Assembly: GCA_029256085.1 (NCBI GenBank)
Contig: JAQSYP010000001.1
Location: forward strand, 496,001 to 560,000
Direction of reading: 5' to 3'
From: Caryophanales bacterium
GTDB lineage: Bacteria > Bacillota > Bacilli > CAJFEE01
DNA length: 64,000 bases
Part shown: piece by piece, positions 1 through 64,000 of the stretch
How positions within the stretch are numbered: the first letter of the stretch is position 1
Layout of the letters: the number at the start of each line of letters is the position of its first letter
Translations under genes and position numbers: made by a program
Notes under the pieces: model-generated
Seen by the model: only the letters and a program-made list of their open reading frames with translations
Database searches by the model: none
What the model was told of the DNA's origin: nothing

Positions 1-90
1 TAAAACTACTATTAATGCAAAGTAATTTCCGCCGAAACCAGTACCACATTGATTATAACCTTGAACAGGATAGTTATAGCAGCCGTACAT
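1..90 (-). CDS. YjcZ-like small sporulation peptide (C-terminus cut by window edge)
   Basis: Thirty codons are visible on the minus strand from an ATG at 88-90, with a strong AGGAGG-type ribosome site at about 95-103; the rest lies beyond the window start. The peptide begins MYGCYNYP, continues as a Gly/Tyr/Cys-rich stretch (GTGFGGNYF), and runs into a hydrophobic ALIVVL segment. That layout, Gly/Tyr-rich head followed by a short hydrophobic tail, is typical of the YjcZ family of very short proteins made by spore-forming Bacillaceae. The assignment rests on composition and the recalled family motif; function is not established from sequence. Confidence 0.6.
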   Translation of the reverse strand, partial: MYGCYNYPVQGYNQCGTGFGGNYFALIVVL

Positions 91-215
91 AATATTACCT
101 CCTTTATTAATTACCACTAAAACCGTGGATAATACAGAATATGTAATAATCGGCTTACTGTGTAGGTAAACACCCAGAAATTTGAAGAAAGGTTTCCTTT
201 AGTTGAAAATAACAC

Positions 216-653
216 CTATTTATTAAACATAATTCTTCCATTAGAGAACTCAACTTGAGTCTTTAACTTTTTCCCAATAAATTTAACTAATTCGATTGCT
301 TTTGTAACATCACCTTGTGTTGAATTGTCGTTAGTAACAAATTGTATAACTTTCGATAATTCTTTTTGTGGCTCATTACCGACTATTATTTCAGTTTCCT
401 TTTCTGCTATTCCGACAATAATCATCTTATATCCAGGCTTATCCGAATATAAATAAAACCAGCTTTCACCTAATTCATTATCTTTTATCATGTATGGAAA
501 TGAAGATTTTTCATAGTCCCAATCTAATTGCTTACCAGTCAACTTATTAACATCTATATATTCTTTTAATAAATTTTTCACATCCTGTAAATTATCTATT
601 TTACTATTGGTAGAGTTTTCATTATTGATAAAAATAAATGCTGATTTTGACAT
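216..653 (-). CDS. Small conserved protein, possibly DUF1885 family
   Basis: This encodes a 145-residue soluble protein with no signal peptide, membrane segment or recognised catalytic motif. Start at 653 follows a weak GGAG-type site. It begins MSKSAFIFIN, has a central YxxDKPGYKMIIVGIA segment and ends with NGRIMFNK. The overall layout and the NGRIM-type ending resemble the small Bacillus DUF1885 family as I recall it, which also neighbours the DUF3055-like gene and SR1P in relatives, but I could not run a search. It is transcribed divergently from the next gene. Function unknown. Confidence 0.55.
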   Translation of the reverse strand: MSKSAFIFINNENSTNSKIDNLQDVKNLLKEYIDVNKLTGKQLDWDYEKSSFPYMIKDNELGESWFYLYSDKPGYKMIIVGIAEKETEIIVGNEPQKELSKVIQFVTNDNSTQGDVTKAIELVKFIGKKLKTQVEFSNGRIMFNK

Positions 654-842
654 ACTTTCAACTCCTAAATAAAGTTATAATTAATATACGTAATAATAGT
701 TTACAAATTTAACATATGCTAAACAACTAAATTGCATTTACTAACAACGCAAAAAGTCGTATATTAAAATAAAGAATTTCAAACTGGTGATAACATTACT
801 TAATAAATATAGTCTTCAATTTATTCAAAGAGAGGTGCTAAT

Positions 843-1139
843 ATGTATCAAAAATTATATGAAGAGCAAGAAAACTCAAAAGTTAGATTTATCGGTTTCA
901 CTACTGATAATATACGCTATGATTTTGGAATTATTTATACAAGCATGTTTTTTGGAAAGCCTTTAGTTGTATGTATGCAAACTGGAAGATCATCATTAAT
1001 GGATCAAAATGATGTAGACAATGCTGAATTACTAAAGGAATTATTTCAATTAAAGAATCTAGAAGAAGCAAATGAATTAAGTGAAATCTTAAGGGATTTT
1101 GTTCCAGCCCTAGAGTTTTCTCAAGAGTTTGTTGATTAA
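843..1139 (+). CDS. Small conserved protein, probably DUF3055 family
   Basis: This is a 98-residue acidic protein with a good AGAGAGGTG ribosome site upstream of ATG 843. It shows VRFIGFTTDNIRYDFGIIYT followed by MQTGRSSLM and a C-terminal half rich in Glu/Leu. This matches my memory of the Bacillus DUF3055 family (a RFxxF start, an xxSGRS/QTGRS turn, then an acidic helical tail). There is no signal peptide or membrane segment. It is monocistronic: a hairpin terminator overlaps its stop codon. Function unknown. Confidence 0.6.
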   Translation: MYQKLYEEQENSKVRFIGFTTDNIRYDFGIIYTSMFFGKPLVVCMQTGRSSLMDQNDVDNAELLKELFQLKNLEEANELSEILRDFVPALEFSQEFVD

Positions 1140-1160
1140 AGAGCGAAAGTGCTCTTTTTT
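1138..1160 (+). terminator. Intrinsic terminator after the DUF3055-like gene
   Basis: AAAGAGC pairs with GCTCTTT around a GAAAGT loop, followed by a T-run. The stem includes the stop codon of the upstream gene. Confidence 0.75.
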
Positions 1161-1193
1161 AAAAGTATAAAAATGTATTATTAAACATTTTCC

Positions 1194-1300
1194 AAAACTG
1201 CTCGCTTTCCGCGGGCACGGCCTAAACTAATTTTTGCAAGTTTCACTTGCAAAAATGGATTTTCGGCTCGTGCTGTTCCCGCTGGAGTCGAGCAGTTTTT
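1194..1300 (+). repeat. Dispersed palindromic element, family A copy 1
   Basis: This is a compound inverted repeat. The outer arms AAAACTGCTCG and CGAGCAGTTTT pair. Inside them the CGCGGGCACGGCC arm faces GGCTCGTGCTGTTCCCGC, and the centre is TTTTTGCAAG/CTTGCAAAAA. It is nearly identical to elements at 7191-7300, 35925-36032 and, inverted, 55641-55760. It lies between a gene terminator and a family B element, and no reading frame runs through it. Confidence 0.85.
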
Positions 1301-1365
1301 CCATCGGGTGATAATCCTCTATTTATTAAAAGGACTTGGCAGAGCCAAGTTTATTTTAGCTAATA

Positions 1366-1468
1366 AGAAAAGTATAAACTTTTGACTAGTTTATACTTTC
1401 CTAACGCATAAGGGCAACTACGGCTCTGCTGTCGCCCTTAAGGCTCGGCAATCGCCGAGTTTTCTTTA
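1366..1468 (+). repeat. Dispersed triple-hairpin element, family B copy 1
   Basis: Three consecutive hairpins are visible: AAAGTATAAACT/AGTTTATACTTT, then AAGGGC...GCCCTT enclosing a GGCTCTGCTGTC stem, then CTCGGC-AATC-GCCGAG followed by TTTTCTTT. Related copies lie at 16861, 18729 and 25632 in the same orientation. This copy has AGTTT where the others have AGTTC, which makes the first stem perfect and so supports selection for the fold. The T-tract after the third stem is terminator-like. Confidence 0.85.
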
Positions 1469-1566
1469 TTTGCAATTTTTGATAAAGATAAAATTAAACA
1501 AATTCAAATCTGTATGATAATATTGAGTTATACTGACAATCTTTTACACTAGAAAGGAATATTATC

Positions 1567-2934
1567 GTGGGAAAAATCTCGTTTAAACTAGGCATGATAT
1601 TCTTTGTATTTATGCTTTTAATACAAATGACTTTATTTTTCTTTTTATATTATGGATTGGTAGAAACCTTAATTGAGGACGAGCTAAAAGATTTAAGAGC
1701 CAGGGGAAATTCTCACAGGGATTTATTAGAACAAAACATTAATCATTTTACCCTTAATTATATTACTTTACTCGAAGCTAAGGCTGAAACGATTGTTGTT
1801 GTTACTGATATGAGAGGCGAAATCATTGCTGCTTCTGATCCAGTTAAAGAAGGTATTGTAGATATATTGAAAAAACATAGAACAGTACAAGATCGAGAAG
1901 GCATTATAATTGAGAATTCTTGGGAAGATTCACCGTATATTTCAACGATCTCTCCTATTATTAAGAATAAGCAAATTACTGGGTTCGTATATATGTTCTT
2001 ACACACAAATGCTATTAAATCCAAAATTGAACCATTGAATCAATATTTTGTTTTAATTGGTTTTTTCTCACTAGTGTTTACGATTAGTACTATTTTCTTC
2101 TTATCAAAGCTAATTACTAATCCTTTATTAAAAATGAAAAAAGCGACAGAAAAAATTAGTAAAGGTGAGTTAGATATTGTTATACCAGTTAATGGGGACG
2201 ATGAATTATCAGGTCTTGCTGGATCAATTAATAAGCTTGCAAGTGATTTAAATACGATGAAAAATGCAAGAAATGATTTTTTATCATCAATCTCACATGA
2301 GTTACAAACACCGTTAACATATTTAAAAGGGTATGCAGATGTTGCGCAAAGAGATAATATTGCTGATTCAGATAGAAAGAATTATCTAAGAATTATTCAA
2401 GATGAAGCTGGTAGAGTGTCAAGTCTTGTCAAAAATTTATTTGATCTAGCTAAATTAGATCAACATGCTTTTACAATTGAGGTACACGAAGTTAACTTAT
2501 CGGACATTATTAATAATGTCGGCGAAAAGGTAAGAACAATGTTTTTAGAGAATGGGATGGAACTTTATATCGATTGTCCTAAAAAATTGAATGTATATAT
2601 AGATAGTACAAGATTTGAACAAGTACTTTATAATTTGTTAGATAATAGTAGAAAATACTCACCGGAAGGAAGCTTTGTCCGTGTGAAGGCATATGAATCA
2701 AAGGAAAGTATAAACATTACAATTGCTGATAATGGTTATGGAATTCCTGAAAGTGATTTACCACACATCTTTGATAGGCTATATCGTGTAGAACAATCAC
2801 GATCTAGAAAAACAGGTGGACATGGATTAGGGTTATCTATCGTTAGAGAAGTAATTGAAGCCCACGGTGGTAAAATACTTGCAGAAAGTGAACTTGGTGT
2901 CGGAACAACTATGAAAATAACGATTCCAAAATAA
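1567..2934 (+). CDS. Membrane sensor histidine kinase (HAMP, HisKA, HATPase)
   Basis: This 455-residue kinase starts at GTG 1567 after AAAGGAAT. TM1 spans about residues 8-30, an external sensing region about 31-158 and TM2 about 159-180, followed by HAMP (about 181-235). The HisKA box has the phospho-acceptor His244 in SHELQTPL, with Gln where most kinases have Arg. The N box lies at about 356-365 (NLLDNSRKYS), G1 is DNGYGIP (388-394) and G2 is GGHGLGLSI (417-425). It is paired with the response regulator 9 nt downstream. The external domain is not one I recognise, so the signal is unknown. Family B repeat DNA lies just upstream. Confidence 0.92.
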   Translation: MGKISFKLGMIFFVFMLLIQMTLFFFLYYGLVETLIEDELKDLRARGNSHRDLLEQNINHFTLNYITLLEAKAETIVVVTDMRGEIIAASDPVKEGIVDILKKHRTVQDREGIIIENSWEDSPYISTISPIIKNKQITGFVYMFLHTNAIKSKIEPLNQYFVLIGFFSLVFTISTIFFLSKLITNPLLKMKKATEKISKGELDIVIPVNGDDELSGLAGSINKLASDLNTMKNARNDFLSSISHELQTPLTYLKGYADVAQRDNIADSDRKNYLRIIQDEAGRVSSLVKNLFDLAKLDQHAFTIEVHEVNLSDIINNVGEKVRTMFLENGMELYIDCPKKLNVYIDSTRFEQVLYNLLDNSRKYSPEGSFVRVKAYESKESINITIADNGYGIPESDLPHIFDRLYRVEQSRSRKTGGHGLGLSIVREVIEAHGGKILAESELGVGTTMKITIPK

Positions 2935-2943
2935 GGAGGAGCC

Positions 2944-3615
2944 ATGAAAAAGATTTTAATAATAGACGATGAAGAACGTATGTTAGACTTAATCTCATTG
3001 TATCTTTCAATGCAAGGTTATTCTTGTATGAAAGCAACTTCTGGTATGCAAGGATTAGAAATTTTGGAGCAAGAGCGTATAGATTTAGTATTATTAGATG
3101 CAATGATGCCAGAAATGGATGGTTGGGAAACATGTAAAGAAATTAGAAGCTTCTCTGAAGTTCCTGTTATCCTTGTTACAGCAAGGCATGCTAAGGAAGA
3201 TATCGTAAAGGGATTATCAATTGGTGCTGACGACTATATTACAAAACCATTTGACGAGAAAGAATTAATTGCACGTATTGAAGCTATTTTAAGAAGGGTA
3301 AATAAACATCCAGTAGTTGAATGTAATGGATTATTATGGGATGAAGAGAAGTTCTCAATAAGTTTTGGCGGTAAATCTCTTGTAGTTACACCAAAGGAAT
3401 TCGCTTTAATAGGTAAGTTAATAAAGAATCCTAACAAAGTATTAACTAGAGATCAACTAATTGAATCATTGTGGGACGACGACACTGAGACTGAAGGAAG
3501 AACTATCGACTCTCACATAAGAAATATACGCGAGAAATTAAGAGTTGTAGGTTTTCCTGTGGAGGAACACCTTAAGACAGTCTGGGGTATCGGATACAAA
3601 TGGGTGCAAAGCTAA
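2944..3615 (+). CDS. OmpR/PhoB-family response regulator
   Basis: This 223-residue regulator has a receiver domain (residues 1-120) with acidic pocket DD(8-9), phospho-acceptor Asp52 in LLDAMMPEMDGW, VTARH, and Lys in YITKPF. It is followed by a winged-helix DNA-binding domain (about 130-222) with TPKEFAL and a GRTIDSHIRNIREKL recognition region. It starts at ATG 2944 behind TAAGGAGGAG, 9 nt after the kinase stop, so the two are co-transcribed and presumably form one phosphorelay. A terminator overlaps the stop codon. Targets cannot be told from the sequence. Confidence 0.93.
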   Translation: MKKILIIDDEERMLDLISLYLSMQGYSCMKATSGMQGLEILEQERIDLVLLDAMMPEMDGWETCKEIRSFSEVPVILVTARHAKEDIVKGLSIGADDYITKPFDEKELIARIEAILRRVNKHPVVECNGLLWDEEKFSISFGGKSLVVTPKEFALIGKLIKNPNKVLTRDQLIESLWDDDTETEGRTIDSHIRNIREKLRVVGFPVEEHLKTVWGIGYKWVQS

Positions 3616-3627
3616 TTTGCACCTTTT
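3603..3627 (+). terminator. Terminator of the two-component operon
   Basis: GGTGCAAA and TTTGCACC form the stem, followed by TTTTT. The stop codon of the response regulator sits within the hairpin. Confidence 0.75.
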
Positions 3628-3658
3628 TATATATTTTAGTTAGAGGCGGAATCTGTTC

Positions 3659-4126
3659 ATGAAAATATTTACTAATAATTTTATATCGCCATTAGGTAAA
3701 CTGAAAATTACTGCTAGTGCAGTTGGAGTTGTTGGGTGTGAATTTATTTGTGATAATGAATTTGTTGATGTTAGTCCAAATGAAATTACTGATGAATGTA
3801 TTAAACAATTAGAGGAATACTTTAATAAAGTTAGATACGAATTTACTTTACCATTAGTGTTCTCTGGAACTAATTTTCAAAAATCGGTTTGGAATCAATT
3901 GATTACTATTGGATATGGTAAGACTGCAACTTATAAAGATATTGCAGTAAATTTAAATAATCCCAAAGCTGTAAGAGCTGTAGGAAATGCAAATAATAAA
4001 AATAAAATCGCAATAATTATTCCTTGTCATCGTATAATCGGTTCGAATGGCAAATTGGTAGGTTATGCTGGAGGTCTTGATAAAAAAGATTGGCTACTAA
4101 AACATGAGGGTTTCACAATAGTATAA
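3659..4126 (+). CDS. ogt: Methylated-DNA--[protein]-cysteine S-methyltransferase
   Basis: This 155-residue single-turnover repair protein takes the alkyl group from O6-alkylguanine onto its own cysteine. The active-site motif IIPCHRII puts the acceptor at Cys123. The DNA-binding helix-turn-helix region precedes it (SVWNQL ... YGKTATYKDIA ... NNPKAVRAVG), and the C-terminal GYAGGLDKKDWLLKHE is typical. The length suits the short Ogt type without an Ada regulatory domain. It starts at ATG 3659 behind GAGGCGGAA. It stands alone between the two-component operon and SR1. Confidence 0.93.
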   Translation: MKIFTNNFISPLGKLKITASAVGVVGCEFICDNEFVDVSPNEITDECIKQLEEYFNKVRYEFTLPLVFSGTNFQKSVWNQLITIGYGKTATYKDIAVNLNNPKAVRAVGNANNKNKIAIIIPCHRIIGSNGKLVGYAGGLDKKDWLLKHEGFTIV

Positions 4127-4243
4127 CACATTTAAAAATTTTATAAGGTTTTCCAAAAAAATCCATTATTTAGTTAAGTATAAATTGTATAATTAACATA
4201 TAATATTAATGAAATATAAATATGTTATACATAAAAGATGTTA

Positions 4244-4272
4244 TTGACATAAATAGTATAACACATTAGAAT
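4244..4272 (+). promoter_or_regulatory. Sigma-A promoter of SR1
   Basis: TTGACA (4244-4249), a 17-nt spacer and TAGAAT (4267-4272). The predicted start is near 4279. A cre-like pseudo-palindrome GTTAAGCGTTTACA (4276-4289) overlaps the start region, consistent with carbon control of SR1 in B. subtilis, although its first two consensus positions are off. Confidence 0.75.
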
Positions 4273-4307
4273 AAAGTTAAGCGTTTACAATAAAAGGAGC
4301 GATTTTA

Positions 4308-4433
4308 ATGGGTACAATCGTATGTCAAGGCTGCAATAGAACATTAGGTCATTTCGAAGATGAAAAAGTAACTACTTTGTATAGTACAAATGAAAATTGT
4401 GATTGTGCAAAAAATGAAATAGAAAGTAATTAA
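4308..4433 (+). CDS. SR1P, GapA-binding peptide encoded by SR1 RNA
   Basis: A 41-residue peptide starts at ATG 4308 behind a strong AAAGGAGCG ribosome site. It reads MGTIVCQGCNRTLGHFE, then a short acidic and Ser/Thr stretch, then CDCAKNE; the two CxxC/CxC cysteine pairs are as in SR1P. In B. subtilis this peptide (39 residues) binds glyceraldehyde-3-phosphate dehydrogenase GapA and promotes its partnership with RNase J1. The peptide is too short for most gene callers but is well supported by the promoter, ribosome site, terminator and genomic position. Confidence 0.85.
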   Translation: MGTIVCQGCNRTLGHFEDEKVTTLYSTNENCDCAKNEIESN

Positions 4434-4463
4434 TTTACTTAGGGGATAGGGAATTAAAACATA

Positions 4464-4498
4464 AAGGTATATAGCGACTGCTATATACCTTATTTTTA
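4464..4498 (+). terminator. SR1 terminator
   Basis: A 12-bp stem, AAGGTATATAGC with GCTATATACCTT around a GACT loop, is followed by ATTTTTATT. Confidence 0.8.
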
Positions 4499-4512
4499 TT
4501 CGCAAAAATAAA

Positions 4513-4538
4513 GCTGTCGAGATATTCTTCTCAACAGC
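4513..4538 (-). terminator. Terminator of speA
   Basis: A GCTGTTGAGA/TCTCGACAGC hairpin reading on the minus strand is followed by TTTATTTTTG; it has one mismatch. It lies 10 nt beyond the speA stop. Confidence 0.7.
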
Positions 4539-4547
4539 ATAAATCCT

Positions 4548-6020
4548 CTATCTAATCGCGTGTTCTGCTTTTATTACTCTCAAATAATTTATTTCTGGAT
4601 CTTCTGGTCCTTGAACAGGTAATTCAGCATCCTTATTTCTTTTAATATATTCTATTAGATCATCCGTAATAATTTCACCAGGAATATATATCGGAATCCC
4701 AGGTGGATATACCATAATAAATTCTGCAATAATTCTACCAGCAGCTTCATTAATCTTTATTCTTTCAGTAGTCGCGTAGAATGCTTCTCTTGGAGAAATA
4801 GCTAAAGATGGTATATCAGGAATATCGACTTTAACAACTTTTCCTTCCTCAGCAAAGTGTTTAAACTCTTCAACTAAATGCTTCAAGGCTTTTATAAGAA
4901 GTTTTAAATCATCTTCACTTTCTCCTAACGTAACTAAGCATAGGATATTATACAAATCTGAAAGTTCAACTTCTATATTATAATTTTCCCTTAACCACAC
5001 TTCTACGTCATGACCTGTAACTCCTAATTTTTTCACAGAAATTATAAGTTTTGAAGGGTCGAAATTAAAAGTTTCGGGACGACCGAGTATATCCTCACCT
5101 GGACAATATAAATATGGTATTTTATTAATTTCGCTTCTCGTCCAATTAGCTAAACTGATAGATCTATCGAGTTGATTGTGTCCTTCAGTTGCTAAATATT
5201 TTCTTGCACAGTCTAATGACGAAAGTAATATATAAGATGTTGACGTTGTAGTCAACATACTAAGGACTGCTTGAACTCTTTCTTTTTTTACTAAACCTTC
5301 TTTAAGATTTAATATAGAAGACTGAGTAAGTGAGCCACCAAGTTTATGAACACTTGTTGCTGCTAAATCAGCGCCTGCTTGCATTGCGGATAAAGGTAAT
5401 TTCTCGTTAAATGGCAGGTGAACCCCATGGGCTTCATCAACTAAGACAGGAATATCATAAGAATGCGCAATTTCAACAACTTTTTTTAAATCAGTTGTAT
5501 AACCATAGTATGTCGGATTAATAACTAACAAACCTTTTGCGTCAGGGTGTAGCTCAAGTGCTTTCTCTACAGCATGTGTAGTAACACCATGTGAGATTCC
5601 CAAATTCTCATCGATTTCTGGGTGAATAAATACAGGTTTTGCACCTGAAAATATTATTGCAGACATTATTGATTTATGAACGTTTCTAGGAACGATTATC
5701 TTTTCTCCTGGTCCAACAACACTCATAATCATTGCAATAATAGCACCTGAAGTACCTTGTACTGAGAAAAAAGTATAGTCAGCATGAAATGCTTCTGCGG
5801 CTAGTTCTTGTGCCTTGAGTATCATTGATTTTGGATGATGTAGGTCATCTAAAGGAGCGATATTTATTAAATCTATAGAAAGTGCATTTTCTCCAATAAA
5901 TTTTCTGAAATCAGGATCCATTCCGGCCCCTTTTTTATGGCCAGGTATATGAAACTGAACAGGATTTTTTGAAGCATGTTCAACTAATCCAGTGAACAGT
6001 GGTGTTTCGTGTTGAGACAT
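4548..6020 (-). CDS. speA: PLP-dependent arginine/lysine/ornithine decarboxylase, probably SpeA
   Basis: A 490-residue fold-type I amino-acid decarboxylase of the compact Bacillus type. PLP-binding Lys226 is in SVHKLGGS, the DEAH motif (195-198) holds the cofactor-contacting Asp and His, and SVQGTSGA lies near 86-93. In B. subtilis the protein at this position, SpeA, decarboxylates arginine to agmatine for polyamine synthesis. Start ATG 6020 follows a GGGGG site. Its context (SR1 downstream, yktA divergent) matches B. subtilis exactly and is the reason for choosing arginine over lysine or ornithine as substrate; the sequence alone does not decide that. Confidence 0.88.
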   Translation of the reverse strand: MSQHETPLFTGLVEHASKNPVQFHIPGHKKGAGMDPDFRKFIGENALSIDLINIAPLDDLHHPKSMILKAQELAAEAFHADYTFFSVQGTSGAIIAMIMSVVGPGEKIIVPRNVHKSIMSAIIFSGAKPVFIHPEIDENLGISHGVTTHAVEKALELHPDAKGLLVINPTYYGYTTDLKKVVEIAHSYDIPVLVDEAHGVHLPFNEKLPLSAMQAGADLAATSVHKLGGSLTQSSILNLKEGLVKKERVQAVLSMLTTTSTSYILLSSLDCARKYLATEGHNQLDRSISLANWTRSEINKIPYLYCPGEDILGRPETFNFDPSKLIISVKKLGVTGHDVEVWLRENYNIEVELSDLYNILCLVTLGESEDDLKLLIKALKHLVEEFKHFAEEGKVVKVDIPDIPSLAISPREAFYATTERIKINEAAGRIIAEFIMVYPPGIPIYIPGEIITDDLIEYIKRNKDAELPVQGPEDPEINYLRVIKAEHAIR

Positions 6021-6162
6021 TTTTGTACCCCCTTATGATAATTAAGTATGTTTATTAGCATAATTTTAATTTAATTAAGCTAAAAGGGTCATCTACAGTA
6101 GTATTACCTAAAGTTTCGACTTAACTAAACAAACAAAAGAATTATAGCATTTATAAAGAAGG

Positions 6163-6191
6163 TTGCAAAGAAAATTATTAAGCAATATGAT
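6163..6191 (+). promoter_or_regulatory. Sigma-A promoter of yktA
   Basis: TTGCAA (6163-6168), a 17-nt spacer and TATGAT (6186-6191), 45 nt upstream of the yktA start. Confidence 0.6.
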
Positions 6192-6235
6192 TAAATAGTG
6201 AAAAAACTTTTAATAAGAAAGTGAGAATTATATAA

Positions 6236-6508
6236 ATGAGTGAATATACTTACCCAATTAACTATTCATGGTCAACAGATGAACTTATAATAATAGTAAA
6301 ATTTTATGAAGTTATTGAAAAAGCATATGAATCAGGTGTAAACAGAAAAATACTTATGGACCATTATCGTAACTTCAAGACAATTGTAAATTCTATATCC
6401 GAAGAGAAGAAAATAGATAAGGAATTTCAGGAAGTCAGTGGTTACTCTATATATAAAGTCATAAAAAAAGCAAAAGAAAGTGATGATACTTCTATTATAA
6501 AAGGTTAA
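6236..6508 (+). CDS. yktA: UPF0223 family protein YktA
   Basis: A 90-residue soluble protein starting [20 protein letters not shown], the diagnostic opening of the UPF0223 family. It then has a helical body with [17 protein letters not shown] and ends in a Lys/Glu-rich helix. It sits divergent to speA, as in B. subtilis. The usual next gene, yktB, is absent; the tryptophan operon occupies that place. Function unknown. Confidence 0.88.
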
Positions 6509-6550
6509 AGGTAATCTATTTAAAAATTTAGAAAATACTGAATAAAGTAA

Positions 6551-6579
6551 TTGACATTAGAATATAATTGGAATATGAT
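6551..6579 (+). promoter_or_regulatory. Sigma-A promoter of the trp operon
   Basis: TTGACA (6551-6556), a 17-nt spacer and TATGAT (6574-6579). It places the transcript start near 6586, just before the first T-box stem I. Confidence 0.8.
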
Positions 6580-6599
6580 TTAAAACAATAAAGTATTTA

Positions 6600-6870
6600 T
6601 ACTAATGCTTTGATGAAGAATAGTAACATTTACTCATACCTATAGAGAGCTGATGGTTGGTGGAAATCAGTGGAAAGTAAATGCGAATGGACTTCTAGCA
6701 TCCAAACCGAACACCTTGTAAGGTTAGTAGGCCTTGGCGAAACTCTCATCGTTACAAGAGAAGGTATTAATTGTTTAAAACAATGATACTCATGAAGTGG
6801 GCTGATTTTCAGCTAATTAAGGTGGTACCACGGGTCTCCCGTCCTTTTATAGGATTGGAGACCCTTTTTG
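6600..6870 (+). promoter_or_regulatory. T-box riboswitch 1 of the trp leader (tRNA-Trp sensing)
   Basis: Stem I carries the conserved AGAGAGCTGATGGTTGGTG segment, and the specifier loop reads GAATGGAC with UGG (Trp) at 6688-6690. The T-box motif AAGGTGGTACCACG lies at 6819-6832. The terminator GGGTCTCC ... GGAGACCC plus TTTTT spans 6832-6869. When uncharged tRNA-Trp binds, the antiterminator forms and transcription continues into the second T-box. The bulge reads UGGU, which can only make a wobble with a G discriminator base. No TRAP-type (G/U)AG repeat run is present. Confidence 0.9.
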
Positions 6871-6927
6871 TTTTTATATAATAACTAAATCGTTGAGTAA
6901 GGAAAGTACTTAATTTTTAATTCTTTA

Positions 6928-7162
6928 CAGAGAGCTAGGGAAGGTGTGAACCTGGCAAGAAGGAATTAAGGAATGGTCTTACAAGAGGTAACTTGAATTA
7001 TAGTAGAGTTATCCGGAGTTCCACCGTTAAAAGGATAGGATATAAGATTACTCTCGTATCTGAAAAAGGGACCATTCTGTTGGTCTGAAAAGAGGTGGCA
7101 CCACGCTAAGGAATCGTCCTCTATGTGTATGAACAATCATGCACATAGAGGGCGATTTTTTA
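6928..7162 (+). promoter_or_regulatory. T-box riboswitch 2 of the trp leader (tRNA-Trp sensing)
   Basis: A second complete T-box follows the first by about 60 nt. AGAGAGC opens stem I, the specifier loop reads GGAATGGTC with UGG at 6974-6976, and the core GGTGGCACCACG lies at 7094-7105. The terminator, CGTCCTCTATGTG paired with CACATAGAGGGCG plus TTTTTT, spans 7115-7162. The bulge is UGGC, complementary to a GCCA acceptor end as in Bacillus tRNA-Trp. Two Trp T-boxes in series should give tighter off-states than one; tandem trp T-boxes are known in the B. cereus group. Confidence 0.92.
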
Positions 7163-7190
7163 TTTAAGTGAAAGTATAAAAATTACATTC

Positions 7191-7300
7191 GCAGAAAATG
7201 CTCGCTTTCCGCGGGCACGGCCTCAACTAATTTTTGCAAGTTTACACTTGCAAAAATGGATTTTCGACTCGTGCTGTTCCCGCTGGAGTCTTGCAGTTTC
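7191..7300 (+). repeat. Dispersed palindromic element, family A copy 2, inside the trp leader
   Basis: Same core as copy 1 with TTTTTGCAAG/CTTGCAAAAA at its centre. The right flank (CTTCGTGTAATAAATTAA, TTCTAAGAG) is shared with copy 3, so the full element may reach to about 7340. It lies between the second T-box terminator and the trpE ribosome site, within the transcribed leader, where it would fold into a large hairpin in the mRNA. Confidence 0.85.
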
Positions 7301-7382
7301 CAGCTTCGTGTAATAAATTAATCTTTCCTTCTAAGAGGACTTGGCAAAGATAGATAAATTAAATTAGAAAGGAGCAGTTGAT

Positions 7383-8789
7383 ATGCAGCGGAAAAAATAT
7401 GTGATCAAAGAAATTGCAGGGGATACACTTACGCCAATCGCAATTTTGCAAAAAATCTCTGGTGAAAAAAAGTTTCTACTAGAAAGCTCAAATAAACATA
7501 ATGATTCAGGTCGTTTTTCTTTTATTGGAACTGAACCAGTTATGGAGGTAATTGCCTTTGGAGATGAGATCGAAGTTTTAAAGAAAAATAAAGGTAAAGT
7601 TACTTTAAAAGGAAATCCAATAGAGTATTTAAAGAAGCTACTACCCAAAGTTGAACTAAACGAAAATGACAAAATAAAATCTCCATTTGTATCAGGTGCT
7701 GTTGGGTATATTGGATATGATATCATTCGTCAATTTGAGAATATTGGTAAAAATCAATTTGATGAAATGCAAATGCCTGACATTCACTTAATGATTTATG
7801 AGGAAATAATAATCTTTGATCATCTTGATGAAACAATTCAAATTATAGGCACACCGATACTAGAAGGAACTGACACTACTACATTAGAGGAACGCATAGA
7901 TATTCTTATTGATGAAATGACAAAAACAGTTTCGTATGAAGAAATTGAACAATTTAGTTTTACTATATTTAAATCTAATCTCACAAAAGATGAGTTTATT
8001 AAAAGCGTTAGTATCGCAAAGGAACATATAGTTGCTGGTGATATTTTTCAGGTAGTAATTTCTCAGAGAATGAAATCTAAGTATTCTGGAAACTCACTAT
8101 CATTATATCGAAAACATCGCAAACAAAATCCAACTCCATATATGTTTTATATAGATTTTAATACTTATACAGTCATTGGGTCCTCACCAGAATCTCTAGT
8201 GAAAACTGTTGATAAAACAATAATTACAAATCCAATTGCTGGGACGAAAAAACGTGGTAAAACTCTAAAACATGACCTTGAAATAGAAACCCAATTAAAA
8301 AATGATGAAAAAGAACTTGCAGAACACAAAATGTTAGTTGATTTAAGCCGTAATGATATAGGTAGGATTTCAAATTTCGGTACTGTAAAAGTCACTAAGT
8401 TCATGGAAGTAGAAAAATTCAGACACGTTATGCACCTAGTGTCAGAAGTAACAGGGGAGCTTGCAGGGGATAGTGAACCATTAGACGCATTATCTGTATG
8501 CATTCCAGCTGGTACAGTTTCTGGTGCACCTAAAATTAAAGCTATGGAAATTATAAATAAACTTGAGAAGTCAAGAAGAGGATTGTATTCAGGTGCAGTT
8601 GGATACCTATCAACAAATGGTAACTTAGATTTTGCGCTTGCGATCAGAACAATAGTTTTAAAAGATAGGCAAGCGTATATTCAAGCTGGTGCCGGGATTG
8701 TTTATGATTCAGATCCAGAATCTGAATATGAAGAAACTATTAACAAACTAAAATCATTTTTGGAGGATTACAATGATTTTACTAATTGA
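7383..8789 (+). CDS. trpE: Anthranilate synthase component I
   Basis: A 468-residue chorismate-using enzyme that makes anthranilate from chorismate and ammonia supplied by TrpG; it commits carbon to tryptophan. The N-terminal part has LLESS (31-35), the feedback-binding element. The C-terminal chorismate-binding domain carries PTPYMFYIDF, GSSPESLV, NPIAGTKKRG, DLSRNDIGR, IPAGTVSGAPKIKAMEII and QAGAGIVYDSDPESEYEET. Start ATG 7383 follows AGAAAGGAG. Its end overlaps trpG by 17 nt, implying translational coupling. First gene of the operon. Confidence 0.97.
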   Translation: MQRKKYVIKEIAGDTLTPIAILQKISGEKKFLLESSNKHNDSGRFSFIGTEPVMEVIAFGDEIEVLKKNKGKVTLKGNPIEYLKKLLPKVELNENDKIKSPFVSGAVGYIGYDIIRQFENIGKNQFDEMQMPDIHLMIYEEIIIFDHLDETIQIIGTPILEGTDTTTLEERIDILIDEMTKTVSYEEIEQFSFTIFKSNLTKDEFIKSVSIAKEHIVAGDIFQVVISQRMKSKYSGNSLSLYRKHRKQNPTPYMFYIDFNTYTVIGSSPESLVKTVDKTIITNPIAGTKKRGKTLKHDLEIETQLKNDEKELAEHKMLVDLSRNDIGRISNFGTVKVTKFMEVEKFRHVMHLVSEVTGELAGDSEPLDALSVCIPAGTVSGAPKIKAMEIINKLEKSRRGLYSGAVGYLSTNGNLDFALAIRTIVLKDRQAYIQAGAGIVYDSDPESEYEETINKLKSFLEDYNDFTN

Positions 8790-9384
8790 TAATTACGATT
8801 CATTTACCTTTAACTTGTATCAGTATCTAGGTGAACTAGGCGAAACGGTCACAGTAAGGAGGAATAATAAAGTTACTTCTGACTTTATTCTTGAACTAAA
8901 TCCTAAAGCAATCATCATCTCTCCGGGTCCGGGTAGACCTGAAGACGCAGGTGTATGTGTTGAGATAATAAAAAAGTTCTATAAATTCATACCAATACTA
9001 GGCATTTGCTTGGGACATCAAGCAATTGGATTAGCTTTTGGTGCAACTATTTCTCAAGCCAAATATATAATGCATGGAAAAAATTCTTTAATAAAACATA
9101 GTAGCGATTTGTTGTTTAAAGGTATTGATACTCCGTGTGAAGTAATGCGATATCACTCTCTAAGTATTAACGAAGTAAGCATTCCTCATGAATTAACATC
9201 TACTGCAAAGGCAGTAGATGACAATGAGATTATGTCTATTAAACATAAAAACTATCCTGTTTTTGGATTGCAATTTCATCCTGAATCAATTGGTACTCCA
9301 TCAGGTAAACAAATACTAAAAAATTTTCTAGAAATTGTTGGGAGGGAAAAAAGTAATGAAGAATTTTTTAATTCGCTTATCTGA
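8773..9384 (+). CDS. trpG: Anthranilate synthase glutamine amidotransferase component II
   Basis: A 203-residue class I glutamine amidotransferase that supplies ammonia to TrpE. The nucleophile Cys79 is in GICLGHQAIG; the His/Glu of the triad are in LQFHPESIGTP; the oxyanion region is SPGPGRPEDAG. Unlike B. subtilis, where one shared trpG/pabA lies in the folate operon, this copy is inside the trp operon, so it is probably dedicated to tryptophan; whether a separate pabA exists cannot be seen here. It overlaps trpE upstream and trpD downstream. Confidence 0.94.
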   Translation: MILLIDNYDSFTFNLYQYLGELGETVTVRRNNKVTSDFILELNPKAIIISPGPGRPEDAGVCVEIIKKFYKFIPILGICLGHQAIGLAFGATISQAKYIMHGKNSLIKHSSDLLFKGIDTPCEVMRYHSLSINEVSIPHELTSTAKAVDDNEIMSIKHKNYPVFGLQFHPESIGTPSGKQILKNFLEIVGREKSNEEFFNSLI

Positions 9385-10372
9385 ACAAAAATCATTCTCT
9401 GAAGAAGAAATGAAATCTGCAATTAAAGCACTGTTAAAAGAAGATATCACGGATGGGGAAATTGCAGGGTTTTTAATGGGATTAAAAGTTAAGGGTGAAA
9501 CAGTTGAAGAAATTACAGGGATCGTAAAAGTTCTAAAAGAAAATTCCATGGTTTTTCCAAACAAATATCAAAACATAATTGATAATTGTGGAACTGGTGG
9601 AGATGGATCAAATAGTTTTAACATTAGTACTACTTCAGCATTTGTAATAGCAGCTGCAGGGGCAAGGGTTGCTAAGCACGGAAATAGAAGTATTTCAAGT
9701 AAAGCTGGTAGTGCGGATGTATTGGAGTACTTAGGGGTAAATTTGCATTTATCATCAGAAAAAATTGATGAACTCTTGCGTGAGGTCGGAATTGCTTTTT
9801 TGTATGCACCTAATGTACATCCGAAATTAAAAAAAATTATAAATGTACGTAAACAATTAAAGGTTCCAACGATATTTAACTTTATCGGCCCATTAACAAA
9901 TCCAATAAATCTAGATTATCAATTACTCGGTGTATATCGTCGAGATTTATTAAAGCCATTTGCAGAAGTTTTGAGAGCACTTGGACGAAAACGTTCAATT
10001 GTAATTAACGGAGCAGGTTACTTAGATGAGGCTTCATTACAAGGAGAAAATCATATTGCAATTTTAGAAAACGGCCAAGTATCACTAAAAACATTTTCCC
10101 CCGAAGAAGTAGGGTTATCAAGAGTAGATAACAACTTATTAAGGGGTGGGAGTGCAAAAGAGAACGCCGAAATCCTATTAAGTGTCTTAAAAGGAGAAAA
10201 AAGCGTATATAGGGAAGCGGTTTTATTAAATGCAGGACTAGGTATCTATACAGCAAGGTTGGCGGAAACAATAGAACAAGGTATAGACATCGCAAAACGT
10301 TGTATAGACTCTGGTACAGCTCTTGAAAAATTCCAACTATTAAAAACAAAATCTCAGAAGGAGGTATCGTAG
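9356..10372 (+). CDS. trpD: Anthranilate phosphoribosyltransferase
   Basis: Joins anthranilate to PRPP to give phosphoribosyl-anthranilate. The PRPP/glycine-rich loop NCGTGGDGSNSFNIST, KHGNRSISSKAGSADVLEYLG, and FLYAPNVHPKLKKI are all family hallmarks. I chose ATG 9356, nine nt after GGAGGG and inside the end of trpG (29-nt overlap), over the upstream in-frame TTG at 9335. This gives 338 residues, the usual length. trpC follows with no gap. Confidence 0.95.
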   Translation: MKNFLIRLSEQKSFSEEEMKSAIKALLKEDITDGEIAGFLMGLKVKGETVEEITGIVKVLKENSMVFPNKYQNIIDNCGTGGDGSNSFNISTTSAFVIAAAGARVAKHGNRSISSKAGSADVLEYLGVNLHLSSEKIDELLREVGIAFLYAPNVHPKLKKIINVRKQLKVPTIFNFIGPLTNPINLDYQLLGVYRRDLLKPFAEVLRALGRKRSIVINGAGYLDEASLQGENHIAILENGQVSLKTFSPEEVGLSRVDNNLLRGGSAKENAEILLSVLKGEKSVYREAVLLNAGLGIYTARLAETIEQGIDIAKRCIDSGTALEKFQLLKTKSQKEVS

Positions 10373-11164
10373 ATGAAAACAATTTTAGATCAAATTTTAG
10401 AGGAGAAAATTAATGAAGTTATTCTACTGAAAAATAGACCGCTTATCGATGAAACTTATACAAGAAAGTCTCTTATTAATACATTAACCAACTCGAGAAG
10501 TTTATCCATTATAACTGAATATAAAAAAGCATCACCTTCGAAAGGAGTAATTAATAACAATATTGATCCAGTTTCACAGGCAAAGATCTACGAAGAAGCA
10601 GGAGCTGCTGCAATATCAGTCCTAACTGATACCAAATTTTTCAAAGGATCTTTAGGGGATATGAAAAACATTAAAAAATCTGTTCAACTACCTATCCTAT
10701 GCAAAGATTTCATAATAGATAAAATACAAATTGATTTTGCGAAAATGTTTGGGGCAGACATAATCTTACTAATAGTAAAAGCTATGAATCAGAATAGATT
10801 AATTGAGTTATATAACTATGCAAAAGTATTAGGGCTCGAAGTGTTAGTTGAAGTTCATAATTTAGAGGATTTATCAAAGGCCCTACATGCAGAAGCAGAG
10901 TTAATTGGAGTAAATAACCGTAATTTAAATGACTTTTCTGTAGACTTAAGTATTACAGAAGCCTTAGGTCCGGTAGTGAAAAAATCAGGAGCTTTCTTAA
11001 TTAGTGCTAGTGGAATTCATACTAAACAAGATGTTAAGAGAGTTAGGGATTCTGGAGCAGACGGAATTCTAGTAGGTGAGTCACTTATGAAAAGTGAGAA
11101 TGTTAGTATGAAAATGAGTGATTATAGGATTTCTCTCATGAATCGGGTAATGTATGAAAGTTAA
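10373..11164 (+). CDS. trpC: Indole-3-glycerol phosphate synthase
   Basis: A 263-residue (beta/alpha)8 enzyme that closes the ring of the CdRP intermediate to indole-3-glycerol phosphate. Visible motifs are IITEYKKASPSKG (catalytic Glu/Lys), YEEAGAAAISVLTD, PILCKDFIID (catalytic Lys), VEVHNLEDL, GVNNRNLNDF and SASGI. ATG 10373 directly follows the trpD stop and is preceded by AGGAGG. Its last codons overlap trpF by 11 nt. Confidence 0.96.
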   Translation: MKTILDQILEEKINEVILLKNRPLIDETYTRKSLINTLTNSRSLSIITEYKKASPSKGVINNNIDPVSQAKIYEEAGAAAISVLTDTKFFKGSLGDMKNIKKSVQLPILCKDFIIDKIQIDFAKMFGADIILLIVKAMNQNRLIELYNYAKVLGLEVLVEVHNLEDLSKALHAEAELIGVNNRNLNDFSVDLSITEALGPVVKKSGAFLISASGIHTKQDVKRVRDSGADGILVGESLMKSENVSMKMSDYRISLMNRVMYES

Positions 11165-11759
11165 AATATGCGGAATTACGGATATTGAATCAGCTGTTAT
11201 TTCATATTCATATGGTGCAGAAGCATTAGGATTTGTTTTTGCAAATAGTAAAAGAAAAATATCGGTTGAAACAGCAGCAGATATTAGTAGAAAGCTTCCA
11301 TCCAATATGATAAAGGTTGGCGTTTTTGTTAATGAGTCAAAAAAAGAAATAGAACAAATAGCAAAGAAAGTAGGGCTTACTCATTTACAACTTCATGGTA
11401 ATGAGAGTCCAGAATTTTGTAAAGAATTTTCCTTGCCAGTTATAAAAGCATTAAATATTGATTCGATCGTTGATTTACAGCTAATAAACAGATTTGAATG
11501 TGAGTACATTCTTATAGACGGGCCTAAGTCTAAATATAATGGTGGTAACGGTCTTAAGTTTAATTGGAAATTATTAAATTCTAAGGACTTTCCAACGAAG
11601 AAAATTATAATTGCTGGCGGATTAAACAGTGAAAATATAATAGAAGCTATTGATTTAACATCTCCGTACATGGTTGATGTGAGTAGTGGCGTAGAAACAA
11701 ACGGTAGAAAAGACATTAGTAAAATTATAGATTTTATCAATAAAGTTAAAACAAATTAG
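11154..11759 (+). CDS. trpF: Phosphoribosylanthranilate isomerase
   Basis: A 201-residue (beta/alpha)8 enzyme that converts PRA to CdRP. It starts [14 protein letters not shown] (catalytic Cys in KICG), then [29 protein letters not shown] (catalytic Asp), [10 protein letters not shown] and VDVSSGVE. It begins within the trpC stop region, which suggests coupled translation. Monofunctional, as in other Bacillaceae. Confidence 0.95.
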
Positions 11760-11773
11760 GATGGTGGTATAAC

Positions 11774-12982
11774 ATGAAAATACATACCTTACCGGATGCA
11801 AGAGGTCATTTTGGTATTTATGGCGGTAGATTTATTCCAGAAACATTAATGTCAGCAGTAATTGAACTTGAAGATGAGTACAATAAAGCGAAAATGGATG
11901 GAAATTTCAAAAAAGAGATTGATAGATTGCTAGAGGAGTATGTCGGAAGAAAAACACCTCTTTATTTAGCTGCAAATTTAACTTGTTATGCTGGTGGAGC
12001 TAGGATTTATTTAAAAAGAGAAGATCTAAATCATACAGGTGCACATAAAATAAACAATGCCATCGGGCAAGCTCTTTTAGCTAAAAGGATGGGTAAAAGA
12101 AAAATTGTTGCAGAAACTGGTGCTGGTCAGCACGGTGTTGCTACTGCTACAGTATGTGCTTTATTAAATTTAGAATGTATCATTTTTATGGGAACAGAAG
12201 ATATAAAAAGACAAGCTCAAAATGTTTTTCGAATGGAGCTACTAGGAGCTAAGGTTGTCGGTGTATCATCTGGAAGTTCAACTCTAAAGGATGCTGTCAA
12301 TGAAGCATTAAGGTATTGGGTAGCAAACGTAGATGATACTCACTATTTATTAGGTTCGGTTATGGGACCACATCCTTTTCCAACTATTGTAAGAGATTTT
12401 CAGAGTGTAATCGGATTTGAGACGAAGGAACAATTCCTTAAAAAAGAAAATCGACTTCCTAATGCAATAGTTGCTTGTATTGGTGGTGGAAGTAATGCGA
12501 TTGGAATGTTCTATCCTTTTATTGATGATACACAAGTAAAATTATTTGGAGTAGAAGCTGCTGGACAAGGGATTCATACAAACTATAATGCTGCTTCATT
12601 AACAAAAGGAAAACCAGGTGTTTTACATGGTGCCCTAATGTATTTATTACAAGATGAAAACGGGCAAATTCAAGAAGCACATTCAATTTCCGCAGGATTA
12701 GACTACCCTGGCGTTGGGCCAGAACATAGTTATTTAAAAGACTCTAAACGAGTGAATTATGATTCAATTACTGATAATGAGGCGCTAGAAGCATTTCAAA
12801 TTTTAATTAAATCAGAGGGTATTATACCAGCATTAGAAAGTGCACATGCTATAGCCTATGCCATTAGATTAGCAGCAGCTATGGATAAGGATGAAAGTAT
12901 AGTAGTTTGTTTATCTGGCCGTGGAGATAAGGATGTTGATACAGTTCGAGAAAAGCTAAAAGGAGCAAGTGGAAATGAGTAA
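11774..12982 (+). CDS. trpB: Tryptophan synthase beta subunit
   Basis: A 402-residue PLP enzyme that condenses indole with serine. It opens [16 protein letters not shown]; the PLP lysine is in [26 protein letters not shown] is the catalytic Glu region; [15 protein letters not shown] binds the PLP phosphate; and SLSGRGDKD-like [13 protein letters not shown] is at the end. TrpB1 type, which works with TrpA through an indole tunnel. ATG 11774 lies behind GGATGGTGG; its stop overlaps trpA. Confidence 0.97.
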
Positions 12983-13736
12983 ATTAATAAATGCTTTTCA
13001 TAATCTTAGAGCCAAGAACAAAAAAGCAATTATTCCATATATAATGGCAGGTGATGGAGGGATAGATTGTTTGAATGATAGGTTATTATTGCTAGAAAAT
13101 ATGGGTGCAACAGCAATTGAAATTGGAATTCCTTTTTCAGACCCTGTCGCTGATGGTCCAACAATTCAACAAGCTTCAATCAGGGCGTTAAATAAGAAAG
13201 TGACTTTAAAGCAAATATTATTAGAATTAAAAAAGGTTAAAAATTTATCAGTACCTATTATTTTAATGACCTACCTAAATCCAGTTTATGCCTATGGAAT
13301 TGACAAGTTTGTTATGGACATAGCTGATGCTGGAGTCTCTGGCTGTATCATTCCAGATCTTCCGATTGAAGAGGAAAACATAATTGCTCAACAGCTTGAA
13401 AAAAAACAAATTGAACTAATTAGATTAGTAACAATGACAACACCGCTAGAGAGGATTAAATTAATTTCTCAGAAAAAAAGTAGTTTTTTATATGCAGTTA
13501 CAATTAAGGGGATAACAGGTACTCGTTCTGAGCTCGATGAAACTATTGTTGATTTTATAGAAAAAGTTAAAAGTGTCACTTCAAAACCAGTTTTAGCTGG
13601 ATTTGGTATTTCAAATACTCAACAGATAATGCACCTTAATTCTTTTTGCGATGGCGTTATTATTGGCAGTAAAATTATTGAATTGTTTGAAACTAACGAT
13701 TTAAAAACAATGGAAAGCTTATTTATGACACAATAA
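12975..13736 (+). CDS. trpA: Tryptophan synthase alpha subunit
   Basis: Cleaves indole-3-glycerol phosphate to indole and G3P. Catalytic Glu and Asp are in [19 protein letters not shown]; the phosphate-binding region is LAGFGIS ... [12 protein letters not shown] 12975, nine nt after AAAGGAG, fits better than the in-frame GTG at 12969; this gives 253 residues and an 8-nt overlap with trpB. Last gene of the operon, followed by a weak hairpin terminator. Confidence 0.95.
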
Positions 13737-13752
13737 AAAAAGAACGCCCCTT

Positions 13753-13788
13753 AGTGTCCAATTTGTTAACAATTAGTTACACTTTTTA
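13753..13788 (+). terminator. Probable terminator of the trp operon
   Basis: AGTGT pairs with ACACT around an inner AATTTGTTAACAATT palindrome, followed by TTTTTAT. The stem is AT-rich and interrupted, so it is a moderate candidate. Confidence 0.5.
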
Positions 13789-13852
13789 TATTTATACATA
13801 GTATAAAACTAAGAAACAACTAGTTGGGAATAATTGGAAGGGGGAAGAAGCA

Positions 13853-14044
13853 ATGATCCGCCAAGTAATAAATGTTTGGAAGAGAACAGACGGTGAGCAA
13901 CGAATCCCTGTCTTAAAACTAGAAATAGACTATGAATTAATGTCTTTGTACGATGCATTAGTGAATAACGATGAAATTCAGATAGAAGAATGTAAACAAA
14001 AATTACAAAATTTAAGACTAGAGATGATTAGACTTGAAGCGTAG
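13853..14044 (+). CDS. ykzI: Small helical protein YkzI-like
   Basis: A 63-residue protein with no membrane segment. It has a basic N-terminus (IRQVINVWKRTDGEQRIP) and an acidic helical half (YELMSLYDALVNND ... LRLEMIRLEA). It lies immediately before the yktC-like phosphatase, the position of ykzI in B. subtilis, and size fits. The name therefore rests mostly on position. Strong ribosome site GGAAGGGGGAAG; own terminator downstream. Function unknown. Confidence 0.6.
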   Translation: MIRQVINVWKRTDGEQRIPVLKLEIDYELMSLYDALVNNDEIQIEECKQKLQNLRLEMIRLEA

Positions 14045-14050
14045 TGATTA

Positions 14051-14091
14051 AAAAAGGTTATTTGAGACAAACTCAAGTAACCTTTTTTATT
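14051..14091 (+). terminator. Terminator after ykzI
   Basis: AAAAAGGTTA-TTTGAG pairs with CTCAAGTAACCTTTTTT around ACAA; a long stem with one mismatch and a T-run. Confidence 0.8.
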
Positions 14092-14145
14092 ATATAAATT
14101 GCTAATATGCATAATCTAACATTAAAACATGATTAAGGTGATTAT

Positions 14146-14916
14146 ATGAAATTAGATGATATCTATAAATTTACGATTAATACTGTTAGGGAATTAAGAA
14201 GTCATATTTTAAATAAAATTTTTTCTGAGTATACAATTACGGAAAAATCAGGTTATTTTGATCTAGTTACAGATGTAGATAGAGAAATTGAAGCAATGAT
14301 AACACAAAAAATTAGAGAGAAATTTCCTCAACATTCTATAGTTGGGGAAGAAGGTACAGGTATCAAAAATGGCAAAAATTTATGGTTGATAGATCCAATA
14401 GATGGCACATTGAATTTTATACATCAAAAACGAAATTTTGTTATTTCATTAGCATACTACGAGGATGGAATTGGAAAAGTAGGTTGTATATATGATGTAA
14501 TCCACGATGAGTTATATACTGCGATAAGGGGAAGAGGTTGCTTCTTTAATGAAAAAAAGATAGAACCATTGAAAGATAAACCACTTAAGGAATCCATAAT
14601 AGCTATGAATCATCGCTTGTTTTTAGATTTGATAGAACGTAATAAGGAAAAAACAAAGGAATTGTTAAATAATATTCGTGGGATTAGATCATATGGATGT
14701 GCTGCACTTGAAATGGCATATGTCGCTACAGGGAGACTTGATGCTTATATAACACCAAATCTATCTCCATGGGACTTTGCAGCTGGTAATATACTAATTG
14801 AGGAAGTTGGTGGAAAAATATCTACTATTGAAAAATTAGATATTAATATAAATACTAATTCTAGTTATTTCGCAAGTAATAAATCAATTTACAATTCTTT
14901 ATTATCATATTTCTGA
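14146..14916 (+). CDS. yktC: Inositol monophosphatase family protein YktC
   Basis: A 256-residue Mg2+-dependent phosphatase of the IMPase/SuhB family. All metal-binding motifs are visible: DLVTDVDREIE, VGEEGTG, WLIDPIDGTLNF (the DPIDGT signature) and the C-terminal SPWDFAAGNILIEEVGG. B. subtilis YktC acts on inositol-1-phosphate in vitro. Soluble, with no signal peptide. ATG 14146 follows TAAGGTG. The phosphate ester used in the cell is not known from sequence. Confidence 0.9.
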   Translation: MKLDDIYKFTINTVRELRSHILNKIFSEYTITEKSGYFDLVTDVDREIEAMITQKIREKFPQHSIVGEEGTGIKNGKNLWLIDPIDGTLNFIHQKRNFVISLAYYEDGIGKVGCIYDVIHDELYTAIRGRGCFFNEKKIEPLKDKPLKESIIAMNHRLFLDLIERNKEKTKELLNNIRGIRSYGCAALEMAYVATGRLDAYITPNLSPWDFAAGNILIEEVGGKISTIEKLDININTNSSYFASNKSIYNSLLSYF

Positions 14917-14923
14917 TTAAATG

Positions 14924-14932
14924 TGATATAAT
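14924..14932 (+). promoter_or_regulatory. Extended -10 promoter of typA
   Basis: TGATATAAT, a TGn extended -10 with a perfect TATAAT hexamer, lies 48 nt before the typA start. No good -35 is seen upstream, as is common for extended -10 promoters. It sits in the small palindrome GTGATATAATCAC. Confidence 0.55.
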
Positions 14933-14979
14933 CACCTAAGTATTTTTACTTACATTTACAACTTTAGGAGGAAATATAG

Positions 14980-16809
14980 TTGAAGCTTAGAAACGACCTT
15001 AGAAATATAGCAATTATTGCTCACGTAGACCATGGGAAAACTACACTCGTAGATCAATTACTTAAACAAGCTGGTACTTACAGAAGCAATGAACAAGTTC
15101 AAGAAAGAGCAATGGATTCAAATGATTTAGAACGTGAACGCGGTATAACAATCTTAGCAAAAAATACTGCTATTAAATATAAAGACACAACAATTAACAT
15201 TCTTGATACTCCTGGACATGCTGATTTTGGTGGAGAAGTTGAAAGAATTATGAAGCTTGTTGACGGTGTATTGCTAGTTGTAGATGCTTACGAAGGGTGT
15301 ATGCCACAAACAAGATTTGTTCTAAAAAAGGCTTTAGAACAAAATTTAACACCAATTGTAGTTGTTAACAAAATTGACAGAGACTTTGCAAGACCTATTG
15401 AGGTTGTAGATGAAGTTCTAGATTTATTTATAGAATTAGGAGCTAATGAAGATCAATTAGAATTCCCAGTAGTTTTTGCATCAGCAATAAATGGAACAGC
15501 AAGCTTAAATCACGAAAAACAAGATGAAAATATGCAATCATTATATGAGACAGTAATTGAACACATTCCAAGTCCAATAGATAACAGTGATGAGCCTCTA
15601 CAATTCCAAGTGGCATTATTAGATTATAATGACTATGTTGGAAGAATTGGGATTGGTCGCGTATTCAGAGGAACAATGAAGGTTGGAGAACAAGTTAGCC
15701 TTGTAAAGCTTGATGGCACAATTAAGAATTTCCGTGTTACTAAGTTAAGCGGATTTTTAGGATTAAAGCGAGTAGAAATTCTAGAAGCGAGGGCTGGTGA
15801 CTTAGTTGCAGTTTCTGGAATGGAAGATATAAATGTTGGTGAAACTGTTTGTCCTCAAGATAATGTTGAGGCATTACCAATTCTTCACATCGATGAGCCA
15901 ACTCTAAAGATGACATTCTTAGTTAATAACTCTCCTTTTGCTGGTCGTGAAGGTAAATTTGTTACGTCTAGAAAAATTGAAGAGAGATTAATGCAACAAT
16001 TACAGACTGATGTAAGCTTAAGAGTAGATCCAACTGATTCTCCTGATGCTTGGGAAGTTTCTGGTCGTGGTGAGCTTCATTTATCTATTTTAATTGAGAA
16101 TATGAGACGTGAAGGGTTCGAGTTACAAGTTTCAAAACCTGAAGTTATTGTTAAAGAAATAGATGGACAAAAGCATGAGCCTTACGAGAGAGTTCAAATC
16201 GACTGTCCAGAGGAAAACACTGGAGCAGTAATAGAGTCTTTAGGAGTTAGAAAAGGCGAAATGGTTGATATGCTCAACAATGGCAACGGTCAAGTAAGGT
16301 TAATTTTCTCTGTTCCTTCGAGAGGGTTAATTGGATATACAACTGAATTCTTAACACAAACAAAAGGTTTAGGAATTATAAATCATACATTTGATTGTTA
16401 TAAGCCAATGTTAACAGGCCAAATTGGTGGTAGAAGACAAGGAGTTCTTGTTTCAATCGAAAATGGAGTAGCTACAACATATGGTATCCAAGGATTGGAA
16501 GATAGAGGTATAATCTTCCTTGAACCAGGTACTGAAGTGTATGAAGGTATGATAGTTGCAGAACATACTCGTGAAAATGATTTGACTGTAAATATCTCTA
16601 GACAAAAGCAACTTAACAATATTCGTTCAGCGGGTAAAGATAATACATCTGCATTGAAGAAGCCGAGATTAATGACACTTGAACAATCTTTAGAATATCT
16701 AAATGATGATGAATTATGTGAAATCACTCCTGTATCAATTCGACTTCGTAAAAAGTTATTAAATAAGAGTGAGAGAGAACGAGCTACAAAGAATAAAACT
16801 AAACAATAA
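14980..16809 (+). CDS. typA: Translational GTPase TypA/BipA
   Basis: A 609-residue ribosome-associated GTPase of the EF-G family, involved in ribosome assembly and stress or cold adaptation. G1 is AHVDHGKTTL (about 14-23), switch region RERGITILAKN, G3 DTPGHADFGG and G4 NKIDR; EF-Tu domain II and the EF-G-like C-terminal domains follow (GELHLSILIENMRREG, PSRGLIGYTTEFLTQTKG). Start TTG 14980 is set by TAGGAGGAAA seven nt upstream. It equals ylaG of B. subtilis. ylaF and ylaH, its usual neighbours, are absent. Confidence 0.96.
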   Translation: MKLRNDLRNIAIIAHVDHGKTTLVDQLLKQAGTYRSNEQVQERAMDSNDLERERGITILAKNTAIKYKDTTINILDTPGHADFGGEVERIMKLVDGVLLVVDAYEGCMPQTRFVLKKALEQNLTPIVVVNKIDRDFARPIEVVDEVLDLFIELGANEDQLEFPVVFASAINGTASLNHEKQDENMQSLYETVIEHIPSPIDNSDEPLQFQVALLDYNDYVGRIGIGRVFRGTMKVGEQVSLVKLDGTIKNFRVTKLSGFLGLKRVEILEARAGDLVAVSGMEDINVGETVCPQDNVEALPILHIDEPTLKMTFLVNNSPFAGREGKFVTSRKIEERLMQQLQTDVSLRVDPTDSPDAWEVSGRGELHLSILIENMRREGFELQVSKPEVIVKEIDGQKHEPYERVQIDCPEENTGAVIESLGVRKGEMVDMLNNGNGQVRLIFSVPSRGLIGYTTEFLTQTKGLGIINHTFDCYKPMLTGQIGGRRQGVLVSIENGVATTYGIQGLEDRGIIFLEPGTEVYEGMIVAEHTRENDLTVNISRQKQLNNIRSAGKDNTSALKKPRLMTLEQSLEYLNDDELCEITPVSIRLRKKLLNKSERERATKNKTKQ

Positions 16810-16813
16810 AAAT

Positions 16814-16851
16814 AAAAACGTTACTAGCATATTGTGCTAGTAACGTTTTTA
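16814..16851 (+). terminator. Terminator of typA
   Basis: A near-perfect stem AAAAACGTTACTAGCA/TGCTAGTAACGTTTTT with a TATTG-type loop, U-rich on both strands and so possibly bidirectional. Confidence 0.85.
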
Positions 16852-16860
16852 TTAGCTATA

Positions 16861-16962
16861 AGGAAAGTATAAACTTCTGCGTAGTTCATACTTTCCTAAC
16901 GCATAAGTGCAACTACGGCTCTGCCGTCGCCTTTAGGCTCGGCAATCTCCGAGTTTTCTTTA
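16861..16962 (+). repeat. Dispersed triple-hairpin element, family B copy 2
   Basis: GGAAAGTAT/ATACTTTCC, then the GGCTCTGCCGTC stem, then CTCGGCAATCTCCGAG followed by TTTTCTTT. It lies directly after the typA terminator, and its terminal T-tract overlaps the stop codon of convergent corA (16960-16962). Confidence 0.85.
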
Positions 16963-17898
16963 TAAATATTTTTTCTTCCAGAAAATAATAGCTGCAGTCG
17001 TTGACAATGCAAAAGCTATTATCATGACAACAAAAAATCCATGTGGGTCATTTTCTAATGGTATTTTCACATTCATTCCAAAAAAGCTTGCGACCATTGT
17101 TGGTAGAGAAAGAATTATTGTAATTGAAGTTAATAGTTTCATTACGGCGTTTAGATTATTTGAAATGAGTGATGCGAAAACGTCCATCATTCCATTTAAG
17201 ATATTAGAATAAGTTTCTGCCATCTCAATTGCTTGGCGGTACTCGATAATAACATCCTCTAATAAATCCTGATCATCTTCATACATCTTCAAATATTCTG
17301 ATTTAAGCATTTTCTGCATTACGATATTATTAGCCTTTAATGATGTTGTAAAGTACACCAAACTTTTTTCTAAACTTAGTAAGTAAAACAATTCTTCATT
17401 TTTCATAGAGCGATGAAGAGCTGATTCAATCTCGTTAGTTTTACGATTAATTTGCTTAAGATATCTTAAATAATACGTAGAAATCGTATATAAAAGTTGT
17501 AGAGCAAATCTAGTTTTCTTAAATGTGAAAAATTCTTTTACCCGATTTAAAATGAAACGATCAAAAATTGGGTTTTCTTCTAAGCAGATAGTAATGAAGC
17601 ATTCCTTTGTAACAATCATACCAAGTGGGATAGTATCATAAATACTCTTGCCATCTTTGTCGTGTGAAACAATCGGAATGTCGACAATAATTAATGAATT
17701 ATCGTCTTCCTTCTCAATACGAGAACGTTCCTCATCATCAAGGGGGTCTTTAATAAAATCGGGATCTAGATTTAACTCGTCTATAATATAATTAATTTCA
17801 TCTTGATCGGGATTTATAAGATGAATCCAACTACCTTTTTCAATTGCTTCAGTTTCTTTTAATTTACCATTTTCGTCGGTTATAAAAATCTGGATCAT
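16960..17898 (-). CDS. CorA family divalent-cation (Mg2+/Co2+) transporter
   Basis: A 312-residue protein with a long N-terminal cytoplasmic domain, a coiled-coil helix (about 140-245) and two C-terminal membrane helices (about 250-273 and 287-307). The signature GMN is at 274-276 between them. The C-terminus is basic (WKKKYL). It would form a pentameric channel moving Mg2+. Position next to ylaI differs from B. subtilis. Its stop codon lies in the last bases of a family B repeat, so the repeat end forms the gene end. Start ATG 17898 follows a GAGGGGAAAT site. Confidence 0.92.
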   Translation of the reverse strand: MIQIFITDENGKLKETEAIEKGSWIHLINPDQDEINYIIDELNLDPDFIKDPLDDEERSRIEKEDDNSLIIVDIPIVSHDKDGKSIYDTIPLGMIVTKECFITICLEENPIFDRFILNRVKEFFTFKKTRFALQLLYTISTYYLRYLKQINRKTNEIESALHRSMKNEELFYLLSLEKSLVYFTTSLKANNIVMQKMLKSEYLKMYEDDQDLLEDVIIEYRQAIEMAETYSNILNGMMDVFASLISNNLNAVMKLLTSITIILSLPTMVASFFGMNVKIPLENDPHGFFVVMIIAFALSTTAAIIFWKKKYL

Positions 17899-17929
17899 TA
17901 TTTCCCCTCACAATCTATATTCCATAGAG

Positions 17930-18133
17930 TTAATCTAAATCATTCTTCACTTTAATACCACGATTTGTAATAAATTTACCTGTTTCAAGTCGTTTTAATG
18001 TCTTTTGCTTGATTCTTTCATCGCATTCATTGCATAAATATGTATGAACAGGTCTATTTCTAAGTCGTTTGGCTAACGCACTATCATCATCTAATATTTC
18101 AATTTGTTCGCAAATAACACATTTTGCTTTCAT
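17930..18133 (-). CDS. ylaI: YlaI family small zinc-ribbon-like protein
   Basis: A 67-residue protein with CVIC near the N-terminus and CNEC in the middle, which together look like a Cys4 metal site. Between them is LAKRLRNRPVHTYLCNEC, a hallmark of Bacillus YlaI (DUF2197). It ends in a Lys/Arg-rich helix. ATG 18133 follows a GAGGTG site. Lies upstream of corA on the same strand with a 31-nt gap, so they may be co-transcribed. Function unknown. Confidence 0.85.
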   Translation of the reverse strand: MKAKCVICEQIEILDDDSALAKRLRNRPVHTYLCNECDERIKQKTLKRLETGKFITNRGIKVKNDLD

Positions 18134-18247
18134 TATAAATACACCTCTATATTTTAAAGTCCACGACTATTAGTATATCACGAATTATAAACAACACTAT
18201 ATTTGAAATAATAACATTATATATAATTTTTCAAAAGGAGAATTCTA

Positions 18248-18700
18248 ATGAAAAAAAGAATAGAAAATAAGTTAAGTCCGGAATTGATATCACATCTCCA
18301 GAATATAAATTTCGTCATTGTCACAATAACTGATTCTGAAGCAAAGCCAGTCAATAGGAGTGTCTCATGGGTATATGCTATAAATGATAAGGTATTAAGA
18401 ATGGTAATCGATTCAAAGTCCAAAATTATATCTAATCTTCATTTAAATAATAATATAACTGTTACTGTTTTTTTGAATGAGAGTGTTTATCAGATTTCTG
18501 GGAAAGCAAAAATTAATATAGAAAATCTTGAAGGTATCCCATTTAAGGTTTCAATGATTGAACTTACGGTAAACGAGGTAGAGGATATTATGTTCTTTGG
18601 ATCAAAACTTGTTAGTTATCCTGAATATATTAAGGTAAATAATGAAGAAAAAGGTAAGCAATTAGATGAACTAATATTTAAGAAACTAAAAGAGGCGTAA
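18248..18700 (+). CDS. Pyridoxamine 5'-phosphate oxidase-fold (split-barrel) protein
   Basis: A 150-residue soluble protein starting behind AAAAGGAG. The first half resembles the FMN-binding split barrel: LQNINFVIVTITDSEAKPVNRSVSWVYAINDKVLRMVIDSKSK-type strands, followed by a SNLHLNNNITVTVF segment and a C-terminal helix. The fold call is by pattern, not by a defined catalytic residue. It occupies the place between ylaI and ylaK, and may correspond to the ylaL-type protein of B. subtilis; I did not assign the name. Terminated by a hairpin at its stop. Confidence 0.6.
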   Translation: MKKRIENKLSPELISHLQNINFVIVTITDSEAKPVNRSVSWVYAINDKVLRMVIDSKSKIISNLHLNNNITVTVFLNESVYQISGKAKINIENLEGIPFKVSMIELTVNEVEDIMFFGSKLVSYPEYIKVNNEEKGKQLDELIFKKLKEA

Positions 18701-18712
18701 TTGCCTCTTTTT
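18688..18712 (+). terminator. Terminator of the split-barrel gene
   Basis: AAAGAGGC pairs with GCCTCTTT around GTAATT, with TTTTT following. The stop codon lies in the loop. Confidence 0.8.
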
Positions 18713-18728
18713 CATTTTAGCTAAAAGC

Positions 18729-18830
18729 GGAAAGTATAAACTTTTGTCTAGTTCATACTTTCCAAACGCATAAGGGCAACTACGGCTCTGCCGTCGCTTT
18801 AAAAGCTCGGCACTCGCCGAGTTTTCTTTA
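18729..18830 (+). repeat. Dispersed triple-hairpin element, family B copy 3
   Basis: Same three stems as the other copies: GGAAAGTAT/ATACTTTCC, GGCTCTGCCGTC, and CTCGGCACTCGCCGAG followed by TTTTCTTT. The third loop differs (ACT for AAT) while the stem stays intact. Confidence 0.85.
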
Positions 18831-18933
18831 CATATTCTTGGACCATTTCTTCTAATGAGGAACTTCGCTACATATATTTTAGTACAGGGCATCTTTACTA
18901 CCTTGGCCACATGGTCATTTAGGAGGTAATAGA

Positions 18934-20262
18934 TTGAATAAAATCTATGTACTAGATACAAATGTTTTACTTCAAGATCCAATGGCACTATTTGCCTTTG
19001 AAGATAATGAGGTTGTAATTCCTGCTGTAGTATTAGAAGAAGTTGATTCTAAGAAAAGATACATGGATGAGGTTGGAAGAAATGCAAGGTATGTAAGTAA
19101 ATTAATTGATAAAATGAGAGACCTTGGTAAATTACATGAATCGATTCCTTTGGAGAATGGCGGGACTTTAAGAATTGAATTGAACCATAGGTCTTTTCAA
19201 CAACTCCAGGAGATTTTTGTAGAACACACAAATGATAATAGGATTCTTGCAGTAGCAAAGAATTTATTAATTGAAGAAGAAACTAAGACAAATGGACGCC
19301 CTGTAATTTTAGTAAGTAAGGATGTATTGGTGAGAGTTAAAGCAGATGCATTAGGACTACAAGCAGAAGACTATTTATCAGATAGGGTTGTAGAGTATGA
19401 TCATATATACCCTGGATTTATAGAATTATATGTTACAACAGATATAATCTCTAAGTTTTATGAAAAAAGTGAGTTGTTAGTATCTGAGTTATCCCATAGA
19501 TATTTTTACCCTAATCAATTTGTGTTGTTAAAAGATGTTCTTGGAAGTTCAAGCTCTGCGTTAGGTATAATCGACAGCAAGGTTACTAAAATGCGAAAAT
19601 TAGTTTATCAATCTGAACCGATTTGGGGGATTAAGCCAAGAAATGTCCAACAGTCGATGGCGTTCGAACTACTTTTGAGAGAAGATATTAATCTTGTTAC
19701 ATTAATTGGAAAAGCAGGTACTGGAAAGACGCTCATTTCATTAGCTGCAGGTTTACTGCAAACCGAGGATTTAAGGTTATATAAGAAACTTCTTGTATGT
19801 AGACCAATAATTCCTGTCGGTAAAGATATTGGTTACTTACCGGGGGAAAAGCAAGAAAAATTAAGACCATGGATGCAACCTATTTATGATAACTTAGAAT
19901 ATTTATTTAATACTAAGAAGCCAGGTGAAATTGATGCTATATTAGCTGGTATGGGATCGATTGAAGTTGAAGCGCTGACTTACATAAGAGGAAGAAGTAT
20001 TCCAGAGCAGCTAATAATAATTGATGAGGCACAAAATTTAACTAAACATGAAGTGAAAACGATACTTACTCGAGTAGGAGAACATAGTAAGATAATTCTC
20101 ATGGGGGATCCAGAACAGATTGATCATCCTTATTTGGATGAATATAATAATGGCTTAAGTTACGTGGTTGAAAGTTTCAAAAATCAAAAGGTAAGTGGGA
20201 ATGTAAGATTGATTAAAGGTGAACGATCGGCTTTAGCTCAATTAGCAGCAGATTTGCTCTAA
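18934..20262 (+). CDS. ylaK: PhoH family ATPase with N-terminal PIN domain (YlaK)
   Basis: A 442-residue PIN-PhoH fusion. The PIN nuclease fold spans residues 1-140 with acidic residues in YVLDTNVLLQDP (Asp8) and PAVVLEEVD (Glu35/36). The PhoH ATPase has Walker A GKAGTGKT (259-266) and Walker B LIIIDEAQN (360-368), plus GDPEQID. PIN-PhoH proteins are proposed RNA helicase/nucleases. Start TTG 18934 is set by TTAGGAGGT. Length and order match B. subtilis ylaK. A short hairpin terminator begins inside the stop codon. Confidence 0.93.
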   Translation: MNKIYVLDTNVLLQDPMALFAFEDNEVVIPAVVLEEVDSKKRYMDEVGRNARYVSKLIDKMRDLGKLHESIPLENGGTLRIELNHRSFQQLQEIFVEHTNDNRILAVAKNLLIEEETKTNGRPVILVSKDVLVRVKADALGLQAEDYLSDRVVEYDHIYPGFIELYVTTDIISKFYEKSELLVSELSHRYFYPNQFVLLKDVLGSSSSALGIIDSKVTKMRKLVYQSEPIWGIKPRNVQQSMAFELLLREDINLVTLIGKAGTGKTLISLAAGLLQTEDLRLYKKLLVCRPIIPVGKDIGYLPGEKQEKLRPWMQPIYDNLEYLFNTKKPGEIDAILAGMGSIEVEALTYIRGRSIPEQLIIIDEAQNLTKHEVKTILTRVGEHSKIILMGDPEQIDHPYLDEYNNGLSYVVESFKNQKVSGNVRLIKGERSALAQLAADLL

Positions 20263-20282
20263 CGGCTAAAGCCGTTTTTTTT
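20261..20282 (+). terminator. Terminator of ylaK
   Basis: AACGGC-TAAA-GCCGTT followed by a run of eight T residues. Confidence 0.85.
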
Positions 20283-20401
20283 GTTGCATAGGATCATCAT
20301 GTTCGATTTTTCTTTATAAATTCAATTCAAACCTCAAAATAGTTGCATTTTATTTGGCAAAACTTTAATATTATTTATAAGCATGTAAGGAGGGCAAAAT
20401 T

Positions 20402-20677
20402 ATGTCAGAATTAACTGTCCAACACAATAATAAAGCATACGAACTATTAAAGTCTGATGCAGACAAAATATTAAAGCTAATTAAGGTGCAAATGGACCAT
20501 TTAACAATGCCACAATGCCCTTTATATGAAGAGGTATTAGATACTCAAATGTTTGGGCTCTCTAGAGAAATTGATTTTGCCGTTAGGTTAGAATTAATTG
20601 AGGAGAATTTAGGGAAAGAGTTACTATCTAGTCTAGAGCGTGAACTTTCACTTCTACATGAAAAATACGTAAAGTAA
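20402..20677 (+). CDS. ylaN: YlaN, UPF0358 family
   Basis: A 91-residue all-helical protein. The family's central [20 protein letters not shown] segment is fully conserved, flanked by [12 protein letters not shown] and a C-terminal helix. B. subtilis YlaN is needed for growth when iron is not abundant and is reported to act on the iron regulator Fur. ATG 20402 follows AAGGAGGG. Monocistronic, with its own terminator, just before ftsW as in B. subtilis. Confidence 0.93.
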
Positions 20678-20681
20678 CTAA

Positions 20682-20715
20682 AAAACTCAAACTAAACATA
20701 GTTTGAGTTTTCTTT
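20682..20715 (+). terminator. Terminator of ylaN
   Basis: AAAACTCAAACTA pairs with TAGTTTGAGTTTT around AACA, followed by CTTT. Confidence 0.8.
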
Positions 20716-20881
20716 AGGTAAAATGATTTACATTAATAAATTAAGTATTGTATTTGAAAATTACCGTATATAGTATTCATAAAAATGTTAATATAAGGTA
20801 TAAATAAAATAAAAAAACATTGAAAAATGATGAAATTTGTAGAAAAATAGTAAATGGTAAGTAAAATAAGGAAGATGATAA

Positions 20882-22051
20882 ATGATAAAGAAATATCTAC
20901 ATGCATACAATTATCCATTACTAGCTGCAATTATATTACTATCATTTTTTGGGGTTATAATGGTATATTCTTCAAGCATGGTAGTAGCTGTTTCACTGTA
21001 TCAAGGATCAAGTGATTTATTTTTCAAAAGACAACTAATAAGCTTATTCATTGGCTTTGCTGCTTTAATTGTAACTATGAATATTCCATATAAAATTTAT
21101 AAAAACGGTTGGGTAATATTTATTATTTTAGCTGGAATATTTGCTTTTCTTTTCATTGTATTACTAGTCGGAAAAGTATCAAACAATGCTCAAAGTTGGC
21201 TAAATATTGTTGCTAATAGAGGTTTGCAACCATCTGAGTTCTCAAAGTTGGCAATTATAATTTATCTTTCAGTAGTATTTTCAAAGAAGCAAAAGACAAT
21301 TAATAATTTCTTTAAAAGTTTCATTGGACCTATTATTGTCATTGTTTTTACGTTTATATTAGTTTTTTTACAGCCTGACCTAGGAACTGGATTAATTATT
21401 TTAGCCATTTCGGCTGTTTTAATTATGTGTTCTGGGACAAGCTTTAAAAATATATTTGGTTTGATCAGCTTTACCCTTCTTCTATTAATGATTTTAGTTC
21501 CTCTCGCTATACAATTTGGAATAATTACAAGTGAGCAAATATCTCGTTTTAGAGGTGCTTATCAGCCATTTGAATATTTAAAAACAGATGGGTATCAACT
21601 TGTAAACTCATACATTAGTATCGGAATGGGAGGCCTAAATGGGCTAGGTTTAGGGGAAAGTATTCAAAAATATGGATACCTACCAGAACCGCATACTGAT
21701 TTTATTATGGCGATTGTATCTGAGGAATTAGGTATTTATGGAGTTTCGTATGTTTTAATTTTACTACTGGGTATAATAGTAATGGGTTTTAGAACGGCAT
21801 TTAAATGTAAGGATGCTTTTGGAAGTCTCCTATCAATAGGTATATCTAGTTTAATTGCTATTCAGGCAATAGTTAATTTAGGTGGATTAGTTGGGTTACT
21901 ACCCTTAACCGGGGTCCCTTTACCTCTTGTAAGTTATGGAGGTTCATCACTCCTTATGTTTATGCTTTCGTTAGGAATCTTATTGAATGTTTCACTCAAA
22001 GTAAAGTTAGATGAACTTAAACAGAGTTCTACTAATACGAAAATCGCATAA
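20882..22051 (+). CDS. ftsW: SEDS peptidoglycan glycosyltransferase FtsW
   Basis: A 389-residue, about ten-helix membrane protein that polymerises lipid II for the division septum with its partner class B PBP. Motifs: VMVYSSSM near the N-terminus, NNAQSWLN, LQPSEFSKLAIIIYLS, LQPDLGTGLII, GGLNGLGLGESIQKYGYLPEPHTDFIMAIVSEELG (the SEDS signature with catalytic Asp) and PLPLVSYGGSSLL. The position between ylaN and pycA marks it as FtsW, not RodA or SpoVE. ATG 20882 follows AAGGAAG. The 170-nt gap upstream is AT-rich with no clear element. Confidence 0.93.
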   Translation: MIKKYLHAYNYPLLAAIILLSFFGVIMVYSSSMVVAVSLYQGSSDLFFKRQLISLFIGFAALIVTMNIPYKIYKNGWVIFIILAGIFAFLFIVLLVGKVSNNAQSWLNIVANRGLQPSEFSKLAIIIYLSVVFSKKQKTINNFFKSFIGPIIVIVFTFILVFLQPDLGTGLIILAISAVLIMCSGTSFKNIFGLISFTLLLLMILVPLAIQFGIITSEQISRFRGAYQPFEYLKTDGYQLVNSYISIGMGGLNGLGLGESIQKYGYLPEPHTDFIMAIVSEELGIYGVSYVLILLLGIIVMGFRTAFKCKDAFGSLLSIGISSLIAIQAIVNLGGLVGLLPLTGVPLPLVSYGGSSLLMFMLSLGILLNVSLKVKLDELKQSSTNTKIA

Positions 22052-22094
22052 ATAATTTGGGGATTATGCTTTATTATTTTTTTAGGGGGATATT

Positions 22095-25000
22095 ATGGAA
22101 AACAACAGGAAAATTAAGAAGGTTTTAGTTGCTAACCGTGGAGAAATCGCTATAAGAGTATTTAGAGGTTGTACTGAATTAAATATTAGAACAGTTGCAA
22201 TTTACTCTAAAGAAGATGCTGGATCTCTACATAGATTTAAAGCTGATGAAGCTTATCTTGTTGGTGAAGGTAAGAAACCTATCGAGGCATATTTGGATAT
22301 TGATGGCATTATCGAAATTGCTAAGGAACACGATGTAGATGCAATACATCCAGGATATGGATTCCTCTCTGAAAATATTCACTTTGCTAGGAAGTGTGAA
22401 GAAGAAGGCATCATTTTTATCGGACCAAACAGCAAACACCTAGATATGTTTGGTGATAAAGTCAAGGCACGTACTCAAGCTGTATTAGCTAATATCCCTG
22501 TTATTCCAGGTAGCGATGGTCCAGTTGAGACGTTAGAAGATGTTAGAGCTTTTGGTAATTCAAATGGTTACCCAATTATAATCAAAGCCTCATTAGGTGG
22601 CGGCGGTAGAGGTATGCGAGTAGTAAACAATGAAGAAGAGCTTGCTTCTGCATACGAAAGAGCTAAATCCGAAGCAAAAGCTGCATTCGGTAGCGATGAA
22701 GTTTATGTCGAAAAGCTTATTGTGAAGCCTAAGCATATTGAAGTACAAATTTTTGGCGACAAGAGTGGAAACATAGTACACCTCTGGGAAAGAGACTGTT
22801 CTATTCAAAGACGCCATCAAAAAGTAGTAGAGATTGCGCCATCAGTTTCATTAACTGAAAAAATGAGAAGTGATATTTGCGATGCAGCAGTTAAGTTAAT
22901 GGAAAATGTTAGCTATATTAATGCTGGTACTGTTGAATTCTTAGTTTCTGGAGATGATTTTTACTTTATTGAAGTAAACCCAAGAATTCAAGTTGAACAT
23001 ACAATTACAGAAATGGTAGTAGGTATCGATATTGTACAAACTCAGATCTTAGTAGCAGAAGGATATAACCTTCATAGCAAAGAGATCGGTATACCACTGC
23101 AAGAAGACATTATTACACACGGATATGCTATTCAATCACGTGTAACTACTGAGGATCCTTTAAATGGATTTATGCCTGATGCAGGTAAAATTCAAGCTTA
23201 CAGATCTTCTGGTGGATTTGGTGTGCGTTTAGATGCAGCAAATGCTTTCCAAGGTGCTGTAATAACTCCATATTATGATTCTTTATTAGTAAAAGTTTCT
23301 ACGTGGGGTTTAACATTTGAACAAGCATCTAGAAAAATGGTTCGTAATTTAAAAGAATTCCGTATCCGCGGTATCAAAACAAATATTCCTTTCTTAGGGA
23401 ACGTTGTTAAGCATCCTAACTTCATAAATGGTGAATATGATACTTCATTTATTGATACGACGCCTGAATTATTCGATTTTCCTGTTCAAAAAGACCGTGG
23501 AACTAAAATGCTTACGTATATTGGTACTGTAACTGTAAATGGTTTCCCAGGAATTGTAAAAGGTGCTAAACCTGCTTTTGACAAGCCAAGGGTTCCACAT
23601 GTAGATACTCATGAACCTATACCTTATGGAACTAAGCAAATTTTAGACGAACAAGGTGTTGAAGGTCTTGTAAAGTGGGTTAGAGAGCAGAAAGAAGTAT
23701 TATTAACTGATACTACTTTCAGAGATGCTCACCAATCTTTACTAGCTACTCGTGTAAGAACACACGATTTATTATCAATTGCAGATCCAACGGCTAGAAT
23801 GCTTCCTCAACTATTTTCAATGGAGATGTGGGGAGGAGCAACGTTTGATGTAGCCTATAGATTCTTAAGTGAAGATCCATGGCAGCGTTTAGATAAATTA
23901 AGAAAAGATATACCAAATGTACTTTTCCAAATGTTATTACGTGCTTCAAATGCAGTTGGTTATAAGAATTATCCAGATAATGTTATTAGAGAGTTTGTTA
24001 AGCAATCTGCTGATCATGGAATCGATGTGTTCCGAATTTTTGATAGCTTAAACTGGGTTGAAAATATGAAAGTGGCAATTGAAGCTGTTCAAGAAAGTGG
24101 AAAAATTGCTGAAGCAACAATCTGTTATACAGGTGATATATACGACATATCTCGTTCTAAATATAATTTAAAATATTACACGAATATGGCTAAGGAACTT
24201 GAAGCTTCTGGAGCTCATATGCTTGCAATTAAAGACATGGCTGGTTTATTAAAGCCTACTGCTGCTTATGAGTTAGTGAGCGCTTTAAAAGATGCTGTTC
24301 AAATTCCAATTCATCTTCATACTCATGATACTAGTGGGAATGGTATTTTATCTTATACAAAAGCTATTGATGCAGGTGTTGACATTGTTGACGTTGCTGT
24401 TTCAACTATGTCAGGATTAACTTCTCAACCAAGTGCAAATACATTGTACTATGCTTTAGAAGGTTCTAAGAGAGTTCCAAATATTAATATTAATAACCTT
24501 GAAAAATTAAGTTACTACTGGGAAGATGTGCGTAAATACTATGCTCCATTCGAAAGTGGAATGGTTTCTCCTCATACTGAAATTTATCAACATGAAATGC
24601 CAGGAGGACAATACAGTAACCTTCAGCAACAAGCTAAGGGTGTTGGACTTGGAGATCGTTGGGAAGAAGTAGTTGATATGTATGCTCGTGTTAACTTAAT
24701 GTTTGGGGATATTGTTAAAGTAACACCTTCATCTAAAGTAGTTGGTGATATGGCACTATTTATGGTGCAGAATGATTTAGATGAGAAGTTAGTTATTGAA
24801 AAAGGAATGACAATTGATTTCCCTGATAGTGTTATTGAGATGTTCGAAGGCTATTTAGGTCAACCGACTGGTGGTTTCCCAGAGGAACTGCAAAAGGTAA
24901 TACTTAAAGGAAAAACCCCGATTACTGTTAGACCTGGAGAATTATTAGAGCCGGTTAATTATGATGCAGTTAAGGGACAACTTCAAGAAGAGTTAAAGAG

Positions 25001-25544
25001 ACAAGTTACTGATATTGAGGCAATTTCATACTCATTGTATCCAAAGGTATTCATGGATTATGAAAAGAAGGCTGCAATGTTTGGTGATTTATCTAAATTA
25101 GACACGGCGACTTTCTTCTATGGAATGAAAATTGGTGAAGAAATAGAAATAGAAATAGAAAAAGGTAAGACCTTAATTGTTAAATTAATTGCAATTAGTG
25201 AACCACTAGTTGATGGGACAAGAGTAATTTACTTCGAAATGAATGGACAACCGCGTACAGCAGTTGTTAAAGACGAGAACGTAAAATCGACTGTTGCTTC
25301 TAGAATTAAGGCTGACTCATCTAACCAATCGCATATTGGAGCAACTATGCCAGGTACTGTTCTAAAAGTATTAGTTAACAAAGGCGATAAGGTAAAACGT
25401 GGTGATCACTTAATGATTACTGAAGCTATGAAAATGGAAACTACAGTTCAAGCACCATTTGATGGTGAAATTGGAAATGTCCATGTTAAGAATTCTGATA
25501 CTATTCAACCTGGTGATTTATTAGTAGAATTAAACAAAATTTAA
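22095..25544 (+). CDS. pycA: Pyruvate carboxylase
   Basis: A 1149-residue biotin enzyme that makes oxaloacetate from pyruvate, bicarbonate and ATP to refill the TCA cycle. Biotin carboxylase domain (1-460): KVLVANRGEIAIRVFR, GGGGRGMR (ATP loop), RDCSIQRRHQK, FIEVNPRIQVEHT. Carboxyltransferase domain (about 530-1000): LLTDTTFRDAHQSLLATRVR, metal-binding HLHTHD, and KDMAGLL. The C-terminal biotinyl domain has EAMKMET with biotin Lys at 1113. Full-length single chain. ATG 22095 follows AGGGGG. Two stacked terminators and a family B repeat follow. Confidence 0.98.
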   Translation: MENNRKIKKVLVANRGEIAIRVFRGCTELNIRTVAIYSKEDAGSLHRFKADEAYLVGEGKKPIEAYLDIDGIIEIAKEHDVDAIHPGYGFLSENIHFARKCEEEGIIFIGPNSKHLDMFGDKVKARTQAVLANIPVIPGSDGPVETLEDVRAFGNSNGYPIIIKASLGGGGRGMRVVNNEEELASAYERAKSEAKAAFGSDEVYVEKLIVKPKHIEVQIFGDKSGNIVHLWERDCSIQRRHQKVVEIAPSVSLTEKMRSDICDAAVKLMENVSYINAGTVEFLVSGDDFYFIEVNPRIQVEHTITEMVVGIDIVQTQILVAEGYNLHSKEIGIPLQEDIITHGYAIQSRVTTEDPLNGFMPDAGKIQAYRSSGGFGVRLDAANAFQGAVITPYYDSLLVKVSTWGLTFEQASRKMVRNLKEFRIRGIKTNIPFLGNVVKHPNFINGEYDTSFIDTTPELFDFPVQKDRGTKMLTYIGTVTVNGFPGIVKGAKPAFDKPRVPHVDTHEPIPYGTKQILDEQGVEGLVKWVREQKEVLLTDTTFRDAHQSLLATRVRTHDLLSIADPTARMLPQLFSMEMWGGATFDVAYRFLSEDPWQRLDKLRKDIPNVLFQMLLRASNAVGYKNYPDNVIREFVKQSADHGIDVFRIFDSLNWVENMKVAIEAVQESGKIAEATICYTGDIYDISRSKYNLKYYTNMAKELEASGAHMLAIKDMAGLLKPTAAYELVSALKDAVQIPIHLHTHDTSGNGILSYTKAIDAGVDIVDVAVSTMSGLTSQPSANTLYYALEGSKRVPNININNLEKLSYYWEDVRKYYAPFESGMVSPHTEIYQHEMPGGQYSNLQQQAKGVGLGDRWEEVVDMYARVNLMFGDIVKVTPSSKVVGDMALFMVQNDLDEKLVIEKGMTIDFPDSVIEMFEGYLGQPTGGFPEELQKVILKGKTPITVRPGELLEPVNYDAVKGQLQEELKRQVTDIEAISYSLYPKVFMDYEKKAAMFGDLSKLDTATFFYGMKIGEEIEIEIEKGKTLIVKLIAISEPLVDGTRVIYFEMNGQPRTAVVKDENVKSTVASRIKADSSNQSHIGATMPGTVLKVLVNKGDKVKRGDHLMITEAMKMETTVQAPFDGEIGNVHVKNSDTIQPGDLLVELNKI

Positions 25545-25556
25545 TAAATAAAGTTT

Positions 25557-25588
25557 AAAAGAGAAGGTGTATACCTTCTCTTTTTTTT
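25557..25588 (+). terminator. Terminator 1 of pycA
   Basis: AAAAGAGAAGGT/ACCTTCTCTTTT around GTAT-type loop, then T-run. Confidence 0.85.
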
Positions 25589-25591
25589 CAT

Positions 25592-25621
25592 CTAGCGTGT
25601 AACTATCACGCTAGTTTTTTT
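25592..25621 (+). terminator. Terminator 2 of pycA
   Basis: CTAGCGTG-TAACTAT-CACGCTAG followed by seven T. A second strong stop three bases after the first. Confidence 0.85.
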
Positions 25622-25631
25622 GGCTATAACC

Positions 25632-25734
25632 GGAAAGTATAAACTTCTGCGTAGTTCATACTTTCCTAACGCATAAGTGCAACTACGGCTCTGCCGTCGC
25701 CCTTAAGGCTCGGCAATCGCCGAGTTTTCTTTTT
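25632..25734 (+). repeat. Dispersed triple-hairpin element, family B copy 4
   Basis: GGAAAGTAT/ATACTTTCC, the AAGTGC/GCCCTT-GGCTCTGCCGTC stem, then CTCGGCAATCGCCGAG followed by TTTTCTTTTT. It lies after two ordinary terminators of pycA, in the region where B. subtilis carries ctaA. Confidence 0.85.
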
Positions 25735-25825
25735 ATTAATTATTATTAATTTTAAGAAATCAAATTAATAAAAAAAGGACTTTGTACATAGTTTGTTATA
25801 TACACACCATGTTTTGGGAGGGGAA

Positions 25826-26734
25826 ATGTTGAACGTAACTAATAATCCAGAATTAGTCTTAGAACCTAAAGTAAACATCTTAACTTATTTAAAAGGAGTA
25901 TTTAAGGCAGGAATTGTTTTATCAAATTTACTTACATGTTTAACGGGTTTTACTATTGGAATAATGTCTACAGGGGAACAACATGTATTTAATCTTTACT
26001 TAATTTCCAACCTTTGCTTTGGGTTAATCTTTATTATTGCAGGATCATGTGCTTGGAATACAATTTTAGAACATGATATTGATGGTGTTATGACAAGAAC
26101 AAGAAATAGACCAACTGTAACAATGCCACAGCATAACAAGACCATAAGGATAATCGCAAATTTACTTATTATTTTTGGATCCTCAATTTTATTACTTATA
26201 AATTTTTATGTTGTTTTGCTAGGTATAGTTGGCATTTTTATCTACATATATCTATATACAGTTGTATTAAAAAGAACATCTCACTATCATACAATTGTTG
26301 GGAGTTTGTCTGGAATAATTCCCTTATTAATGGGCTATACAACTGTTTCACAAACAGTTTCAAGTCAAATTGTTTTATTCACTGTTTTTTTATTCATTTG
26401 GCAGATTCCACATTTTTATGCTCTAGCAATATATAGACATAATGATTATGCGCTTGCTGGAATACCAACCGTGGTCTCAAAATATGGAATTAAAAAAACC
26501 TTAATGACGTGCAGAAGACTAATACTTTTATTAGTGTTAATTTCATTTAAGTTGTACTTAATCGGTTATACATTCTCATTATTAACTAGTTTTTTAGGTA
26601 TATATTGGCTTTACACTGTTTCACAAAAAGTAATAATAAATAACAGTACACAACTTGCGAGAAAAAGTTTTGGAATCTCGATCGTTGTATTAGTGATAGC
26701 GTGTTTAACAATCTTTATTGAAATCATATTTTAA
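25826..26734 (+). CDS. ctaB: Protoheme IX farnesyltransferase (heme O synthase)
   Basis: A multi-pass (about nine helices) UbiA-family prenyltransferase that adds the farnesyl tail to heme B for the caa3 oxidase. The Asp-rich prenyl-diphosphate motif is in NTILEHDIDGVMTRTRNRP, with a second polar loop at YRHNDYALAGIP. An in-frame ATG at 25793 lacks a ribosome site. GGAGG (25817-25821) precedes both ATG 25826 and TTG 25829; the TTG has the better 7-nt spacing, so the true start may be three bases later. Heads the cta operon. ctaA, needed for the next step, is not here. Confidence 0.93.
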   Translation: MLNVTNNPELVLEPKVNILTYLKGVFKAGIVLSNLLTCLTGFTIGIMSTGEQHVFNLYLISNLCFGLIFIIAGSCAWNTILEHDIDGVMTRTRNRPTVTMPQHNKTIRIIANLLIIFGSSILLLINFYVVLLGIVGIFIYIYLYTVVLKRTSHYHTIVGSLSGIIPLLMGYTTVSQTVSSQIVLFTVFLFIWQIPHFYALAIYRHNDYALAGIPTVVSKYGIKKTLMTCRRLILLLVLISFKLYLIGYTFSLLTSFLGIYWLYTVSQKVIINNSTQLARKSFGISIVVLVIACLTIFIEIIF

Positions 26735-26761
26735 AATGTAATATGCGAGAGGAGTGTTTTC

Positions 26762-27772
26762 ATGAAAAAGATAAAATACTTTATTTTTACAGTCTTTTTA
26801 TTTTTAGTAGGCTGTGGAAATGAAGCAAGATCAACACTTAATCCTCAAGGCGAGGTAGGAAAACTCCAGCTCCAATTAATGAAAATCAGCACTTGGATAA
26901 TGGTGTTTGTAATTGTGGTTGTGTTAGTACTTTTCATAATTATATTACTCAAGTTTATAGAAAAAAAGGATAATAAAGATTTTATTCCTGAGCAGGTAGA
27001 AGGGAATAGAAAACTTGAAATAATTTGGACTATTGTACCAATACTCTTAATATTAATTTTGGCAATTCCAACAGTTTACTACACTTTTAAACTAGCAGTT
27101 ACAGATACAGAGGTAGTTAACAAATCTAAGTATCTAGTAAATGTTAATGCAAGGCTATTCTGGTGGGAATTTGAATATGTTAATGAAGAATTTATAACAT
27201 CGCAGGAACTAGTAATACCAGTTGGAAAAAAGGTTTACTTTCAACTAAAGGGACATGATGTAAAACATTCGTTCTGGATACCGTCATTGGGTGGAAAACA
27301 AGATACAAATGTAGAAAGAACAAACAGAATGTATTTAATTGCAGATAAACCAGGTGTATATAATGGCTACTGTGCAGAATTTTGTGGCGCTTCTCATGCA
27401 TTAATGCAGTTTACAGTAAAAGCATTACCATTAGACGAATATGAACAATGGGTTAAGAATATGAAGACAAAAGAAAAGGTATCAACAAATTTAAACGGCG
27501 AGGAAATATTTAATAGTAAATGTAGTGGATGTCACTCAACAGATCCACTTGACCCTAGACCACTAAAGGCTAGAATAGCACCAAATTTAGGGAATTTTGC
27601 AGATCGACCACTAGTTACAGGTATTTTAAAAAATAGTAACCAAAATATAAAGGAATGGCTAAATGACCCTGAAAAATATAAACCTGGGAATAAAATGACT
27701 AATACTTATGGTGAACTGACAGAAGAAGAGACAAATAAACTAATAGAATACTTGAATTCATTAACTAGATAG
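26762..27772 (+). CDS. ctaC: Cytochrome caa3 oxidase subunit II (CuA and cytochrome c)
   Basis: A 336-residue lipoprotein: lipobox LVGC with acylated Cys18, two membrane helices (about 42-65 and 88-108), then the extracytoplasmic CuA cupredoxin domain with ligands His169, Cys204, Glu206, Cys208, His212 and Met215. A fused cytochrome c domain follows with CSGCH (254-258) and an axial Met near KMTN. It takes electrons from cytochrome c and passes them through CuA to subunit I. The heme c fusion defines the caa3 class. ATG 26762 follows GAGAGGAG. Confidence 0.97.
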   Translation: MKKIKYFIFTVFLFLVGCGNEARSTLNPQGEVGKLQLQLMKISTWIMVFVIVVVLVLFIIILLKFIEKKDNKDFIPEQVEGNRKLEIIWTIVPILLILILAIPTVYYTFKLAVTDTEVVNKSKYLVNVNARLFWWEFEYVNEEFITSQELVIPVGKKVYFQLKGHDVKHSFWIPSLGGKQDTNVERTNRMYLIADKPGVYNGYCAEFCGASHALMQFTVKALPLDEYEQWVKNMKTKEKVSTNLNGEEIFNSKCSGCHSTDPLDPRPLKARIAPNLGNFADRPLVTGILKNSNQNIKEWLNDPEKYKPGNKMTNTYGELTEEETNKLIEYLNSLTR

Positions 27773-27790
27773 GAAAGGGGTGCTTTATTA

Positions 27791-29647
27791 ATGCAACTTG
27801 CTCGTAAGCAAAGTTTATTTAAAACTATATTAGAGTATTTCGTAACTGTTGATCATAAAAAAATTGGGTTACTTTACTTATTCTCCGGCCTCTTTTTTCT
27901 AGTATGCGGTACAGTTTTAGCTCTTTTAATGCGAATTCAACTTGCGGTTCCAGAAAATGATTTTCTATCAGGGCAAACATATAACGAAGTAATGACAATG
28001 CATGGTACAACGATGATTTTCTTTGCCGCAACTCCATTAATTTTCGGGTTAATGAATTACATAGTGCCACTTCAAATTGGAGCGAGGGATGTTGCTTTTC
28101 CATTTATAAATGCATTAGGATTTTGGTTTTTCTTATTTGGTGGGATTTTTCTTTATTCAAGTTTTCTCTTTGGAGAAGTTCCAGATGCAGGTTGGACTGC
28201 GTATGCTTCTTTAGCCGTTGTATCTAAAGGACATGGGGTAGATTTTTATTTGCTTGCACTACAATTGTCAGGTGCCGGAACAATAATGTCAGGCATTAAC
28301 TTTTTAGTTACTATCGTCAATATGCGAGCTCCTGGCATGTCATATATGAGGTTACCATTATTTACTTGGACTTCTTTTATTACATCAGCCTTAATTATTT
28401 TCGCTTTTCCTGCATTTACTATTGGATTAATCCTACTATTGTTCTCAAGATTATTTGGCGCTCAATATTTTAATGTAGCCATTGGTGGTAATACAGTTAT
28501 ATATGAACACCTATTCTGGATTTTTGGTCATCCAGAAGTGTATATTCTTGTTCTACCAATTTTTGGAGTGTTTTCGGAAATTTTTTCTACTTTTTCAAAG
28601 AAGAGGCTCTTCGGATACAATTCAATGGTTTTTGCTGTAATTCTGATTGGTTTCTTAGGATTTATGGTGTGGGCACATCATATGTTTACTGTAGGTCTCG
28701 GTCCTTTTGCTAATGCGATATTTGCAATTGCAACAATGGCTATAGCAGTACCAACAGGTATTAAGATATTCAATTGGCTATTGACACTTTGGGGAGGTAG
28801 TATCAGGCTTACTACCCCGATGTTATATGGACTCGGATTCATACCTTCATTTATTATTGGGGGAGTTACAGGGGTAATGACTGCATCTGCAGCCGCAGAT
28901 TATCAATTCCATGATTCATATTTCGTTGTAGCTCATTTTCATTATGTAATAGTAGGTGGAATAGTATTTGGAATTTTAGGTGGTCTACACTATTGGTGGC
29001 CAAAGATGTTTGGTTATATGTTAAATGAAACTTTAGGGAAAATTTCATTTGCAGTGCTATTTGTAGGATTCCATACTACGTTTTTTGTACTACATTTTGT
29101 AGGTTTAATGGGTATGCCAAGACGATACTTTACTTATTTAAAAGACCAAGATTTCGGTGATTTAAATTATATTAGTACAATTGGTAGCTATATACTCGTT
29201 CTCGGATTAGTTTTAATTGTGTTTAACTATATTTATTCGACTGTTATAAGAGAAAAAGCTGTTAATGATCCTTGGAATGGTAGAACATTAGAGTGGTCAA
29301 TTCCATCACCACCACCAATGTATAACTTCAAACAAGTTCCACAAGTTAACAGTTTAGATGCATTTTGGTATGAGAAAATGAAAGGGAATAGTAATATGAG
29401 TAGCCCAGATGAATTAAGTGATATTCATATGCCATCAAATTCAAGCTTACCGTTTTTCATGGCTCTTGGCTTTTTCATTGCATCATATGGATTAATGTTC
29501 CTGGATAAAGGTAGTAATAACATAGCTTTCATAACTTTAGTTATCGGTGGAATAATTGCCTTTGGTTCCATGGTGCTGAGATCAACAATTGAAGACAAAG
29601 GGTACTATATTACGAAAAAACAGCTGAGTGAGGAGGATCCTAAATGA
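27791..29647 (+). CDS. ctaD: Cytochrome caa3 oxidase subunit I
   Basis: A 618-residue catalytic subunit with at least twelve helices. Low-spin heme a His in MTMHGTTM; CuB site with the cross-linked His-Tyr in WIFGHPEVYILVLP and the HH pair in VWAHHMFTVG; heme a3/heme a ligands in HDSYFVVAHFHYVIVGG. The longer C-terminus has two extra helices, as in Bacillus. It reduces oxygen to water and pumps protons. Ends in ATGA, overlapping ctaE by 4 nt, so translation is coupled. Confidence 0.97.
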   Translation: MQLARKQSLFKTILEYFVTVDHKKIGLLYLFSGLFFLVCGTVLALLMRIQLAVPENDFLSGQTYNEVMTMHGTTMIFFAATPLIFGLMNYIVPLQIGARDVAFPFINALGFWFFLFGGIFLYSSFLFGEVPDAGWTAYASLAVVSKGHGVDFYLLALQLSGAGTIMSGINFLVTIVNMRAPGMSYMRLPLFTWTSFITSALIIFAFPAFTIGLILLLFSRLFGAQYFNVAIGGNTVIYEHLFWIFGHPEVYILVLPIFGVFSEIFSTFSKKRLFGYNSMVFAVILIGFLGFMVWAHHMFTVGLGPFANAIFAIATMAIAVPTGIKIFNWLLTLWGGSIRLTTPMLYGLGFIPSFIIGGVTGVMTASAAADYQFHDSYFVVAHFHYVIVGGIVFGILGGLHYWWPKMFGYMLNETLGKISFAVLFVGFHTTFFVLHFVGLMGMPRRYFTYLKDQDFGDLNYISTIGSYILVLGLVLIVFNYIYSTVIREKAVNDPWNGRTLEWSIPSPPPMYNFKQVPQVNSLDAFWYEKMKGNSNMSSPDELSDIHMPSNSSLPFFMALGFFIASYGLMFLDKGSNNIAFITLVIGGIIAFGSMVLRSTIEDKGYYITKKQLSEEDPK

Positions 29648-30267
29648 TCTCTAACACTACAAAGCTTACACGTGAAAACTTCCCAATTAATCCAGAGCGT
29701 GCAACGCTTGAGGGGCAAAATAAATATTTAGGTTTCTGGTTTTTCTTATGCGGGGAGACTGTTCTGTTTGCATGTTTAATAGGAACGTATCTTGCTCTTA
29801 AAAACTCATATAGCACTGGATTATCGAGTAATGAATTATTTGAATATCCTTTAATACTAATAGCAACTATCTTCCTTTTAACTAGTTCTTTAACAAGTGC
29901 ATTAGCAGTTTACGAGATGAAAAGATTTAAATTTGTAAATATGCAACTATGGTTTTTTATAACAGTGCTTCTAGGGTGTTCATTCCTAGCATTGGAAGTT
30001 TATGAGTTTATACACTATGTAGATAAAGGATTTAAATTTACAACAAGCCCTTTTTCTTCTAGTTTCTACACATTGGTAGGTTTCCATGGTGCTCATGTTA
30101 GCTTTGGAATATTATGGTTTTTAACTCTAATGTTAAGAAATGCAAAGAGTGGCCTTTCGCTAGTAAATGCCCCTAAATATTATCTGGCTAGTCTGTATTG
30201 GCATTTTGTAGATGTTGTATGGGTGTTTATTTTCACCGTCGTATATTTGTTAGGGATGGTGGGTTAA
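29644..30267 (+). CDS. ctaE: Cytochrome caa3 oxidase subunit III
   Basis: A 207-residue, five-helix subunit: KYLGFWFFLCGETVLFACLIGTYL, LTSSLTSALAVYEM, GFHGAHVSFGILW (with the lipid-contacting Glu/His pattern of the family) and YWHFVDVVWVFIF. It stabilises subunit I and supports proton uptake. Begins inside the ctaD stop and ends exactly at the base before ctaF. Confidence 0.96.
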   Translation: MISNTTKLTRENFPINPERATLEGQNKYLGFWFFLCGETVLFACLIGTYLALKNSYSTGLSSNELFEYPLILIATIFLLTSSLTSALAVYEMKRFKFVNMQLWFFITVLLGCSFLALEVYEFIHYVDKGFKFTTSPFSSSFYTLVGFHGAHVSFGILWFLTLMLRNAKSGLSLVNAPKYYLASLYWHFVDVVWVFIFTVVYLLGMVG

Positions 30268-30576
30268 ATGAATGATAAGAAAAATACACTAAACAAACAG
30301 AAACTTAATAAAGAATTAAAGATCCAATTATTAGTGTTTATTGTAACTTTATTATTAACTGTACTTGCTTTTGTTGCAGTAGCGAGTGAGAAGTTTGCCC
30401 CAACATTTATTGCGCCTTTTATTGTTACTTTAGCTGTAGTTCAAGTAATCTTTCAATTGTATTATTTTATGCATCTAAAAGATAAGGGTAATAAGGAAAT
30501 AAGTATTTTTCTTTATGGAGGGTTATTAATAGGAGTGCTAACAGTCATTGCCTGCTTATTTATTGTATGGCTGTAA
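30268..30576 (+). CDS. ctaF: Cytochrome caa3 oxidase subunit IV
   Basis: A 102-residue protein with three predicted helices (about 20-38, 46-65, 78-100) and a Lys/Asn-rich N-terminus. It has FQLYYFMHLKDKG, the usual loop of bacterial subunit IV (CyoD-like). It directly abuts ctaE, sharing no gap, and fits the small subunit of Bacillus caa3 in size and place. Confidence 0.93.
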   Translation: MNDKKNTLNKQKLNKELKIQLLVFIVTLLLTVLAFVAVASEKFAPTFIAPFIVTLAVVQVIFQLYYFMHLKDKGNKEISIFLYGGLLIGVLTVIACLFIVWL

Positions 30577-30606
30577 TATCCTGCATTAATAGAGAGAAGG
30601 TTTATT

Positions 30607-31404
30607 ATGAATTTAATTGAGACTTTAGGTTTTGAAGCCGCATGGAGTCCTTACTTTCTCGTTTTTTTGTCGACTATATACCTTGTATTTATGATTATGT
30701 TTAAGAATAAAATTAAGAAAATATATTTTACTGTTTCTATTATACTAATTTACCTTGTTAAGGGGAGTCCTATTGACTTATACAGCCATTTTTTATTCTC
30801 TGTCCATATGACGCAAATGGCAATTCTCTTTTTAGTTATCCCACCAATTATTTTGTATAGCTGTAGGGATTTTGAAATTTTAAATACTTTAAATAAATTT
30901 AACAAACCTTTATTATCACTATTTTTATTTAATGGAGTATTCTCGATTTATCACTTCCCTATTATCTTTGATTTTGTAAAGTCAAATATTTATTTGCACG
31001 CACTAACAAATATATTTATTTTTATATTAGCTATTTTAATGTGGGTTCCTATAGTTATAGATAGAAGTGAACTTTCACAAATGCAGAAAATCGGTTATAT
31101 TTTCGCAAATGGTGTACTTATAACACCTGCATGTGCGCTTATTATATTTAGTAATCATACGTTATACGACACTTATACGACTATGGGTGGGGTAATGAAC
31201 TCACTTCGACTTTGCATACCTGCTTCAGCCTTTGATACTATTGATAGTAGCTTCATAGATAGAATTCTTACGATGTCAAAATTATATGATCAACAACTTG
31301 GTGGGGTTATTATGAAGATCCTTCAAGAAGTTATTTACGGTTTTTCTATTGGATTTGTCTTTCTTGAGTGGCTTAAAGCTGAGAAAGAAAATGTATATGA
31401 ATAA
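30607..31404 (+). CDS. ctaG: caa3 oxidase assembly factor CtaG
   Basis: A 265-residue, six- to seven-helix membrane protein of the Bacillus CtaG type, unrelated to the proteobacterial Cox11 also called CtaG. It shows LYSHFLFSVHMTQMAILFLVIPP and a cytosolic loop DRSELSQMQKIGY. In B. subtilis it is required for formation of active caa3, with a likely role in copper delivery to CuB. Last gene of the cta operon, 30 nt after ctaF, followed by a long terminator. Confidence 0.93.
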   Translation: MNLIETLGFEAAWSPYFLVFLSTIYLVFMIMFKNKIKKIYFTVSIILIYLVKGSPIDLYSHFLFSVHMTQMAILFLVIPPIILYSCRDFEILNTLNKFNKPLLSLFLFNGVFSIYHFPIIFDFVKSNIYLHALTNIFIFILAILMWVPIVIDRSELSQMQKIGYIFANGVLITPACALIIFSNHTLYDTYTTMGGVMNSLRLCIPASAFDTIDSSFIDRILTMSKLYDQQLGGVIMKILQEVIYGFSIGFVFLEWLKAEKENVYE

Positions 31405-31412
31405 TAAAATAA

Positions 31413-31454
31413 AGGGGTCTCAAAAGTCTAATTAAGACTTTTGGGACCCTCTTT
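31413..31454 (+). terminator. Terminator of the cta operon
   Basis: AGGGGTCTCAAAAGTCT pairs with AGACTTTTGGGACCCT around AATTA, then CTTT; one internal G-T pair. Confidence 0.85.
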
Positions 31455-31499
31455 GGCCATTCGTCATCATGTTATTTTAAAAATAATTACAAGATACTA

Positions 31500-31560
31500 T
31501 TTGATTGTAGCGGAGGTGCTCGCGGAAAGTGAGCGCCGAAAGCGCAAATCAACAAAATTA
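31500..31560. other. GC-rich hairpin in the ctaG-ylbA gap
   Basis: GGTGCTCGC and GTGAGCGCC form an imperfect hairpin around GGAAA, followed by GAAAGCGCAAATCAAC. The block is far more GC-rich than its surroundings and resembles REP-like extragenic sequences seen in other Bacillus genomes (from memory). Only one copy was seen here. The rest of the 31455-31639 gap holds only a short CACCGG/CCGGTG palindrome near 31605-31622, perhaps the ylbA terminator. Confidence 0.35.
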
Positions 31561-31639
31561 ATATTAATAGTTAGTTTTTTTTACTCATAGCTTTAAGCTT
31601 TTTAGAACACCGGCCTAGCCGGTGGTATTCATCTAACAA

Positions 31640-31984
31640 TCAAAGTAATTTTTCAAACCTTTTCAGTAAATCTTTAGAAGAATTAACAACCTGTTTTGGA
31701 AAAAACTCATCATCACTATATTCAAGACCATGGTTAAAATAATACTTACCTATATAAGGCTTTTTCAGGCAAATTACTGCTTCTTTATCTCCAATATTAC
31801 CTTCTTTTGCTACTCCTGGTATCCGTAAATAAAAAATGCCATAATTATTCTTAAACTTATAATCATAAATTACCCGTTCATAATCCCAGTGATCACCTAT
31901 ACTGAAATTTAATTTTTTCATAATATCATCTAAATATAGAAAGTCAACCTCACAATTTTCAATATTTACATTTTCTAAATACAT
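31640..31984 (-). CDS. ylbA: YugN-like family protein (YlbA)
   Basis: A 114-residue protein with the YugN family pattern: LDDIMKKLNFSIGDHWDYER (residues about 18-37), YDYKFKNNYGIFYLRIP, a HGLEYSDDEFFP loop and a C-terminal amphipathic helix. No signal or membrane segment. Located after ctaG and before ylbC, as ylbA is in B. subtilis. ATG 31984 follows AGGAGGTG. The CBS-domain gene ylbB that comes next in B. subtilis is missing. Function unknown. Confidence 0.88.
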   Translation of the reverse strand: MYLENVNIENCEVDFLYLDDIMKKLNFSIGDHWDYERVIYDYKFKNNYGIFYLRIPGVAKEGNIGDKEAVICLKKPYIGKYYFNHGLEYSDDEFFPKQVVNSSKDLLKRFEKLL

Positions 31985-32122
31985 ATTTTACACCTCCTAT
32001 ATTTCTTAACTACAAAAAATTACATATATTAGAAGAGAAGTAAAAATTAAAAGTAGTAAAACCAATATTTGATATTTCAGTGGAATGTATATTACTATCA
32101 TATTAATGGGTAGGTGAAAATA

Positions 32123-33151
32123 TTGAAGACAATTAAATTTATTTTTTTATTAATAATAGTTGTTACTTTTGGGATGATTACTGAAAATTACGTAGTACTG
32201 GACAAAAAAGATAAATCTTTACCAATATTAGAGACTATACCTAAAGAAAAGCTAAAGGAAGATACTAAAGTATTTAAGAAAAGCATCGGTTCGTACATTG
32301 GAAAAGATGTTAAAGATTTTATAAAAATATACGGTAAACCACAAGATAAATATAAATCCGCTTATGACTATGATTGGATGATGTATAAGAAGGATAGCGC
32401 TTATATTTATATAGGAGTACAGAAGAATAAAATAATAACTGCCTTTGTAGCTGGAAATGGGGTTAATGTAGAACCGTTTAAGCTAGGAGAATCCCAAGAA
32501 CAAATTTTTCAAAGAATAATTATTTCAGAAGAGATTAGTTTTAAAATAGGCGAAAATACATATCAAATGGAGCTTTCAGAAAATGACCTAATGTCAAAAC
32601 CTATTACAAAGATAGATAATACATGGGTTCAGCTTTATTTTGATAAAGTATACGGTAAGTTAGTCGGAATAAGATACTCACAGTCTGAAACTTTAATTAA
32701 ACAGAAACCTTTTGAAACAATGTATTCAGGAGAACTTATCAAGCCAGAGCCAATTAGTGATAAAGACTGGGTAGCCGTGAATAAAGGTAATGAAAAACAA
32801 ATACTAGTAATTTCAAATTACTTAAGAAATTATTATGGAATAGAATCGTTAGAAAGAAATTTCACATTAGATGTAGTTGCATATAAACATAGTGAGGATA
32901 TGTTCAATAATTCTTTTTTTGCTCATGAATCTCCAACGAATGGAAACCTCGAGGCACGATTAATTTCAGGCAAAATTCAGTTTGCTCTTGCAGGTGAAAA
33001 TATTGCTAGTAAATACATAGATGGGATAGATGTTACCTTTGGATGGTTGAATAGTGAAAACCACAGAACTAACCTTTTAAGTAAAGATTTTAATCAAATA
33101 GGAATTGGAGTTGTAAAGGATCATTTCACTCAAGAATTTACAAAAAAATAA
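32123..33151 (+). CDS. ylbC: YlbC: CAP/SCP-domain extracellular protein
   Basis: An N-terminal hydrophobic helix (about 3-20) acts as a signal or anchor. A CAP-associated domain (about 60-195; IGSYIGKDVKDFIKIYGKPQ) follows, then a CAP/SCP domain (about 225-342) with VAYKHSEDMFNNSFFAHESP, GENIAS and WLNSENHRTNLLS. The CAP His/Glu pairs (HSEDM, GEN, NHR) are present. I placed the start at TTG 32123, six nt after AGGTG; the in-frame GTG 32114 lacks a proper site. Matches B. subtilis ylbC by order. Function unknown; probably acts outside the cell. Confidence 0.88.
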   Translation: MKTIKFIFLLIIVVTFGMITENYVVLDKKDKSLPILETIPKEKLKEDTKVFKKSIGSYIGKDVKDFIKIYGKPQDKYKSAYDYDWMMYKKDSAYIYIGVQKNKIITAFVAGNGVNVEPFKLGESQEQIFQRIIISEEISFKIGENTYQMELSENDLMSKPITKIDNTWVQLYFDKVYGKLVGIRYSQSETLIKQKPFETMYSGELIKPEPISDKDWVAVNKGNEKQILVISNYLRNYYGIESLERNFTLDVVAYKHSEDMFNNSFFAHESPTNGNLEARLISGKIQFALAGENIASKYIDGIDVTFGWLNSENHRTNLLSKDFNQIGIGVVKDHFTQEFTKK

Positions 33152-33231
33152 TAAAATAGGCGAACCTCTCACTTTGTCCTAGTCTAAACTATATTAGGCA
33201 CATATATTAGGACGAAAGGGTGGCTAATACT

Positions 33232-33699
33232 GTGGGAAAAGTAAAGAATCCGTCTGTCCAGGAATTCAAGAAGTTTGTAAAAAAACATCCAAAACTAATT
33301 ACAGAAGTTAGAAAAGGCTCAAAATCTTGGCAGGAATTATATGAGGACTGGACTATTATAGGTGAGAAAGATGATTATTGGAATGATTATCGTGAAGTAG
33401 ACTCTACATTAGTTAATAACGAAACAGTATCATCAGAACCTACTCAAAATGAAGTTAAGAAAAATCCACTAACATCTCTGTTATCTGGAGAAAATAAAAC
33501 TGCGATGGATTGGGTAGGAACAATATTCACTGCTATGAAGCAAGTTGATATGAATCAAGTACAAAATCAAATTTCAAATGTAGGTACAACTTTACAATCA
33601 ATTCAGCAAGTTATTCAACAGTTTAGAACTCCAACAACAGATAATAAGGCGAAAAATCCGACAAGACATGAACCTCCTACTTTCTTTCAAAGGGATTAG
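33232..33699 (+). CDS. ylbD: YlbD family protein (putative spore coat-associated)
   Basis: A roughly 155-residue soluble protein starting GKVKNPSVQEFKKFVKKHPKLI, the conserved opening of YlbD, followed by WQELYEDW and WNDYRE. A Gln/Asn-rich C-terminal half (QVDMNQVQNQ, QSIQQVIQQF) follows. GTG 33232 is preferred over GTG 33220: AAGGGTGG lies at proper spacing only for the former, and the family begins at this residue. Just before ylbE (6-nt gap). Confidence 0.83.
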   Translation: MGKVKNPSVQEFKKFVKKHPKLITEVRKGSKSWQELYEDWTIIGEKDDYWNDYREVDSTLVNNETVSSEPTQNEVKKNPLTSLLSGENKTAMDWVGTIFTAMKQVDMNQVQNQISNVGTTLQSIQQVIQQFRTPTTDNKAKNPTRHEPPTFFQRD

Positions 33700-33705
33700 T
33701 AAGTT

Positions 33706-33948
33706 ATGAGACGAGACGTTCTAGAACACTTATATAGTAATGAAGATTTATTAAGGTTTGTTAGAGAGCAACCACAATGGTATCGAAAATTAACACGAAA
33801 CCCAGAGGACTTGGAATCGATAGAGATAGCATCATTACAATACTTTAAGAAATCAATACCTGACAGAGTAGGACAGCTGTATAGTAACGTGCAACTTGCA
33901 TCGTTTATGCTTGAGGCTATTAAATCAATGAATACAAATTCATCATAA
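33706..33948 (+). CDS. ylbE: YlbE-like protein
   Basis: An 80-residue protein: LYSNEDLLRFVREQPQWYRKLTRNP, then ESIEIASLQYFKKSIPDRV and a C-terminal helix. This matches B. subtilis YlbE. Translationally close to ylbD. A terminator follows three bases after the stop. Function unknown. Confidence 0.85.
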   Translation: MRRDVLEHLYSNEDLLRFVREQPQWYRKLTRNPEDLESIEIASLQYFKKSIPDRVGQLYSNVQLASFMLEAIKSMNTNSS

Positions 33949-33950
33949 TA

Positions 33951-33978
33951 GGAAGTCTCAAAAAAAAGAGACTTTCTA
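33951..33978 (+). terminator. Terminator of ylbDE
   Basis: GAAGTCTC-(A)8-GAGACTTTC followed by TATTTATTTT; an unusual all-A loop. Confidence 0.7.
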
Positions 33979-34043
33979 TTTATTTTGATTTCTATCTTTT
34001 TTTTAGTAAAATATCGTTAAATCTGTTATAAAGGAGTAAGGTA

Positions 34044-34622
34044 ATGACTGAAATATGTTTAGTAAGACATGGGCAAACAGATTGGAACTTTAATGGATTA
34101 ATTCAAGGAAGGGAAGACATTCCTCTTAATAGATCTGGGATGATTCAAGCAAGAGAAAGTGCAAAGTTTTTGAGTAAAGAAAAATGGGATATAATAGTTA
34201 GTAGTCCACTTTCAAGAGCCTATGATACAGCTAAAATAATTGCGCTTGAACTTAATCTAGATATAGAAAAAATACAAATCGATGAAAGGCTAATTGAACG
34301 AAATTTCGGTGAAGCCTCTGGTAAGGATTACAAATTATATAAAAGTAAATATATAGAGGGAAAAATTTTCGGCATGGAAAGTGATGAAGAACTGATAAAT
34401 AGGTGTTTCAGCGCAATACAAGATATAATGGAAAATTTTTCGGGTAAGAGAATTATTATAGTAGCTCATTCCCATGCAATAAAAGCAATTCTTCATAAAA
34501 TTTCACCTAATGAAGTAAACTTTACAACGAAATTAAATAATGCATGTACAAGTTATATAAGCTGCAAAGAAAATAAGTGGGAACTATTAAAATATAATAT
34601 TTCCGATCACATAACAACTTAA
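34044..34622 (+). CDS. Histidine phosphatase (phosphoglycerate-mutase-like) family protein
   Basis: A 192-residue enzyme of the branch-1 histidine phosphatase superfamily. The catalytic RHG is in CLVRHGQTDWNFNG, with SSPLSRAYDTA (second Arg), ERNFGEASG and VAHSHAIKAIL (second His). PhoE/YhfR-type phosphatase is likely; the substrate cannot be read from sequence. Its insertion between ylbE and ylbF is not the B. subtilis arrangement. A candidate promoter, TTGATT-16-TAAAAT, lies at 33985-34012. It ends 10 nt before ricF and is probably co-transcribed with it. Confidence 0.88.
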   Translation: MTEICLVRHGQTDWNFNGLIQGREDIPLNRSGMIQARESAKFLSKEKWDIIVSSPLSRAYDTAKIIALELNLDIEKIQIDERLIERNFGEASGKDYKLYKSKYIEGKIFGMESDEELINRCFSAIQDIMENFSGKRIIIVAHSHAIKAILHKISPNEVNFTTKLNNACTSYISCKENKWELLKYNISDHITT

Positions 34623-34632
34623 AGGAGATAAA

Positions 34633-35067
34633 ATGATCTTTTCAACTGAAATACTAGAAATTGAAAATAAATGTGAAGAAGTAATTAGTGTAATAATAAA
34701 TTCTGAAATTTTTAGTGAATATAAATATGCAAAAGAAAATCTAATAAATGATGAAGAAGCAATTGAGTTAGTTAAAAAATTCTCGGAATTAAAAGAGAAA
34801 TATGAAGAAGTACAGAGGTTTGGAAAGTACCATCCAGACTATACAGTTATACGAAAAGAAATGTCTGAAATGAAAAAGTTAATTGACTCAAATGAAAGCA
34901 TTACTAACTTTAAAAAAAATGAAAAAAATCTCCAATTACTTTTAAATGAAATCGGAGTAATTATTGCTGAAAGTGTATCAAGTAACGTAAAAGTTGTAAC
35001 TGAAAATAGTTTGCATAGTAAAGGATGTTCATGTAATTCAAACAAACAGGGTTGCTCTTGTAAATAA
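34633..35067 (+). CDS. ricF: RicF (YlbF), Y-complex subunit
   Basis: A 144-residue helical protein of the YlbF/YmcA family. With RicA and RicT it forms the Y-complex, which in B. subtilis carries [4Fe-4S] clusters, works with RNase Y on mRNA maturation, and is needed for sporulation, competence and biofilm. Helical core 4-115; the C-terminal tail has four cysteines at 132, 134, 141 and 143 (GCSCNSNKQGCSC), which serve as cluster ligands. ATG 34633 follows AAAGGAG. Next to ylbG as in B. subtilis. Confidence 0.93.
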   Translation: MIFSTEILEIENKCEEVISVIINSEIFSEYKYAKENLINDEEAIELVKKFSELKEKYEEVQRFGKYHPDYTVIRKEMSEMKKLIDSNESITNFKKNEKNLQLLLNEIGVIIAESVSSNVKVVTENSLHSKGCSCNSNKQGCSCK

Positions 35068-35136
35068 ATATTTGCACTTTAAAAAATATTCATGTTAGAC
35101 TTATACTAAACGGATTAATATTAAGGGGTTACTTCT

Positions 35137-35412
35137 ATGTTTGAAAATAGACAAGGAATGATAGTGTACTTACATTCAACTAAAAACGCTAGAGCGTTAC
35201 GAAAATATGGAAATATACACTACGTTTCAAAAAAAATGAAATATGTTGTTCTATATTGTGCAATGGAAAATATCGATGAAATACAAGAAAAGGTTAATCA
35301 ACTACCTTTTGTTAAAGATGTAAAATTAAGCTTTAAACCATTTATAAGAACTGAATACGATAGTTCAAGTAAGGAAAAAGAAAAAGAGTACGATTATAAT
35401 TTTGGAATTTAA
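35137..35412 (+). CDS. ylbG: UPF0298 family protein YlbG
   Basis: A 91-residue small alpha/beta protein: RQGMIVYLHSTKNARALRKYGNIHYVSKKMKYVVLY is the family's diagnostic start, and FVKDVKLSFKPFI follows. The tail is Glu/Lys-rich. ATG 35137 follows AAGGGG. It ends at a strong terminator. Function unknown. Confidence 0.9.
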   Translation: MFENRQGMIVYLHSTKNARALRKYGNIHYVSKKMKYVVLYCAMENIDEIQEKVNQLPFVKDVKLSFKPFIRTEYDSSSKEKEKEYDYNFGI

Positions 35413-35444
35413 AAAGAAGGTCCGCCAATGACCTTCTTTTTTTT
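35411..35444 (+). terminator. Terminator of ylbG
   Basis: AAAAAGAAGGT pairs with ACCTTCTTTTT, with a CCGCCAATG loop and a long T-run. Confidence 0.85.
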
Positions 35445-35460
35445 GTTATAATGAAGATAG

Positions 35461-35847
35461 CTAAATACCTGGAATTATTCTGTTCATTCTAAATATGCCA
35501 GTTAAATATGCATAAAATAATTCCTTATCAACAAAATCAATCGAACTTTTAGTATCTAAAGTTATTACTGTTTTATTGTTTTTTTCAGCAAGTTCATAGA
35601 ATAAGAGTCTTCTTTTACTTTCTTTATTGTCAGTAAGTGGAACACCTTCTCGGCAAAGGTACATTGGCTGGAAATTACCAGTTACTGTTGGGGTAAGTAT
35701 GACGATAAAAGAGAGCATAGTAGTCCCGTTTATGCAGGTTTTTAGCTCAACTAAATTAGCTAACCTATCTTCATTCCTTAAACAAATTTCTATAAGCTCA
35801 TATAGATCAGAGTAGCCATTGCCTAGTTCGATAAATCTTTGAATCAT
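35461..35847 (-). CDS. Conserved small protein, DUF7147-like
   Basis: A 128-residue protein opening MIQRFIELGNGYSDLYELIEI. FQPMYLCREGVPLTDNKESKRRLLFYELAEKNNK and a C-terminal YAYLTGIFRMNRIIPG follow. I recall this pattern from an uncharacterised Bacillus family next to ylbG, sometimes mislabelled methylthioribose kinase and now called DUF7147. ATG 35847 matches the family start; an in-frame TTG at 35853 lies only 4 nt from GGAGG. No catalytic motif is visible. Confidence 0.65.
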   Translation of the reverse strand: MIQRFIELGNGYSDLYELIEICLRNEDRLANLVELKTCINGTTMLSFIVILTPTVTGNFQPMYLCREGVPLTDNKESKRRLLFYELAEKNNKTVITLDTKSSIDFVDKELFYAYLTGIFRMNRIIPGI

Positions 35848-35924
35848 GTTCAATCAACCTCCACAAATGTTACTTTAGCATGGTGAAGCCATTTTTAAAA
35901 GTAAAATACTATAAATTACACTCG

Positions 35925-36032
35925 CAGAAACTGCTCGCTTTCCGCGGGCACGGCCTCAGGCTATTTTTGCAAGTTTCACTTGCAAAATGGATTTTCGGCT
36001 CGTGCTGTTCCCGCTGGAGTCTAGCAGTTTCT
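35925..36032 (+). repeat. Dispersed palindromic element, family A copy 3
   Basis: Core as in copies 1 and 2 (AAACTGCTCG outer arm; TTTTTGCAAG/CTTGCAAAA centre). The right flank CTAGCTTCGTGTAATAAATTAA and TTCTAAGAG is almost identical to that of copy 2, so the true element may extend to about 36070. The 35848-36162 gap holds nothing else I can support. Confidence 0.85.
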
Positions 36033-36162
36033 AGCTTCGTGTAATAAATTAACCTTTCCTTCTAAGAGTATTTGGAAAACCAACTTTATTTAAATTCTAA
36101 AAAGTCTAGACTTTATTTCGATTTTTGTTATTGTTATTGTAGGAATATAAAAGGAGACACGT

Positions 36163-37575
36163 ATGAAGAAAGCATTCATTGGTTTTTTATTTTTCTTAAT
36201 AATTATTAGTTCAATTTTAATTTATATTCAATGGATAGATTTCCAAGAAAAAAAGGTCATTTCTAAATCTGTTGAAGGTGTTCGAAGTGAGGCGAGAATA
36301 AAAAGTAATAGCAACATTCTGAATATAGATCAGAGTTTCAATATTAAGGACGGGAATTCGTTTGAACTACTTATTCCAGTAGGAGCGAAAAACATAAAGT
36401 GTACTTATGAAAACAAAAAAGCTTGTAATAGCTATATTCAATCCAATAAGCTAGTTGTTAATATTTCTAAAAATAAACAATTCAAAGTAATATATAATTT
36501 ATTAGTTAGTCCAAAACAAGATGATTTAATGATTAATAAACCTTTCTTTTCTCCAACAAAGAAAACTGACATTGGGTTTAAATTTGATTTAATTGAGAAC
36601 TCAAGATTAACAGGCGAATGGATTTCAGGAGGGGAAACTGTTGCAGTTTCAAGGAAGGAAACATTAAATTTGTTTAGATTTAAATCGGATTCACTTGATT
36701 TATCACTATTTTATTCGAAAAATCGAATTCAAAAAATAAATAATCAACACAGTGTATTTTCAACAAATACAAATGAAAATGAAATACCTGAATTAATAAA
36801 TACAATTAAAAAAGTTATCCCTCAAAAAACTAAAATCAACTACTTAATAACTAATAACAAGGGTAGAAATTATTATTCAAAACATCTTGTAGTCATGGGT
36901 AACACTGATAACCCAAATATAATAATCAACAATTATTTAAGGAATTATTTATTAGATAGCTGGGAATTTGAAAATAGTAACAAAGAATACTCACTTAACG
37001 TTTTATCTGGGTTGATTTTGAATTCTAGCAATAATAACAAAGTAAAATTACTTTTAAACTCATGGAATGATTCTTTTGATGAAAAAACAAAAAGAAAAAT
37101 ATTGAAAGATTTATTTTCCAAAGATAAAAGGTTATTTACCTCAAAAATTCTAGACGCAAGTATAAGAAAGGTAACTGGTGACAAAACTAATTTTTTCGCA
37201 TTAAATGAAAAGAGTAAAGAGCTTATACCTTATTATTCATTCTATGATCAGCCGATATATATAAATAAGATAAAAATAAAACAAACAGCAATTAGTCTAG
37301 ATAAAAATGTTACGGTGCCAGTAAATGTTATTGAAAATTTTGGTTTTATTGTTAAAGAAGTAAATGGTAAGCTTTTAATAACCTCTAAGGAAAATAAGTG
37401 GGAATTTACAGGAACGAAGAAAATCTTTATTTTTAATAATGAGTATTATGAGGCAGAAGAAATACCAGTTGTTAAAATAAATGATGAATTTTATATCTCT
37501 GATATTTGGATAGACAAACTATTTAAGATAAAGATCACCCTAAAGAAGGATATGATTATAATAAATAAGCAATAA
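36163..37575 (+). CDS. Exported protein with C-terminal stalk-like (copper amine oxidase N-like) domain
   Basis: A 470-residue protein with a single N-terminal hydrophobic helix (about 5-24), which acts as anchor or signal. The bulk is Asn/Lys-rich and unrecognised (about 40-370), and includes a NYLRNYLLDSWEF segment that may be part of a peptidase-like helical region. The last 90 residues look like the stalk domain common in Gram-positive surface proteins: VTVPVNVIENFGFIVKEV, GKLLITSKEN, ISDIWIDKLFKIKI. No catalytic site seen. ATG 36163 follows AAAGGAG. Located between ylbG and rsmD. Confidence 0.5.
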   Translation: MKKAFIGFLFFLIIISSILIYIQWIDFQEKKVISKSVEGVRSEARIKSNSNILNIDQSFNIKDGNSFELLIPVGAKNIKCTYENKKACNSYIQSNKLVVNISKNKQFKVIYNLLVSPKQDDLMINKPFFSPTKKTDIGFKFDLIENSRLTGEWISGGETVAVSRKETLNLFRFKSDSLDLSLFYSKNRIQKINNQHSVFSTNTNENEIPELINTIKKVIPQKTKINYLITNNKGRNYYSKHLVVMGNTDNPNIIINNYLRNYLLDSWEFENSNKEYSLNVLSGLILNSSNNNKVKLLLNSWNDSFDEKTKRKILKDLFSKDKRLFTSKILDASIRKVTGDKTNFFALNEKSKELIPYYSFYDQPIYINKIKIKQTAISLDKNVTVPVNVIENFGFIVKEVNGKLLITSKENKWEFTGTKKIFIFNNEYYEAEEIPVVKINDEFYISDIWIDKLFKIKITLKKDMIIINKQ

Positions 37576-37580
37576 AAAAA

Positions 37581-37599
37581 ACCCTGCCAATTGCAGGGT
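37581..37599 (+). terminator. Hairpin after the stalk-domain gene
   Basis: ACCCTGC-CAATT-GCAGGGT, followed by CCTTCTATTTC. The tail is poor in T, so it is a weak terminator; an A-run precedes it. Confidence 0.5.
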
Positions 37600-37619
37600 C
37601 CTTCTATTTCTAGAAACTA

Positions 37620-37725
37620 GAAAGAAGGTAAAGGGAGAGGAGAAACCGGAGGAAGAACTTATGGGGAAACGTAAGTCTTCTCCGCGGTTGGCACAACATC
37701 ACTAGAGATGTTGCCGTATTAGTTT
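37620..37725 (+). ncRNA. ylbH leader RNA upstream of rsmD
   Basis: A structured GC-richer island 85 nt before rsmD (ylbH). The main hairpin pairs CCGGAGGAAGAACTTA with TAAGTCTTCTCCGCGG around GGGGAAAC. A second stem, GGCACAACATC with GATGTTGCCG, follows. A purine-rich GGAGAGGAG precedes them. A conserved ylbH leader motif is catalogued in Bacillus upstream of the same gene (Rfam). The match is by location and two-stem layout; ligand or mechanism is not known to me. Confidence 0.6.
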
Positions 37726-37810
37726 TATCCAAATTCTATTAAATTTATACATTATGATTAAACGTTCTTAATTGTGTAAAATAGTTAAAGAAGTGTGAGG
37801 TGAACTTTTT

Positions 37811-38377
37811 ATGAGGGTTGTTTCTGGAAAGAATAAAGGAATGCCTTTAAAAGCTGTTCCTGGTTCAAATACAAGACCAACAACTGATAAGGTAAAGGAG
37901 TCTATTTTTAATATGATAGGCCCATATTTTGATGGTGGAATAGGATTGGATCTTTTTGCTGGTAGTGGTGGACTTGGAATTGAAGCATTAAGTAGAGGAT
38001 TAGATAAAGTAATCTTTGTAGATAAAGATTTTAAGGCTATACAGACAATAAAAGAAAATTTAGAAGCGTGTCGACTAAATGAGAATTCTAGATCGGAAGT
38101 CTATCGAAATGATTACATAAGAGCATTAAAAGCCTTAACTAAACGTGAAATAAAGTTCGATTATATTTTTTTAGATCCACCTTATAGACATGAAATTATA
38201 GAATCGATATTGAGCTACATATCAGACAATAAACTTTTCTCAGATAATGGGATAGTTTTAGCTGAGTTTGATTCCGAAAAAAATATAGCAAGTGATGTTG
38301 GCGTGTATTCCGAATTAAAAAGTGAAAAATATGGATCATGTGGAATAAAAATATATAAGGTGAAAAATTACAACTAG
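37811..38377 (+). CDS. rsmD: 16S rRNA (guanine966-N2)-methyltransferase RsmD
   Basis: A 188-residue SAM-dependent methyltransferase. RVVSGKNKGMPLKAVPGSNTRPTTDKVKESIFNMI is the rRNA-binding N-terminus; GLDLFAGSGGLGIEALSRG binds SAM (motif I); DYIFLDPPYRHEII has the catalytic DPPY. It methylates G966 of 16S rRNA (E. coli numbering). This is ylbH of B. subtilis. ATG 37811 follows GTGAGGTG. Sixteen nt before coaD. Confidence 0.95.
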   Translation: MRVVSGKNKGMPLKAVPGSNTRPTTDKVKESIFNMIGPYFDGGIGLDLFAGSGGLGIEALSRGLDKVIFVDKDFKAIQTIKENLEACRLNENSRSEVYRNDYIRALKALTKREIKFDYIFLDPPYRHEIIESILSYISDNKLFSDNGIVLAEFDSEKNIASDVGVYSELKSEKYGSCGIKIYKVKNYN

Positions 38378-38392
38378 AAAGGGGATAAATAA

Positions 38393-38872
<480 letters not shown>

Positions 38873-38878
38873 TTTTTT

Positions 38879-38910
38879 AGCGGCAATTTCATCTGTGAAA
38901 TGCCGCTTTA
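38879..38910. terminator. Shared hairpin between coaD and ylbJ
   Basis: AGCGGCATTTCA/TGAAATGCCGCT with a TCTG loop and one bulged base. The ylbJ stop codon lies in the hairpin. T-tracts flank it on both strands, so it can serve both convergent genes. Confidence 0.7.
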
Positions 38911-40085
38911 ATATTTTTAGTTATAAAGTTATAACAATAATAAAACAAAATGAAGAAAGTAATCATTGCACCTAGCTTTAAGTAGTCAAAGCTACTACTT
39001 TGTGTATTATCATTTAATAATGGAAAATAAACTAACTGAACGTCATATGCCAAATAGTTAACAATTGCTTTTTTCCAAAAAATTAAAACTAATATTATAG
39101 AATAAAGTGCTTGTAGAATTCGGGCATATAAGAATGGTTTATACGAAAGTCCGGCTGGATTTAAAATGCTTGCAATTTGCGAATGAACAGAAAACCCGTT
39201 AAATCCAAGTAGCATAGATGCAATGCAAATCTTAGCAAAGATACTTAATGTTTTAGATATTGAAATTGCTTTTACACCGATTGTAACTTCAAGTAGACCA
39301 GTTGACATGTCTTGAATAATCGCTGGAGAAATATTTAAAAGTTTCTCAAATACAATAGCCACATAATTAACAATACCTGACGAATTTAATAAAGTATTTA
39401 AAACAGCAAATAAAACAAGAAATCCACAAATGCTAAGTAAAATCTCAATAGAATTAGTAACACTTTCACCCATTTGAGTGCCAAATGGTTTTTTATTTGT
39501 TTTAGCAGTATTAAAAAATAATTCCGAGATTTTTATTTTTTTACTTCTACTTGCCAGGTTTCTTTCTTTTATTTTTTTACTAAATATTCCTAAAGTAATT
39601 CCAACTAAAGCATTTGATACATAATGAATAATCATTAGCAATATACCTATTTTATAGCTACTAAACATTCCAACTCCCACTGCACCTAGAATAAATAGGG
39701 GACTAGAAAAATTACAAAAAGCTGCTATTCTTTCAGCTTCATCTTTAGTAATTTCTCCATTTTCATAAAGCTTAACTGCCATCTTTGCGCCAGATGGAAA
39801 CCCTGCTGCTATTGCCAAGAAAAATACAACTCCTCCAACACCATTAACATTAAAAAGTCGTTTGGCTAGAGGTTCTAAAAAATAACCAAGGAAATTTATA
39901 ATACCATAAGAGATTAATAAATCGGTGATTATAAAAAATGGTAATAAAGATGGGAAAACGACTTCAGCCCATAACTTAAAACCTACTTTTGCAGATTCTA
40001 AACTTTCAGATGTGTAATATATCATAGCTATCGCAATACAAATTAATATTAATGCCCGAAAAACATAGTAAAATTTTATTTTCAT
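38889..40085 (-). CDS. ylbJ: Sporulation integral membrane protein YlbJ
   Basis: A 398-residue polytopic membrane protein (about eight to ten helices) of the nucleoside-recognition/gate fold. Visible segments: VVFPSLLPFFIITDLLISYG near the N-terminus, AAGFPSGAKMAVKLYENGEITKDEAERIAAFCNFSSPLFILG, and a later GFNGFSVHSQIASIL. The FPSGAK and CNFSSPLF motifs are typical. B. subtilis YlbJ is made under SigE in the mother cell and is needed for spore heat resistance. Transcribed opposite to its neighbours. ATG 40085 follows GAGG. Confidence 0.9.
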   Translation of the reverse strand: MKIKFYYVFRALILICIAIAMIYYTSESLESAKVGFKLWAEVVFPSLLPFFIITDLLISYGIINFLGYFLEPLAKRLFNVNGVGGVVFFLAIAAGFPSGAKMAVKLYENGEITKDEAERIAAFCNFSSPLFILGAVGVGMFSSYKIGILLMIIHYVSNALVGITLGIFSKKIKERNLASRSKKIKISELFFNTAKTNKKPFGTQMGESVTNSIEILLSICGFLVLFAVLNTLLNSSGIVNYVAIVFEKLLNISPAIIQDMSTGLLEVTIGVKAISISKTLSIFAKICIASMLLGFNGFSVHSQIASILNPAGLSYKPFLYARILQALYSIILVLIFWKKAIVNYLAYDVQLVYFPLLNDNTQSSSFDYLKLGAMITFFILFYYCYNFITKNIKAAFHR

Positions 40086-40176
40086 TTTTCAAACCTCATA
40101 AAAATTTATTTTAATTCATGTATACGTAATGAGATTAAATTTAAGACAAGTTTATTAAGAATATCGGGGTGATTTA

Positions 40177-41847
40177 ATGCAAAAAAAGAGTCAATGGTGG
40201 AAAGAAGCAATAGTGTATCAGATATATATACAAAGTTTCCAAGACTCTAATAATGATGGTATAGGGGACATTAAAGGCATACAGTTTCGGTTAGATTATT
40301 TAAAGGATTTAGGAATTAATACAATATGGATCTGTCCATTTTACAAGTCACCGATGCACGACAACGGTTACGATATAAGTGATTATCAGGATATTAATGA
40401 ACTATTTGGATCCATGGTTGATTTTGATGAATTACTAAAAGAAGCTCATTTAAGGGGTATAAAGGTTATAGTTGATTTAGTAATTAATCATACTAGTAAT
40501 GAACATCCATGGTTTATCGAGTCTAGGAAAGAAAACAATAGTCCAAAAAGAGACTGGTATATATGGAGAAAAGGGGACAAAAATAACAAACCAAATAACT
40601 GGGAGAGTATTTTCGGAGGAAGTGTATGGAAATATGACCATAATACTGATGAATATTATTTACATATCTTTTCTAGTAAACAACCAGATTTAAATTGGGA
40701 GAATAAAGATGTTCGAAACGCTTTATACGAAATTATAAATTGGTGGATTGATAAAGGTGTTGACGGATTTAGGATTGATGCAATTTCCCATATTAAGAAG
40801 GTAGAAGGATTACCAAACTTACCTAATCCAAATAATTTTAAATACGTACCATCATATAAAATGCATATGAATGTAAGTGGAATAGATAAGTTTCTTTTAG
40901 AGTTAAAAGCAAATATTAATAAACATCCTAACATCATGACTGTTGGTGAAGCAAATGGGGTTACAGTTAAAGATGCAGTTACCTGGGTACATGATGATGA
41001 TGGTTATATGAACATGATATTTCAATTCGAACAATATGAAATAAAGCCTAAGGATAGTAATGAATGGATGGATGTTGTTGGCTTTAAAAAGATTTTAACT
41101 AAATGGCAGAATGCTTTTGAAAATAACGGGTGGAATGCTTTATACATAGAGAATCATGATAAGCCAAGAAGTATATCCCTTTGGGGTGTAGATGATGTAA
41201 AGTTTCACCAGAAGTGTGGTAAAGCATTTGCACTAATGTATTTCATGATGAAAGGTACCCCATTTATATATCAGGGACAAGAAATCGGAATGACTAATGT
41301 AAGGTTTGATAATATTAACGATTATAAGGATGTTGCGGCATTAAATTTATATAAATTTAAATTACAAGAGGGGAATACAAAAGAGAGTATCTTGAGAGAA
41401 ATCTGGGATAATGGGAGAGATAATGCTAGGACACCAATGCAATGGAGCACAGAGCCAAATGCTGGATTTACTAAAGGTATTCCTTGGTTAAAAGTTAACC
41501 CAAACTACAAATTTATTAATGTTGAAGATCAACTGCAAGATAAAGACTCGATACTAAATTTTTACAAAAAGTTAATTAAAATTAGAAAAAGTGATGATTT
41601 ATTTATACATGGTAGTTTTAAATTACTCGCAAAGAATCATAAGCAGGTTTTTGCTTATTCTAGAAAACTTGGAAATAAAAAGGCTTATATAATAGTAAAT
41701 ATGACAAAGGATGTTGCGATTTACTATGTTAAAGGGAAGGAAATATTAGGTTCAGATATTATATTATCAAACTATGACAATTTAATAATTGCAAACTCTA
41801 ATAAAATAAAATTAAGACCTTTTGAGGCAATGCTCTTAAAAAACTAA
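40177..41847 (+). CDS. GH13 alpha-glucosidase (oligo-1,6-glucosidase type)
   Basis: A 556-residue GH13 enzyme. QWWKEAIVYQIYIQSFQDSN starts the barrel; YDISDYQDI, VVDLVINHTS-like VIVDLVINHTS, nucleophile Asp in DGFRIDAI, acid/base Glu in TVGEANG, and the transition-state Asp in ENHDKPRS are all present. The insertion pattern fits the oligo-1,6-glucosidase/sucrase-isomaltase group; trehalose-6-phosphate hydrolase is less likely because no trehalose PTS gene or regulator is adjacent. Cytosolic, with no signal peptide. Stands alone with its own terminator. Confidence 0.92.
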   Translation: MQKKSQWWKEAIVYQIYIQSFQDSNNDGIGDIKGIQFRLDYLKDLGINTIWICPFYKSPMHDNGYDISDYQDINELFGSMVDFDELLKEAHLRGIKVIVDLVINHTSNEHPWFIESRKENNSPKRDWYIWRKGDKNNKPNNWESIFGGSVWKYDHNTDEYYLHIFSSKQPDLNWENKDVRNALYEIINWWIDKGVDGFRIDAISHIKKVEGLPNLPNPNNFKYVPSYKMHMNVSGIDKFLLELKANINKHPNIMTVGEANGVTVKDAVTWVHDDDGYMNMIFQFEQYEIKPKDSNEWMDVVGFKKILTKWQNAFENNGWNALYIENHDKPRSISLWGVDDVKFHQKCGKAFALMYFMMKGTPFIYQGQEIGMTNVRFDNINDYKDVAALNLYKFKLQEGNTKESILREIWDNGRDNARTPMQWSTEPNAGFTKGIPWLKVNPNYKFINVEDQLQDKDSILNFYKKLIKIRKSDDLFIHGSFKLLAKNHKQVFAYSRKLGNKKAYIIVNMTKDVAIYYVKGKEILGSDIILSNYDNLIIANSNKIKLRPFEAMLLKN

Positions 41848-41849
41848 AT

Positions 41850-41880
41850 AAAACTACTGCTTAGCTAAGCAGTAGTTTTA
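41850..41880. terminator. Terminator after the alpha-glucosidase gene
   Basis: AAAACTACTGCTTAG/CTAAGCAGTAGTTTT, a perfect 15-bp stem, T-rich on both sides; it can serve the convergent hemerythrin gene too. Confidence 0.85.
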
Positions 41881-41883
41881 ATA

Positions 41884-42273
41884 TTATGGATTAATTAGTT
41901 TGTCTCTTTGTAAAATGTGATCACTTATCCATGAAACAACAAAATCCAATATAGAAAGTATGTATTTATCTTGATCCTCATCAATTTCTAAAAAGTTTAA
42001 ACTGTTAACTCTTTCTATGAAATCATCATGTTCAACCTTATGTGATAGGAACTTTTTGTAGCCAATACTTTTCATATATTCTTCTTCTGATCTAAAATGG
42101 AAAATTGTATATTCCTTTAGTTCATCAATAATTTTTACAATTTCATCGTACTTATCATGTACATAATCATCTTTTAACAGATCATATGCTTTCCCAGTTA
42201 GATCAAATAATACTTTGTGTTGTTCGTCAATGCTTTCTACCCCTACTAAAAAGTCATCTTTCCATTTAATCAA
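41884..42273 (-). CDS. Bacteriohemerythrin
   Basis: A 129-residue four-helix di-iron protein. Ligands are visible in the usual order: SIDEQHKVLFD (His, with the downstream acidic), HFRSEEEYM (His and Glu), HKVEHDDF (two His) and SDHILQRD (His and Asp). It binds oxygen or NO reversibly. I chose TTG 42273, five nt after GGAGGGG, because the family starts LIKWKDDFLVG; an upstream ATG at 42303 lacks a site. Its role (oxygen or NO buffering) is inferred; nitrite reductase lies 14 kb away in the same island. Confidence 0.9.
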   Translation of the reverse strand: MIKWKDDFLVGVESIDEQHKVLFDLTGKAYDLLKDDYVHDKYDEIVKIIDELKEYTIFHFRSEEEYMKSIGYKKFLSHKVEHDDFIERVNSLNFLEIDEDQDKYILSILDFVVSWISDHILQRDKLINP

Positions 42274-42391
42274 ATTAACCCCTCCAAAACATTTGAAATT
42301 CACATTAATAATATCATATAGATTAGTATTAATATAGACTAATAGTTGTTATAATTAATTATATTTTTTGAAAACATAAAGGTGTGAAAAA

Positions 42392-43129
42392 ATGTTAGGT
42401 ATACTTCTTTATTTTAGTGGTACAGGTAATACTAAATTGATAGCGGATAATTTTCTAAAAGTCTATAATCAAAAAAATATTACATTAGATATTTTGTCTA
42501 TTGAAGCAGCTACAGAAATTGATAACTCAAAATATAATTTTATAATAATAGGTTTTCCTAACCATTTCGGAAGCACTCCTAAATTTTTTGTTGATTATTT
42601 AATTAGTAGGATTCCTCCAACCAAGGTGACAATTCCTGTAGGGTTATTTTGTACAGAAGCAATCCCCGATTCAACATCATTTGTTGAAGTTGAAGACATT
42701 ATGTCAGGTAAGAATTATAACATAATTACTAAAGAACATTTTCATATGCCGAATAATTTGAGAATAGAGGAGATAAGCAATATTACTAATGAAGAAGTTG
42801 ATGAAGAAAAAATATTTTCAAAAATTCAACTTTTTGTTGAAGCTTTTTCATTCAATAAATGTAATAGTGAAAATTTTAACGTCATTGGACATTCATTTTC
42901 AGTTGTTCAAGATAATTTGTTAGTAGATAAGAATCTGTGTATTAAATGTAGGTTCTGTTTAAGAAACTGTCCATTTGATAATATAAAATTTGAAGATCAA
43001 CAAATTAAGATTCTTGAAAACTGTGAGAATTGTATGAGGTGCGTCAATATCTGTCCTAAAAATGCCATTAATTATAGTAATTCGAAAATTAACCAATATA
43101 AAGATAATATAGGGCTTGTTTTTAAATAA
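42392..43129 (+). CDS. EFR1-type flavodoxin-ferredoxin fusion protein
   Basis: A 245-residue electron-transfer protein. The N-terminal flavodoxin-like half begins LLYFSGTGNTKLIADNF (FMN phosphate loop) and has GFPNHFGSTPKFFVDYL. The C-terminal half has two [4Fe-4S] ferredoxin motifs: C183, C186, C189, C193 and C211, C214, C217, C221. EFR1-family proteins of this build are redox partners in anaerobes; partner unknown here. ATG 42392 follows AAAGGTGTG. A possible -10 (TATAAT, 42350-42355) lies upstream. Confidence 0.88.
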   Translation: MLGILLYFSGTGNTKLIADNFLKVYNQKNITLDILSIEAATEIDNSKYNFIIIGFPNHFGSTPKFFVDYLISRIPPTKVTIPVGLFCTEAIPDSTSFVEVEDIMSGKNYNIITKEHFHMPNNLRIEEISNITNEEVDEEKIFSKIQLFVEAFSFNKCNSENFNVIGHSFSVVQDNLLVDKNLCIKCRFCLRNCPFDNIKFEDQQIKILENCENCMRCVNICPKNAINYSNSKINQYKDNIGLVFK

Positions 43130-43133
43130 ATTT

Positions 43134-43174
43134 AAAGCTGACTCGTGGTCTAGTTAGACACGTGAGTCAGCTTT
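43134..43174. terminator. Terminator between the EFR1-like gene and the pilX-like gene
   Basis: AAAGCTGACTCGTG pairs with CACGTGAGTCAGCTTT; long stem with T-rich ends on both strands, serving both convergent genes. Confidence 0.85.
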
Positions 43175-43181
43175 AATTATT

Positions 43182-44651
43182 TTAATAGTTATATTGATAA
43201 GATGCAGACATTGTCGGAGTGCCTACATATTGACCCTCTATATTTACTGTAGAATTTGGTGTGCTATAACTTCCACATTCGGATTCAAAGCTTGGGGAAC
43301 TTTTGATTGTAACATTATCTGCCTGATTTGAAGAGGTAGCAAATATTTGCGATTTATTTGCGTTTATGTTAGATTTATCACCCATTATTAAACTACCATC
43401 AGTAGAGATTTTAGAATTAGTACCTAGTGTATTTAGATTTTGTTCTATAGTTAATGTACCTTTAACAATAATTTGAGTATTACTTCCGACTGAATTAACA
43501 TTACTTTTTATTGTTAAATCCCCATTGACACATATTTTATTGTTACTTCCAAAGTTTAAATTCCCGTCAATTACCGAATTCGAACCCATATATATTGTTG
43601 AATTATCTGTAGAGTTAATATTTTTAAAGTTTGCAGATCCACCAATATAAATTTTGCTATTGCTTGCGTCAAAACTATGGGCAAAAGTAGCATTTCCGCC
43701 GATTTCTAGTATTGAATTATTACTGTTATTAATATTATCATTAAATACTGCATCACCCGCTACATGTAAATTCATATTCTTAGGGTTATTAATATTACCA
43801 TTGGCAGTTAAATCTTTTGAGAAGTAAAGAGTTGTATTTTCAATTGAATTAATGTTTTTTGAAAATGTAGCATCATTTAGAACTTTTAAAGTTGTATTTA
43901 GAAATTTCTCATTACTGTCGCTTGGGAAAAATGCTGATTGACAGTCAACATTATCAAAATCTTTTAAAGTACTACTGCATAACTCTAAGTTCCCAGGATC
44001 AGGAATATTATTAAAAGTTACAATTGGAATCCATTCCCCACTACCTGATCCTCCTGACCCACCAGACCCATTATCAGATGCAGGTAAAAGTTTAAAGGTA
44101 ATGCTTGTTAATGGAATATCAATTTTTGCATTAAGATTTATTGTTTTATCTATCGATTTTCCTCTGCTTGTAAAACGATACTGAATATTGAATGCATTTT
44201 TGTCCGCATCAAGTTCATGTGAATAAGTATCATTCATAATCGTATAAGAAGATTTACTAATACTATCTACAGAGATACTCTTTTCAACGAGTGGTAACTT
44301 TGAACTTAGCTCAGATTCAATTTCCAACGCTAACCTTTCAAAAATTTCCTTATCATTAGTAGCAGTAAGGTTAATAGTTTCATTTAATGTTCTACTTTTG
44401 TATTTTTCTTGAATAGCTTCTTTTAGGTTATCACTCATTGTATAAGACCCAACTATTGCGTTAATGGCGGTCCTGTAGTATTCTACACCCATTTCAGCTA
44501 AGGATACTGCTTGAAACCTTTCTTCAGTACGGTTTATTTGTTTTGCATTATTAAAAGTAAAGCCGATTATTGACATATATAAAATTGAAAAGACTGTAAT
44601 AAGAAGTAGCACAATTATGAGGGCATTACCTTTTTCATTTTTTAGATTCAT
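43182..44651 (-). CDS. PilX-type minor pilin-like protein with predicted beta-solenoid tail
   Basis: A 489-residue protein. The N-terminus NEKGNALIIVLLLITVF is a PilX-like leader: a short basic part, Gly8 before the hydrophobic helix (9-31), then an amphipathic helix (to about 65). An alpha/beta part runs to about 190, followed by a GSGGSGGSGSG linker (195-205). About residues 250-440 hold nine or so repeats of 18-21 residues, each with an Asn/Ser turn and a short strand. That suggests a parallel beta-helix (bactofilin- or adhesin-like). Cys225, 237, 374 and 459 could form disulfides. Last gene of the divergent three-gene pilin operon. Confidence 0.7.
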   Translation of the reverse strand: MNLKNEKGNALIIVLLLITVFSILYMSIIGFTFNNAKQINRTEERFQAVSLAEMGVEYYRTAINAIVGSYTMSDNLKEAIQEKYKSRTLNETINLTATNDKEIFERLALEIESELSSKLPLVEKSISVDSISKSSYTIMNDTYSHELDADKNAFNIQYRFTSRGKSIDKTINLNAKIDIPLTSITFKLLPASDNGSGGSGGSGSGEWIPIVTFNNIPDPGNLELCSSTLKDFDNVDCQSAFFPSDSNEKFLNTTLKVLNDATFSKNINSIENTTLYFSKDLTANGNINNPKNMNLHVAGDAVFNDNINNSNNSILEIGGNATFAHSFDASNSKIYIGGSANFKNINSTDNSTIYMGSNSVIDGNLNFGSNNKICVNGDLTIKSNVNSVGSNTQIIVKGTLTIEQNLNTLGTNSKISTDGSLIMGDKSNINANKSQIFATSSNQADNVTIKSSPSFESECGSYSTPNSTVNIEGQYVGTPTMSASYQYNY

Positions 44652-44664
44652 AATTTCAGCCCCC

Positions 44665-45135
44665 TCATTTGATCCTAGTTAAAATTGTTTTCGCTTCATA
44701 TTTAACATCTGGATTGTTTTTATCCTTTATAACTATTTTAATATTAAAGTCATTAATATTTGGACTAATTGAAAAGTTGTTTGTTATTAACTCCTCATTC
44801 CCATTCGTAAAATCAAACGCATAAATAGAATAAAGAAAGTTTGTGTTTTCAATTTTCATTGTTTCATCACCAACAACAGTAAATGAGGTAAGGTCTTCAG
44901 CTGAACTCTTTTCAGAAAATTGGAACATGTATGTAGATGTTGAGGTTTGATGTATTCTTGTAAGATTGCTAATTATTGTGTTTGCTTCTTGCTGAAGTAA
45001 GGTCTTGTTAGTAACTACTTTAGAAAAATTAGCCCCTTGAAAATAAATCCCCCAAATTATTACCAATATTATAGATGAAATAGCCATTGAAACGAGCAAT
45101 TCAACTAAAGTTATTCCCTTATTGTTTCGTATCAC
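44665..45135 (-). CDS. PilW-like type IV minor pilin
   Basis: A 156-residue prepilin: leader MIRNNKG then the mature N-terminus ITLVELLVSMAISSIIL, with Gly at the cleavage point and Glu5 conserved. The single helix is followed by a variable beta domain (VVGDETMKIENTNFLYSIY). It overlaps the upstream pilV-like gene by one base and is 13 nt before the pilX-like gene. Minor pilins of this set usually start pilus assembly at the tip. Function inferred from prepilin features and neighbours. Confidence 0.85.
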   Translation of the reverse strand: MIRNNKGITLVELLVSMAISSIILVIIWGIYFQGANFSKVVTNKTLLQQEANTIISNLTRIHQTSTSTYMFQFSEKSSAEDLTSFTVVGDETMKIENTNFLYSIYAFDFTNGNEELITNNFSISPNINDFNIKIVIKDKNNPDVKYEAKTILTRIK

Positions 45136-45620
45136 TAGCTATCACCCTTTACCGTAATATATCCGAAAAGGTCACTAACCTTTTCACCTTTTTTATTACT
45201 AACTAGTATATATACCTTGAATAAACGGTCACTCACTTGTAAAGTTCCAAAAGATTGGTACGATTTATCTATAACTATTTTAATCTCGTATACGCTATCT
45301 TGTGATAAAAGCTCGTATTGAGAATTAGTTGTTGCGATGTCTTCTTTCAACTTCAAGTTTGGATAATTTACTCTACTTAATAACGATGAAGATGGGGAAG
45401 CAGTTTTTAGTAGTAACTTAATATTACTATCTTTCTGTACTGTTACTAATTTCTCTTTTGCAAGATTAACTGCTGTAAGCATTTCTCCAGTTTTATTTGT
45501 CGACTTAGATGCCTGTGGAAAAAACGATAAAAATGAAACGAAAATAATGCCTAAAATAGTTAATGCAGCTAAAATTTCAACTAACGAAACTCCATTTTGA
45601 CTTCTTAATAATTTCCTCAT
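45135..45620 (-). CDS. PilV-like type IV minor pilin
   Basis: A 161-residue prepilin: leader MRKLLRSQNG followed by VSLVEILAALTILGIIFVS, with Glu5 and Gly-1 conserved. Start ATG 45620 is set by AGAGGTTAA eight nt upstream; the longer frame beginning 45689 has no ribosome site and would give an unlikely 33-residue leader. The mature part has TGEMLTAVNLAKEKLVTVQ, as in PilV/GspI-type minor pilins. First gene of the minor pilin operon, divergent from the main pil operon across a 146-nt region. Confidence 0.85.
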   Translation of the reverse strand: MRKLLRSQNGVSLVEILAALTILGIIFVSFLSFFPQASKSTNKTGEMLTAVNLAKEKLVTVQKDSNIKLLLKTASPSSSLLSRVNYPNLKLKEDIATTNSQYELLSQDSVYEIKIVIDKSYQSFGTLQVSDRLFKVYILVSNKKGEKVSDLFGYITVKGDS

Positions 45621-45766
45621 ATATTTAACCTCTTTTATAGGAAAATCGTTTTCTACAATACTTTTAAAATAGTTAAGATTATTATACAATAAAATTTAGT
45701 ATATTTAATAATATTTAGGTCTAATATACTATTTTAATTACCTAGTAACTTTTTGGAGGAGAGAAA

Positions 45767-46714
45767 ATGGAAAAGTTTATAATGACTATTGTATCTATGA
45801 TTATTCTTATTCCAATTTTACTCTTTTTACCATTTGGTTTGAACAGGAAGGGTAAGTTAATATTAGGAATATTTTCCTATATAATTGCATGCCTAGGAGT
45901 ATTAAGTTCCTTGATTTATACATTTGAAATTACTATTGTTTTATTGTTATCTCTAATTATTGTATCTACATTTTTGTTCTCACGAATGCCAAGAGTATTT
46001 TTTGGTAATCCAACTAATAAAAGTAAAAGAGATTTACGTTTTATAAAAAGTGTACAAGTTAAATCTGATTTGGATACAGTCTCTAAAGTCTTTATTAAGG
46101 AAGAAGAAAAGGTAATTGAGGAAGAAATTGTTAATTTAGATGAAAAGCCAACTTCTGATGAGATGGTTATTGAAAATGAAAAGCCGAACTTTGATGAATT
46201 AGTTATTGCAGATGAGGAATTATTTTTTGAAGAGATTGCTAATGTAGTTGAAGAAGAATTAATTGATGATAGCATTTCCCCTTTTGAAGTAATAGAACCT
46301 TCAATAGATGGGGATTTGGAAGCAAGTGTGCCTAATGATATTTTAACTAATAATAGTTTAGAAGAAGTAGTGGATGAAGACTGGGAAGAAGATGTATCAT
46401 TCCTCATAAATCGATCTGATGAACAAAGTCTAAAGGATATACAAGATATTTCTGATGAATTTAAAGTACCGAACTATATGTCAGAGATTGAACAACTTAT
46501 ATCTGGAGAAGTTCCTGATATAAGTATTGAAGATCAAGAACATCTTGAACAAGACATTACTGACGAAGATTTCGAAATAGATGTAATTGAAAATTTAAAG
46601 CGAGATTCACATGAGATGGAAGATCAGGAAGAGGATAATGACAAATCCGCGGACTTATGGGAAGAGATAGTTGTTGATCCGGAAACGAAAGATAATAAAG
46701 GTGTAAGTTTTTAG
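45767..46714 (+). CDS. Acidic membrane-anchored protein heading the pil operon
   Basis: A 315-residue protein I do not recognise. Three predicted helices lie at about 5-23, 30-50 and 54-72, then a long very acidic cytoplasmic or external tail (about 108-310). The tail has two adjacent 13-residue repeats, DEKPTSDEMVIEN (125-137) and NEKPNFDELVIAD (137-149), and a Glu/Asp content well above its neighbours. ATG 45767 follows GGAGGAGAG. Co-oriented and 15-25 nt from the VanW-like gene, so likely part of the pilus operon. Function unknown. Confidence 0.6.
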   Translation: MEKFIMTIVSMIILIPILLFLPFGLNRKGKLILGIFSYIIACLGVLSSLIYTFEITIVLLLSLIIVSTFLFSRMPRVFFGNPTNKSKRDLRFIKSVQVKSDLDTVSKVFIKEEEKVIEEEIVNLDEKPTSDEMVIENEKPNFDELVIADEELFFEEIANVVEEELIDDSISPFEVIEPSIDGDLEASVPNDILTNNSLEEVVDEDWEEDVSFLINRSDEQSLKDIQDISDEFKVPNYMSEIEQLISGEVPDISIEDQEHLEQDITDEDFEIDVIENLKRDSHEMEDQEEDNDKSADLWEEIVVDPETKDNKGVSF

Positions 46715-46738
46715 TTCAACATTGAGGAGATGTATAAC

Positions 46739-47878
46739 TTGAGAAACAACCAGAGAATAATAATATTTTTTGTTTTATTTTTCAGCACTTTTTTTATATA
46801 TGGTTTTTCTCACATTGGTGTTATCGCCTATGATTTTTATAATGAAGGAAATACAGGGTATCAAAAGGATACGACGGTAGCAACTATCAATTTATCAGGT
46901 AAAGATAAGGCAAGTGCACAGAGCGCTATTGCAGAAAAGATAGTAAGTTGGAAGCAGCAAAGCACTGTAAAGGTATCATTTAAGGAAAACGAATACACAT
47001 TAGATAATGAAAAAATCTATATAGATATTGATAAAACTTTAACTATGCTTTCAGAAGGTGAAGATAATAGTTTAATAGTTAATATTAGCTTTGAAGAGGC
47101 AATCATTAACTTAACAGGACAAAAAAACCTAGAGAAGATTATTGATATTAGCAAGTTCAGATCAGATCTTACAAAGGCAGTTGATAAACTAATAATCGGA
47201 AACTATTCCTTCCACTTAGAGGATTACTTACTACCGACTGCAAACCATGAATTACAACTAAACCAATATTCTATTAAGCTTTCAGATGAAGATGAAAAAA
47301 GCACAACATTAAAGAAAGCTACCATTAACATACCTAAGAATTCACAGTTTTCACTTCTTGATGAGATTAAAAAACAGGGGTTTGCGTTTACAAATGAAAA
47401 TGTACCTAACATTATTGCATCTTGTATTTATAAAGTAATATTACCTACAAATTTTATTATTGTAGAACGCAATATTAGTAGTAGTATGCCTGAATACGCC
47501 GAATTAGGTTATGAAGCTGAAATTAATGAAGATAGTGGCTTAGATCTTAAGTTCTATAATTCGAATGCTGCTAATTATAAGCTTGATATTCAAGTAATTA
47601 GTGGAGAGCTTTATGTAACATTGAAGGGACCAAGCCTACTAAACGTTTACAAGATTACATCTGAAGGTGAACAAATATTCGAGCCGAAAAAGGTAATACA
47701 GTATGACCCGCTAATTCATAGCACTTCTGAAGTGATTGTGCGTGAAGGGAAGAATGGTGGGCTTATTAAAATATATCGGGAAATCTACAATAATAAAGGC
47801 CAAAGACTTTCAAAAGAACTAATATCAGAAGACTTCTATCCTCCTGTTCATACAATTGAAGTAAGAGGATTAAGGTAA
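46739..47878 (+). CDS. VanW-like protein with degenerate core and C-terminal G5 domain
   Basis: About 379 residues. An N-terminal anchor helix (about 8-30) precedes a region like the YoaR/VanW N-terminal domain (SGKDKASAQSAIAEKI), and then a stretch (about 198-260) that lines up with VanW: FSLLDEI, a Cys-x-Tyr, FIIVERNISSSMPEYAELGYEAEI. The usual GGGICQxSSTLYN is lost. The C-terminus fits a G5 domain (VREGKNGGLIKIYREI). TTG 46739 is nine nt after GAGGAG; ATG 46730 directly abuts it. VanW-like genes often accompany pilB in Firmicute pilus loci. Role unproven. Confidence 0.7.
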   Translation: MRNNQRIIIFFVLFFSTFFIYGFSHIGVIAYDFYNEGNTGYQKDTTVATINLSGKDKASAQSAIAEKIVSWKQQSTVKVSFKENEYTLDNEKIYIDIDKTLTMLSEGEDNSLIVNISFEEAIINLTGQKNLEKIIDISKFRSDLTKAVDKLIIGNYSFHLEDYLLPTANHELQLNQYSIKLSDEDEKSTTLKKATINIPKNSQFSLLDEIKKQGFAFTNENVPNIIASCIYKVILPTNFIIVERNISSSMPEYAELGYEAEINEDSGLDLKFYNSNAANYKLDIQVISGELYVTLKGPSLLNVYKITSEGEQIFEPKKVIQYDPLIHSTSEVIVREGKNGGLIKIYREIYNNKGQRLSKELISEDFYPPVHTIEVRGLR

Positions 47879-47923
47879 AGCTGACATTGTTAAATCTAAA
47901 ACACTATAAAGTGGGGAAGATAG

Positions 47924-49585
47924 ATGAAGCAAACTCGTAAACGGCTAGGGGACTTGTTAGTTGAGGCTGGATTAATAACTGAACAACAACTTCAAACAGC
48001 CCTTGCAGAGAAAAAGGCCGGTCAAAGACTAGGCGACGCTCTATTACAGCAAGGATTTATTACCGAACAGCAATTAATTGAGGTGTTAGAATTTCAGTTA
48101 GGAATACCTCACATTACTTTATTTAGATATCCATTTGACACAAAATTGTTCTCTCTTATTCCTAAAGAGACAGCCAAGAGAAATATTCTTATCCCACTAA
48201 AAAAAGAAGGGGACAAACTATTTGTTGCCATGGCTGATCCGATGGACTTCTTTGCGATCGACGATTTGCGATTAGCGACAGGGTTCCAGATTGAAACGGC
48301 AATTGCAACTAAAGATGATATCATAAAAGCTATTAATAAATATTACGATATGGAAGATAACTTTGATGAGATTGTTGGTGATCAGGCACAACCAGAAATT
48401 GTTAGAGATGAAACAATTACTGATCAAGACTCTCCAGTTGTTCGCTTAGTAAATCAAATTTTATTAAATGCAGTCACTTTAAAAGCTAGTGACATTCATA
48501 TTGATCCTCAAGAAACAAAGATTGCTGTTCGTTATCGTGTAGACGGTGTTCTTAGAACTGAACGTATACTTCCTAAAAATACACAAGGTGTACTAACTGC
48601 TAGGATTAAAATCATGTCAAACTTGGACATTACTGAGCATAGAACACCTCAAGATGGAAGAATTAAAGTGAATGTAGAGTTACATCCTATTGACCTCCGT
48701 GTTTCAACTCTACCTACTGTATTTGGAGAGAAAATAGTTATGAGAATACTGGATTTATCTAGTACACTCAATGATATTAATAAACTAGGTCTTAATAGGC
48801 TTAACCTGGAAAGATTTAATAGACTAATTGAAAGTCCAAGCGGTATCGTTCTTATAACTGGACCAACAGGTTCAGGGAAATCATCTTCACTATACGCGGC
48901 CTTAAACAAGCTTAATAGTGAAGAAGTAAATATTATTACTGTTGAAGATCCAGTAGAATTTCAGATAGAAGGTATAAATCAAATTCAGGTTAATCCGAAT
49001 ATAGGAATGACGTTTGCAGCTGGTTTGAGATCCATTTTAAGACAGGATCCGAACATAATCATGATTGGTGAAATTCGTGATAAAGAGACTGCAGATGTAG
49101 CAATAAGAGCCTCATTAACTGGACATTTAGTTTTAAGTACGCTTCATACAAATGATTCATTGGGTACGATTACAAGACTAGTAGATATGGGTGTTGAACC
49201 ATTCCTTGTAGCATCATCACTTAATGGTATAGTATCTCAACGATTAGTTAGAAGAGTTTGTCGCGACTGTAAAGAGGAGCATAAACCTACAATCCGTGAG
49301 TTGGAAATATTTAAGAGTAGAGGAATCACAATAGAGAAGGTATTACGTGGACGTGGATGTTCATCATGTAATATGACGGGATACAAGGGACGAATTGCGA
49401 TTCACGAAGTTCTCGTTGTTAATGATGAGTTGCGTAGATTAATTATGAATCGTGAATCAATGACTAAACTCAAAGATTTAGCAGTCAAAAATAAAACAAT
49501 ATTTTTAATCGATGATGGTCTACTTAAGATAAAGCAAGGCATTACAACTACTGAAGAAGTATTAAGAGTAGCTATTCCTGAATAG
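47924..49585 (+). CDS. pilB: Type IV pilus assembly ATPase PilB
   Basis: A 553-residue hexameric extension motor. The N-terminal MshEN/T2SSE_N region (1-150) has two RLGDxLxxxGLI/FITEQQL repeats, a c-di-GMP-binding type fold in relatives. The ATPase core has Walker A GPTGSGKS (313-320), Walker B with IMIGEIRD (379-386) and a His box STLHTND. Zn-binding cysteines are C446, C449, C479 and C482 (CRDC, CSSC). No frameshift. It differs from the shorter ComGA of competence pili. ATG 47924 follows GTGGGGAAG. Confidence 0.95.
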   Translation: MKQTRKRLGDLLVEAGLITEQQLQTALAEKKAGQRLGDALLQQGFITEQQLIEVLEFQLGIPHITLFRYPFDTKLFSLIPKETAKRNILIPLKKEGDKLFVAMADPMDFFAIDDLRLATGFQIETAIATKDDIIKAINKYYDMEDNFDEIVGDQAQPEIVRDETITDQDSPVVRLVNQILLNAVTLKASDIHIDPQETKIAVRYRVDGVLRTERILPKNTQGVLTARIKIMSNLDITEHRTPQDGRIKVNVELHPIDLRVSTLPTVFGEKIVMRILDLSSTLNDINKLGLNRLNLERFNRLIESPSGIVLITGPTGSGKSSSLYAALNKLNSEEVNIITVEDPVEFQIEGINQIQVNPNIGMTFAAGLRSILRQDPNIIMIGEIRDKETADVAIRASLTGHLVLSTLHTNDSLGTITRLVDMGVEPFLVASSLNGIVSQRLVRRVCRDCKEEHKPTIRELEIFKSRGITIEKVLRGRGCSSCNMTGYKGRIAIHEVLVVNDELRRLIMNRESMTKLKDLAVKNKTIFLIDDGLLKIKQGITTTEEVLRVAIPE

Positions 49586-49594
49586 GAGGGCATT

Positions 49595-50635
49595 ATGAAA
49601 GAAAGAATAGACAATTTACTTAGAGCAGCTTTTGATTTAAAAGCATCAGATATACACCTAACCGTAGGGGTTCCACCAATATTAAGAATCAACGGTGACC
49701 TAAAAAAGTATGGAAAAGATATAAATAAGCCAGCAGATACTGAAGGAATGGCTAGAGCAATGATCACTGATGAAATGTGGACAAAGCTAAAGGACAAAGG
49801 GGAGCTTGATTTTTCTTATAGCGTACCTGGAGTGTCTCGTTTTCGTGTAAATGCATTCCATCAGCGATCCTGCTTAGCTTTAGCGATTAGAGTCGTACCT
49901 ACTAAGATTCCGACAATTCAAGACCTTATGATGCCAGCTATCCTTGAAAGAATTGCAGATAAGCCACAAGGTTTAGTTTTAGTTACAGGTCCAACAGGTA
50001 GTGGGAAATCTACAACTCTAGCAGCAATGATTCAATTTATGAACCAAAATATGAGAAAGCATATAATTACTTTAGAAGATCCAATCGAATACTTGCATAA
50101 ACACGGTAATTCAATTATTGACCAACGAGAAGTTGGCTACGATACTAATAATTTTGCGAACGGACTAAGGGCAGCACTTCGACAAGACCCTGACGTAATA
50201 CTTGTAGGTGAGATGCGTGACCTAGAAACAATCCAAACTGCTATTACCGCAGCTGAAACAGGGCACTTAGTTTTAGGTACATTGCATACATCAAGTGCGC
50301 CAGCTACAATAAACCGTATTATAGATGTTTTTCCACCATCACAGCAGCCGCAAATTAGAATTCAGCTTGCATCTGTACTTGTTTCAATAGTGTCTCAGCG
50401 TCTGTTTCAAACAGCAGATCGCTCAGGAAGACGTGCTGCAACAGAAATATTGATTAACAATTCAGCTGTAGCAAATTTAATTAGAAATGAGAAAATTCAT
50501 CAAATAATTAACATCATGCAGACATCTCGCGCCCAAGGTATGCATACTTTAGATACAAGCATAAACGAACTCATAGATTCTGGGATAATCACAAGAGAAG
50601 CTGCAGAACCTTTCTTACAGGAAAGGCTGACTTAA
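49595..50635 (+). CDS. pilT: Type IV pilus retraction ATPase PilT
   Basis: A 346-residue retraction motor: LKASDIHLTVGVPPILRINGDL at the N-terminus, Walker A GPTGSGKS (132-139), ITLEDPIEYLH, Walker B ILVGEMRDLETI, His box GTLHTSSAPATINRIID, and the retraction motif near AVANLIRNEKIHQI (canonical AIRNLIRE-like). Presence of PilT points to retractile, twitching-type pili and separates this locus from Bacillus com genes, which lack one. 10 nt after pilB, 2 nt before pilC. Confidence 0.95.
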   Translation: MKERIDNLLRAAFDLKASDIHLTVGVPPILRINGDLKKYGKDINKPADTEGMARAMITDEMWTKLKDKGELDFSYSVPGVSRFRVNAFHQRSCLALAIRVVPTKIPTIQDLMMPAILERIADKPQGLVLVTGPTGSGKSTTLAAMIQFMNQNMRKHIITLEDPIEYLHKHGNSIIDQREVGYDTNNFANGLRAALRQDPDVILVGEMRDLETIQTAITAAETGHLVLGTLHTSSAPATINRIIDVFPPSQQPQIRIQLASVLVSIVSQRLFQTADRSGRRAATEILINNSAVANLIRNEKIHQIINIMQTSRAQGMHTLDTSINELIDSGIITREAAEPFLQERLT

Positions 50636-50636
50636 T

Positions 50637-51851
50637 ATGGCACGCTTTAAATACTCTGGAAGAGATCGAAAAGGCAAGAGTGAAGGTGTTATTCAAGCAA
50701 GTTCTAAGCGTGAAGCGATGTTAAAGCTACGAGAAAAAGGGGTTAGGGTTTTAGAATTATCAGAGGTTGCAGAAACGTTTCTTACAAAAGATATTTCCTT
50801 TAGAAACCCTGTAAAACTACAAGACTTCACTATTTATTTGAGACAATTTTCAGTTTTACTTAGGTCTGGTGTCTCGGTTGTTGATTCAACTAAGATTTTA
50901 GCTGCTCAAACAGATAGCAAAAACTTAGGGAAAATATTATCTGAGATTGAACAAGATTTACGAGAAGGTAATCCATTATCAGACTCAGCTGCAAAACATA
51001 AAAAAGTATTTTCAACTATGTTTATTAACATGGTAAAAGCTGGTGAAGCTGCCGGGAATATGGACGAGACTCTTGATAGATTAGCAGATCATTATGAAAA
51101 ACAACATATGACTAGACAAAAAATAAATTCTGCACTAGCATACCCGATATTTCTAGCATTTATGGCCCTAGGTGTTGTAACTTTCTTACTTGTTAGCGTT
51201 GTTCCTACATTCGTTCAAATGTTTGCAGACTTTGGTAGTGAACTACCTGCAATAACTAGATTTGTACTTAAGGCTTCTCAACTTGCTCAAGTTTATTGGT
51301 GGGTATTGATTTTATTTTTTTTGCTTCTTGGAATTGCTATTGCAGTAATACGGAGCAGGAAAGAAACAAAATATTATTTAGATTACTTTCTGCTCAGGTT
51401 ACCTATCTTTGGGAAAATGCTTCAAAAGGCAGCATTAGCACGAATGTCTAGAACACTAAGTTCACTATTCTCAAGCTCAGTCCCAATTTTGCAAGCACTC
51501 GCGATAGTTGAAAAAGTTGTAGAGAATGAAGTCATCGCTAAGGTTATCAAAGAATCAAGAGACTCGCTAGAAAAAGGTAAGTCATTGACTGAGCCAATGC
51601 GAAAGCACTGGGCATTTCCGCCTTTAGTAACTCAAATGATAGCTATTGGTGAGGAAACTGGTAACCTTGATGCAATGCTTGCAAAGGTAGCAGACTTCTA
51701 TGAAAAGGAAGTCGAAATGGTTACCGATCGCTTAAAGGCGATGATTGAGCCGATAATGATTGTCGTCTTAGCAGGACTCGTTGGAACTATCGTTACAGCA
51801 ATCATGGTTCCAATGTTTGAAATCTTTAATCACATTGGTGATTACGAGTAA
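50637..51851 (+). CDS. pilC: Type IV pilus inner-membrane platform protein PilC
   Basis: A 404-residue GspF/PilC-family protein with two repeats of the T2SSF fold, each with a cytoplasmic helical bundle, and three membrane helices (about 170-192, 220-240, 375-398). Motifs: FTIYLRQFSVLLRSGVSVVDS and MFINMVKAGEAAGNMDETLDRLADHYEK in the first half, MSRTLSSLFSSSVPILQAL and MIAIGEETGNLDAMLAKVADFYE in the second. It connects the motors to the pilus base. 2 nt after pilT. Confidence 0.95.
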   Translation: MARFKYSGRDRKGKSEGVIQASSKREAMLKLREKGVRVLELSEVAETFLTKDISFRNPVKLQDFTIYLRQFSVLLRSGVSVVDSTKILAAQTDSKNLGKILSEIEQDLREGNPLSDSAAKHKKVFSTMFINMVKAGEAAGNMDETLDRLADHYEKQHMTRQKINSALAYPIFLAFMALGVVTFLLVSVVPTFVQMFADFGSELPAITRFVLKASQLAQVYWWVLILFFLLLGIAIAVIRSRKETKYYLDYFLLRLPIFGKMLQKAALARMSRTLSSLFSSSVPILQALAIVEKVVENEVIAKVIKESRDSLEKGKSLTEPMRKHWAFPPLVTQMIAIGEETGNLDAMLAKVADFYEKEVEMVTDRLKAMIEPIMIVVLAGLVGTIVTAIMVPMFEIFNHIGDYE

Positions 51852-51961
51852 AATATTTGCTAATTTACTAGTAAAATAGTCTTTATTTTTTCAGAAGTTT
51901 CTGATAGTCTGATAGTAGAAAAGTCTTACTTTAATAAATGAATTTAGAGGGAGAAATGGAA

Positions 51962-52405
51962 ATGAAACAATTACTTAAAAAGAGATTAAAAAATCAACGC
52001 GGTTTAACATTAGTTGAATTACTTGCTGTAGTAGTAATCATAGGTATAATTTCTTCAATCGCAGTACCTAGTATTGGAAAGATTATTGAAGAAACAAAAA
52101 TCAAAGCTGCAAAGGCAGATGCGGTTCAAGTTATTAATGCAGCTAAACTTTATGTAGCTGCTACTGGCACAGTAGCAACGTCTACTACTGGTTCAACTAT
52201 TTCTGTAACAGATTTAGATGATTATGTTGATGAAGTTAATAATTTAAACAATAATTATTATGTAACACTTAATAATGGAGAATTTACTATAACTGCAACA
52301 TCTTCTAATGATACGGGATTAACTTTTAATGGTGCAACTATTAAAGAAATAAATGCTGCTCCTAAAACACAAAAAATAATACCAACTGCTCCAACTTCCC
52401 CATAA
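51962..52405 (+). CDS. Major type IV pilin candidate (PilA)
   Basis: A 147-residue prepilin. Leader MKQLLKKRLKNQRG (14 residues, very basic) is followed by the mature start LTLVELLAVVVIIGIISSIAVP with Glu5. A Ser/Thr-rich head (TVATSTTGSTISV) and a Pro/Thr C-terminus (TPKTQKIIPTAPTSP-like tail) follow. Cysteine is absent, so there is no disulfide-bonded D-region. ATG 51962 is eight nt after AGAGGGAG; in-frame ATGs at 51938 and 51956 are badly spaced. It has a 110-nt upstream gap, the largest in the operon, consistent with extra expression control. Called major by place and size. Confidence 0.88.
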   Translation: MKQLLKKRLKNQRGLTLVELLAVVVIIGIISSIAVPSIGKIIEETKIKAAKADAVQVINAAKLYVAATGTVATSTTGSTISVTDLDDYVDEVNNLNNNYYVTLNNGEFTITATSSNDTGLTFNGATIKEINAAPKTQKIIPTAPTSP

Positions 52406-52426
52406 GAGATTATCTGAGGTTCTAAT

Positions 52427-53188
52427 ATGATCTTACTTCTCTTATACATTTTCATTATCGGAACTATCCTCGGTTCTTTCTATAACGTAGTAGGACTACG
52501 TGTTCCGATGAACAAATCTATAGTTAGACCTAGGTCTAGTTGTTCAAGCTGTGGTCATCAGCTTCGAGCAATAGAGCTACTTCCAGTAATTTCATATTTG
52601 ATTCTTAAGGGGAAATGTCGCTCATGCAATGAGCACATTTCTCCTATTTATCCATTTATGGAATTTATCACAGGAATATTATTTGTATCAGCTCCACTTG
52701 TTGTTGGATTTACGGGAGAATTGTTTATTGCGTGGACTCTGATATCATTATTAGTTATTATTGTTGTATCAGATATATCGTATATGCTTATCCCTGATAA
52801 AATTTTAATCTTCTTTGCAGGGATTTTTTTATTTGAAAGAATCTATTCACCTCTCACTCCATGGTGGGATTCAATTTTAGGTAGTTTAATTGGATTCATC
52901 ATTCTTCTGTTAATTGCTATTGTTAGTAAAGGAGGAATGGGTGGGGGCGATATTAAGCTCTTTGCCTTAATTGGATTTGTACTAGGAACAAAAATCCTAC
53001 TAATCTCATTTTTTCTAGCTTCATTTTTCGGGGCAATTTACGGTATAATTGGAATGATTTTTAATCGTTTGAAAAGAAAACAAGCTATACCATTTGGACC
53101 ATTTATTGCGTTAGGCACAATAACTGCATACTATTTTGGTAATGAACTTGTTCGAGCATATATGAATTTTATTACAGATGTTATGTAG
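52427..53188 (+). CDS. pilD: Prepilin leader peptidase/N-methyltransferase PilD
   Basis: A 253-residue polytopic bifunctional enzyme. The cytoplasmic zinc loop has CSSCGH and CRSCNEH; the peptidase aspartates are in VVSDISYMLIPD and GGGDIKLFALIG. GSFYNVVGLRVP opens the methylase-active N-terminus. It cleaves the leaders of the pilin and of the three minor pilins upstream. ATG 52427 lies 21 nt after the pilin stop. Distinct from a second peptidase (ComC) that may exist elsewhere. Confidence 0.94.
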   Translation: MILLLLYIFIIGTILGSFYNVVGLRVPMNKSIVRPRSSCSSCGHQLRAIELLPVISYLILKGKCRSCNEHISPIYPFMEFITGILFVSAPLVVGFTGELFIAWTLISLLVIIVVSDISYMLIPDKILIFFAGIFLFERIYSPLTPWWDSILGSLIGFIILLLIAIVSKGGMGGGDIKLFALIGFVLGTKILLISFFLASFFGAIYGIIGMIFNRLKRKQAIPFGPFIALGTITAYYFGNELVRAYMNFITDVM

Positions 53189-53203
53189 CTAGGAGTTTTG
53201 AAG

Positions 53204-54187
53204 ATGGTTCTTTTTTCTAGTAATCGAGTTGTTAATCTTGTTATAACTGATCAGGCTATTCGATATGTTGAGGTTAAGCCGAACGATCCACTAATACCAC
53301 TAAAATGGAAGGAAAGAATACTTCCGACTGGTATTATTAAGGATGGAAAAATATTCGATCATAATTCACTTTCAATTATATTAGATGAGTGTGTATCCGA
53401 GTGGAAGCTTAAAAAGCGTAAGGTGCGATTTATCGTTCCTGATACTTTTATTAATATTCGCAAGGTATCAATACCTGCCGATATTCGTGATGATGAAATA
53501 ACAGGATACTTATATCTAGAACTTGGTTCTACGATACACTTGCCATTTGATGAACCTGTTTTTGATTATTATATTTTGGGACAAGATGTCGAGAAGAAAG
53601 AACTTTTAATCTTTGCATCACAAGAAGAGAATGTTTCTGAGTATGCAAACTTATTATCTTCAGCTCGTCTTAGACCAATCGCTGCTGATATTTCTCCGTT
53701 GTCATTATACCGACTGTATTATTACTTAGATTCACCATCAGAAAATGAACACTTACTAATGGTTCAATTCGATATAAGTGGTGCAAATATTTGTATTTTT
53801 GAAGATCAAGTTCCATTTTTCATGCATCATGTAGGAATTGAATATGATAGTTCTTTATGGGAAACTAGCACAAAGAGGTCAGGTCAGTTTGAAATGACTT
53901 TTAAAGGCGATATAACTCAGATGAACTTGCAGCTTGAAGATATATATAAGGAAATTAATCGTCTGATGGATTTTTACAGATATTCTGTCCACCAAGGAAA
54001 AAAAGAGGTTAATAAAATTGTTGTAACTGGTGACCACCCTTTACTTATCAATATTGTAAAGGAAATGGAAAGTCGTTACGATGTGACTTTGAAATTACTA
54101 CCAGAACTTCCTGGTGCACTAGGGAAGGGTAGTCTGCTTCCTCGTAGCTTTTATTTAGCACTAGGTTTAGCACTAAAAGAGGTGTAA
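53204..54187 (+). CDS. pilM: Type IV pilus biogenesis protein PilM
   Basis: A roughly 327-residue actin-like (FtsA-fold) cytoplasmic protein. Early VVNLVITDQAIRYVEV is the phosphate-1 strand; RKVRFIVPDTFINIRKVSIPA, LMVQFDISGANICIFE (phosphate 2) and NKIVVTGDHPLLINIV (adenosine loop) follow. It would bind the N-terminus of PilN and link motor to alignment complex. ATG 53204 is eight nt after AGGAG; the upstream in-frame TTG 53198 is too near. Ends 4 nt before pilN. Confidence 0.9.
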   Translation: MVLFSSNRVVNLVITDQAIRYVEVKPNDPLIPLKWKERILPTGIIKDGKIFDHNSLSIILDECVSEWKLKKRKVRFIVPDTFINIRKVSIPADIRDDEITGYLYLELGSTIHLPFDEPVFDYYILGQDVEKKELLIFASQEENVSEYANLLSSARLRPIAADISPLSLYRLYYYLDSPSENEHLLMVQFDISGANICIFEDQVPFFMHHVGIEYDSSLWETSTKRSGQFEMTFKGDITQMNLQLEDIYKEINRLMDFYRYSVHQGKKEVNKIVVTGDHPLLINIVKEMESRYDVTLKLLPELPGALGKGSLLPRSFYLALGLALKEV

Positions 54188-54191
54188 ACAG

Positions 54192-54914
54192 ATGCTTGTA
54201 GAAATTAATCTCTTACCAAAAAAAGAACAAAAACGAAGAACTCTTTTAGGCTTATCGATATTGGTTTCGATACTTTTTATTGCTGTTGTAGTATCTACGT
54301 TTTTACTGAGTAGAACTTACGATGCAAAGATTATATCACTAGACAAACAATTAGCTTCAGTTAAGCAAACTCTTGAGAAAAAAGATAAAGGTAAAGCTGA
54401 AGAGATAAATAAGAATGACAATGATTCATATGCTAATCTAGAAAGTGCAGTTGCTTGGGCAGAAGGTTATCCAATAAAAACTGTGCCAATTCTTAGAAAA
54501 CTAATTTCATTGTTACCAGAAAGCGGTAGATTACAAACCTTTCAATATAGTGAAGTTGGAACTGTAAATATATCAGTCCAATTTGAAACGAGTCGTGAAG
54601 CAGCAATATATCTAAGGTCATTACTAGATTGCAACTGGTTAAGTGAAACTAAGTTAAGAACATTAACTGCTAATAAAATAGTACTACCGACTATTCCAGA
54701 GGAACCTACTTCAAATACAACACCTCAAACTATTGAACCTAATAACAATAATGTGGGTGCTGGTGATGTGGATTTTAATGATAATGATTATGAAAAAGTT
54801 ATCGATTACATTCCTAGATATATAGGGAAGTATGAGATAAAGCTTAACAGTGATGTTATTAAGAAGGAAATTAAGGAAAACTCTGAGAGTTTGCAAAAAG
54901 AGGTGGATCAGTAA
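54192..54914 (+). CDS. pilN: PilN-like type IV pilus alignment protein
   Basis: A 240-residue bitopic protein. The cytoplasmic MLVEINLLPKKEQKRR is the conserved PilN motif that binds PilM; one helix spans about 18-42; a coiled coil (43-70) and a ferredoxin-like periplasmic part (95-150; IKTVPILRKLISLLP, VNISVQFETSREAAIYLRSL) follow. The tail is Asn/Pro-rich (TSNTTPQTIEPNNNN) and ends acidic. Overlaps pilO by one base. Divergent in length from Gram-negative PilN. Confidence 0.87.
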   Translation: MLVEINLLPKKEQKRRTLLGLSILVSILFIAVVVSTFLLSRTYDAKIISLDKQLASVKQTLEKKDKGKAEEINKNDNDSYANLESAVAWAEGYPIKTVPILRKLISLLPESGRLQTFQYSEVGTVNISVQFETSREAAIYLRSLLDCNWLSETKLRTLTANKIVLPTIPEEPTSNTTPQTIEPNNNNVGAGDVDFNDNDYEKVIDYIPRYIGKYEIKLNSDVIKKEIKENSESLQKEVDQ

Positions 54915-55579
54915 TGAAAACACAATTATCAAAGAAGGAAACTGTGATTATTGTGGTAGGATTTATGTTTCTACTTTCCCTTATTGTTGCTTCTTATTTA
55001 ATCATAATACAACCTAAGAGAGAGGAAATTAATGCTCTCGATGAAGAAATAAAGACTACCCAAAAGCTTCTCACTATTTATGATTTAAAGCCAAATAATA
55101 ATCAAGGTAATGAATACAAAAACATTAACCAGTTAAAAGCAAAAGTTCCTGTAAGCCCATTATTCGAAAAATTTATGTATGATGTAGAGAAATCTGAATT
55201 AATTTCTGAGAGCATTGTAATAAATATGGAGCTTCAAGATGAACAAGATGCTACTCAACTAAACAAAGAGCAAAAGCAAATCGAAAATCCGTTAGAAAAA
55301 CAATTAGATGTTAAAGAAGAAACAGAAGGCAAGACAACACCACAAATTAAACTACCGTCAGGAATGAAAAAGTGGACAGTAACATTAACTGTTGAATCAC
55401 CAAAATACAAAAATCTTGAAAAATTCATCGAGGCTCTAGAAGCAACTCAAAGAATTGTAGTAATCGACACTATCGATTTCACTGACAAAAAAGAAATTAC
55501 AAGTGGAATTCAAGAATCAGGAAATCTTGTTTATAATGTTTCGGTAACAGCATTTTACATGCCGGAAATAACTAAATAA
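54914..55579 (+). CDS. pilO: PilO-like type IV pilus alignment protein
   Basis: A 221-residue bitopic protein with a helix at about 11-32, a coiled coil (33-62; REEINALDEEIKTTQKLL) and a C-terminal ferredoxin-like domain (about 155-220; KKWTVTLTVESPKYKNLEKFIEALEATQRIVVIDTIDF). A Gln/Glu-rich linker lies between. It pairs with PilN. Last gene of the pilus operon; a short hairpin terminator follows. No pilQ is expected since there is no outer membrane. Confidence 0.86.
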   Translation: MKTQLSKKETVIIVVGFMFLLSLIVASYLIIIQPKREEINALDEEIKTTQKLLTIYDLKPNNNQGNEYKNINQLKAKVPVSPLFEKFMYDVEKSELISESIVINMELQDEQDATQLNKEQKQIENPLEKQLDVKEETEGKTTPQIKLPSGMKKWTVTLTVESPKYKNLEKFIEALEATQRIVVIDTIDFTDKKEITSGIQESGNLVYNVSVTAFYMPEITK

Positions 55580-55588
55580 TAAAAATAA

Positions 55589-55612
55589 ACTTGACTAAAG
55601 CCAAGTCTTTTT
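55589..55612 (+). terminator. Terminator of the pil operon
   Basis: ACTTG pairs with CAAGT (loop ACTAAAGC, partly extending the stem), followed by CTTTTT. A short stem. Confidence 0.6.
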
Positions 55613-55640
55613 AATATTTAGTTAGCTTAAAACGCGGTGG

Positions 55641-55760
55641 AAAACTGCTGGAAATGTATACATTTCCCCAGCGGGAACAGCACGAGCCGAAAATCCATTT
55701 TTGCAAGTTAAATTGCAAAAATTAGTTGAGGCCGTGCCCGCGGAAAGCGAGCAGTTTCTG
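55641..55760 (-). repeat. Dispersed palindromic element, family A copy 4 (inverted)
   Basis: The same compound palindrome in the opposite orientation: AAAACTGCTGG ... CCAGCGGGAACAGCACGAGCC ... TTTTTGCAAG, AATTGCAAAAA ... GGCCGTGCCCGCGG ... CGAGCAGTTT. It carries an extra GAAATGTATACATTTC palindrome near one end (55651-55667) not seen in the other copies. It lies between the convergent pil and nrfA terminators. Confidence 0.85.
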
Positions 55761-55804
55761 CAAGTATACTTATTAAAATTTATACTTTCTTTACTATACA
55801 AAAT

Positions 55805-55831
55805 AATCCCAAAAGCTGAGCTTTTGGGATT
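55805..55831. terminator. Terminator of nrfA (bidirectional)
   Basis: AATCCCAAAAGCT/AGCTTTTGGGATT with a GA loop. Plus-strand tail is TATTTTTTTATT; the minus-strand tail is ATTATTTTG. It ends 8 nt before the nrfA stop. Confidence 0.8.
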
Positions 55832-55838
55832 TATTTTT

Positions 55839-57275
55839 TTATTGCTCTACCATTGGTGGGAAATAATCATTTGTGGCATGATCTTTTTTCTTTGTTGAAT
55901 CTGGCTCATCAACAACCGCTTTCATTCGTTCTTTTATTTTCAACTCTAACTCATTAATATCTACATTTTTCGCCTGTAGAGCAGTAGTAGCTATCTCTAA
56001 AGCCTTTTTTGAAGAAAGTATAGACTTTTCGAGGTTAGCTAAAGCGCCTTCAGGATCATGGAAGCCTGTACTGTTTTCAGCAGCAACGAAATCCCAATAC
56101 CACTGAGCATAGTGAACTTGTGATTGTACAGCGGCGATCTCACCTGAATCTGCTCCTACAGTTATCATTTTATTTATATAATAATGTGTTCTAACAGATA
56201 TTTCTTGTGCTGCATGTAGTTTTTTCATATGTCGTTCTTGAATGTCATAAATTGCTTTAGTAACTTGTTCTTTCGTAGACTCTTTATGACATGTTAGACA
56301 AGTTCCATCTAAATCTCTTAACGGTGAAGTCATTGTATGTGAACGGAATTCTTTGCCTTCAGGAGAAGTGTGCTTTGCCATATGACAGTCAACGCAATTT
56401 GCTCCACGTTCTCGATGCTTCCCGGTCATGTAAGTTTCAAAGTCTGGATGCTGTGCTTTAAGAATAGGTGTTCCAGATACTGTATTCTTGAAGTCGCCCT
56501 CATTCATAAAGCTAAAAGCGTAATAGTAACCAAACCCAGCAGCGGCAGTATATCCAATTCTAAGTGGTAGTGTTACCCTTTTTTGTACACTTCTAAAATA
56601 GTATTCAACGTGGCACTGGCCACAAACATAATTTTTCATTTCGGCAGGTGGCGCTTTGGTCACATCAATACCTTTATTACCCATTGCTTGTACAAAATGA
56701 GGTCTTGTTACTTTTAAATCCATAGTTTCTGGATCGTGGCAATCAGAACAACCGATTGACTCGTGTTTTAAGCTTTCGGCTTTAGGCAGAATATCTTCTT
56801 TAAAACTAGAATTATAGTACCTGTCACCCATTGCTTCAATTAGGTTTGGCACAGCTGTTGACTTACATGTTAAGCAAGCTCCAATAGACTTATCGTTTAC
56901 TCGAAGAGTTTTAGTAACATCTTCTATTGCGTAAACATGTCCACGGTCTTCGTTATAGTCTAATGCAAATCCATAACCGTTGAATAGAATTGGTAAATAC
57001 GGTTCTTTATTAACACTAAATTTCGTTTCTTTGACTGATCCATTAAACTTTGTTTTAGCTTCTAACTCAGTCTGCATATAGGTGTTATATTGAAGCGGAA
57101 ACTTATTTTTGAAATATGAATTAGGATAAAGCTTTTTAACTTCATTTTCTACATGCTTATATACTACTTTTGTTTTTTCCTTTTTCTCATTTAAAAGAAT
57201 AAAGGAAATTGCAATAATTATAATACTTAATATTGTTACAAATATGATTGTCTTTTTGTTTAGTAATTTTTTCAC
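55839..57275 (-). CDS. nrfA: Cytochrome c nitrite reductase, ammonia-forming (NrfA)
   Basis: A 478-residue pentaheme enzyme that reduces nitrite to ammonium with six electrons. The catalytic heme is CLTCK (134-138, the NrfA-specific Lys ligand). Four CxxCH hemes follow at 176-180, 218-222, 294-298 and 326-330. An N-terminal helix (9-29) with no Lys/Arg-Ala-x-Ala cleavage site suggests it stays anchored outside the membrane. No nrfH quinol dehydrogenase adjoins it. ATG 57275 follows GAAAGGAATG. Upstream lies an Fnr-type box at the right position. Confidence 0.96.
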   Translation of the reverse strand: MKKLLNKKTIIFVTILSIIIIAISFILLNEKKEKTKVVYKHVENEVKKLYPNSYFKNKFPLQYNTYMQTELEAKTKFNGSVKETKFSVNKEPYLPILFNGYGFALDYNEDRGHVYAIEDVTKTLRVNDKSIGACLTCKSTAVPNLIEAMGDRYYNSSFKEDILPKAESLKHESIGCSDCHDPETMDLKVTRPHFVQAMGNKGIDVTKAPPAEMKNYVCGQCHVEYYFRSVQKRVTLPLRIGYTAAAGFGYYYAFSFMNEGDFKNTVSGTPILKAQHPDFETYMTGKHRERGANCVDCHMAKHTSPEGKEFRSHTMTSPLRDLDGTCLTCHKESTKEQVTKAIYDIQERHMKKLHAAQEISVRTHYYINKMITVGADSGEIAAVQSQVHYAQWYWDFVAAENSTGFHDPEGALANLEKSILSSKKALEIATTALQAKNVDINELELKIKERMKAVVDEPDSTKKKDHATNDYFPPMVEQ

Positions 57276-57310
57276 TGTAACATTCCTTTCATAGATAATA
57301 CTACCCCAAG

Positions 57311-57356
57311 ATAATATTAAACTATTTTTAATACTAGAAATGTGAAAAATGTCACA
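57311..57356 (-). promoter_or_regulatory. Fnr-dependent class II promoter of nrfA
   Basis: TGTGA-AAAATG-TCACA at 57341-57356 is a perfect Fnr/Crp palindrome. On the minus strand a -10 candidate TAATAT (57319-57314), or TATTAT (57316-57311), lies such that the box centre would be about 41 nt before a start near 57307. This is the spacing used by B. subtilis Fnr. It predicts induction without oxygen. Confidence 0.75.
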
Positions 57357-57392
57357 GTTTAATAACTATTATTTTACAAATTTGAAACAGTA

Positions 57393-57965
57393 TTAATCTA
57401 TTTTAATGTTTGTATGTTCGAGTTGAGCAGCATATGCAGAAATAATTGATCCTATTGCTTGTATCCAACTACCAAGAAATTCTAGAAGTCGTTTGTCGTC
57501 TTCTAAATCTTTTAAATCAGCTAAACCTCCAACAGCTTGCGTTGAGTTCCCTATTACTTGGAGTATATTTCCAATTGAGTCTAATCGCTCGCTCGGTGTG
57601 TTGTCAACTAGCACTTGAAAAGCTGCAATTATACCACCGAGTGCTTGTAATAAGTTTCCTGTAATATCAAGTTTGATTGCCTTTACATCATTACTTGTTG
57701 TTAAGCTAAATAAAACGGCAACATTACCAGAAGTTTGTATTAAATTTCCACCTTTTTCTAGAGAATCAGGTTCCTCTTCAGAAGCCTCAACAGAATTACC
57801 AATCCCTTGAAGTGCATTTCCTAAAAACTTAAGATCATCACTTAATTCCTTATGATTAAATCGGGTTAGACTTTTATACAGTTTTGGTGTACTACCAATA
57901 GCGGCAATGATCGTTCCAATGGCTGTTATCCAAGAGCCTACAATTTCTCTGTTTAAATCCGCCAA
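57393..57965 (-). CDS. Repetitive DUF6944-like protein of unknown function
   Basis: A 190-residue protein built from six or seven copies of a 14-17-residue amphipathic motif with core G[NS]xxQxxG: GSWITAIGTIIAAIG, GNALQGIGNSVEA, GNLIQTSGNVAVLF, GNLLQALGGIIAAFQ, GNILQVIGNSTQAVGG and GSWIQAIGSIISAYAAQ. Repeated Gly, Ile and Gln on one face suggest a helical layered solenoid. I recall such Bacillus proteins as DUF6944, function unknown. ATG 57965; 117 nt upstream of the nrfA start on the same strand, with the Fnr box between, so it is separate. Confidence 0.65.
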   Translation of the reverse strand: MADLNREIVGSWITAIGTIIAAIGSTPKLYKSLTRFNHKELSDDLKFLGNALQGIGNSVEASEEEPDSLEKGGNLIQTSGNVAVLFSLTTSNDVKAIKLDITGNLLQALGGIIAAFQVLVDNTPSERLDSIGNILQVIGNSTQAVGGLADLKDLEDDKRLLEFLGSWIQAIGSIISAYAAQLEHTNIKID

Positions 57966-58137
57966 ATTAGTTCTCCACCTAACATTAGAAAATTCATAAA
58001 AGGAGTAATCTTTAATATTAGGTTATTTATAATTTGAAATTTAGTGACTCATTTTGGCAATTAACAAGGTTTACACATACACAACCATCAATAACCATAA
58101 GTATTAATAAACAAGTCAACTAAAGGTGATGATAGTA

Positions 58138-58950
58138 ATGAGTGAAAGTGTAAATAAGCGACCAACAATTGGTTTAGCTTTGGGATCAGGTAGCGCTCGG
58201 GGATTTGCACACCTTGGTGTACTCAAGGTACTTCATGAGAATAATATAAAAATAGATTACATCGCAGGAAGTAGTATGGGAGCTCTAATTGGTTGCTTTT
58301 ATGCAGCAAATAATGATATAGATAGACTATATAAAATAGCACAGTTGTTTAATAAGAAATACTTTATTGATTTAACAGTACCCAAAATGGGATTTATAGT
58401 AGGTAAGAAAATTAAAGAAATGGTTCAGCTCTTTACATATAATAAGAAGATTGAAGATCTTGCCACACCATTATCGATTATTGCAACTGATTTATTATCA
58501 GGCGACAAAATTATTTTTAATGAAGGTGATATTTCAGATGCAGTTCGTGCAAGTATCTCTATTCCAGGGATTTTTATCCCTTATAAATATCAAGATAGAA
58601 CGTTAATAGATGGTGGAGTTGTTGATAGAATACCAGTAAGTGTAGTAAAAGAAATGGGAGCCGATATTGTAATAGGGGTTAATGTCTCACCAGTAATGAA
58701 ATATACTGAAATTACCACTATTTACGATGTAATTATTCAGAGTCTTGATATAATGCAAAATGAGCTACTAAAATTAAGAGATGAAAACTCAGACGTAATG
58801 ATAAAACCTGATGTAGCACAATTCCATCCACGAGCATTTACCCAATTAGAGGAAATAATCGGTGAAGGAGAAAAATCAGCAGTTGAAGCATTACCATTAA
58901 TAAATGAAAAAATAGCATCATGGAAGGAGAAATTCAATGAGGAATGTTAG
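58138..58950 (+). CDS. ylbK: Patatin-like phospholipase family protein YlbK
   Basis: A 270-residue patatin-fold esterase. Oxyanion hole GSGSARGFAHLG; nucleophile Ser in GSSMG (GxSxG); catalytic Asp in IDGGVVDRIPV. No signal peptide and no lid region. It is the RssA/YlbK type, likely a lipid acyl-hydrolase. ATG 58138 is nine nt after AAAGGTG; ATG 58129 and GTG 58126 upstream are in frame but badly spaced. It marks the return of B. subtilis gene order after the island. Overlaps ylbL by 14 nt. Confidence 0.92.
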   Translation: MSESVNKRPTIGLALGSGSARGFAHLGVLKVLHENNIKIDYIAGSSMGALIGCFYAANNDIDRLYKIAQLFNKKYFIDLTVPKMGFIVGKKIKEMVQLFTYNKKIEDLATPLSIIATDLLSGDKIIFNEGDISDAVRASISIPGIFIPYKYQDRTLIDGGVVDRIPVSVVKEMGADIVIGVNVSPVMKYTEITTIYDVIIQSLDIMQNELLKLRDENSDVMIKPDVAQFHPRAFTQLEEIIGEGEKSAVEALPLINEKIASWKEKFNEEC

Positions 58951-59959
58951 TAAATATATTTACGGGATTTTTATATCAATAATAATTGCAATGTCTTTAA
59001 CTTTTATAAAATTACCTTTTATAATAACATCTCCAGGAAGTGCAGAGCCTGTTAAAGAAATGGTAAGAGTTGAAGATGGTGACGATATTGAAAAAGGTTC
59101 TTTGCTACTAACTACAGTTTCTATGATGAGAGCTAATCCTTTAAACTACATAATTGCTCAATTTAGGGAATATGATAAAATCTATCCAATTGAAAAAGTT
59201 TTAGGGAATTATAAAGATGAAAGAGAATATAGTGAACGACAAATTAAATTAATGGATCATTCTCAGGAAGCTGCAAAGGTAGTTGCATATCAGAAAGCAA
59301 ACAAAAAAGTAGAATTTTTGAATAAAGGTGTTTTCGTATTAGATGTAATTAAAGATATGCCAGCTAATAAGATACTAAAAAGTGGTGACAAAATCATTAC
59401 TGCTGATGGTAAGCAAATAGAAACAAGCGACGATTTTATTAATCTTGTAAAGAAAAAGAAGAATGGTGACAATGTAAATATCACTATAAAAAGAGATAAG
59501 AAAGAACGTAAGGTGAGAATAAAGGTTAAACCTTTTCCAGACGATAAGACTCGTGTTGGAGTAGGAATTTCATTGGCAACCGATCAAGAGATTAAAGTAA
59601 ACCCTTCAATTAAAATTCAAGCTGGTGAAATTGGGGGACCATCTGCTGGTTTAATGTTCTCACTTGAGATTTATAATCAACTTACAGAAGGTGATCTAAC
59701 AAAAGGATTCAATATCGCAGGTACTGGAACTGTAGACTTAGAGGGTAACGTTGGACCAATAGGTGGAATTTCTCAAAAGGTTGTAGCAGCAGATAAAGCA
59801 GGAGCACAAATATTTTTTGCGCCTAATGAGAAAGGGAAAAAGGGTTCTAATTATCGAGAAGCAACAAAAACAGCTAACAAAATCAATACAGAAATGAAAA
59901 TAATTCCTATTGATACATTTGATGATGCGGTTGAATATCTAAAGAAATTAAAAGGTTAA
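58937..59959 (+). CDS. ylbL: YlbL: membrane-anchored PDZ and Lon-like (S16) protease
   Basis: A 340-residue protein: N-terminal helix (about 7-28), a linker, a PDZ domain (about 125-195; FVLDVIKDMPANKILKSGDKIITADG) and a C-terminal Lon protease domain (about 220-335) with catalytic Ser in GGPSAGLMFSLE and Lys in QKVVAADKAGA. The active site faces outward. B. subtilis YlbL cleaves the division inhibitor YneA with CtpA after DNA damage. ATG 58937 lies inside the end of ylbK. The terminator is shared with convergent ylbM. Confidence 0.93.
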   Translation: MRNVSKYIYGIFISIIIAMSLTFIKLPFIITSPGSAEPVKEMVRVEDGDDIEKGSLLLTTVSMMRANPLNYIIAQFREYDKIYPIEKVLGNYKDEREYSERQIKLMDHSQEAAKVVAYQKANKKVEFLNKGVFVLDVIKDMPANKILKSGDKIITADGKQIETSDDFINLVKKKKNGDNVNITIKRDKKERKVRIKVKPFPDDKTRVGVGISLATDQEIKVNPSIKIQAGEIGGPSAGLMFSLEIYNQLTEGDLTKGFNIAGTGTVDLEGNVGPIGGISQKVVAADKAGAQIFFAPNEKGKKGSNYREATKTANKINTEMKIIPIDTFDDAVEYLKKLKG

Positions 59960-59991
59960 AGGATAAGCTGAGCTTTCCTTTAACCTTTTTT
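59950..59991. terminator. Shared terminator of ylbKL and ylbM
   Basis: AAAAGGTTAAAGGA/TCCTTTAACCTTTT with inner AAGCT/AGCTT stem, T-run on plus strand; the plus stem includes the ylbL stop. Confidence 0.8.
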
Positions 59992-60018
59992 AAAGTTTAT
60001 TTTACAGTTACAACATTG

Positions 60019-61182
60019 CTATTTAATAATTATTGGTGGTAAAAATTCTCGTTCGAATAGTTCTTGCCCAGAAGGATTATTTAGACCCAAACAATAGACT
60101 CTACTAGCTCGTAAGTCTAAATCCAACATGCGATTTTGAATGTTTTTAGGAGAAGTAACTACCTGAATATCAATGTTTTTCTTATTCTTATTTAAGTATT
60201 CTCTGCCGATGTTATTAAATCCTAAAACTCTTGCATAACTAAGCGATTTGTCTTCAATCTCATGTTTCTTATGATTAACTAAAATATTAAGCAATGTCCG
60301 CTGTATTCTTGTCCATGTATATCGTTTCGTTTTAAGAGCGGTTATTAGTTCACTAAAACTTGAGGAATTTGAAATATACTTTAGTATTCGATGTTCAATT
60401 CCTTCCTCAACAAGAAAAATGGAACTGAGTTCATTAATGTCAGAAGATACTAACCTATATTTTAATAAATTAAAATAATCTTCCCATGATTTAAAATTAT
60501 TTTTTTCATTAATAATCAGATCTTTAATGTTTAAGGGTACATAGTTAAAAATTCTCTCAAATGATTGTCCTTTACTATTAAGTATCTTATTTCTTATACT
60601 CGTTGCGCTCGCGATTCTTTCATCGTTAAAAGTTTGATCATGATAATTCGCCTTTTCTCTTTTTATAGTGAGTGGCTTTATATTATAATTATTCTTTAGA
60701 ATATTTGAAACATATTGTACACCTAATATATTGTTAGGAAGTCCAATATCAATTTCTACAGGATCAGTATTTTCAAGAAAACTTCTCGGAAAACTTTTAC
60801 TATAATCTTTATTCTTAAAAACAATTGAGTCTAACTCTTTTGCGCTATTTAAGAAACTCTCAATATTTCCATCCTCGCTACCGAAAACGAGATGTTCAAC
60901 GCCAAGCTTTTCTAAAAGTGTTACACTACCGTAAGCAAAATTATTGGCCGATTGTGTAGCGTAGTAATAGGGTAGCTCAATTAATAGATCAACACCATTT
61001 AATAATGCCATTTGAGCTCTTGACCACTTAGAAAGTAAAGCAGGCTCCCCTCGTTGTAGAAAATTACCACTCATTACTGCAATTATACAATCTGGGTTAC
61101 AAGTTTCCTTTGCTTTTTGGATATGATATTTATGACCGTTGTGAAATGGATTGTACTCTACTATAATTCCTACAGATTTCAA
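60019..61182 (-). CDS. tmcAL: tRNA(Met) cytidine acetate ligase TmcAL (YlbM)
   Basis: A 387-residue enzyme that activates acetate with ATP and acetylates C34 of elongator tRNA-Met. The N-terminal nucleotidyltransferase fold has GIIVEYNPFHNGHKYHI (HxGH-type) and VMSGNFLQRGEPALLSKWSR; the SATSIRNKIL segment matches ISSTxIR. The C-terminal half is helical with tRNA-binding character (RVLGFNNIGREYLN). Convergent with ylbL, divergent from ylbN, as in B. subtilis. ATG 61182. Confidence 0.93.
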   Translation of the reverse strand: MKSVGIIVEYNPFHNGHKYHIQKAKETCNPDCIIAVMSGNFLQRGEPALLSKWSRAQMALLNGVDLLIELPYYYATQSANNFAYGSVTLLEKLGVEHLVFGSEDGNIESFLNSAKELDSIVFKNKDYSKSFPRSFLENTDPVEIDIGLPNNILGVQYVSNILKNNYNIKPLTIKREKANYHDQTFNDERIASATSIRNKILNSKGQSFERIFNYVPLNIKDLIINEKNNFKSWEDYFNLLKYRLVSSDINELSSIFLVEEGIEHRILKYISNSSSFSELITALKTKRYTWTRIQRTLLNILVNHKKHEIEDKSLSYARVLGFNNIGREYLNKNKKNIDIQVVTSPKNIQNRMLDLDLRASRVYCLGLNNPSGQELFEREFLPPIIIK

Positions 61183-61240
61183 TGCTACCCATCCCTTGAA
61201 ATAAAATGTATATTTTTAATATTACTGTAAAGATAAAATA

Positions 61241-61269
61241 TTGACAAATATACTCAAGTTTCTTATAAT
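61241..61269 (+). promoter_or_regulatory. Consensus sigma-A promoter of ylbN-rpmF
   Basis: TTGACA (61241-61246), a 17-nt spacer and TATAAT (61264-61269): a perfect match at both hexamers with ideal spacing, 33 nt before the ylbN start. Suits high expression of ribosomal protein L32. Confidence 0.9.
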
Positions 61270-61301
61270 TACTTTTGTTGCCTTAAGTTGAGGTGAGATA
61301 A

Positions 61302-61838
61302 ATGAAATGGTCAATACACCAATTACGTAAGAATGCAAGTAAAGGCATGACAATTGATGAAATGGTTGATGTTTCAGAATTAAAGAAATTAAATGCTGAA
61401 ATTCGAGAAGTTTTTCCGGCGCATATTACCGGAAGAATGGATTATAATGAATCAAAAATTACATTTCATCTAAATATTAAAGGTAAGCTTATTCTTCCGT
61501 GCTCTAGAACTCTAGTTGATGTGGAATTTCCATATGATATTGACACTATGGAAACTTTCGTTCAACCAAATGAGTATTCTAAAGAACAAGACGAATTAGT
61601 TCTTGAATCTGACGTTGTCGATTTAATGCCTTTAATACTTGAGAATATATTGTTAGAAATACCAATGCAAGTTATTGCTGAAAACGTTGATGAAAGTAAA
61701 GCAATTGCTCCACAAAAAGGACGTCACTGGGATGTATATCGTGAAGGGGAGATAATTCCTACTGAGGAAAAAAACCAAGATGATATAAATCCTAAGATGG
61801 CTGATTTAGCAAAGTTTTTCAATAAAGATAAAGAGTAA
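61302..61838 (+). CDS. ylbN: YceD/DUF177 family protein YlbN
   Basis: A 178-residue soluble protein. KWSIHQLRKNASKGMTIDE at the N-terminus, then REVFPAHITGRMDYNESKITFHLNIKGKLILPCSRTLVDVEFPYDI is the DUF177 core. The tail ends with GRHWDVYREGE and an acidic stretch. Linked to rpmF in most bacteria and probably tied to ribosome or rRNA maturation. ATG 61302 follows TTGAGGTGAG. About 110 nt before rpmF. Confidence 0.9.
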   Translation: MKWSIHQLRKNASKGMTIDEMVDVSELKKLNAEIREVFPAHITGRMDYNESKITFHLNIKGKLILPCSRTLVDVEFPYDIDTMETFVQPNEYSKEQDELVLESDVVDLMPLILENILLEIPMQVIAENVDESKAIAPQKGRHWDVYREGEIIPTEEKNQDDINPKMADLAKFFNKDKE

Positions 61839-61946
61839 CTTTTTTATCTGAATTGTAAATTTAAGTAGAGTATGCAATTATTGTTTTAGGCTATGTTCTA
61901 AAATTATAATATCTGTTTTGCAACGTTTTACAAGGAGGTGGGAAAA

Positions 61947-62120
61947 ATGGCAGTACCTTTTAGAAGAACATCTAAAACTGCAAAAAGAAAGCGTCGTACA
62001 CACTTCAAATTATCAGTACCAGGTATGGTAGAATGCCCAAGCTGTTCTGAAATGAAGCTTGCTCACCGTGTATGTAAAGCTTGTGGAACATACAAGGGGA
62101 AGAAAGTAGTTAATGAATAA
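61947..62120 (+). CDS. rpmF: 50S ribosomal protein L32
   Basis: A 57-residue protein [21 protein letters not shown], with CPSC ... CKAC cysteine pairs forming the zinc-containing (C+) form. ATG 61947 follows a very strong CAAGGAGGTGG; the in-frame ATG at 61938 lies within the ribosome site and is rejected. Driven by the consensus promoter before ylbN. Strong terminator follows. Confidence 0.97.
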
Positions 62121-62140
62121 TTAAATTACTTCGATATTTA

Positions 62141-62171
62141 AAAGCGTAGGATAAATTCCTACGCTTTTTTA
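62141..62171 (+). terminator. Terminator of ylbN-rpmF
   Basis: AAAAGCGTAGGA/TCCTACGCTTTT around TAAAT, followed by TT. Confidence 0.85.
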
Positions 62172-62266
62172 TTTGTTTTTATAAAAAATTTAAAGAATAT
62201 CACTATTCCCCTTCTACTTACTCTAGTAATTGCATATGTTTATAGCAAACAGAAAGGGGGAGTAGT

Positions 62267-62827
62267 ATGGCTATTACTAGACAGGATGCTTGGACCGATG
62301 ACGAAGATAAATTATTAGCAAATACAGTAATTCAATTTATACTAGAAGGTGGAACACAGCTTAGTGCTTTTGAAGTTGTTGGCAAGAAATTAAGCCGTAC
62401 ATCTGCAGCCTGTGGTTTTCGATGGAACTCCGCTGTGAGGAAAAATTACATAAATGATATTGCGGCTGCAAAAAAGAAAAAGAAATTAGCAGGAAAAAAC
62501 AAAGTTAAAGTAATTCCTGAAGTTAGTAGTAATGAAAATGTCGTTAAAGACAACCGTGACGTGGATAGGGAAAGTAATACCTTACAAATATTTAGTAGGG
62601 TAAAGGAAGATATAGGTGTTCTTGAAGCTATTTTTCTTAACAAAGGAAAGGAAGATAAATCTTTTCAACAATTAAAGCTTGAAAATGAACAACTAAAAAA
62701 TAAAGTAATGGTTTTACAACAGGAGATAACGCTTATAGAAGAAGACTATAAAGCTTTTATGACATTAATGGATAGAGCTAGAAAGTTGACTAAGAATGAA
62801 ATGAAAAATAAAATAGTTAGATCCTAA
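62267..62827 (+). CDS. ylbO: RsfA family sporulation regulator YlbO (GerR)
   Basis: A 186-residue DNA-binding protein: N-terminal Myb/SANT-like domain (WTDDEDKLLANTVIQFI, then GKKLSRTSAACGFRWNSAVRK), a Lys-rich linker (KKKKKLAGKNK), and a C-terminal coiled coil (about 135-175; QLKLENEQLKNKVMVLQQEI). B. subtilis GerR (YlbO) is a mother-cell, SigE-dependent repressor and activator in sporulation; RsfA is its forespore relative. ATG 62267 follows AAAGGGGGAG. The promoter was not pinned. Confidence 0.9.
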   Translation: MAITRQDAWTDDEDKLLANTVIQFILEGGTQLSAFEVVGKKLSRTSAACGFRWNSAVRKNYINDIAAAKKKKKLAGKNKVKVIPEVSSNENVVKDNRDVDRESNTLQIFSRVKEDIGVLEAIFLNKGKEDKSFQQLKLENEQLKNKVMVLQQEITLIEEDYKAFMTLMDRARKLTKNEMKNKIVRS

Positions 62828-62851
62828 ACTGTCCTTTTTAGGGCAGTTTTT
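62826..62851 (+). terminator. Terminator of ylbO
   Basis: AAACTGTCC-TTTTTA-GGGCAGTTTTTA, overlapping the stop codon. Confidence 0.75.
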
Positions 62852-62893
62852 ATGTTAATATATATTTACGTTATTATTTTTTTGGGGGTTTTT

Positions 62894-63784
62894 ATGAAAA
62901 TAGCAGTTGTTGGTGGAGGTTCTATTGGATTACTTATATCAAGTATGCTTGTCCAATTAGGCTATGAAGACATAGTTCTCTATACTAGAACAATTCAGCA
63001 AAGAGATGAAATAATTGAAAATGGTGTCAATTATAAATTAAATGATAAATCCCTAAATTATAAAATTAAATGTAAAGTAATAGATGATTGGATTGACGCA
63101 GATATATGTTTTTTAGCAGTTAAATATTATCATTTAGAAAATTTACTCACAAATGATAAACTTAGTAAAGTCAATACGCTAGTAATGTTACAAAATGGAT
63201 ATAATCACATAAATTTGGTAAAGGAATTATCCGTTGAAAATATAGTCATTGGAATAGTTGAGCATGGTGCACTTAGAACTGGAATGACTAACGTTGAACA
63301 TACTGGTATAGGGATGATAAAACTAGGAGTGTTAAAAGGAAAAGCTAGCAGGATGGAGGATTTAATCGGAAATTCCACATCCTCAGTTTTCAAGTTTAGT
63401 TTTTCGAATAATTGGATGGAGTTAATATTGGACAAGCTACTTGTCAACATTGTAATAAATCCATTAACATCTATTTTTAGAGTTAATAACGGTTGTTTGC
63501 TTTCAAATCCTTACTTTAAACAACTTTCTTATTGGATTTTTTTAGAAGCGACGCACGTCCTTGAAATAGAAAACCTAGAAGAAAAATGGGATTATGTTGA
63601 ATCAATTATTTACAAAACAAGTAGTAATAAATCATCCATGTTAAAAGACGTATTAAATAACCAACTTACTGAAATTGATTCCATTGTAGGGCCAGTTATT
63701 GAAATAGCCAAGAAAAAGGACATAGAAATACCTTATCTAAATTTTATTTACAATAGTATAAAGGGAATCGAACAAAGGGAGTAA
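62894..63784 (+). CDS. panE: 2-Dehydropantoate 2-reductase
   Basis: A 296-residue NADPH-dependent ketopantoate reductase of pantothenate synthesis (YlbQ in B. subtilis). Rossmann fold VGGGSIGLLIS at the N-terminus; LAVKYYHLE; LQNGYNH; catalytic Lys in LDKLLVNIVINPLTSIF; and a SSMLKDV ending. ATG 62894 is the first Met of the Rossmann strand; the upstream in-frame ATG 62852 would add 14 hydrophobic residues encoded across the preceding terminator. The ribosome site is a GGGGG run. 5 nt before the next gene. Confidence 0.92.
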   Translation: MKIAVVGGGSIGLLISSMLVQLGYEDIVLYTRTIQQRDEIIENGVNYKLNDKSLNYKIKCKVIDDWIDADICFLAVKYYHLENLLTNDKLSKVNTLVMLQNGYNHINLVKELSVENIVIGIVEHGALRTGMTNVEHTGIGMIKLGVLKGKASRMEDLIGNSTSSVFKFSFSNNWMELILDKLLVNIVINPLTSIFRVNNGCLLSNPYFKQLSYWIFLEATHVLEIENLEEKWDYVESIIYKTSSNKSSMLKDVLNNQLTEIDSIVGPVIEIAKKKDIEIPYLNFIYNSIKGIEQRE

Positions 63785-63788
63785 AATT

Positions 63789-64000
63789 ATGGAGTATCTA
63801 ATTTTTCTAGGAAGTATTTTAATTACATATCCTATCGTGACGTTCTTATTAATAAAAATCTTGTCAAAGAAGATTACTAAGAAAAATAAGTTATCTACTC
63901 AAATAGCAATAGATGCCTCATCTATATTTTTTATTATCTCAGTCTATTATTTAATTCTTGAGGTGTTTAATAAAGATATATTATTTTACTTATTGCTATT
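63789..64000 (+). CDS. Small membrane protein, DUF3397-like (3' end cut by window edge)
   Basis: Seventy codons are visible from ATG 63789, behind GGGAGTAAA. Two helices (about 1-22, 43-62) are joined by a very basic loop (KILSKKITKKNKLS), and a third begins at the edge. DUF3397 proteins of this shape occur between panE and the bshC/mraZ region in Bacillaceae, so this is the likely family. 5 nt after panE, likely co-transcribed. Confidence 0.6.
   Translation, partial: MEYLIFLGSILITYPIVTFLLIKILSKKITKKNKLSTQIAIDASSIFFIISVYYLILEVFNKDILFYLLL

Follow-up and report, generated by a model that had tools for sequence, protein, structure and literature searches.

Tandem T-boxes in the trp operons of Bacillota were reportedly described by Gutierrez-Preciado et al. 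in 2005 and 2007. According to the available part of one study, trp biosynthesis genes in this phylum are strongly enriched in tandem T-boxes, and a table there lists, for the cases contiguous with trpE, two T-boxes in 99% and three in 1% (PMC12452182). A (T-box)(T-box)-trpE operon together with a trpS T-box is likewise given for a bacillus, Bacillus methanolicus (PMC4342826). As for the base that faces the tRNA discriminator, the accessible sections of the TBDB paper, which covers over 23,000 T-boxes, report that 46% of Trp T-boxes carry U as their variable base despite the G73 of tRNA-Trp, call a U opposite G73 previously noted and allow it to form a wobble, and name tandem T-boxes as future work (PMC7778990). 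Our literature search returned no account of which bases are combined in a tandem pair; earlier T-box studies outside its reach may report it.

The locus studied here is an ordinary member of this arrangement, both of its main features, tandem trp T-boxes and a U opposite G73, being already in print. In the window, by which we mean the whole 64,000-nucleotide stretch of DNA analysed, two complete Trp T-boxes, both with a specifier and a terminator of their own, stand in series and in the same direction within 6601-7163, upstream of the seven genes trpE-trpG-trpD-trpC-trpF-trpB-trpA (Table 1). This architecture shows no difference from the Bacillota trp tandem T-boxes as the available part of that study presents them (PMC12452182), and it resembles that of B. 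methanolicus, as its source excerpt gives it, down to the presence of a trpS T-box elsewhere in the genome (PMC4342826).

Table 1. Features of the tandem T-box leader and the operon downstream, in window coordinates.
Feature	Coordinates	Strand	Basis
Sigma-A-like promoter, TTGACA-17-TATGAT	6551..6579	+	Promoter scan, 11/12 matches
T-box 1 (Trp), Stem I to antiterminator	6601..6849	+	RF00230, 126.7 bits
Specifier UGG, T-box 1	6688..6690	+	Sequence and Rfam alignment, context GAA-UGG-A
T-box 1 bulge UGGU-ACC; 6826 = U facing G73 (wobble)	6823..6829	+	Sequence, Rfam, tRNA 3' end
T-box 1 terminator hairpin and U tract, GGGUCUCC...GGAGACCC UUUUU	6832..6869	+	By-eye sequence reading; predicted fold -23.6 kcal/mol
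T-box 2 (Trp), Stem I to antiterminator	6884..7124	+	RF00230, 121.4 bits
Specifier UGG, T-box 2	6974..6976	+	Sequence and Rfam alignment, context GAA-UGG-U
T-box 2 bulge UGGC-ACC; 7099 = C pairing with G73	7096..7102	+	Sequence, Rfam, tRNA 3' end
T-box 2 terminator hairpin and U tract	7112..7163	+	Terminator scan, 20 pairs; predicted fold -34.5 kcal/mol
trpE, trpG, trpD, trpC, trpF, trpB, trpA	7383..13736	+	NCBIfam models

Both Rfam RF00230 matches span the full length of the model (1-219) and lie above its gathering score of 93 bits, and Stem I, the specifier loop, the AGUA and CGUUA motifs, the antiterminator and the T-box sequence could be aligned in each. The U tract of terminator 1 is separated from the start of the second match by 14 nt; the terminator scan did not report this first terminator (6832-6869), which was read from the sequence by eye. 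In both elements the predicted folds of antiterminator and terminator overlap, so that the two structures would be mutually exclusive, and in both a 7-nt UGGNACC bulge is present that is able to pair with the NCCA end of the cognate tRNA. A first-pass annotation, made from the DNA letters, had read both specifiers as UGG. The Rfam alignment agrees, placing UGG in the specifier loop of both T-boxes, and the specifier helix resumes one unpaired base after it in each case, which is the preferred frame under the rule given in the accessible sections of the TBDB paper (PMC7778990). This specifier also fits the downstream pathway, the trp operon. Since a promoter-like site lies upstream of T-box 1, the sole plus-strand site reported in a scan of 6500-7400, and the same scan reported none between the two T-boxes, both elements probably share one transcript, although the two promoter-like sites in the scanned region do not exceed the number in shuffled sequences (mean 2.6).

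What the two bulges face depends on the tRNA. A tRNA search of the whole genome gave 53 matches, and ARAGORN, run on these loci, called one tRNA-Trp(CCA), whose 3' end (...CCCCTG-CCA) makes the discriminator base G73. Using this tRNA-Trp itself as the query again identified one copy in the genome, while the single weak match left uncalled by ARAGORN (C4:784-847) reads as a tRNA-Phe-like piece. Because a tRNA cluster lies at the start or end of several of the 17 contigs, the assembly may lack a further tRNA copy. G73 was found in 28 of 28 tRNA-Trp genes, recovered from 25 of the 26 genomes searched. Opposite G73, the UGGU bulge of T-box 1 forms a U·G wobble and the UGGC bulge of T-box 2 a C-G pair. 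The discriminator base that the first-pass annotation had named as the check thus bears out its description of the first bulge as offering a wobble only and of the second as complementary to the tRNA end. The wobble itself is like that of the Trp T-boxes in the part of the TBDB paper available to us but, unlike in the description given there, it sits in one of two tandem elements (PMC7778990).

At E <= 0.001 the same genome gives 21 matches to the T-box model, of which 19 exceed the gathering score. Besides the tandem pair, a Trp specifier was recognised in two: one, with the bulge UGGU, stands before trpS (L004; identity of the gene confirmed by TIGR00233), and the other, with a UGG specifier and the bulge UGGC, stands on the minus strand before an APC amino-acid permease (L003; G000:C4:45936-46190). 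The wobble is therefore found in two of the four recognised Trp T-boxes of this genome. For the permease the best NCBIfam model is BcaP, with a score under the cut-off (494.8 versus 690 bits), and its leader suggests that the protein may be a tryptophan-responsive transporter. Other specificities give a similar picture. The argS T-box, with specifier and gene name read by eye, faces a G73 tRNA with U, and before putative ileS (L005) and valS (L008) the T-box has C where tRNA-Ile or tRNA-Val, respectively, has A73, giving a C·A mismatch; here the specifiers, the gene names and the end of tRNA-Val(tac) are by-eye readings, argS, ileS and valS having been named in this way rather than by a family search. 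Taken together with the Trp cases, these elements suggest that pairing at the discriminator position is not strictly Watson-Crick in this genome.

We compared the window with the upstream regions of trpE in other genomes, collected by searching whole genomes for TrpE in the class (163 of 398 matched, 90 of the 163 read), in one order (109 of 299 matched, 107 of them read), in the same order resampled (67 of 199 matched) and in two families (16 of 21 and 17 of 19 matched), plus 11 named loci. In total 207 upstream regions were read and three were dropped by hand, two as partly duplicated (L060 and L121) and one as not Trp-like (L115). The remaining 204 comprise 141 full tandems, in which each of the two T-box motifs has a UGG specifier to itself, 39 single T-boxes, 20 regions without a T-box motif and 4 unclear cases. 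Writing the G73-facing base of T-box 1 before that of T-box 2, the 141 tandem leaders of Bacilli, the window included, divide into 62 U,C, 52 C,C, 22 C,U and 5 U,U, counts that are inflated by clades. They occur in 48 genus labels, namely 41 lettered genera and 7 named records (three of them Neobacillus), one of which (L058) shares its T-box 1 core with a lettered genome (L271) and was probably counted twice; U,C is found in 23 of these labels and C,U in 8. The window therefore has the commonest of the four pair types, and its two elements differ in the base facing G73 as they do in 84 of the 141 leaders (62 U,C and 22 C,U). Among the 39 single T-boxes before trpE, the base is C in 26 and U in 13.

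In a validation search of Clostridia, 48 of 398 genomes matched, yielding 30 loci, five of which are Bacilli; the other 25 were read and have single, partly duplicated or no T-boxes, with no full tandem pair among them. Across the loci of this search and Hathewaya, five leaders (L060, L286, L287, L290 and L292) carry one UGG specifier and, 79-119 nt apart, two T-box-like motifs of which the first is degenerate (GGTGGCATAGCG or GGTGGCAAAGCG), and we read them as part-duplicated T-boxes.

A tree of the individual elements was built from an earlier set of 128 leaders, which also served for the first rate and direction tests and still contained L060, L115 and L121. When each element was assigned by majority vote among the three elements closest to it in other genera, 127 of the 128 T-box 1 elements grouped with T-box 1 and 125 of the 128 T-box 2 elements with T-box 2, and the two elements of the window were nearest to Neobacillus-type T-box 1 and T-box 2, respectively. 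The elements are thus orthologous by position across relatives, which implies an old duplication, with T-box 1 and T-box 2 forming distinct lines of descent. Of the leaders closest to that of the window, the first six (three from Neobacillus, one from a Bacillus MAG and those of g225 and g210) are C,C, and the eight that follow also carry C in T-box 1. Judged by these sequences, the change from C to U in T-box 1 looks derived in the lineage of the window; this direction comes from the nearest neighbours, because the two trees used gave different fitted directions.

By parsimony the base changed 15 times in T-box 1 and 10 times in T-box 2, and equal rates of change between C and U in the two positions were not rejected (p = 0.75; p = 0.51 in the earlier set). 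With rates this similar in both T-boxes, and with counts inflated by clades, a positional rule of U first and C second is unsupported. We also considered the position that follows UGGNACC and lies at the foot of helix A2, which is A in 114 of 141 T-box 1 elements and G in 132 of 141 T-box 2 elements. The pair there is A-U in 113 of the 140 readable T-box 1 elements and, for T-box 2, G·U in 124 of 141. The available portion of one review describes the G-U wobble at this foot as the primary steric sensor of 3'-aminoacyl tRNA (PMC7583486). Since a shared-rate model was not rejected (p = 0.22), the difference between A and G can be plain inheritance, and a separate effect of this base is unsupported.

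In light of these results, it is highly probable that the leader carries two complete tRNA-Trp T-boxes in series that read the same tRNA, and that the U of T-box 1 is a tolerated change. We infer tRNA-dependent antitermination and serial action from the form of the leader. T-box 1 would be transcribed first, and uncharged tRNA-Trp, held by UGG and the bulge, would stabilise antiterminator 1; antiterminator 2 would then need the same stabilisation before RNA polymerase could reach trpE, so that readthrough to trpE would be roughly the product of the readthrough at each T-box. Both checkpoints would have to sense tryptophan starvation, and the leak in full tryptophan would therefore be multiplied down. 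Both T-boxes would read one tRNA, with anticodon CCA and G73, and because G73 pairs with either base, C or U is allowed opposite it. The U of T-box 1 would then be a lineage-specific change tolerated within the old T-box 1 lineage, rather than a second specificity. Striking as it looks, such a difference between adjacent sensors is commonplace among Trp T-boxes and calls for no special tRNA. On the other side, U,C leaders outnumber C,U leaders (62 versus 22), which might be taken to mean that order matters, though the rate test on the tree lends this no support, and the scarcity of U,U pairs suggests that the base opposite G73 is not wholly neutral.

All five U,U pairs belong to a single genus, g69 (L076, L239, L245, L246 and L251), and in each of them the T-box 1 bulge is UGGU-AUC and that of T-box 2 is UGGU; in another six genomes of this genus the bulges are UGGU-ACC and UGGC, a U,C pair. 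A dependence model in which gains toward U,U are scaled outperformed independence (factor 0.067, p = 0.0013, 1 df; p 0.0016 to 0.005 on four bootstrap trees), these one-parameter p values being post hoc because the double-wobble idea arose after the counts were known; for general dependence p was 0.012 (4 df). In simulations under independence the observed likelihood ratio was reached in none of 88 usable runs (of 120), while U,U numbered five or fewer in 25% of runs and zero in 1.7%; with the other fitted rates of the earlier set, a U,U count of five or fewer arose in 4.9% of simulations. The fitted rates lie near the boundary, and their direction differs between trees. After the idea had been noted, 14 new loci were fetched from two labile families. 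One of them is a part-duplicated leader (L322) and the other 13 are full pairs, with no U,U among them; the check is a weak one, these loci being closely related to others in the existing set. We consider the evidence for avoidance of a double wobble in tandem trp T-boxes to be suggestive. One tentative and still doubtful explanation is that at least one of the two T-boxes must pair with G73 in Watson-Crick fashion, U,U being selected against because the readthroughs multiply. U would then be tolerated as long as the partner keeps C or, in one genus, the T-box 1 bulge is altered, and the window would represent one such lineage. Gene conversion between the T-boxes would be expected to favour both like pairs, C,C and U,U, and so to run counter to the deficit. 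Single T-boxes with U before trpE exist (13 of 39), yet U,U is absent from the 131 tandem leaders in which both bulges are intact; if confirmed, this would amount to a simple rule by which riboswitches in series divide between them the cost of pairing weakly with their ligand.

The first-pass annotation had proposed that the two T-boxes differ in tRNA affinity and so give a graded response. Taken further, T-box 1 would be a deliberately weaker sensor by virtue of its wobble and T-box 2 a stronger one, a reading we think rather unlikely. The wobble on which it builds is real, and its predicted cost in an isolated 4-bp helix is about 1.4 kcal/mol (UGGU:GCCA -2.8, UGGC:GCCA -4.2 kcal/mol), or about 10-fold at 37 °C. 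U-then-C is also the commonest pair (62/141), and in a simple series model EC90/EC10 is 55 for a 10-fold difference in threshold, as against 40 for two equal switches and 81 for one switch, so that an unequal pair would be slightly less steep, and slightly more graded, than an equal pair while giving the same kind of response. The other predicted energies of the window run the opposite way, T-box 1 having the stronger antiterminator (-7.0 versus -4.0 kcal/mol) and the weaker terminator (-23.6 versus -34.5 kcal/mol). These are nearest-neighbour values that leave aside the tRNA, Stem III contacts and kinetics, and by them T-box 1 is no weaker overall, which leaves a difference in affinity with a graded response possible; the effect of the wobble is probably small. 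Moreover, equal rates of change at the two positions were not rejected (p = 0.75), and 8 of the 48 genus labels show the opposite order, C,U. Elements with U were also not found to make up for the wobble with a stabler antiterminator, there being no genus-level difference for T-box 1 (p = 0.79) or T-box 2 (p = 0.63). U-bearing T-box 2 elements do have weaker terminators (9 versus 43 genus labels, p = 0.007, in one of four tests).

A decay of T-box 1 that would leave the work to T-box 2 is very improbable. The five g69 genomes with the T-box 1 bulge UGGU-AUC would fit such a loss, but T-box 1 of the window outscores T-box 2 in Rfam (126.7 versus 121.4 bits) and has an intact UGGNACC, a CGUUA motif and a predicted terminator, and leaders with two T-boxes occur in 48 genus labels. 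Alteration of the bulge is also not confined to T-box 1, since five other leaders among the 141 have AAC in the bulge of T-box 2.

A reading in which T-box 1 recognises another tRNA, either a variant tRNA such as the first-pass annotation had entertained, here a tRNA-Trp carrying A73, or tRNA-Met if the specifier is read in its AUG frame, is barely conceivable and we set it aside, for although UGGU is fully complementary to ACCA, its U pairing with A73, and AUG is embedded in AAUGG, the one tRNA-Trp found has G73, as have 28 of 28 tRNA-Trp genes (25 of 26 genomes), AUG is equally embedded in the C-bearing T-box 2 and in the C-bearing T-box 1 of relatives, and the Rfam alignment frames the specifier as UGG rather than AUG.

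Turning to the operon downstream, trpE, trpD, trpB and trpA score above the cut-offs of TIGR00564, TIGR01245, TIGR00263 and TIGR00262, respectively, and TrpG above that of the subfamily model TIGR00566. trpC lies above one TrpC model (NF001377, 282.1 versus 260) and below its best-scoring model (299.3 versus 307), and trpF is under the cut-off of its best model (235.1 versus 259). A search of the genome for TRAP (PF02081) gave no match, while the Bacillus subtilis control did match. The best TrpE match to the window trpE (7383-8789) in a genome of the same family, G001, is 38% identical and has a single T-box there (L066), whereas TrpE of Neobacillus niacini is 64% identical over the best segment; transfer of the trp operon is possible on this comparison of protein sequences.

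Between the T-box 2 terminator and trpE lies a repeat of about 140 bases (7180-7320), with at least 40 matches in the genome at E <= 1e-5 (the best 40 of 101 candidates). The distance from the second T-box motif to the TrpE match is 289 in the window and at most 190 in 125 of the 141 leaders. Elsewhere in the window, a weak match to the SR1 sRNA (4266-4391; 46.6 bits against a gathering score of 45) lies near a minus-strand gene read as an Orn/Lys/Arg decarboxylase (4548-6020), and a ylbH leader RNA is found at 37572-37687 (115 bits).

Follow-up and report, generated by a model that had tools for sequence, protein, structure and literature searches.

Gene content of the cluster

In a Bacillus-like bacterium (the host) we found an intact gene cluster for a monoderm type IVa pilus (T4aP) at positions 43182-55579 of the window, by which we mean the whole 64-kb stretch of DNA analysed. 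It encodes PilB with an MshEN domain, PilT, PilC, a pilin, PilD, PilM and PilN-like and PilO-like proteins, and also three divergent minor pilins, a VanW/G5 protein and orfX (Table 1). The original prediction of a complete retractile type IV pilus gene set is borne out: all the named genes are present with their motifs intact, and a search for interruption of key genes found none, every named pil gene being an uninterrupted ORF. It had omitted orfX and the VanW/G5 gene, and its interval of 42392-57275, although it holds the pil genes, also takes in those for the EFR1 ferredoxin and NrfA.

Table 1. Features of the pil cluster, the insertion that carries it and its flanks (window coordinates).
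Feature	Position	Strand	Evidence
ylbJ, left flank, backbone	38889..40085	-	Gate domain; orthologue adjoins ylbK in 24 other Bacilli loci
alpha-amylase family glucosidase, insertion, non-pilus	40177..41847	+	Pfam Alpha-amylase 1e-151
hemerythrin, insertion, non-pilus	41884..42303	-	Pfam Hemerythrin 1.4e-13
EFR1-family ferredoxin, insertion, non-pilus	42392..43129	+	NCBIfam NF038196, 114 bits vs cut-off 75
minor pilin 3	43182..44651	-	weak ComGG/GspK N-terminal match; homologues at same place in other Bacillaceae clusters
minor pilin 2	44665..45135	-	N_methyl 2e-8
minor pilin 1, ComGE/PilV-like N-terminus	45135..45689	-	N_methyl 6e-5; 45% to Robertmurraya/B. methanolicus minor pilin
orfX	45767..46714	+	45% to L068/L070 counterpart; Pfam: none
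VanW/G5 protein	46730..47878	+	VanW, G5 domains
pilB, extension ATPase with MshEN	47924..49585	+	T2SSE, MshEN; motifs; PDB PilB/MshE matches
pilT, retraction ATPase	49595..50635	+	TIGR01420; motifs; best PDB matches PilT
pilC, platform protein	50637..51851	+	T2SSF 6e-66; 72% to Robertmurraya
pilA, major pilin candidate	51938..52405	+	N_methyl; RGLTLVELL class III signal
pilD, prepilin peptidase/methylase	52427..53188	+	A24_N + A24; CxxC pairs, GGGD
pilM	53198..54187	+	PilM_2 9e-17
pilN-like	54192..54914	+	homologous to pilN position of Bacillaceae clusters, about 25-40% identity
pilO-like	54914..55579	+	weak T2SSM; homologous to pilO position of Bacillaceae clusters
bidirectional intrinsic-terminator-like hairpin, ends pil operon and nrfA	55805..55831	.	
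nrfA-type cytochrome c552, insertion, non-pilus	55839..57275	-	Cytochrom_C552 8e-107
DUF6944 protein, insertion, non-pilus	57393..57965	-	Pfam DUF6944 9e-50
ylbK, right flank, backbone	58126..58950	+	Patatin; synteny

The assignment to T4aP follows from a PilB with T2SSE, PilT, PilC, PilD and class III prepilins occurring together. PilB matches T2SSE at E 6e-137, carries Walker A, GEIRD, four Cys and two RLG-type MshEN motifs, and the PDB chains that it matches are PilB and MshE. PilT scores 473 bits for pilT_fam (TIGR01420) against a cut-off of 319, and has Walker A, GEMRD and AVANLIRNEK. The PilM/PilN/PilO alignment complex is represented, with PilM recognized by Pfam and the other two via syntenic Bacillaceae homologues only; PilN has no Pfam match and is homologous to PilN of Bacillaceae pil clusters, while PilO has just a sub-threshold T2SSM match and matches PilO of those clusters. 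Counts of PF11104 (PilM) in relatives were dropped, since most of the weak matches were to other proteins, in ~720-aa or ~430-aa frames. orfX has a hydrophobic N-terminus and an acidic tail (membrane segments as read from the sequence) and is conserved in Bacillaceae pil clusters, nearly all of which also have the VanW/G5 gene.

PilA and two of the minor pilins have the N_methyl domain; minor pilin 3 does not, and its N-terminus is weakly ComGG/GspK-like. AlphaFold2 models the latter protein (pLDDT 73) with a helix at residues 6-68, a sheet at 126-189 and short repeated strands at 249-437, and its C-terminal part is predicted to form a beta-solenoid, probably exposed at the pilus tip. It resembles ComZ, a large competence minor pilin of Thermus thermophilus whose beta-solenoid is proposed as a DNA receptor at the pilus tip (PMC6561018); the structural match is weak (E 0.04, probability 0.13), and the likeness is one of predicted fold alone, not of DNA binding.

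Position at ylbJ-ylbK and the usual site at folC-maf

The cluster lies in an insertion of ~18 kb that runs from the end of ylbJ (40085) to the start of ylbK (58126). As predicted, the island lies between these two genes; it is longer than first described, since besides the pil, EFR1 ferredoxin and NrfA genes it contains those for the glucosidase, hemerythrin and DUF6944 proteins. Among 40 other loci surveyed, both flanking genes were found in 24 Bacilli loci and were adjacent in all 24. The order ylbJ-pil-ylbK is therefore not universal, and the pil-bearing insertion at this junction is a derived state because the pair is adjacent wherever both genes were found.

The insertion does not have the makings of a mobile genetic element or integrative island: there is no tRNA within the 64-kb window, no repeat of at least 10 bases common to the two insertion ends, and no integrase or transposase in family scans of the insertion genes. 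A GC-rich stretch over pilB, pilT and pilC in a sliding window, taken as a sign of transfer, was rejected. The GC3 of the pil genes (0.24-0.28) is near the window average (0.226 +/- 0.027), so any transfer is old; GC similar to that of pilB, pilT and pilC is also seen in conserved genes of the host, mreB and valS among them. The complete T4P cluster of Paenibacillus thiaminolyticus (PMC9765702) is comparable in gene content (pilB, pilT, pilC, pilMNO, with MshEN on PilB) and as an insertion (~14 kb), but it is predicted to be a mobile element and varies among strains of a single species, whereas here no mobile element was seen and any transfer would be old.

Many Bacillaceae carry this same cluster at folC-[pil]-spoIIB-maf-radC-mreBCD, with the shared order orfX-VanW-pilBTCADMNO and divergent minor pilins; of the 33 loci counted (L066-L097 and L099), only L095 lacks maf downstream of pil. 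Examples with the same genes in the same order are Robertmurraya siralis (L068), Bacillus methanolicus (L070) and Anoxybacillus calidus (L066), to which the host proteins are 75-79% (PilB), 78-80% (PilT) and 71-72% (PilC) identical. Many of these clusters have PRC between orfX and VanW, and some a second pilin after pilO; the host cluster at ylbJ-ylbK has neither. Pil operons in Gram-positive bacteria including Bacillus and Geobacillus, some with pilT as here, were reported in 2011 (Imam et al., PMC3244431), and Bacillus sp. NRRL B-14911 has com, pil and tad together as does the host genome (PMC3244431). The novelty for Bacillaceae implied by the original prediction accordingly does not hold: this pilus type is already known, from many Bacillus relatives, and it is the site at ylbJ-ylbK that is unusual. 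The 2011 report mentions neither folC nor VanW, and does not report a ylbJ-ylbK location or transfer.

At the host folC-maf site are folC, a second orfX, PRC, a second VanW/G5 gene, spoIIB and maf; pil genes are absent, and ~140 bp separate the second VanW from spoIIB. The usual pilus site has thus lost (or never had) the pil core yet kept its neighbours, which makes a natural test of a portable T4P unit (pilB to pilO, minor pilins, orfX and VanW) against a non-portable PRC. VanW and PRC trees were poorly resolved and were set aside as proof.

Phylogeny and origin of the cluster

Host proteins of the backbone are less identical to those of Bacillaceae than the latter are to each other (mreB 76.8% vs 86.8%, radC 62 vs 78, maf 42 vs 57), and this does not apply to pilB (74.3 vs 74.0), pilT (72.8 vs 71.1) or pilC (67.1 vs 66.8). 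Trees were of the quick kind, with SH-aLRT support only. The marker tree has a Bacillaceae core that excludes the host genome (support 97), and the pil genes reject such a core without the host (AU p 0.00125). In the pil tree the host falls inside a clade of 13 rows (support 99), the nearest being Robertmurraya, B. methanolicus and Neobacillus, while the markers reject a Robertmurraya/Neobacillus clan including the host genome (AU p 0.004), a clan chosen after the pil tree had been seen. A first marker AU test had rejected the Bacillaceae core without the host, most likely owing to the marker tree's placing of Peribacillus alkalitolerans and Psychrobacillus within the core, and we reran it on a cleaner set of taxa. 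In the marker tree the host has a long row, so a long-branch effect could account in part for its basal place.

Housekeeping genes outside the sampled Bacillaceae and pil genes inside argue that the pil cluster now at ylbJ-ylbK is of Bacillaceae type and probably a horizontal acquisition. That it came as a complete, probably functional monoderm T4aP from a Robertmurraya/Neobacillus-like donor seems to us fairly likely, and points to the passage of an entire, intact pilus machine from one order of Bacilli to another, into a conserved backbone junction. The order of gain, loss and move is one that we infer. Counting against the reading we favour, the PRC left at folC-maf is nearly as similar to Bacillaceae PRC (55.1%) as those are among themselves (55.4%), as if Bacillaceae-like material were present there too. 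That likeness would also fit vertical inheritance with relocation or duplication inside the genome, from a native folC-maf cluster to ylbJ-ylbK without outside transfer, leaving orfX, PRC and VanW behind; folC-maf does keep exactly the neighbours of the missing core, PRC persists there while missing from the ylbJ-ylbK cluster, and orfX and VanW are present at both sites. We nevertheless consider relocation unlikely, since the pil genes nest in Bacillaceae and host genes do not, the one other genome of the host's family examined has ComGA only and no pil locus, and the two VanW copies are not recent duplicates, being only 26% identical, less than the cluster copy is to many Bacillaceae VanW. 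In a two-step form of the reading we favour, the phylogenetic conflict and the Bacillaceae-like PRC are joined if the transfer was a replacement by homologous recombination at folC-maf, followed by a move to ylbJ-ylbK; this requires two events and fits poorly with the folC-maf VanW copy, which is not Bacillaceae-like (long branch, 26% best identity), and we place it on the unlikely side.

Predicted activity and relation to the Com system

Sub-threshold matches link PilA and the minor pilins to GspG/GspI/GspK and ComG N-termini, as might be expected of a pseudopilus for type II-like secretion or DNA uptake; such a reading in place of a retractile pilus is very improbable, given a bona fide PilT, which type II systems are without (PMC9765702), and a separate Com system already in the genome. 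PilT together with PilMNO also sets the locus apart from a Com (ComG) pilus.

For the retractile pilus, c-di-GMP-responsive extension and PilT-driven retraction are predicted. PilD would process the prepilins; c-di-GMP loading of the MshEN domain of PilB would then drive building of the PilA filament via PilM-PilN-PilO and PilC, with the three divergent minor pilins (the third showing the predicted beta-solenoid) priming the filament and capping its tip, and retraction by PilT may serve adhesion, surface movement and perhaps DNA capture. Expression, c-di-GMP control, the tip role and retraction are what we infer. No c-di-GMP riboswitch was found upstream of pil at the Rfam gathering level; the host genome has 15 GGDEF domains.

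PilD is the sole A24_N (PF06750) match in the genome and the one full-length prepilin peptidase found there, so it probably also serves the ComG pilus, encoded by a separate comG operon (contig C4, ~410 kb). A tentative extension of horizontal acquisition is that the host lineage once had a pilus core of its own at folC-maf, lost it and replaced it elsewhere with a foreign Bacillaceae pilus, whose PilD may now process native Com pilins. If so, the native DNA-uptake system would rely on a horizontally acquired pilus locus, its fate tied to that locus, since the acquired cluster holds the one full-length prepilin peptidase found.

Gene content and predicted activity of the locus

Every gene named in the original prediction of a complete retractile type IV pilus locus is present with an uninterrupted reading frame, and family models recognise nearly all of the products. 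The interval quoted for it (window 42392-57275) does contain the pilus genes, although its outermost genes, for an EFR1 ferredoxin and NrfA, are non-pilus genes. The ylbJ-to-ylbK interval measures 18 kb, and genes for a glucosidase, a hemerythrin and a DUF6944 protein also lie in it.

Features of the window and of other loci from its genome (G000)
Feature	Position	Strand	Remark
Pilus portion	window 43182-55579
Three minor pilins	within 43182-55579	minus
orfX, VanW/G5 protein, pilB, pilT, pilC, pilA, pilD, pilM, PilN-like and PilO-like genes	within 43182-55579	plus
Bidirectional terminator-like hairpin	55805-55831		closes plus-strand pil genes
NrfA-type ammonia-forming nitrite reductase	window 55839-57275		N-terminus hydrophobic; NrfH gene absent alongside
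Tandem pair of T-box leaders	window 6601-7124		RF00230, 127 and 121 bits
orfX', PRC-barrel and VanW/G5 genes without pil	L190:6690-10290 (G000:C4:234690-238290)		at folC-maf
Tad-type pilus locus	L043:3927-10658 (G000:C11)		TadV-like peptidase, TadE/G-like protein, TadA-type ATPase, two T2SSF proteins
Isolated A24 peptidase, 206 aa	L045:5319-5939 (G000:C4:743.3 kb)		without A24_N domain

In PilB, an MshEN domain with two RLG-type motifs accompanies Walker A, a GEIRD motif and a set of four cysteines; PilD has GGGD and two CxxC pairs; and PilT shows Walker A and GEMRD along with AVANLIRNEK, the counterpart of the PilT AIRNLIRE motif. The solved structures nearest by sequence are PilT for PilT and, for PilB, PilF/PilB; the PilB N-terminus additionally matches the MshE chain. 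The gene set predicts a monoderm type IVa pilus capable of extension and retraction. Control by c-di-GMP is plausible, since the genome encodes 15 GGDEF domains.

In the predicted structure of minor pilin 3 (pLDDT 73, ten sequences), a long pilin helix is accompanied by a small sheet and by a domain of repeated strands, ~190 residues in size. Matches to PDB entries are weak, the best at E 0.018; beta-helical proteins are among them, as is ComZ, a Thermus pilin for which a role as pilus-tip DNA receptor has been proposed (PMC6561018). Minor pilin 3 may carry a tip-exposed binding module.

Chromosomal site

The ylbL region was retrieved from 40 other Bacilli genomes. ylbJ and ylbK are adjacent in all 24 loci where both were found (gaps <220 bp, some overlaps), bearing out the predicted insertion between them; in the remaining 16, one or both were missing from the fetched stretch by the same search. 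Pilus genes occur in none of the 40 stretches. A wider search of 160 relatives found the two genes neighbouring in many more genomes, and ylbJ elsewhere in some. The one other genome of the family among those searched, G001, has ylbJ and ylbK on separate contigs, C10 (L147) and C3 (L194), each beside unrelated genes; the junction is therefore disturbed in both family members examined, G001 being without the pilus (its only T2SSE ATPase is ComGA).

A PilC-alignment scan of named genomes found the same cluster in many Bacillaceae, with maf downstream in almost all and usually radC and mreB too; spoIIB, maf, radC and mreB-mreC-mreD were seen directly in Anoxybacillus calidus (L066), Bacillus methanolicus (L070) and locus L051. 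In several other families (G008, G011, G012, G016, G023, G033), radC and mreB likewise lie close to the cluster, in most cases together with maf. In the named genomes the 10-kb flanks stop short of folC, which we presume to lie upstream on the basis of the B. subtilis order folC-comC-spoIIB-maf and of the arrangement in G000. There the order is valS, folC, orfX', PRC, VanW', spoIIB, maf, radC, mreBCD, minCD, with no pil genes between folC and maf and a VanW'-spoIIB spacing of ~140 bp. The retention of orfX', PRC and VanW' at a site without pil genes suggests that the three proteins may serve some function separate from the pilus.

Origin of the cluster

For maf, radC, mreB, mreC and mreD, G000 is on average far less identical to Bacillaceae than Bacillaceae are to one another, whereas for pilB, pilT, pilC and pilM its mean identity equals or exceeds the within-Bacillaceae mean; pilD and pilN lie near that mean and pilO slightly lower. 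In the marker tree (clean taxon set) the Bacillaceae core excludes G000 (support 97); in the pil tree G000 falls inside a 13-row clade (support 99), closest to Robertmurraya, B. methanolicus and Neobacillus. The pil genes reject a Bacillaceae core without G000 (AU p 0.00125), and the markers reject a G000 plus Robertmurraya/Neobacillus clan (p 0.004), a clan named after inspection; these are quick trees, and the G000 marker branch is long. Best or near-best matches of orfX and minor pilin 1 are likewise from Robertmurraya and B. methanolicus. In the taxonomy of the genome search, 59 of 60 relatives share only the class with G000, including G052, whose genes cluster with Metabacillus, which places G000 well outside Bacillaceae.

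The simplest reading of these comparisons is that the entire cluster would have been transferred from a Bacillaceae donor, although PRC at the folC-maf site itself shows no more than the usual distance to Bacillaceae. Entry between ylbJ and ylbK may have been direct or via folC-maf. The VanW copies at the two sites share only 26% identity and are thus not recent duplicates.

The pilus type is already known, since Gram-positive pil operons with pilT, as well as pil operons of Bacillus sp. NRRL B-14911 and Geobacillus, were described in 2011 (PMC3244431), a complete T4P insertion in clinical Paenibacillus thiaminolyticus strains in 2022 (PMC9765702), and locus rearrangement and transfer as general features of the type IV filament superfamily (PMC6668835). 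In the present case the chromosomal site is unusual and the origin probably foreign.

Com and Tad systems in the same genome

Among the prepilin peptidases found in G000, PilD alone is of the A24_N type; two more A24 proteins, one in the Tad locus and one isolated, have no A24_N match. Processing of ComGC and its partners (operon at C4:~410 kb) therefore probably falls to PilD as well. With the Tad locus, com, pil and tad stand together in one genome, a combination described in 2011 (PMC3244431). Upstream of the isolated peptidase lies an apparent 2-oxoacid:ferredoxin oxidoreductase pair.
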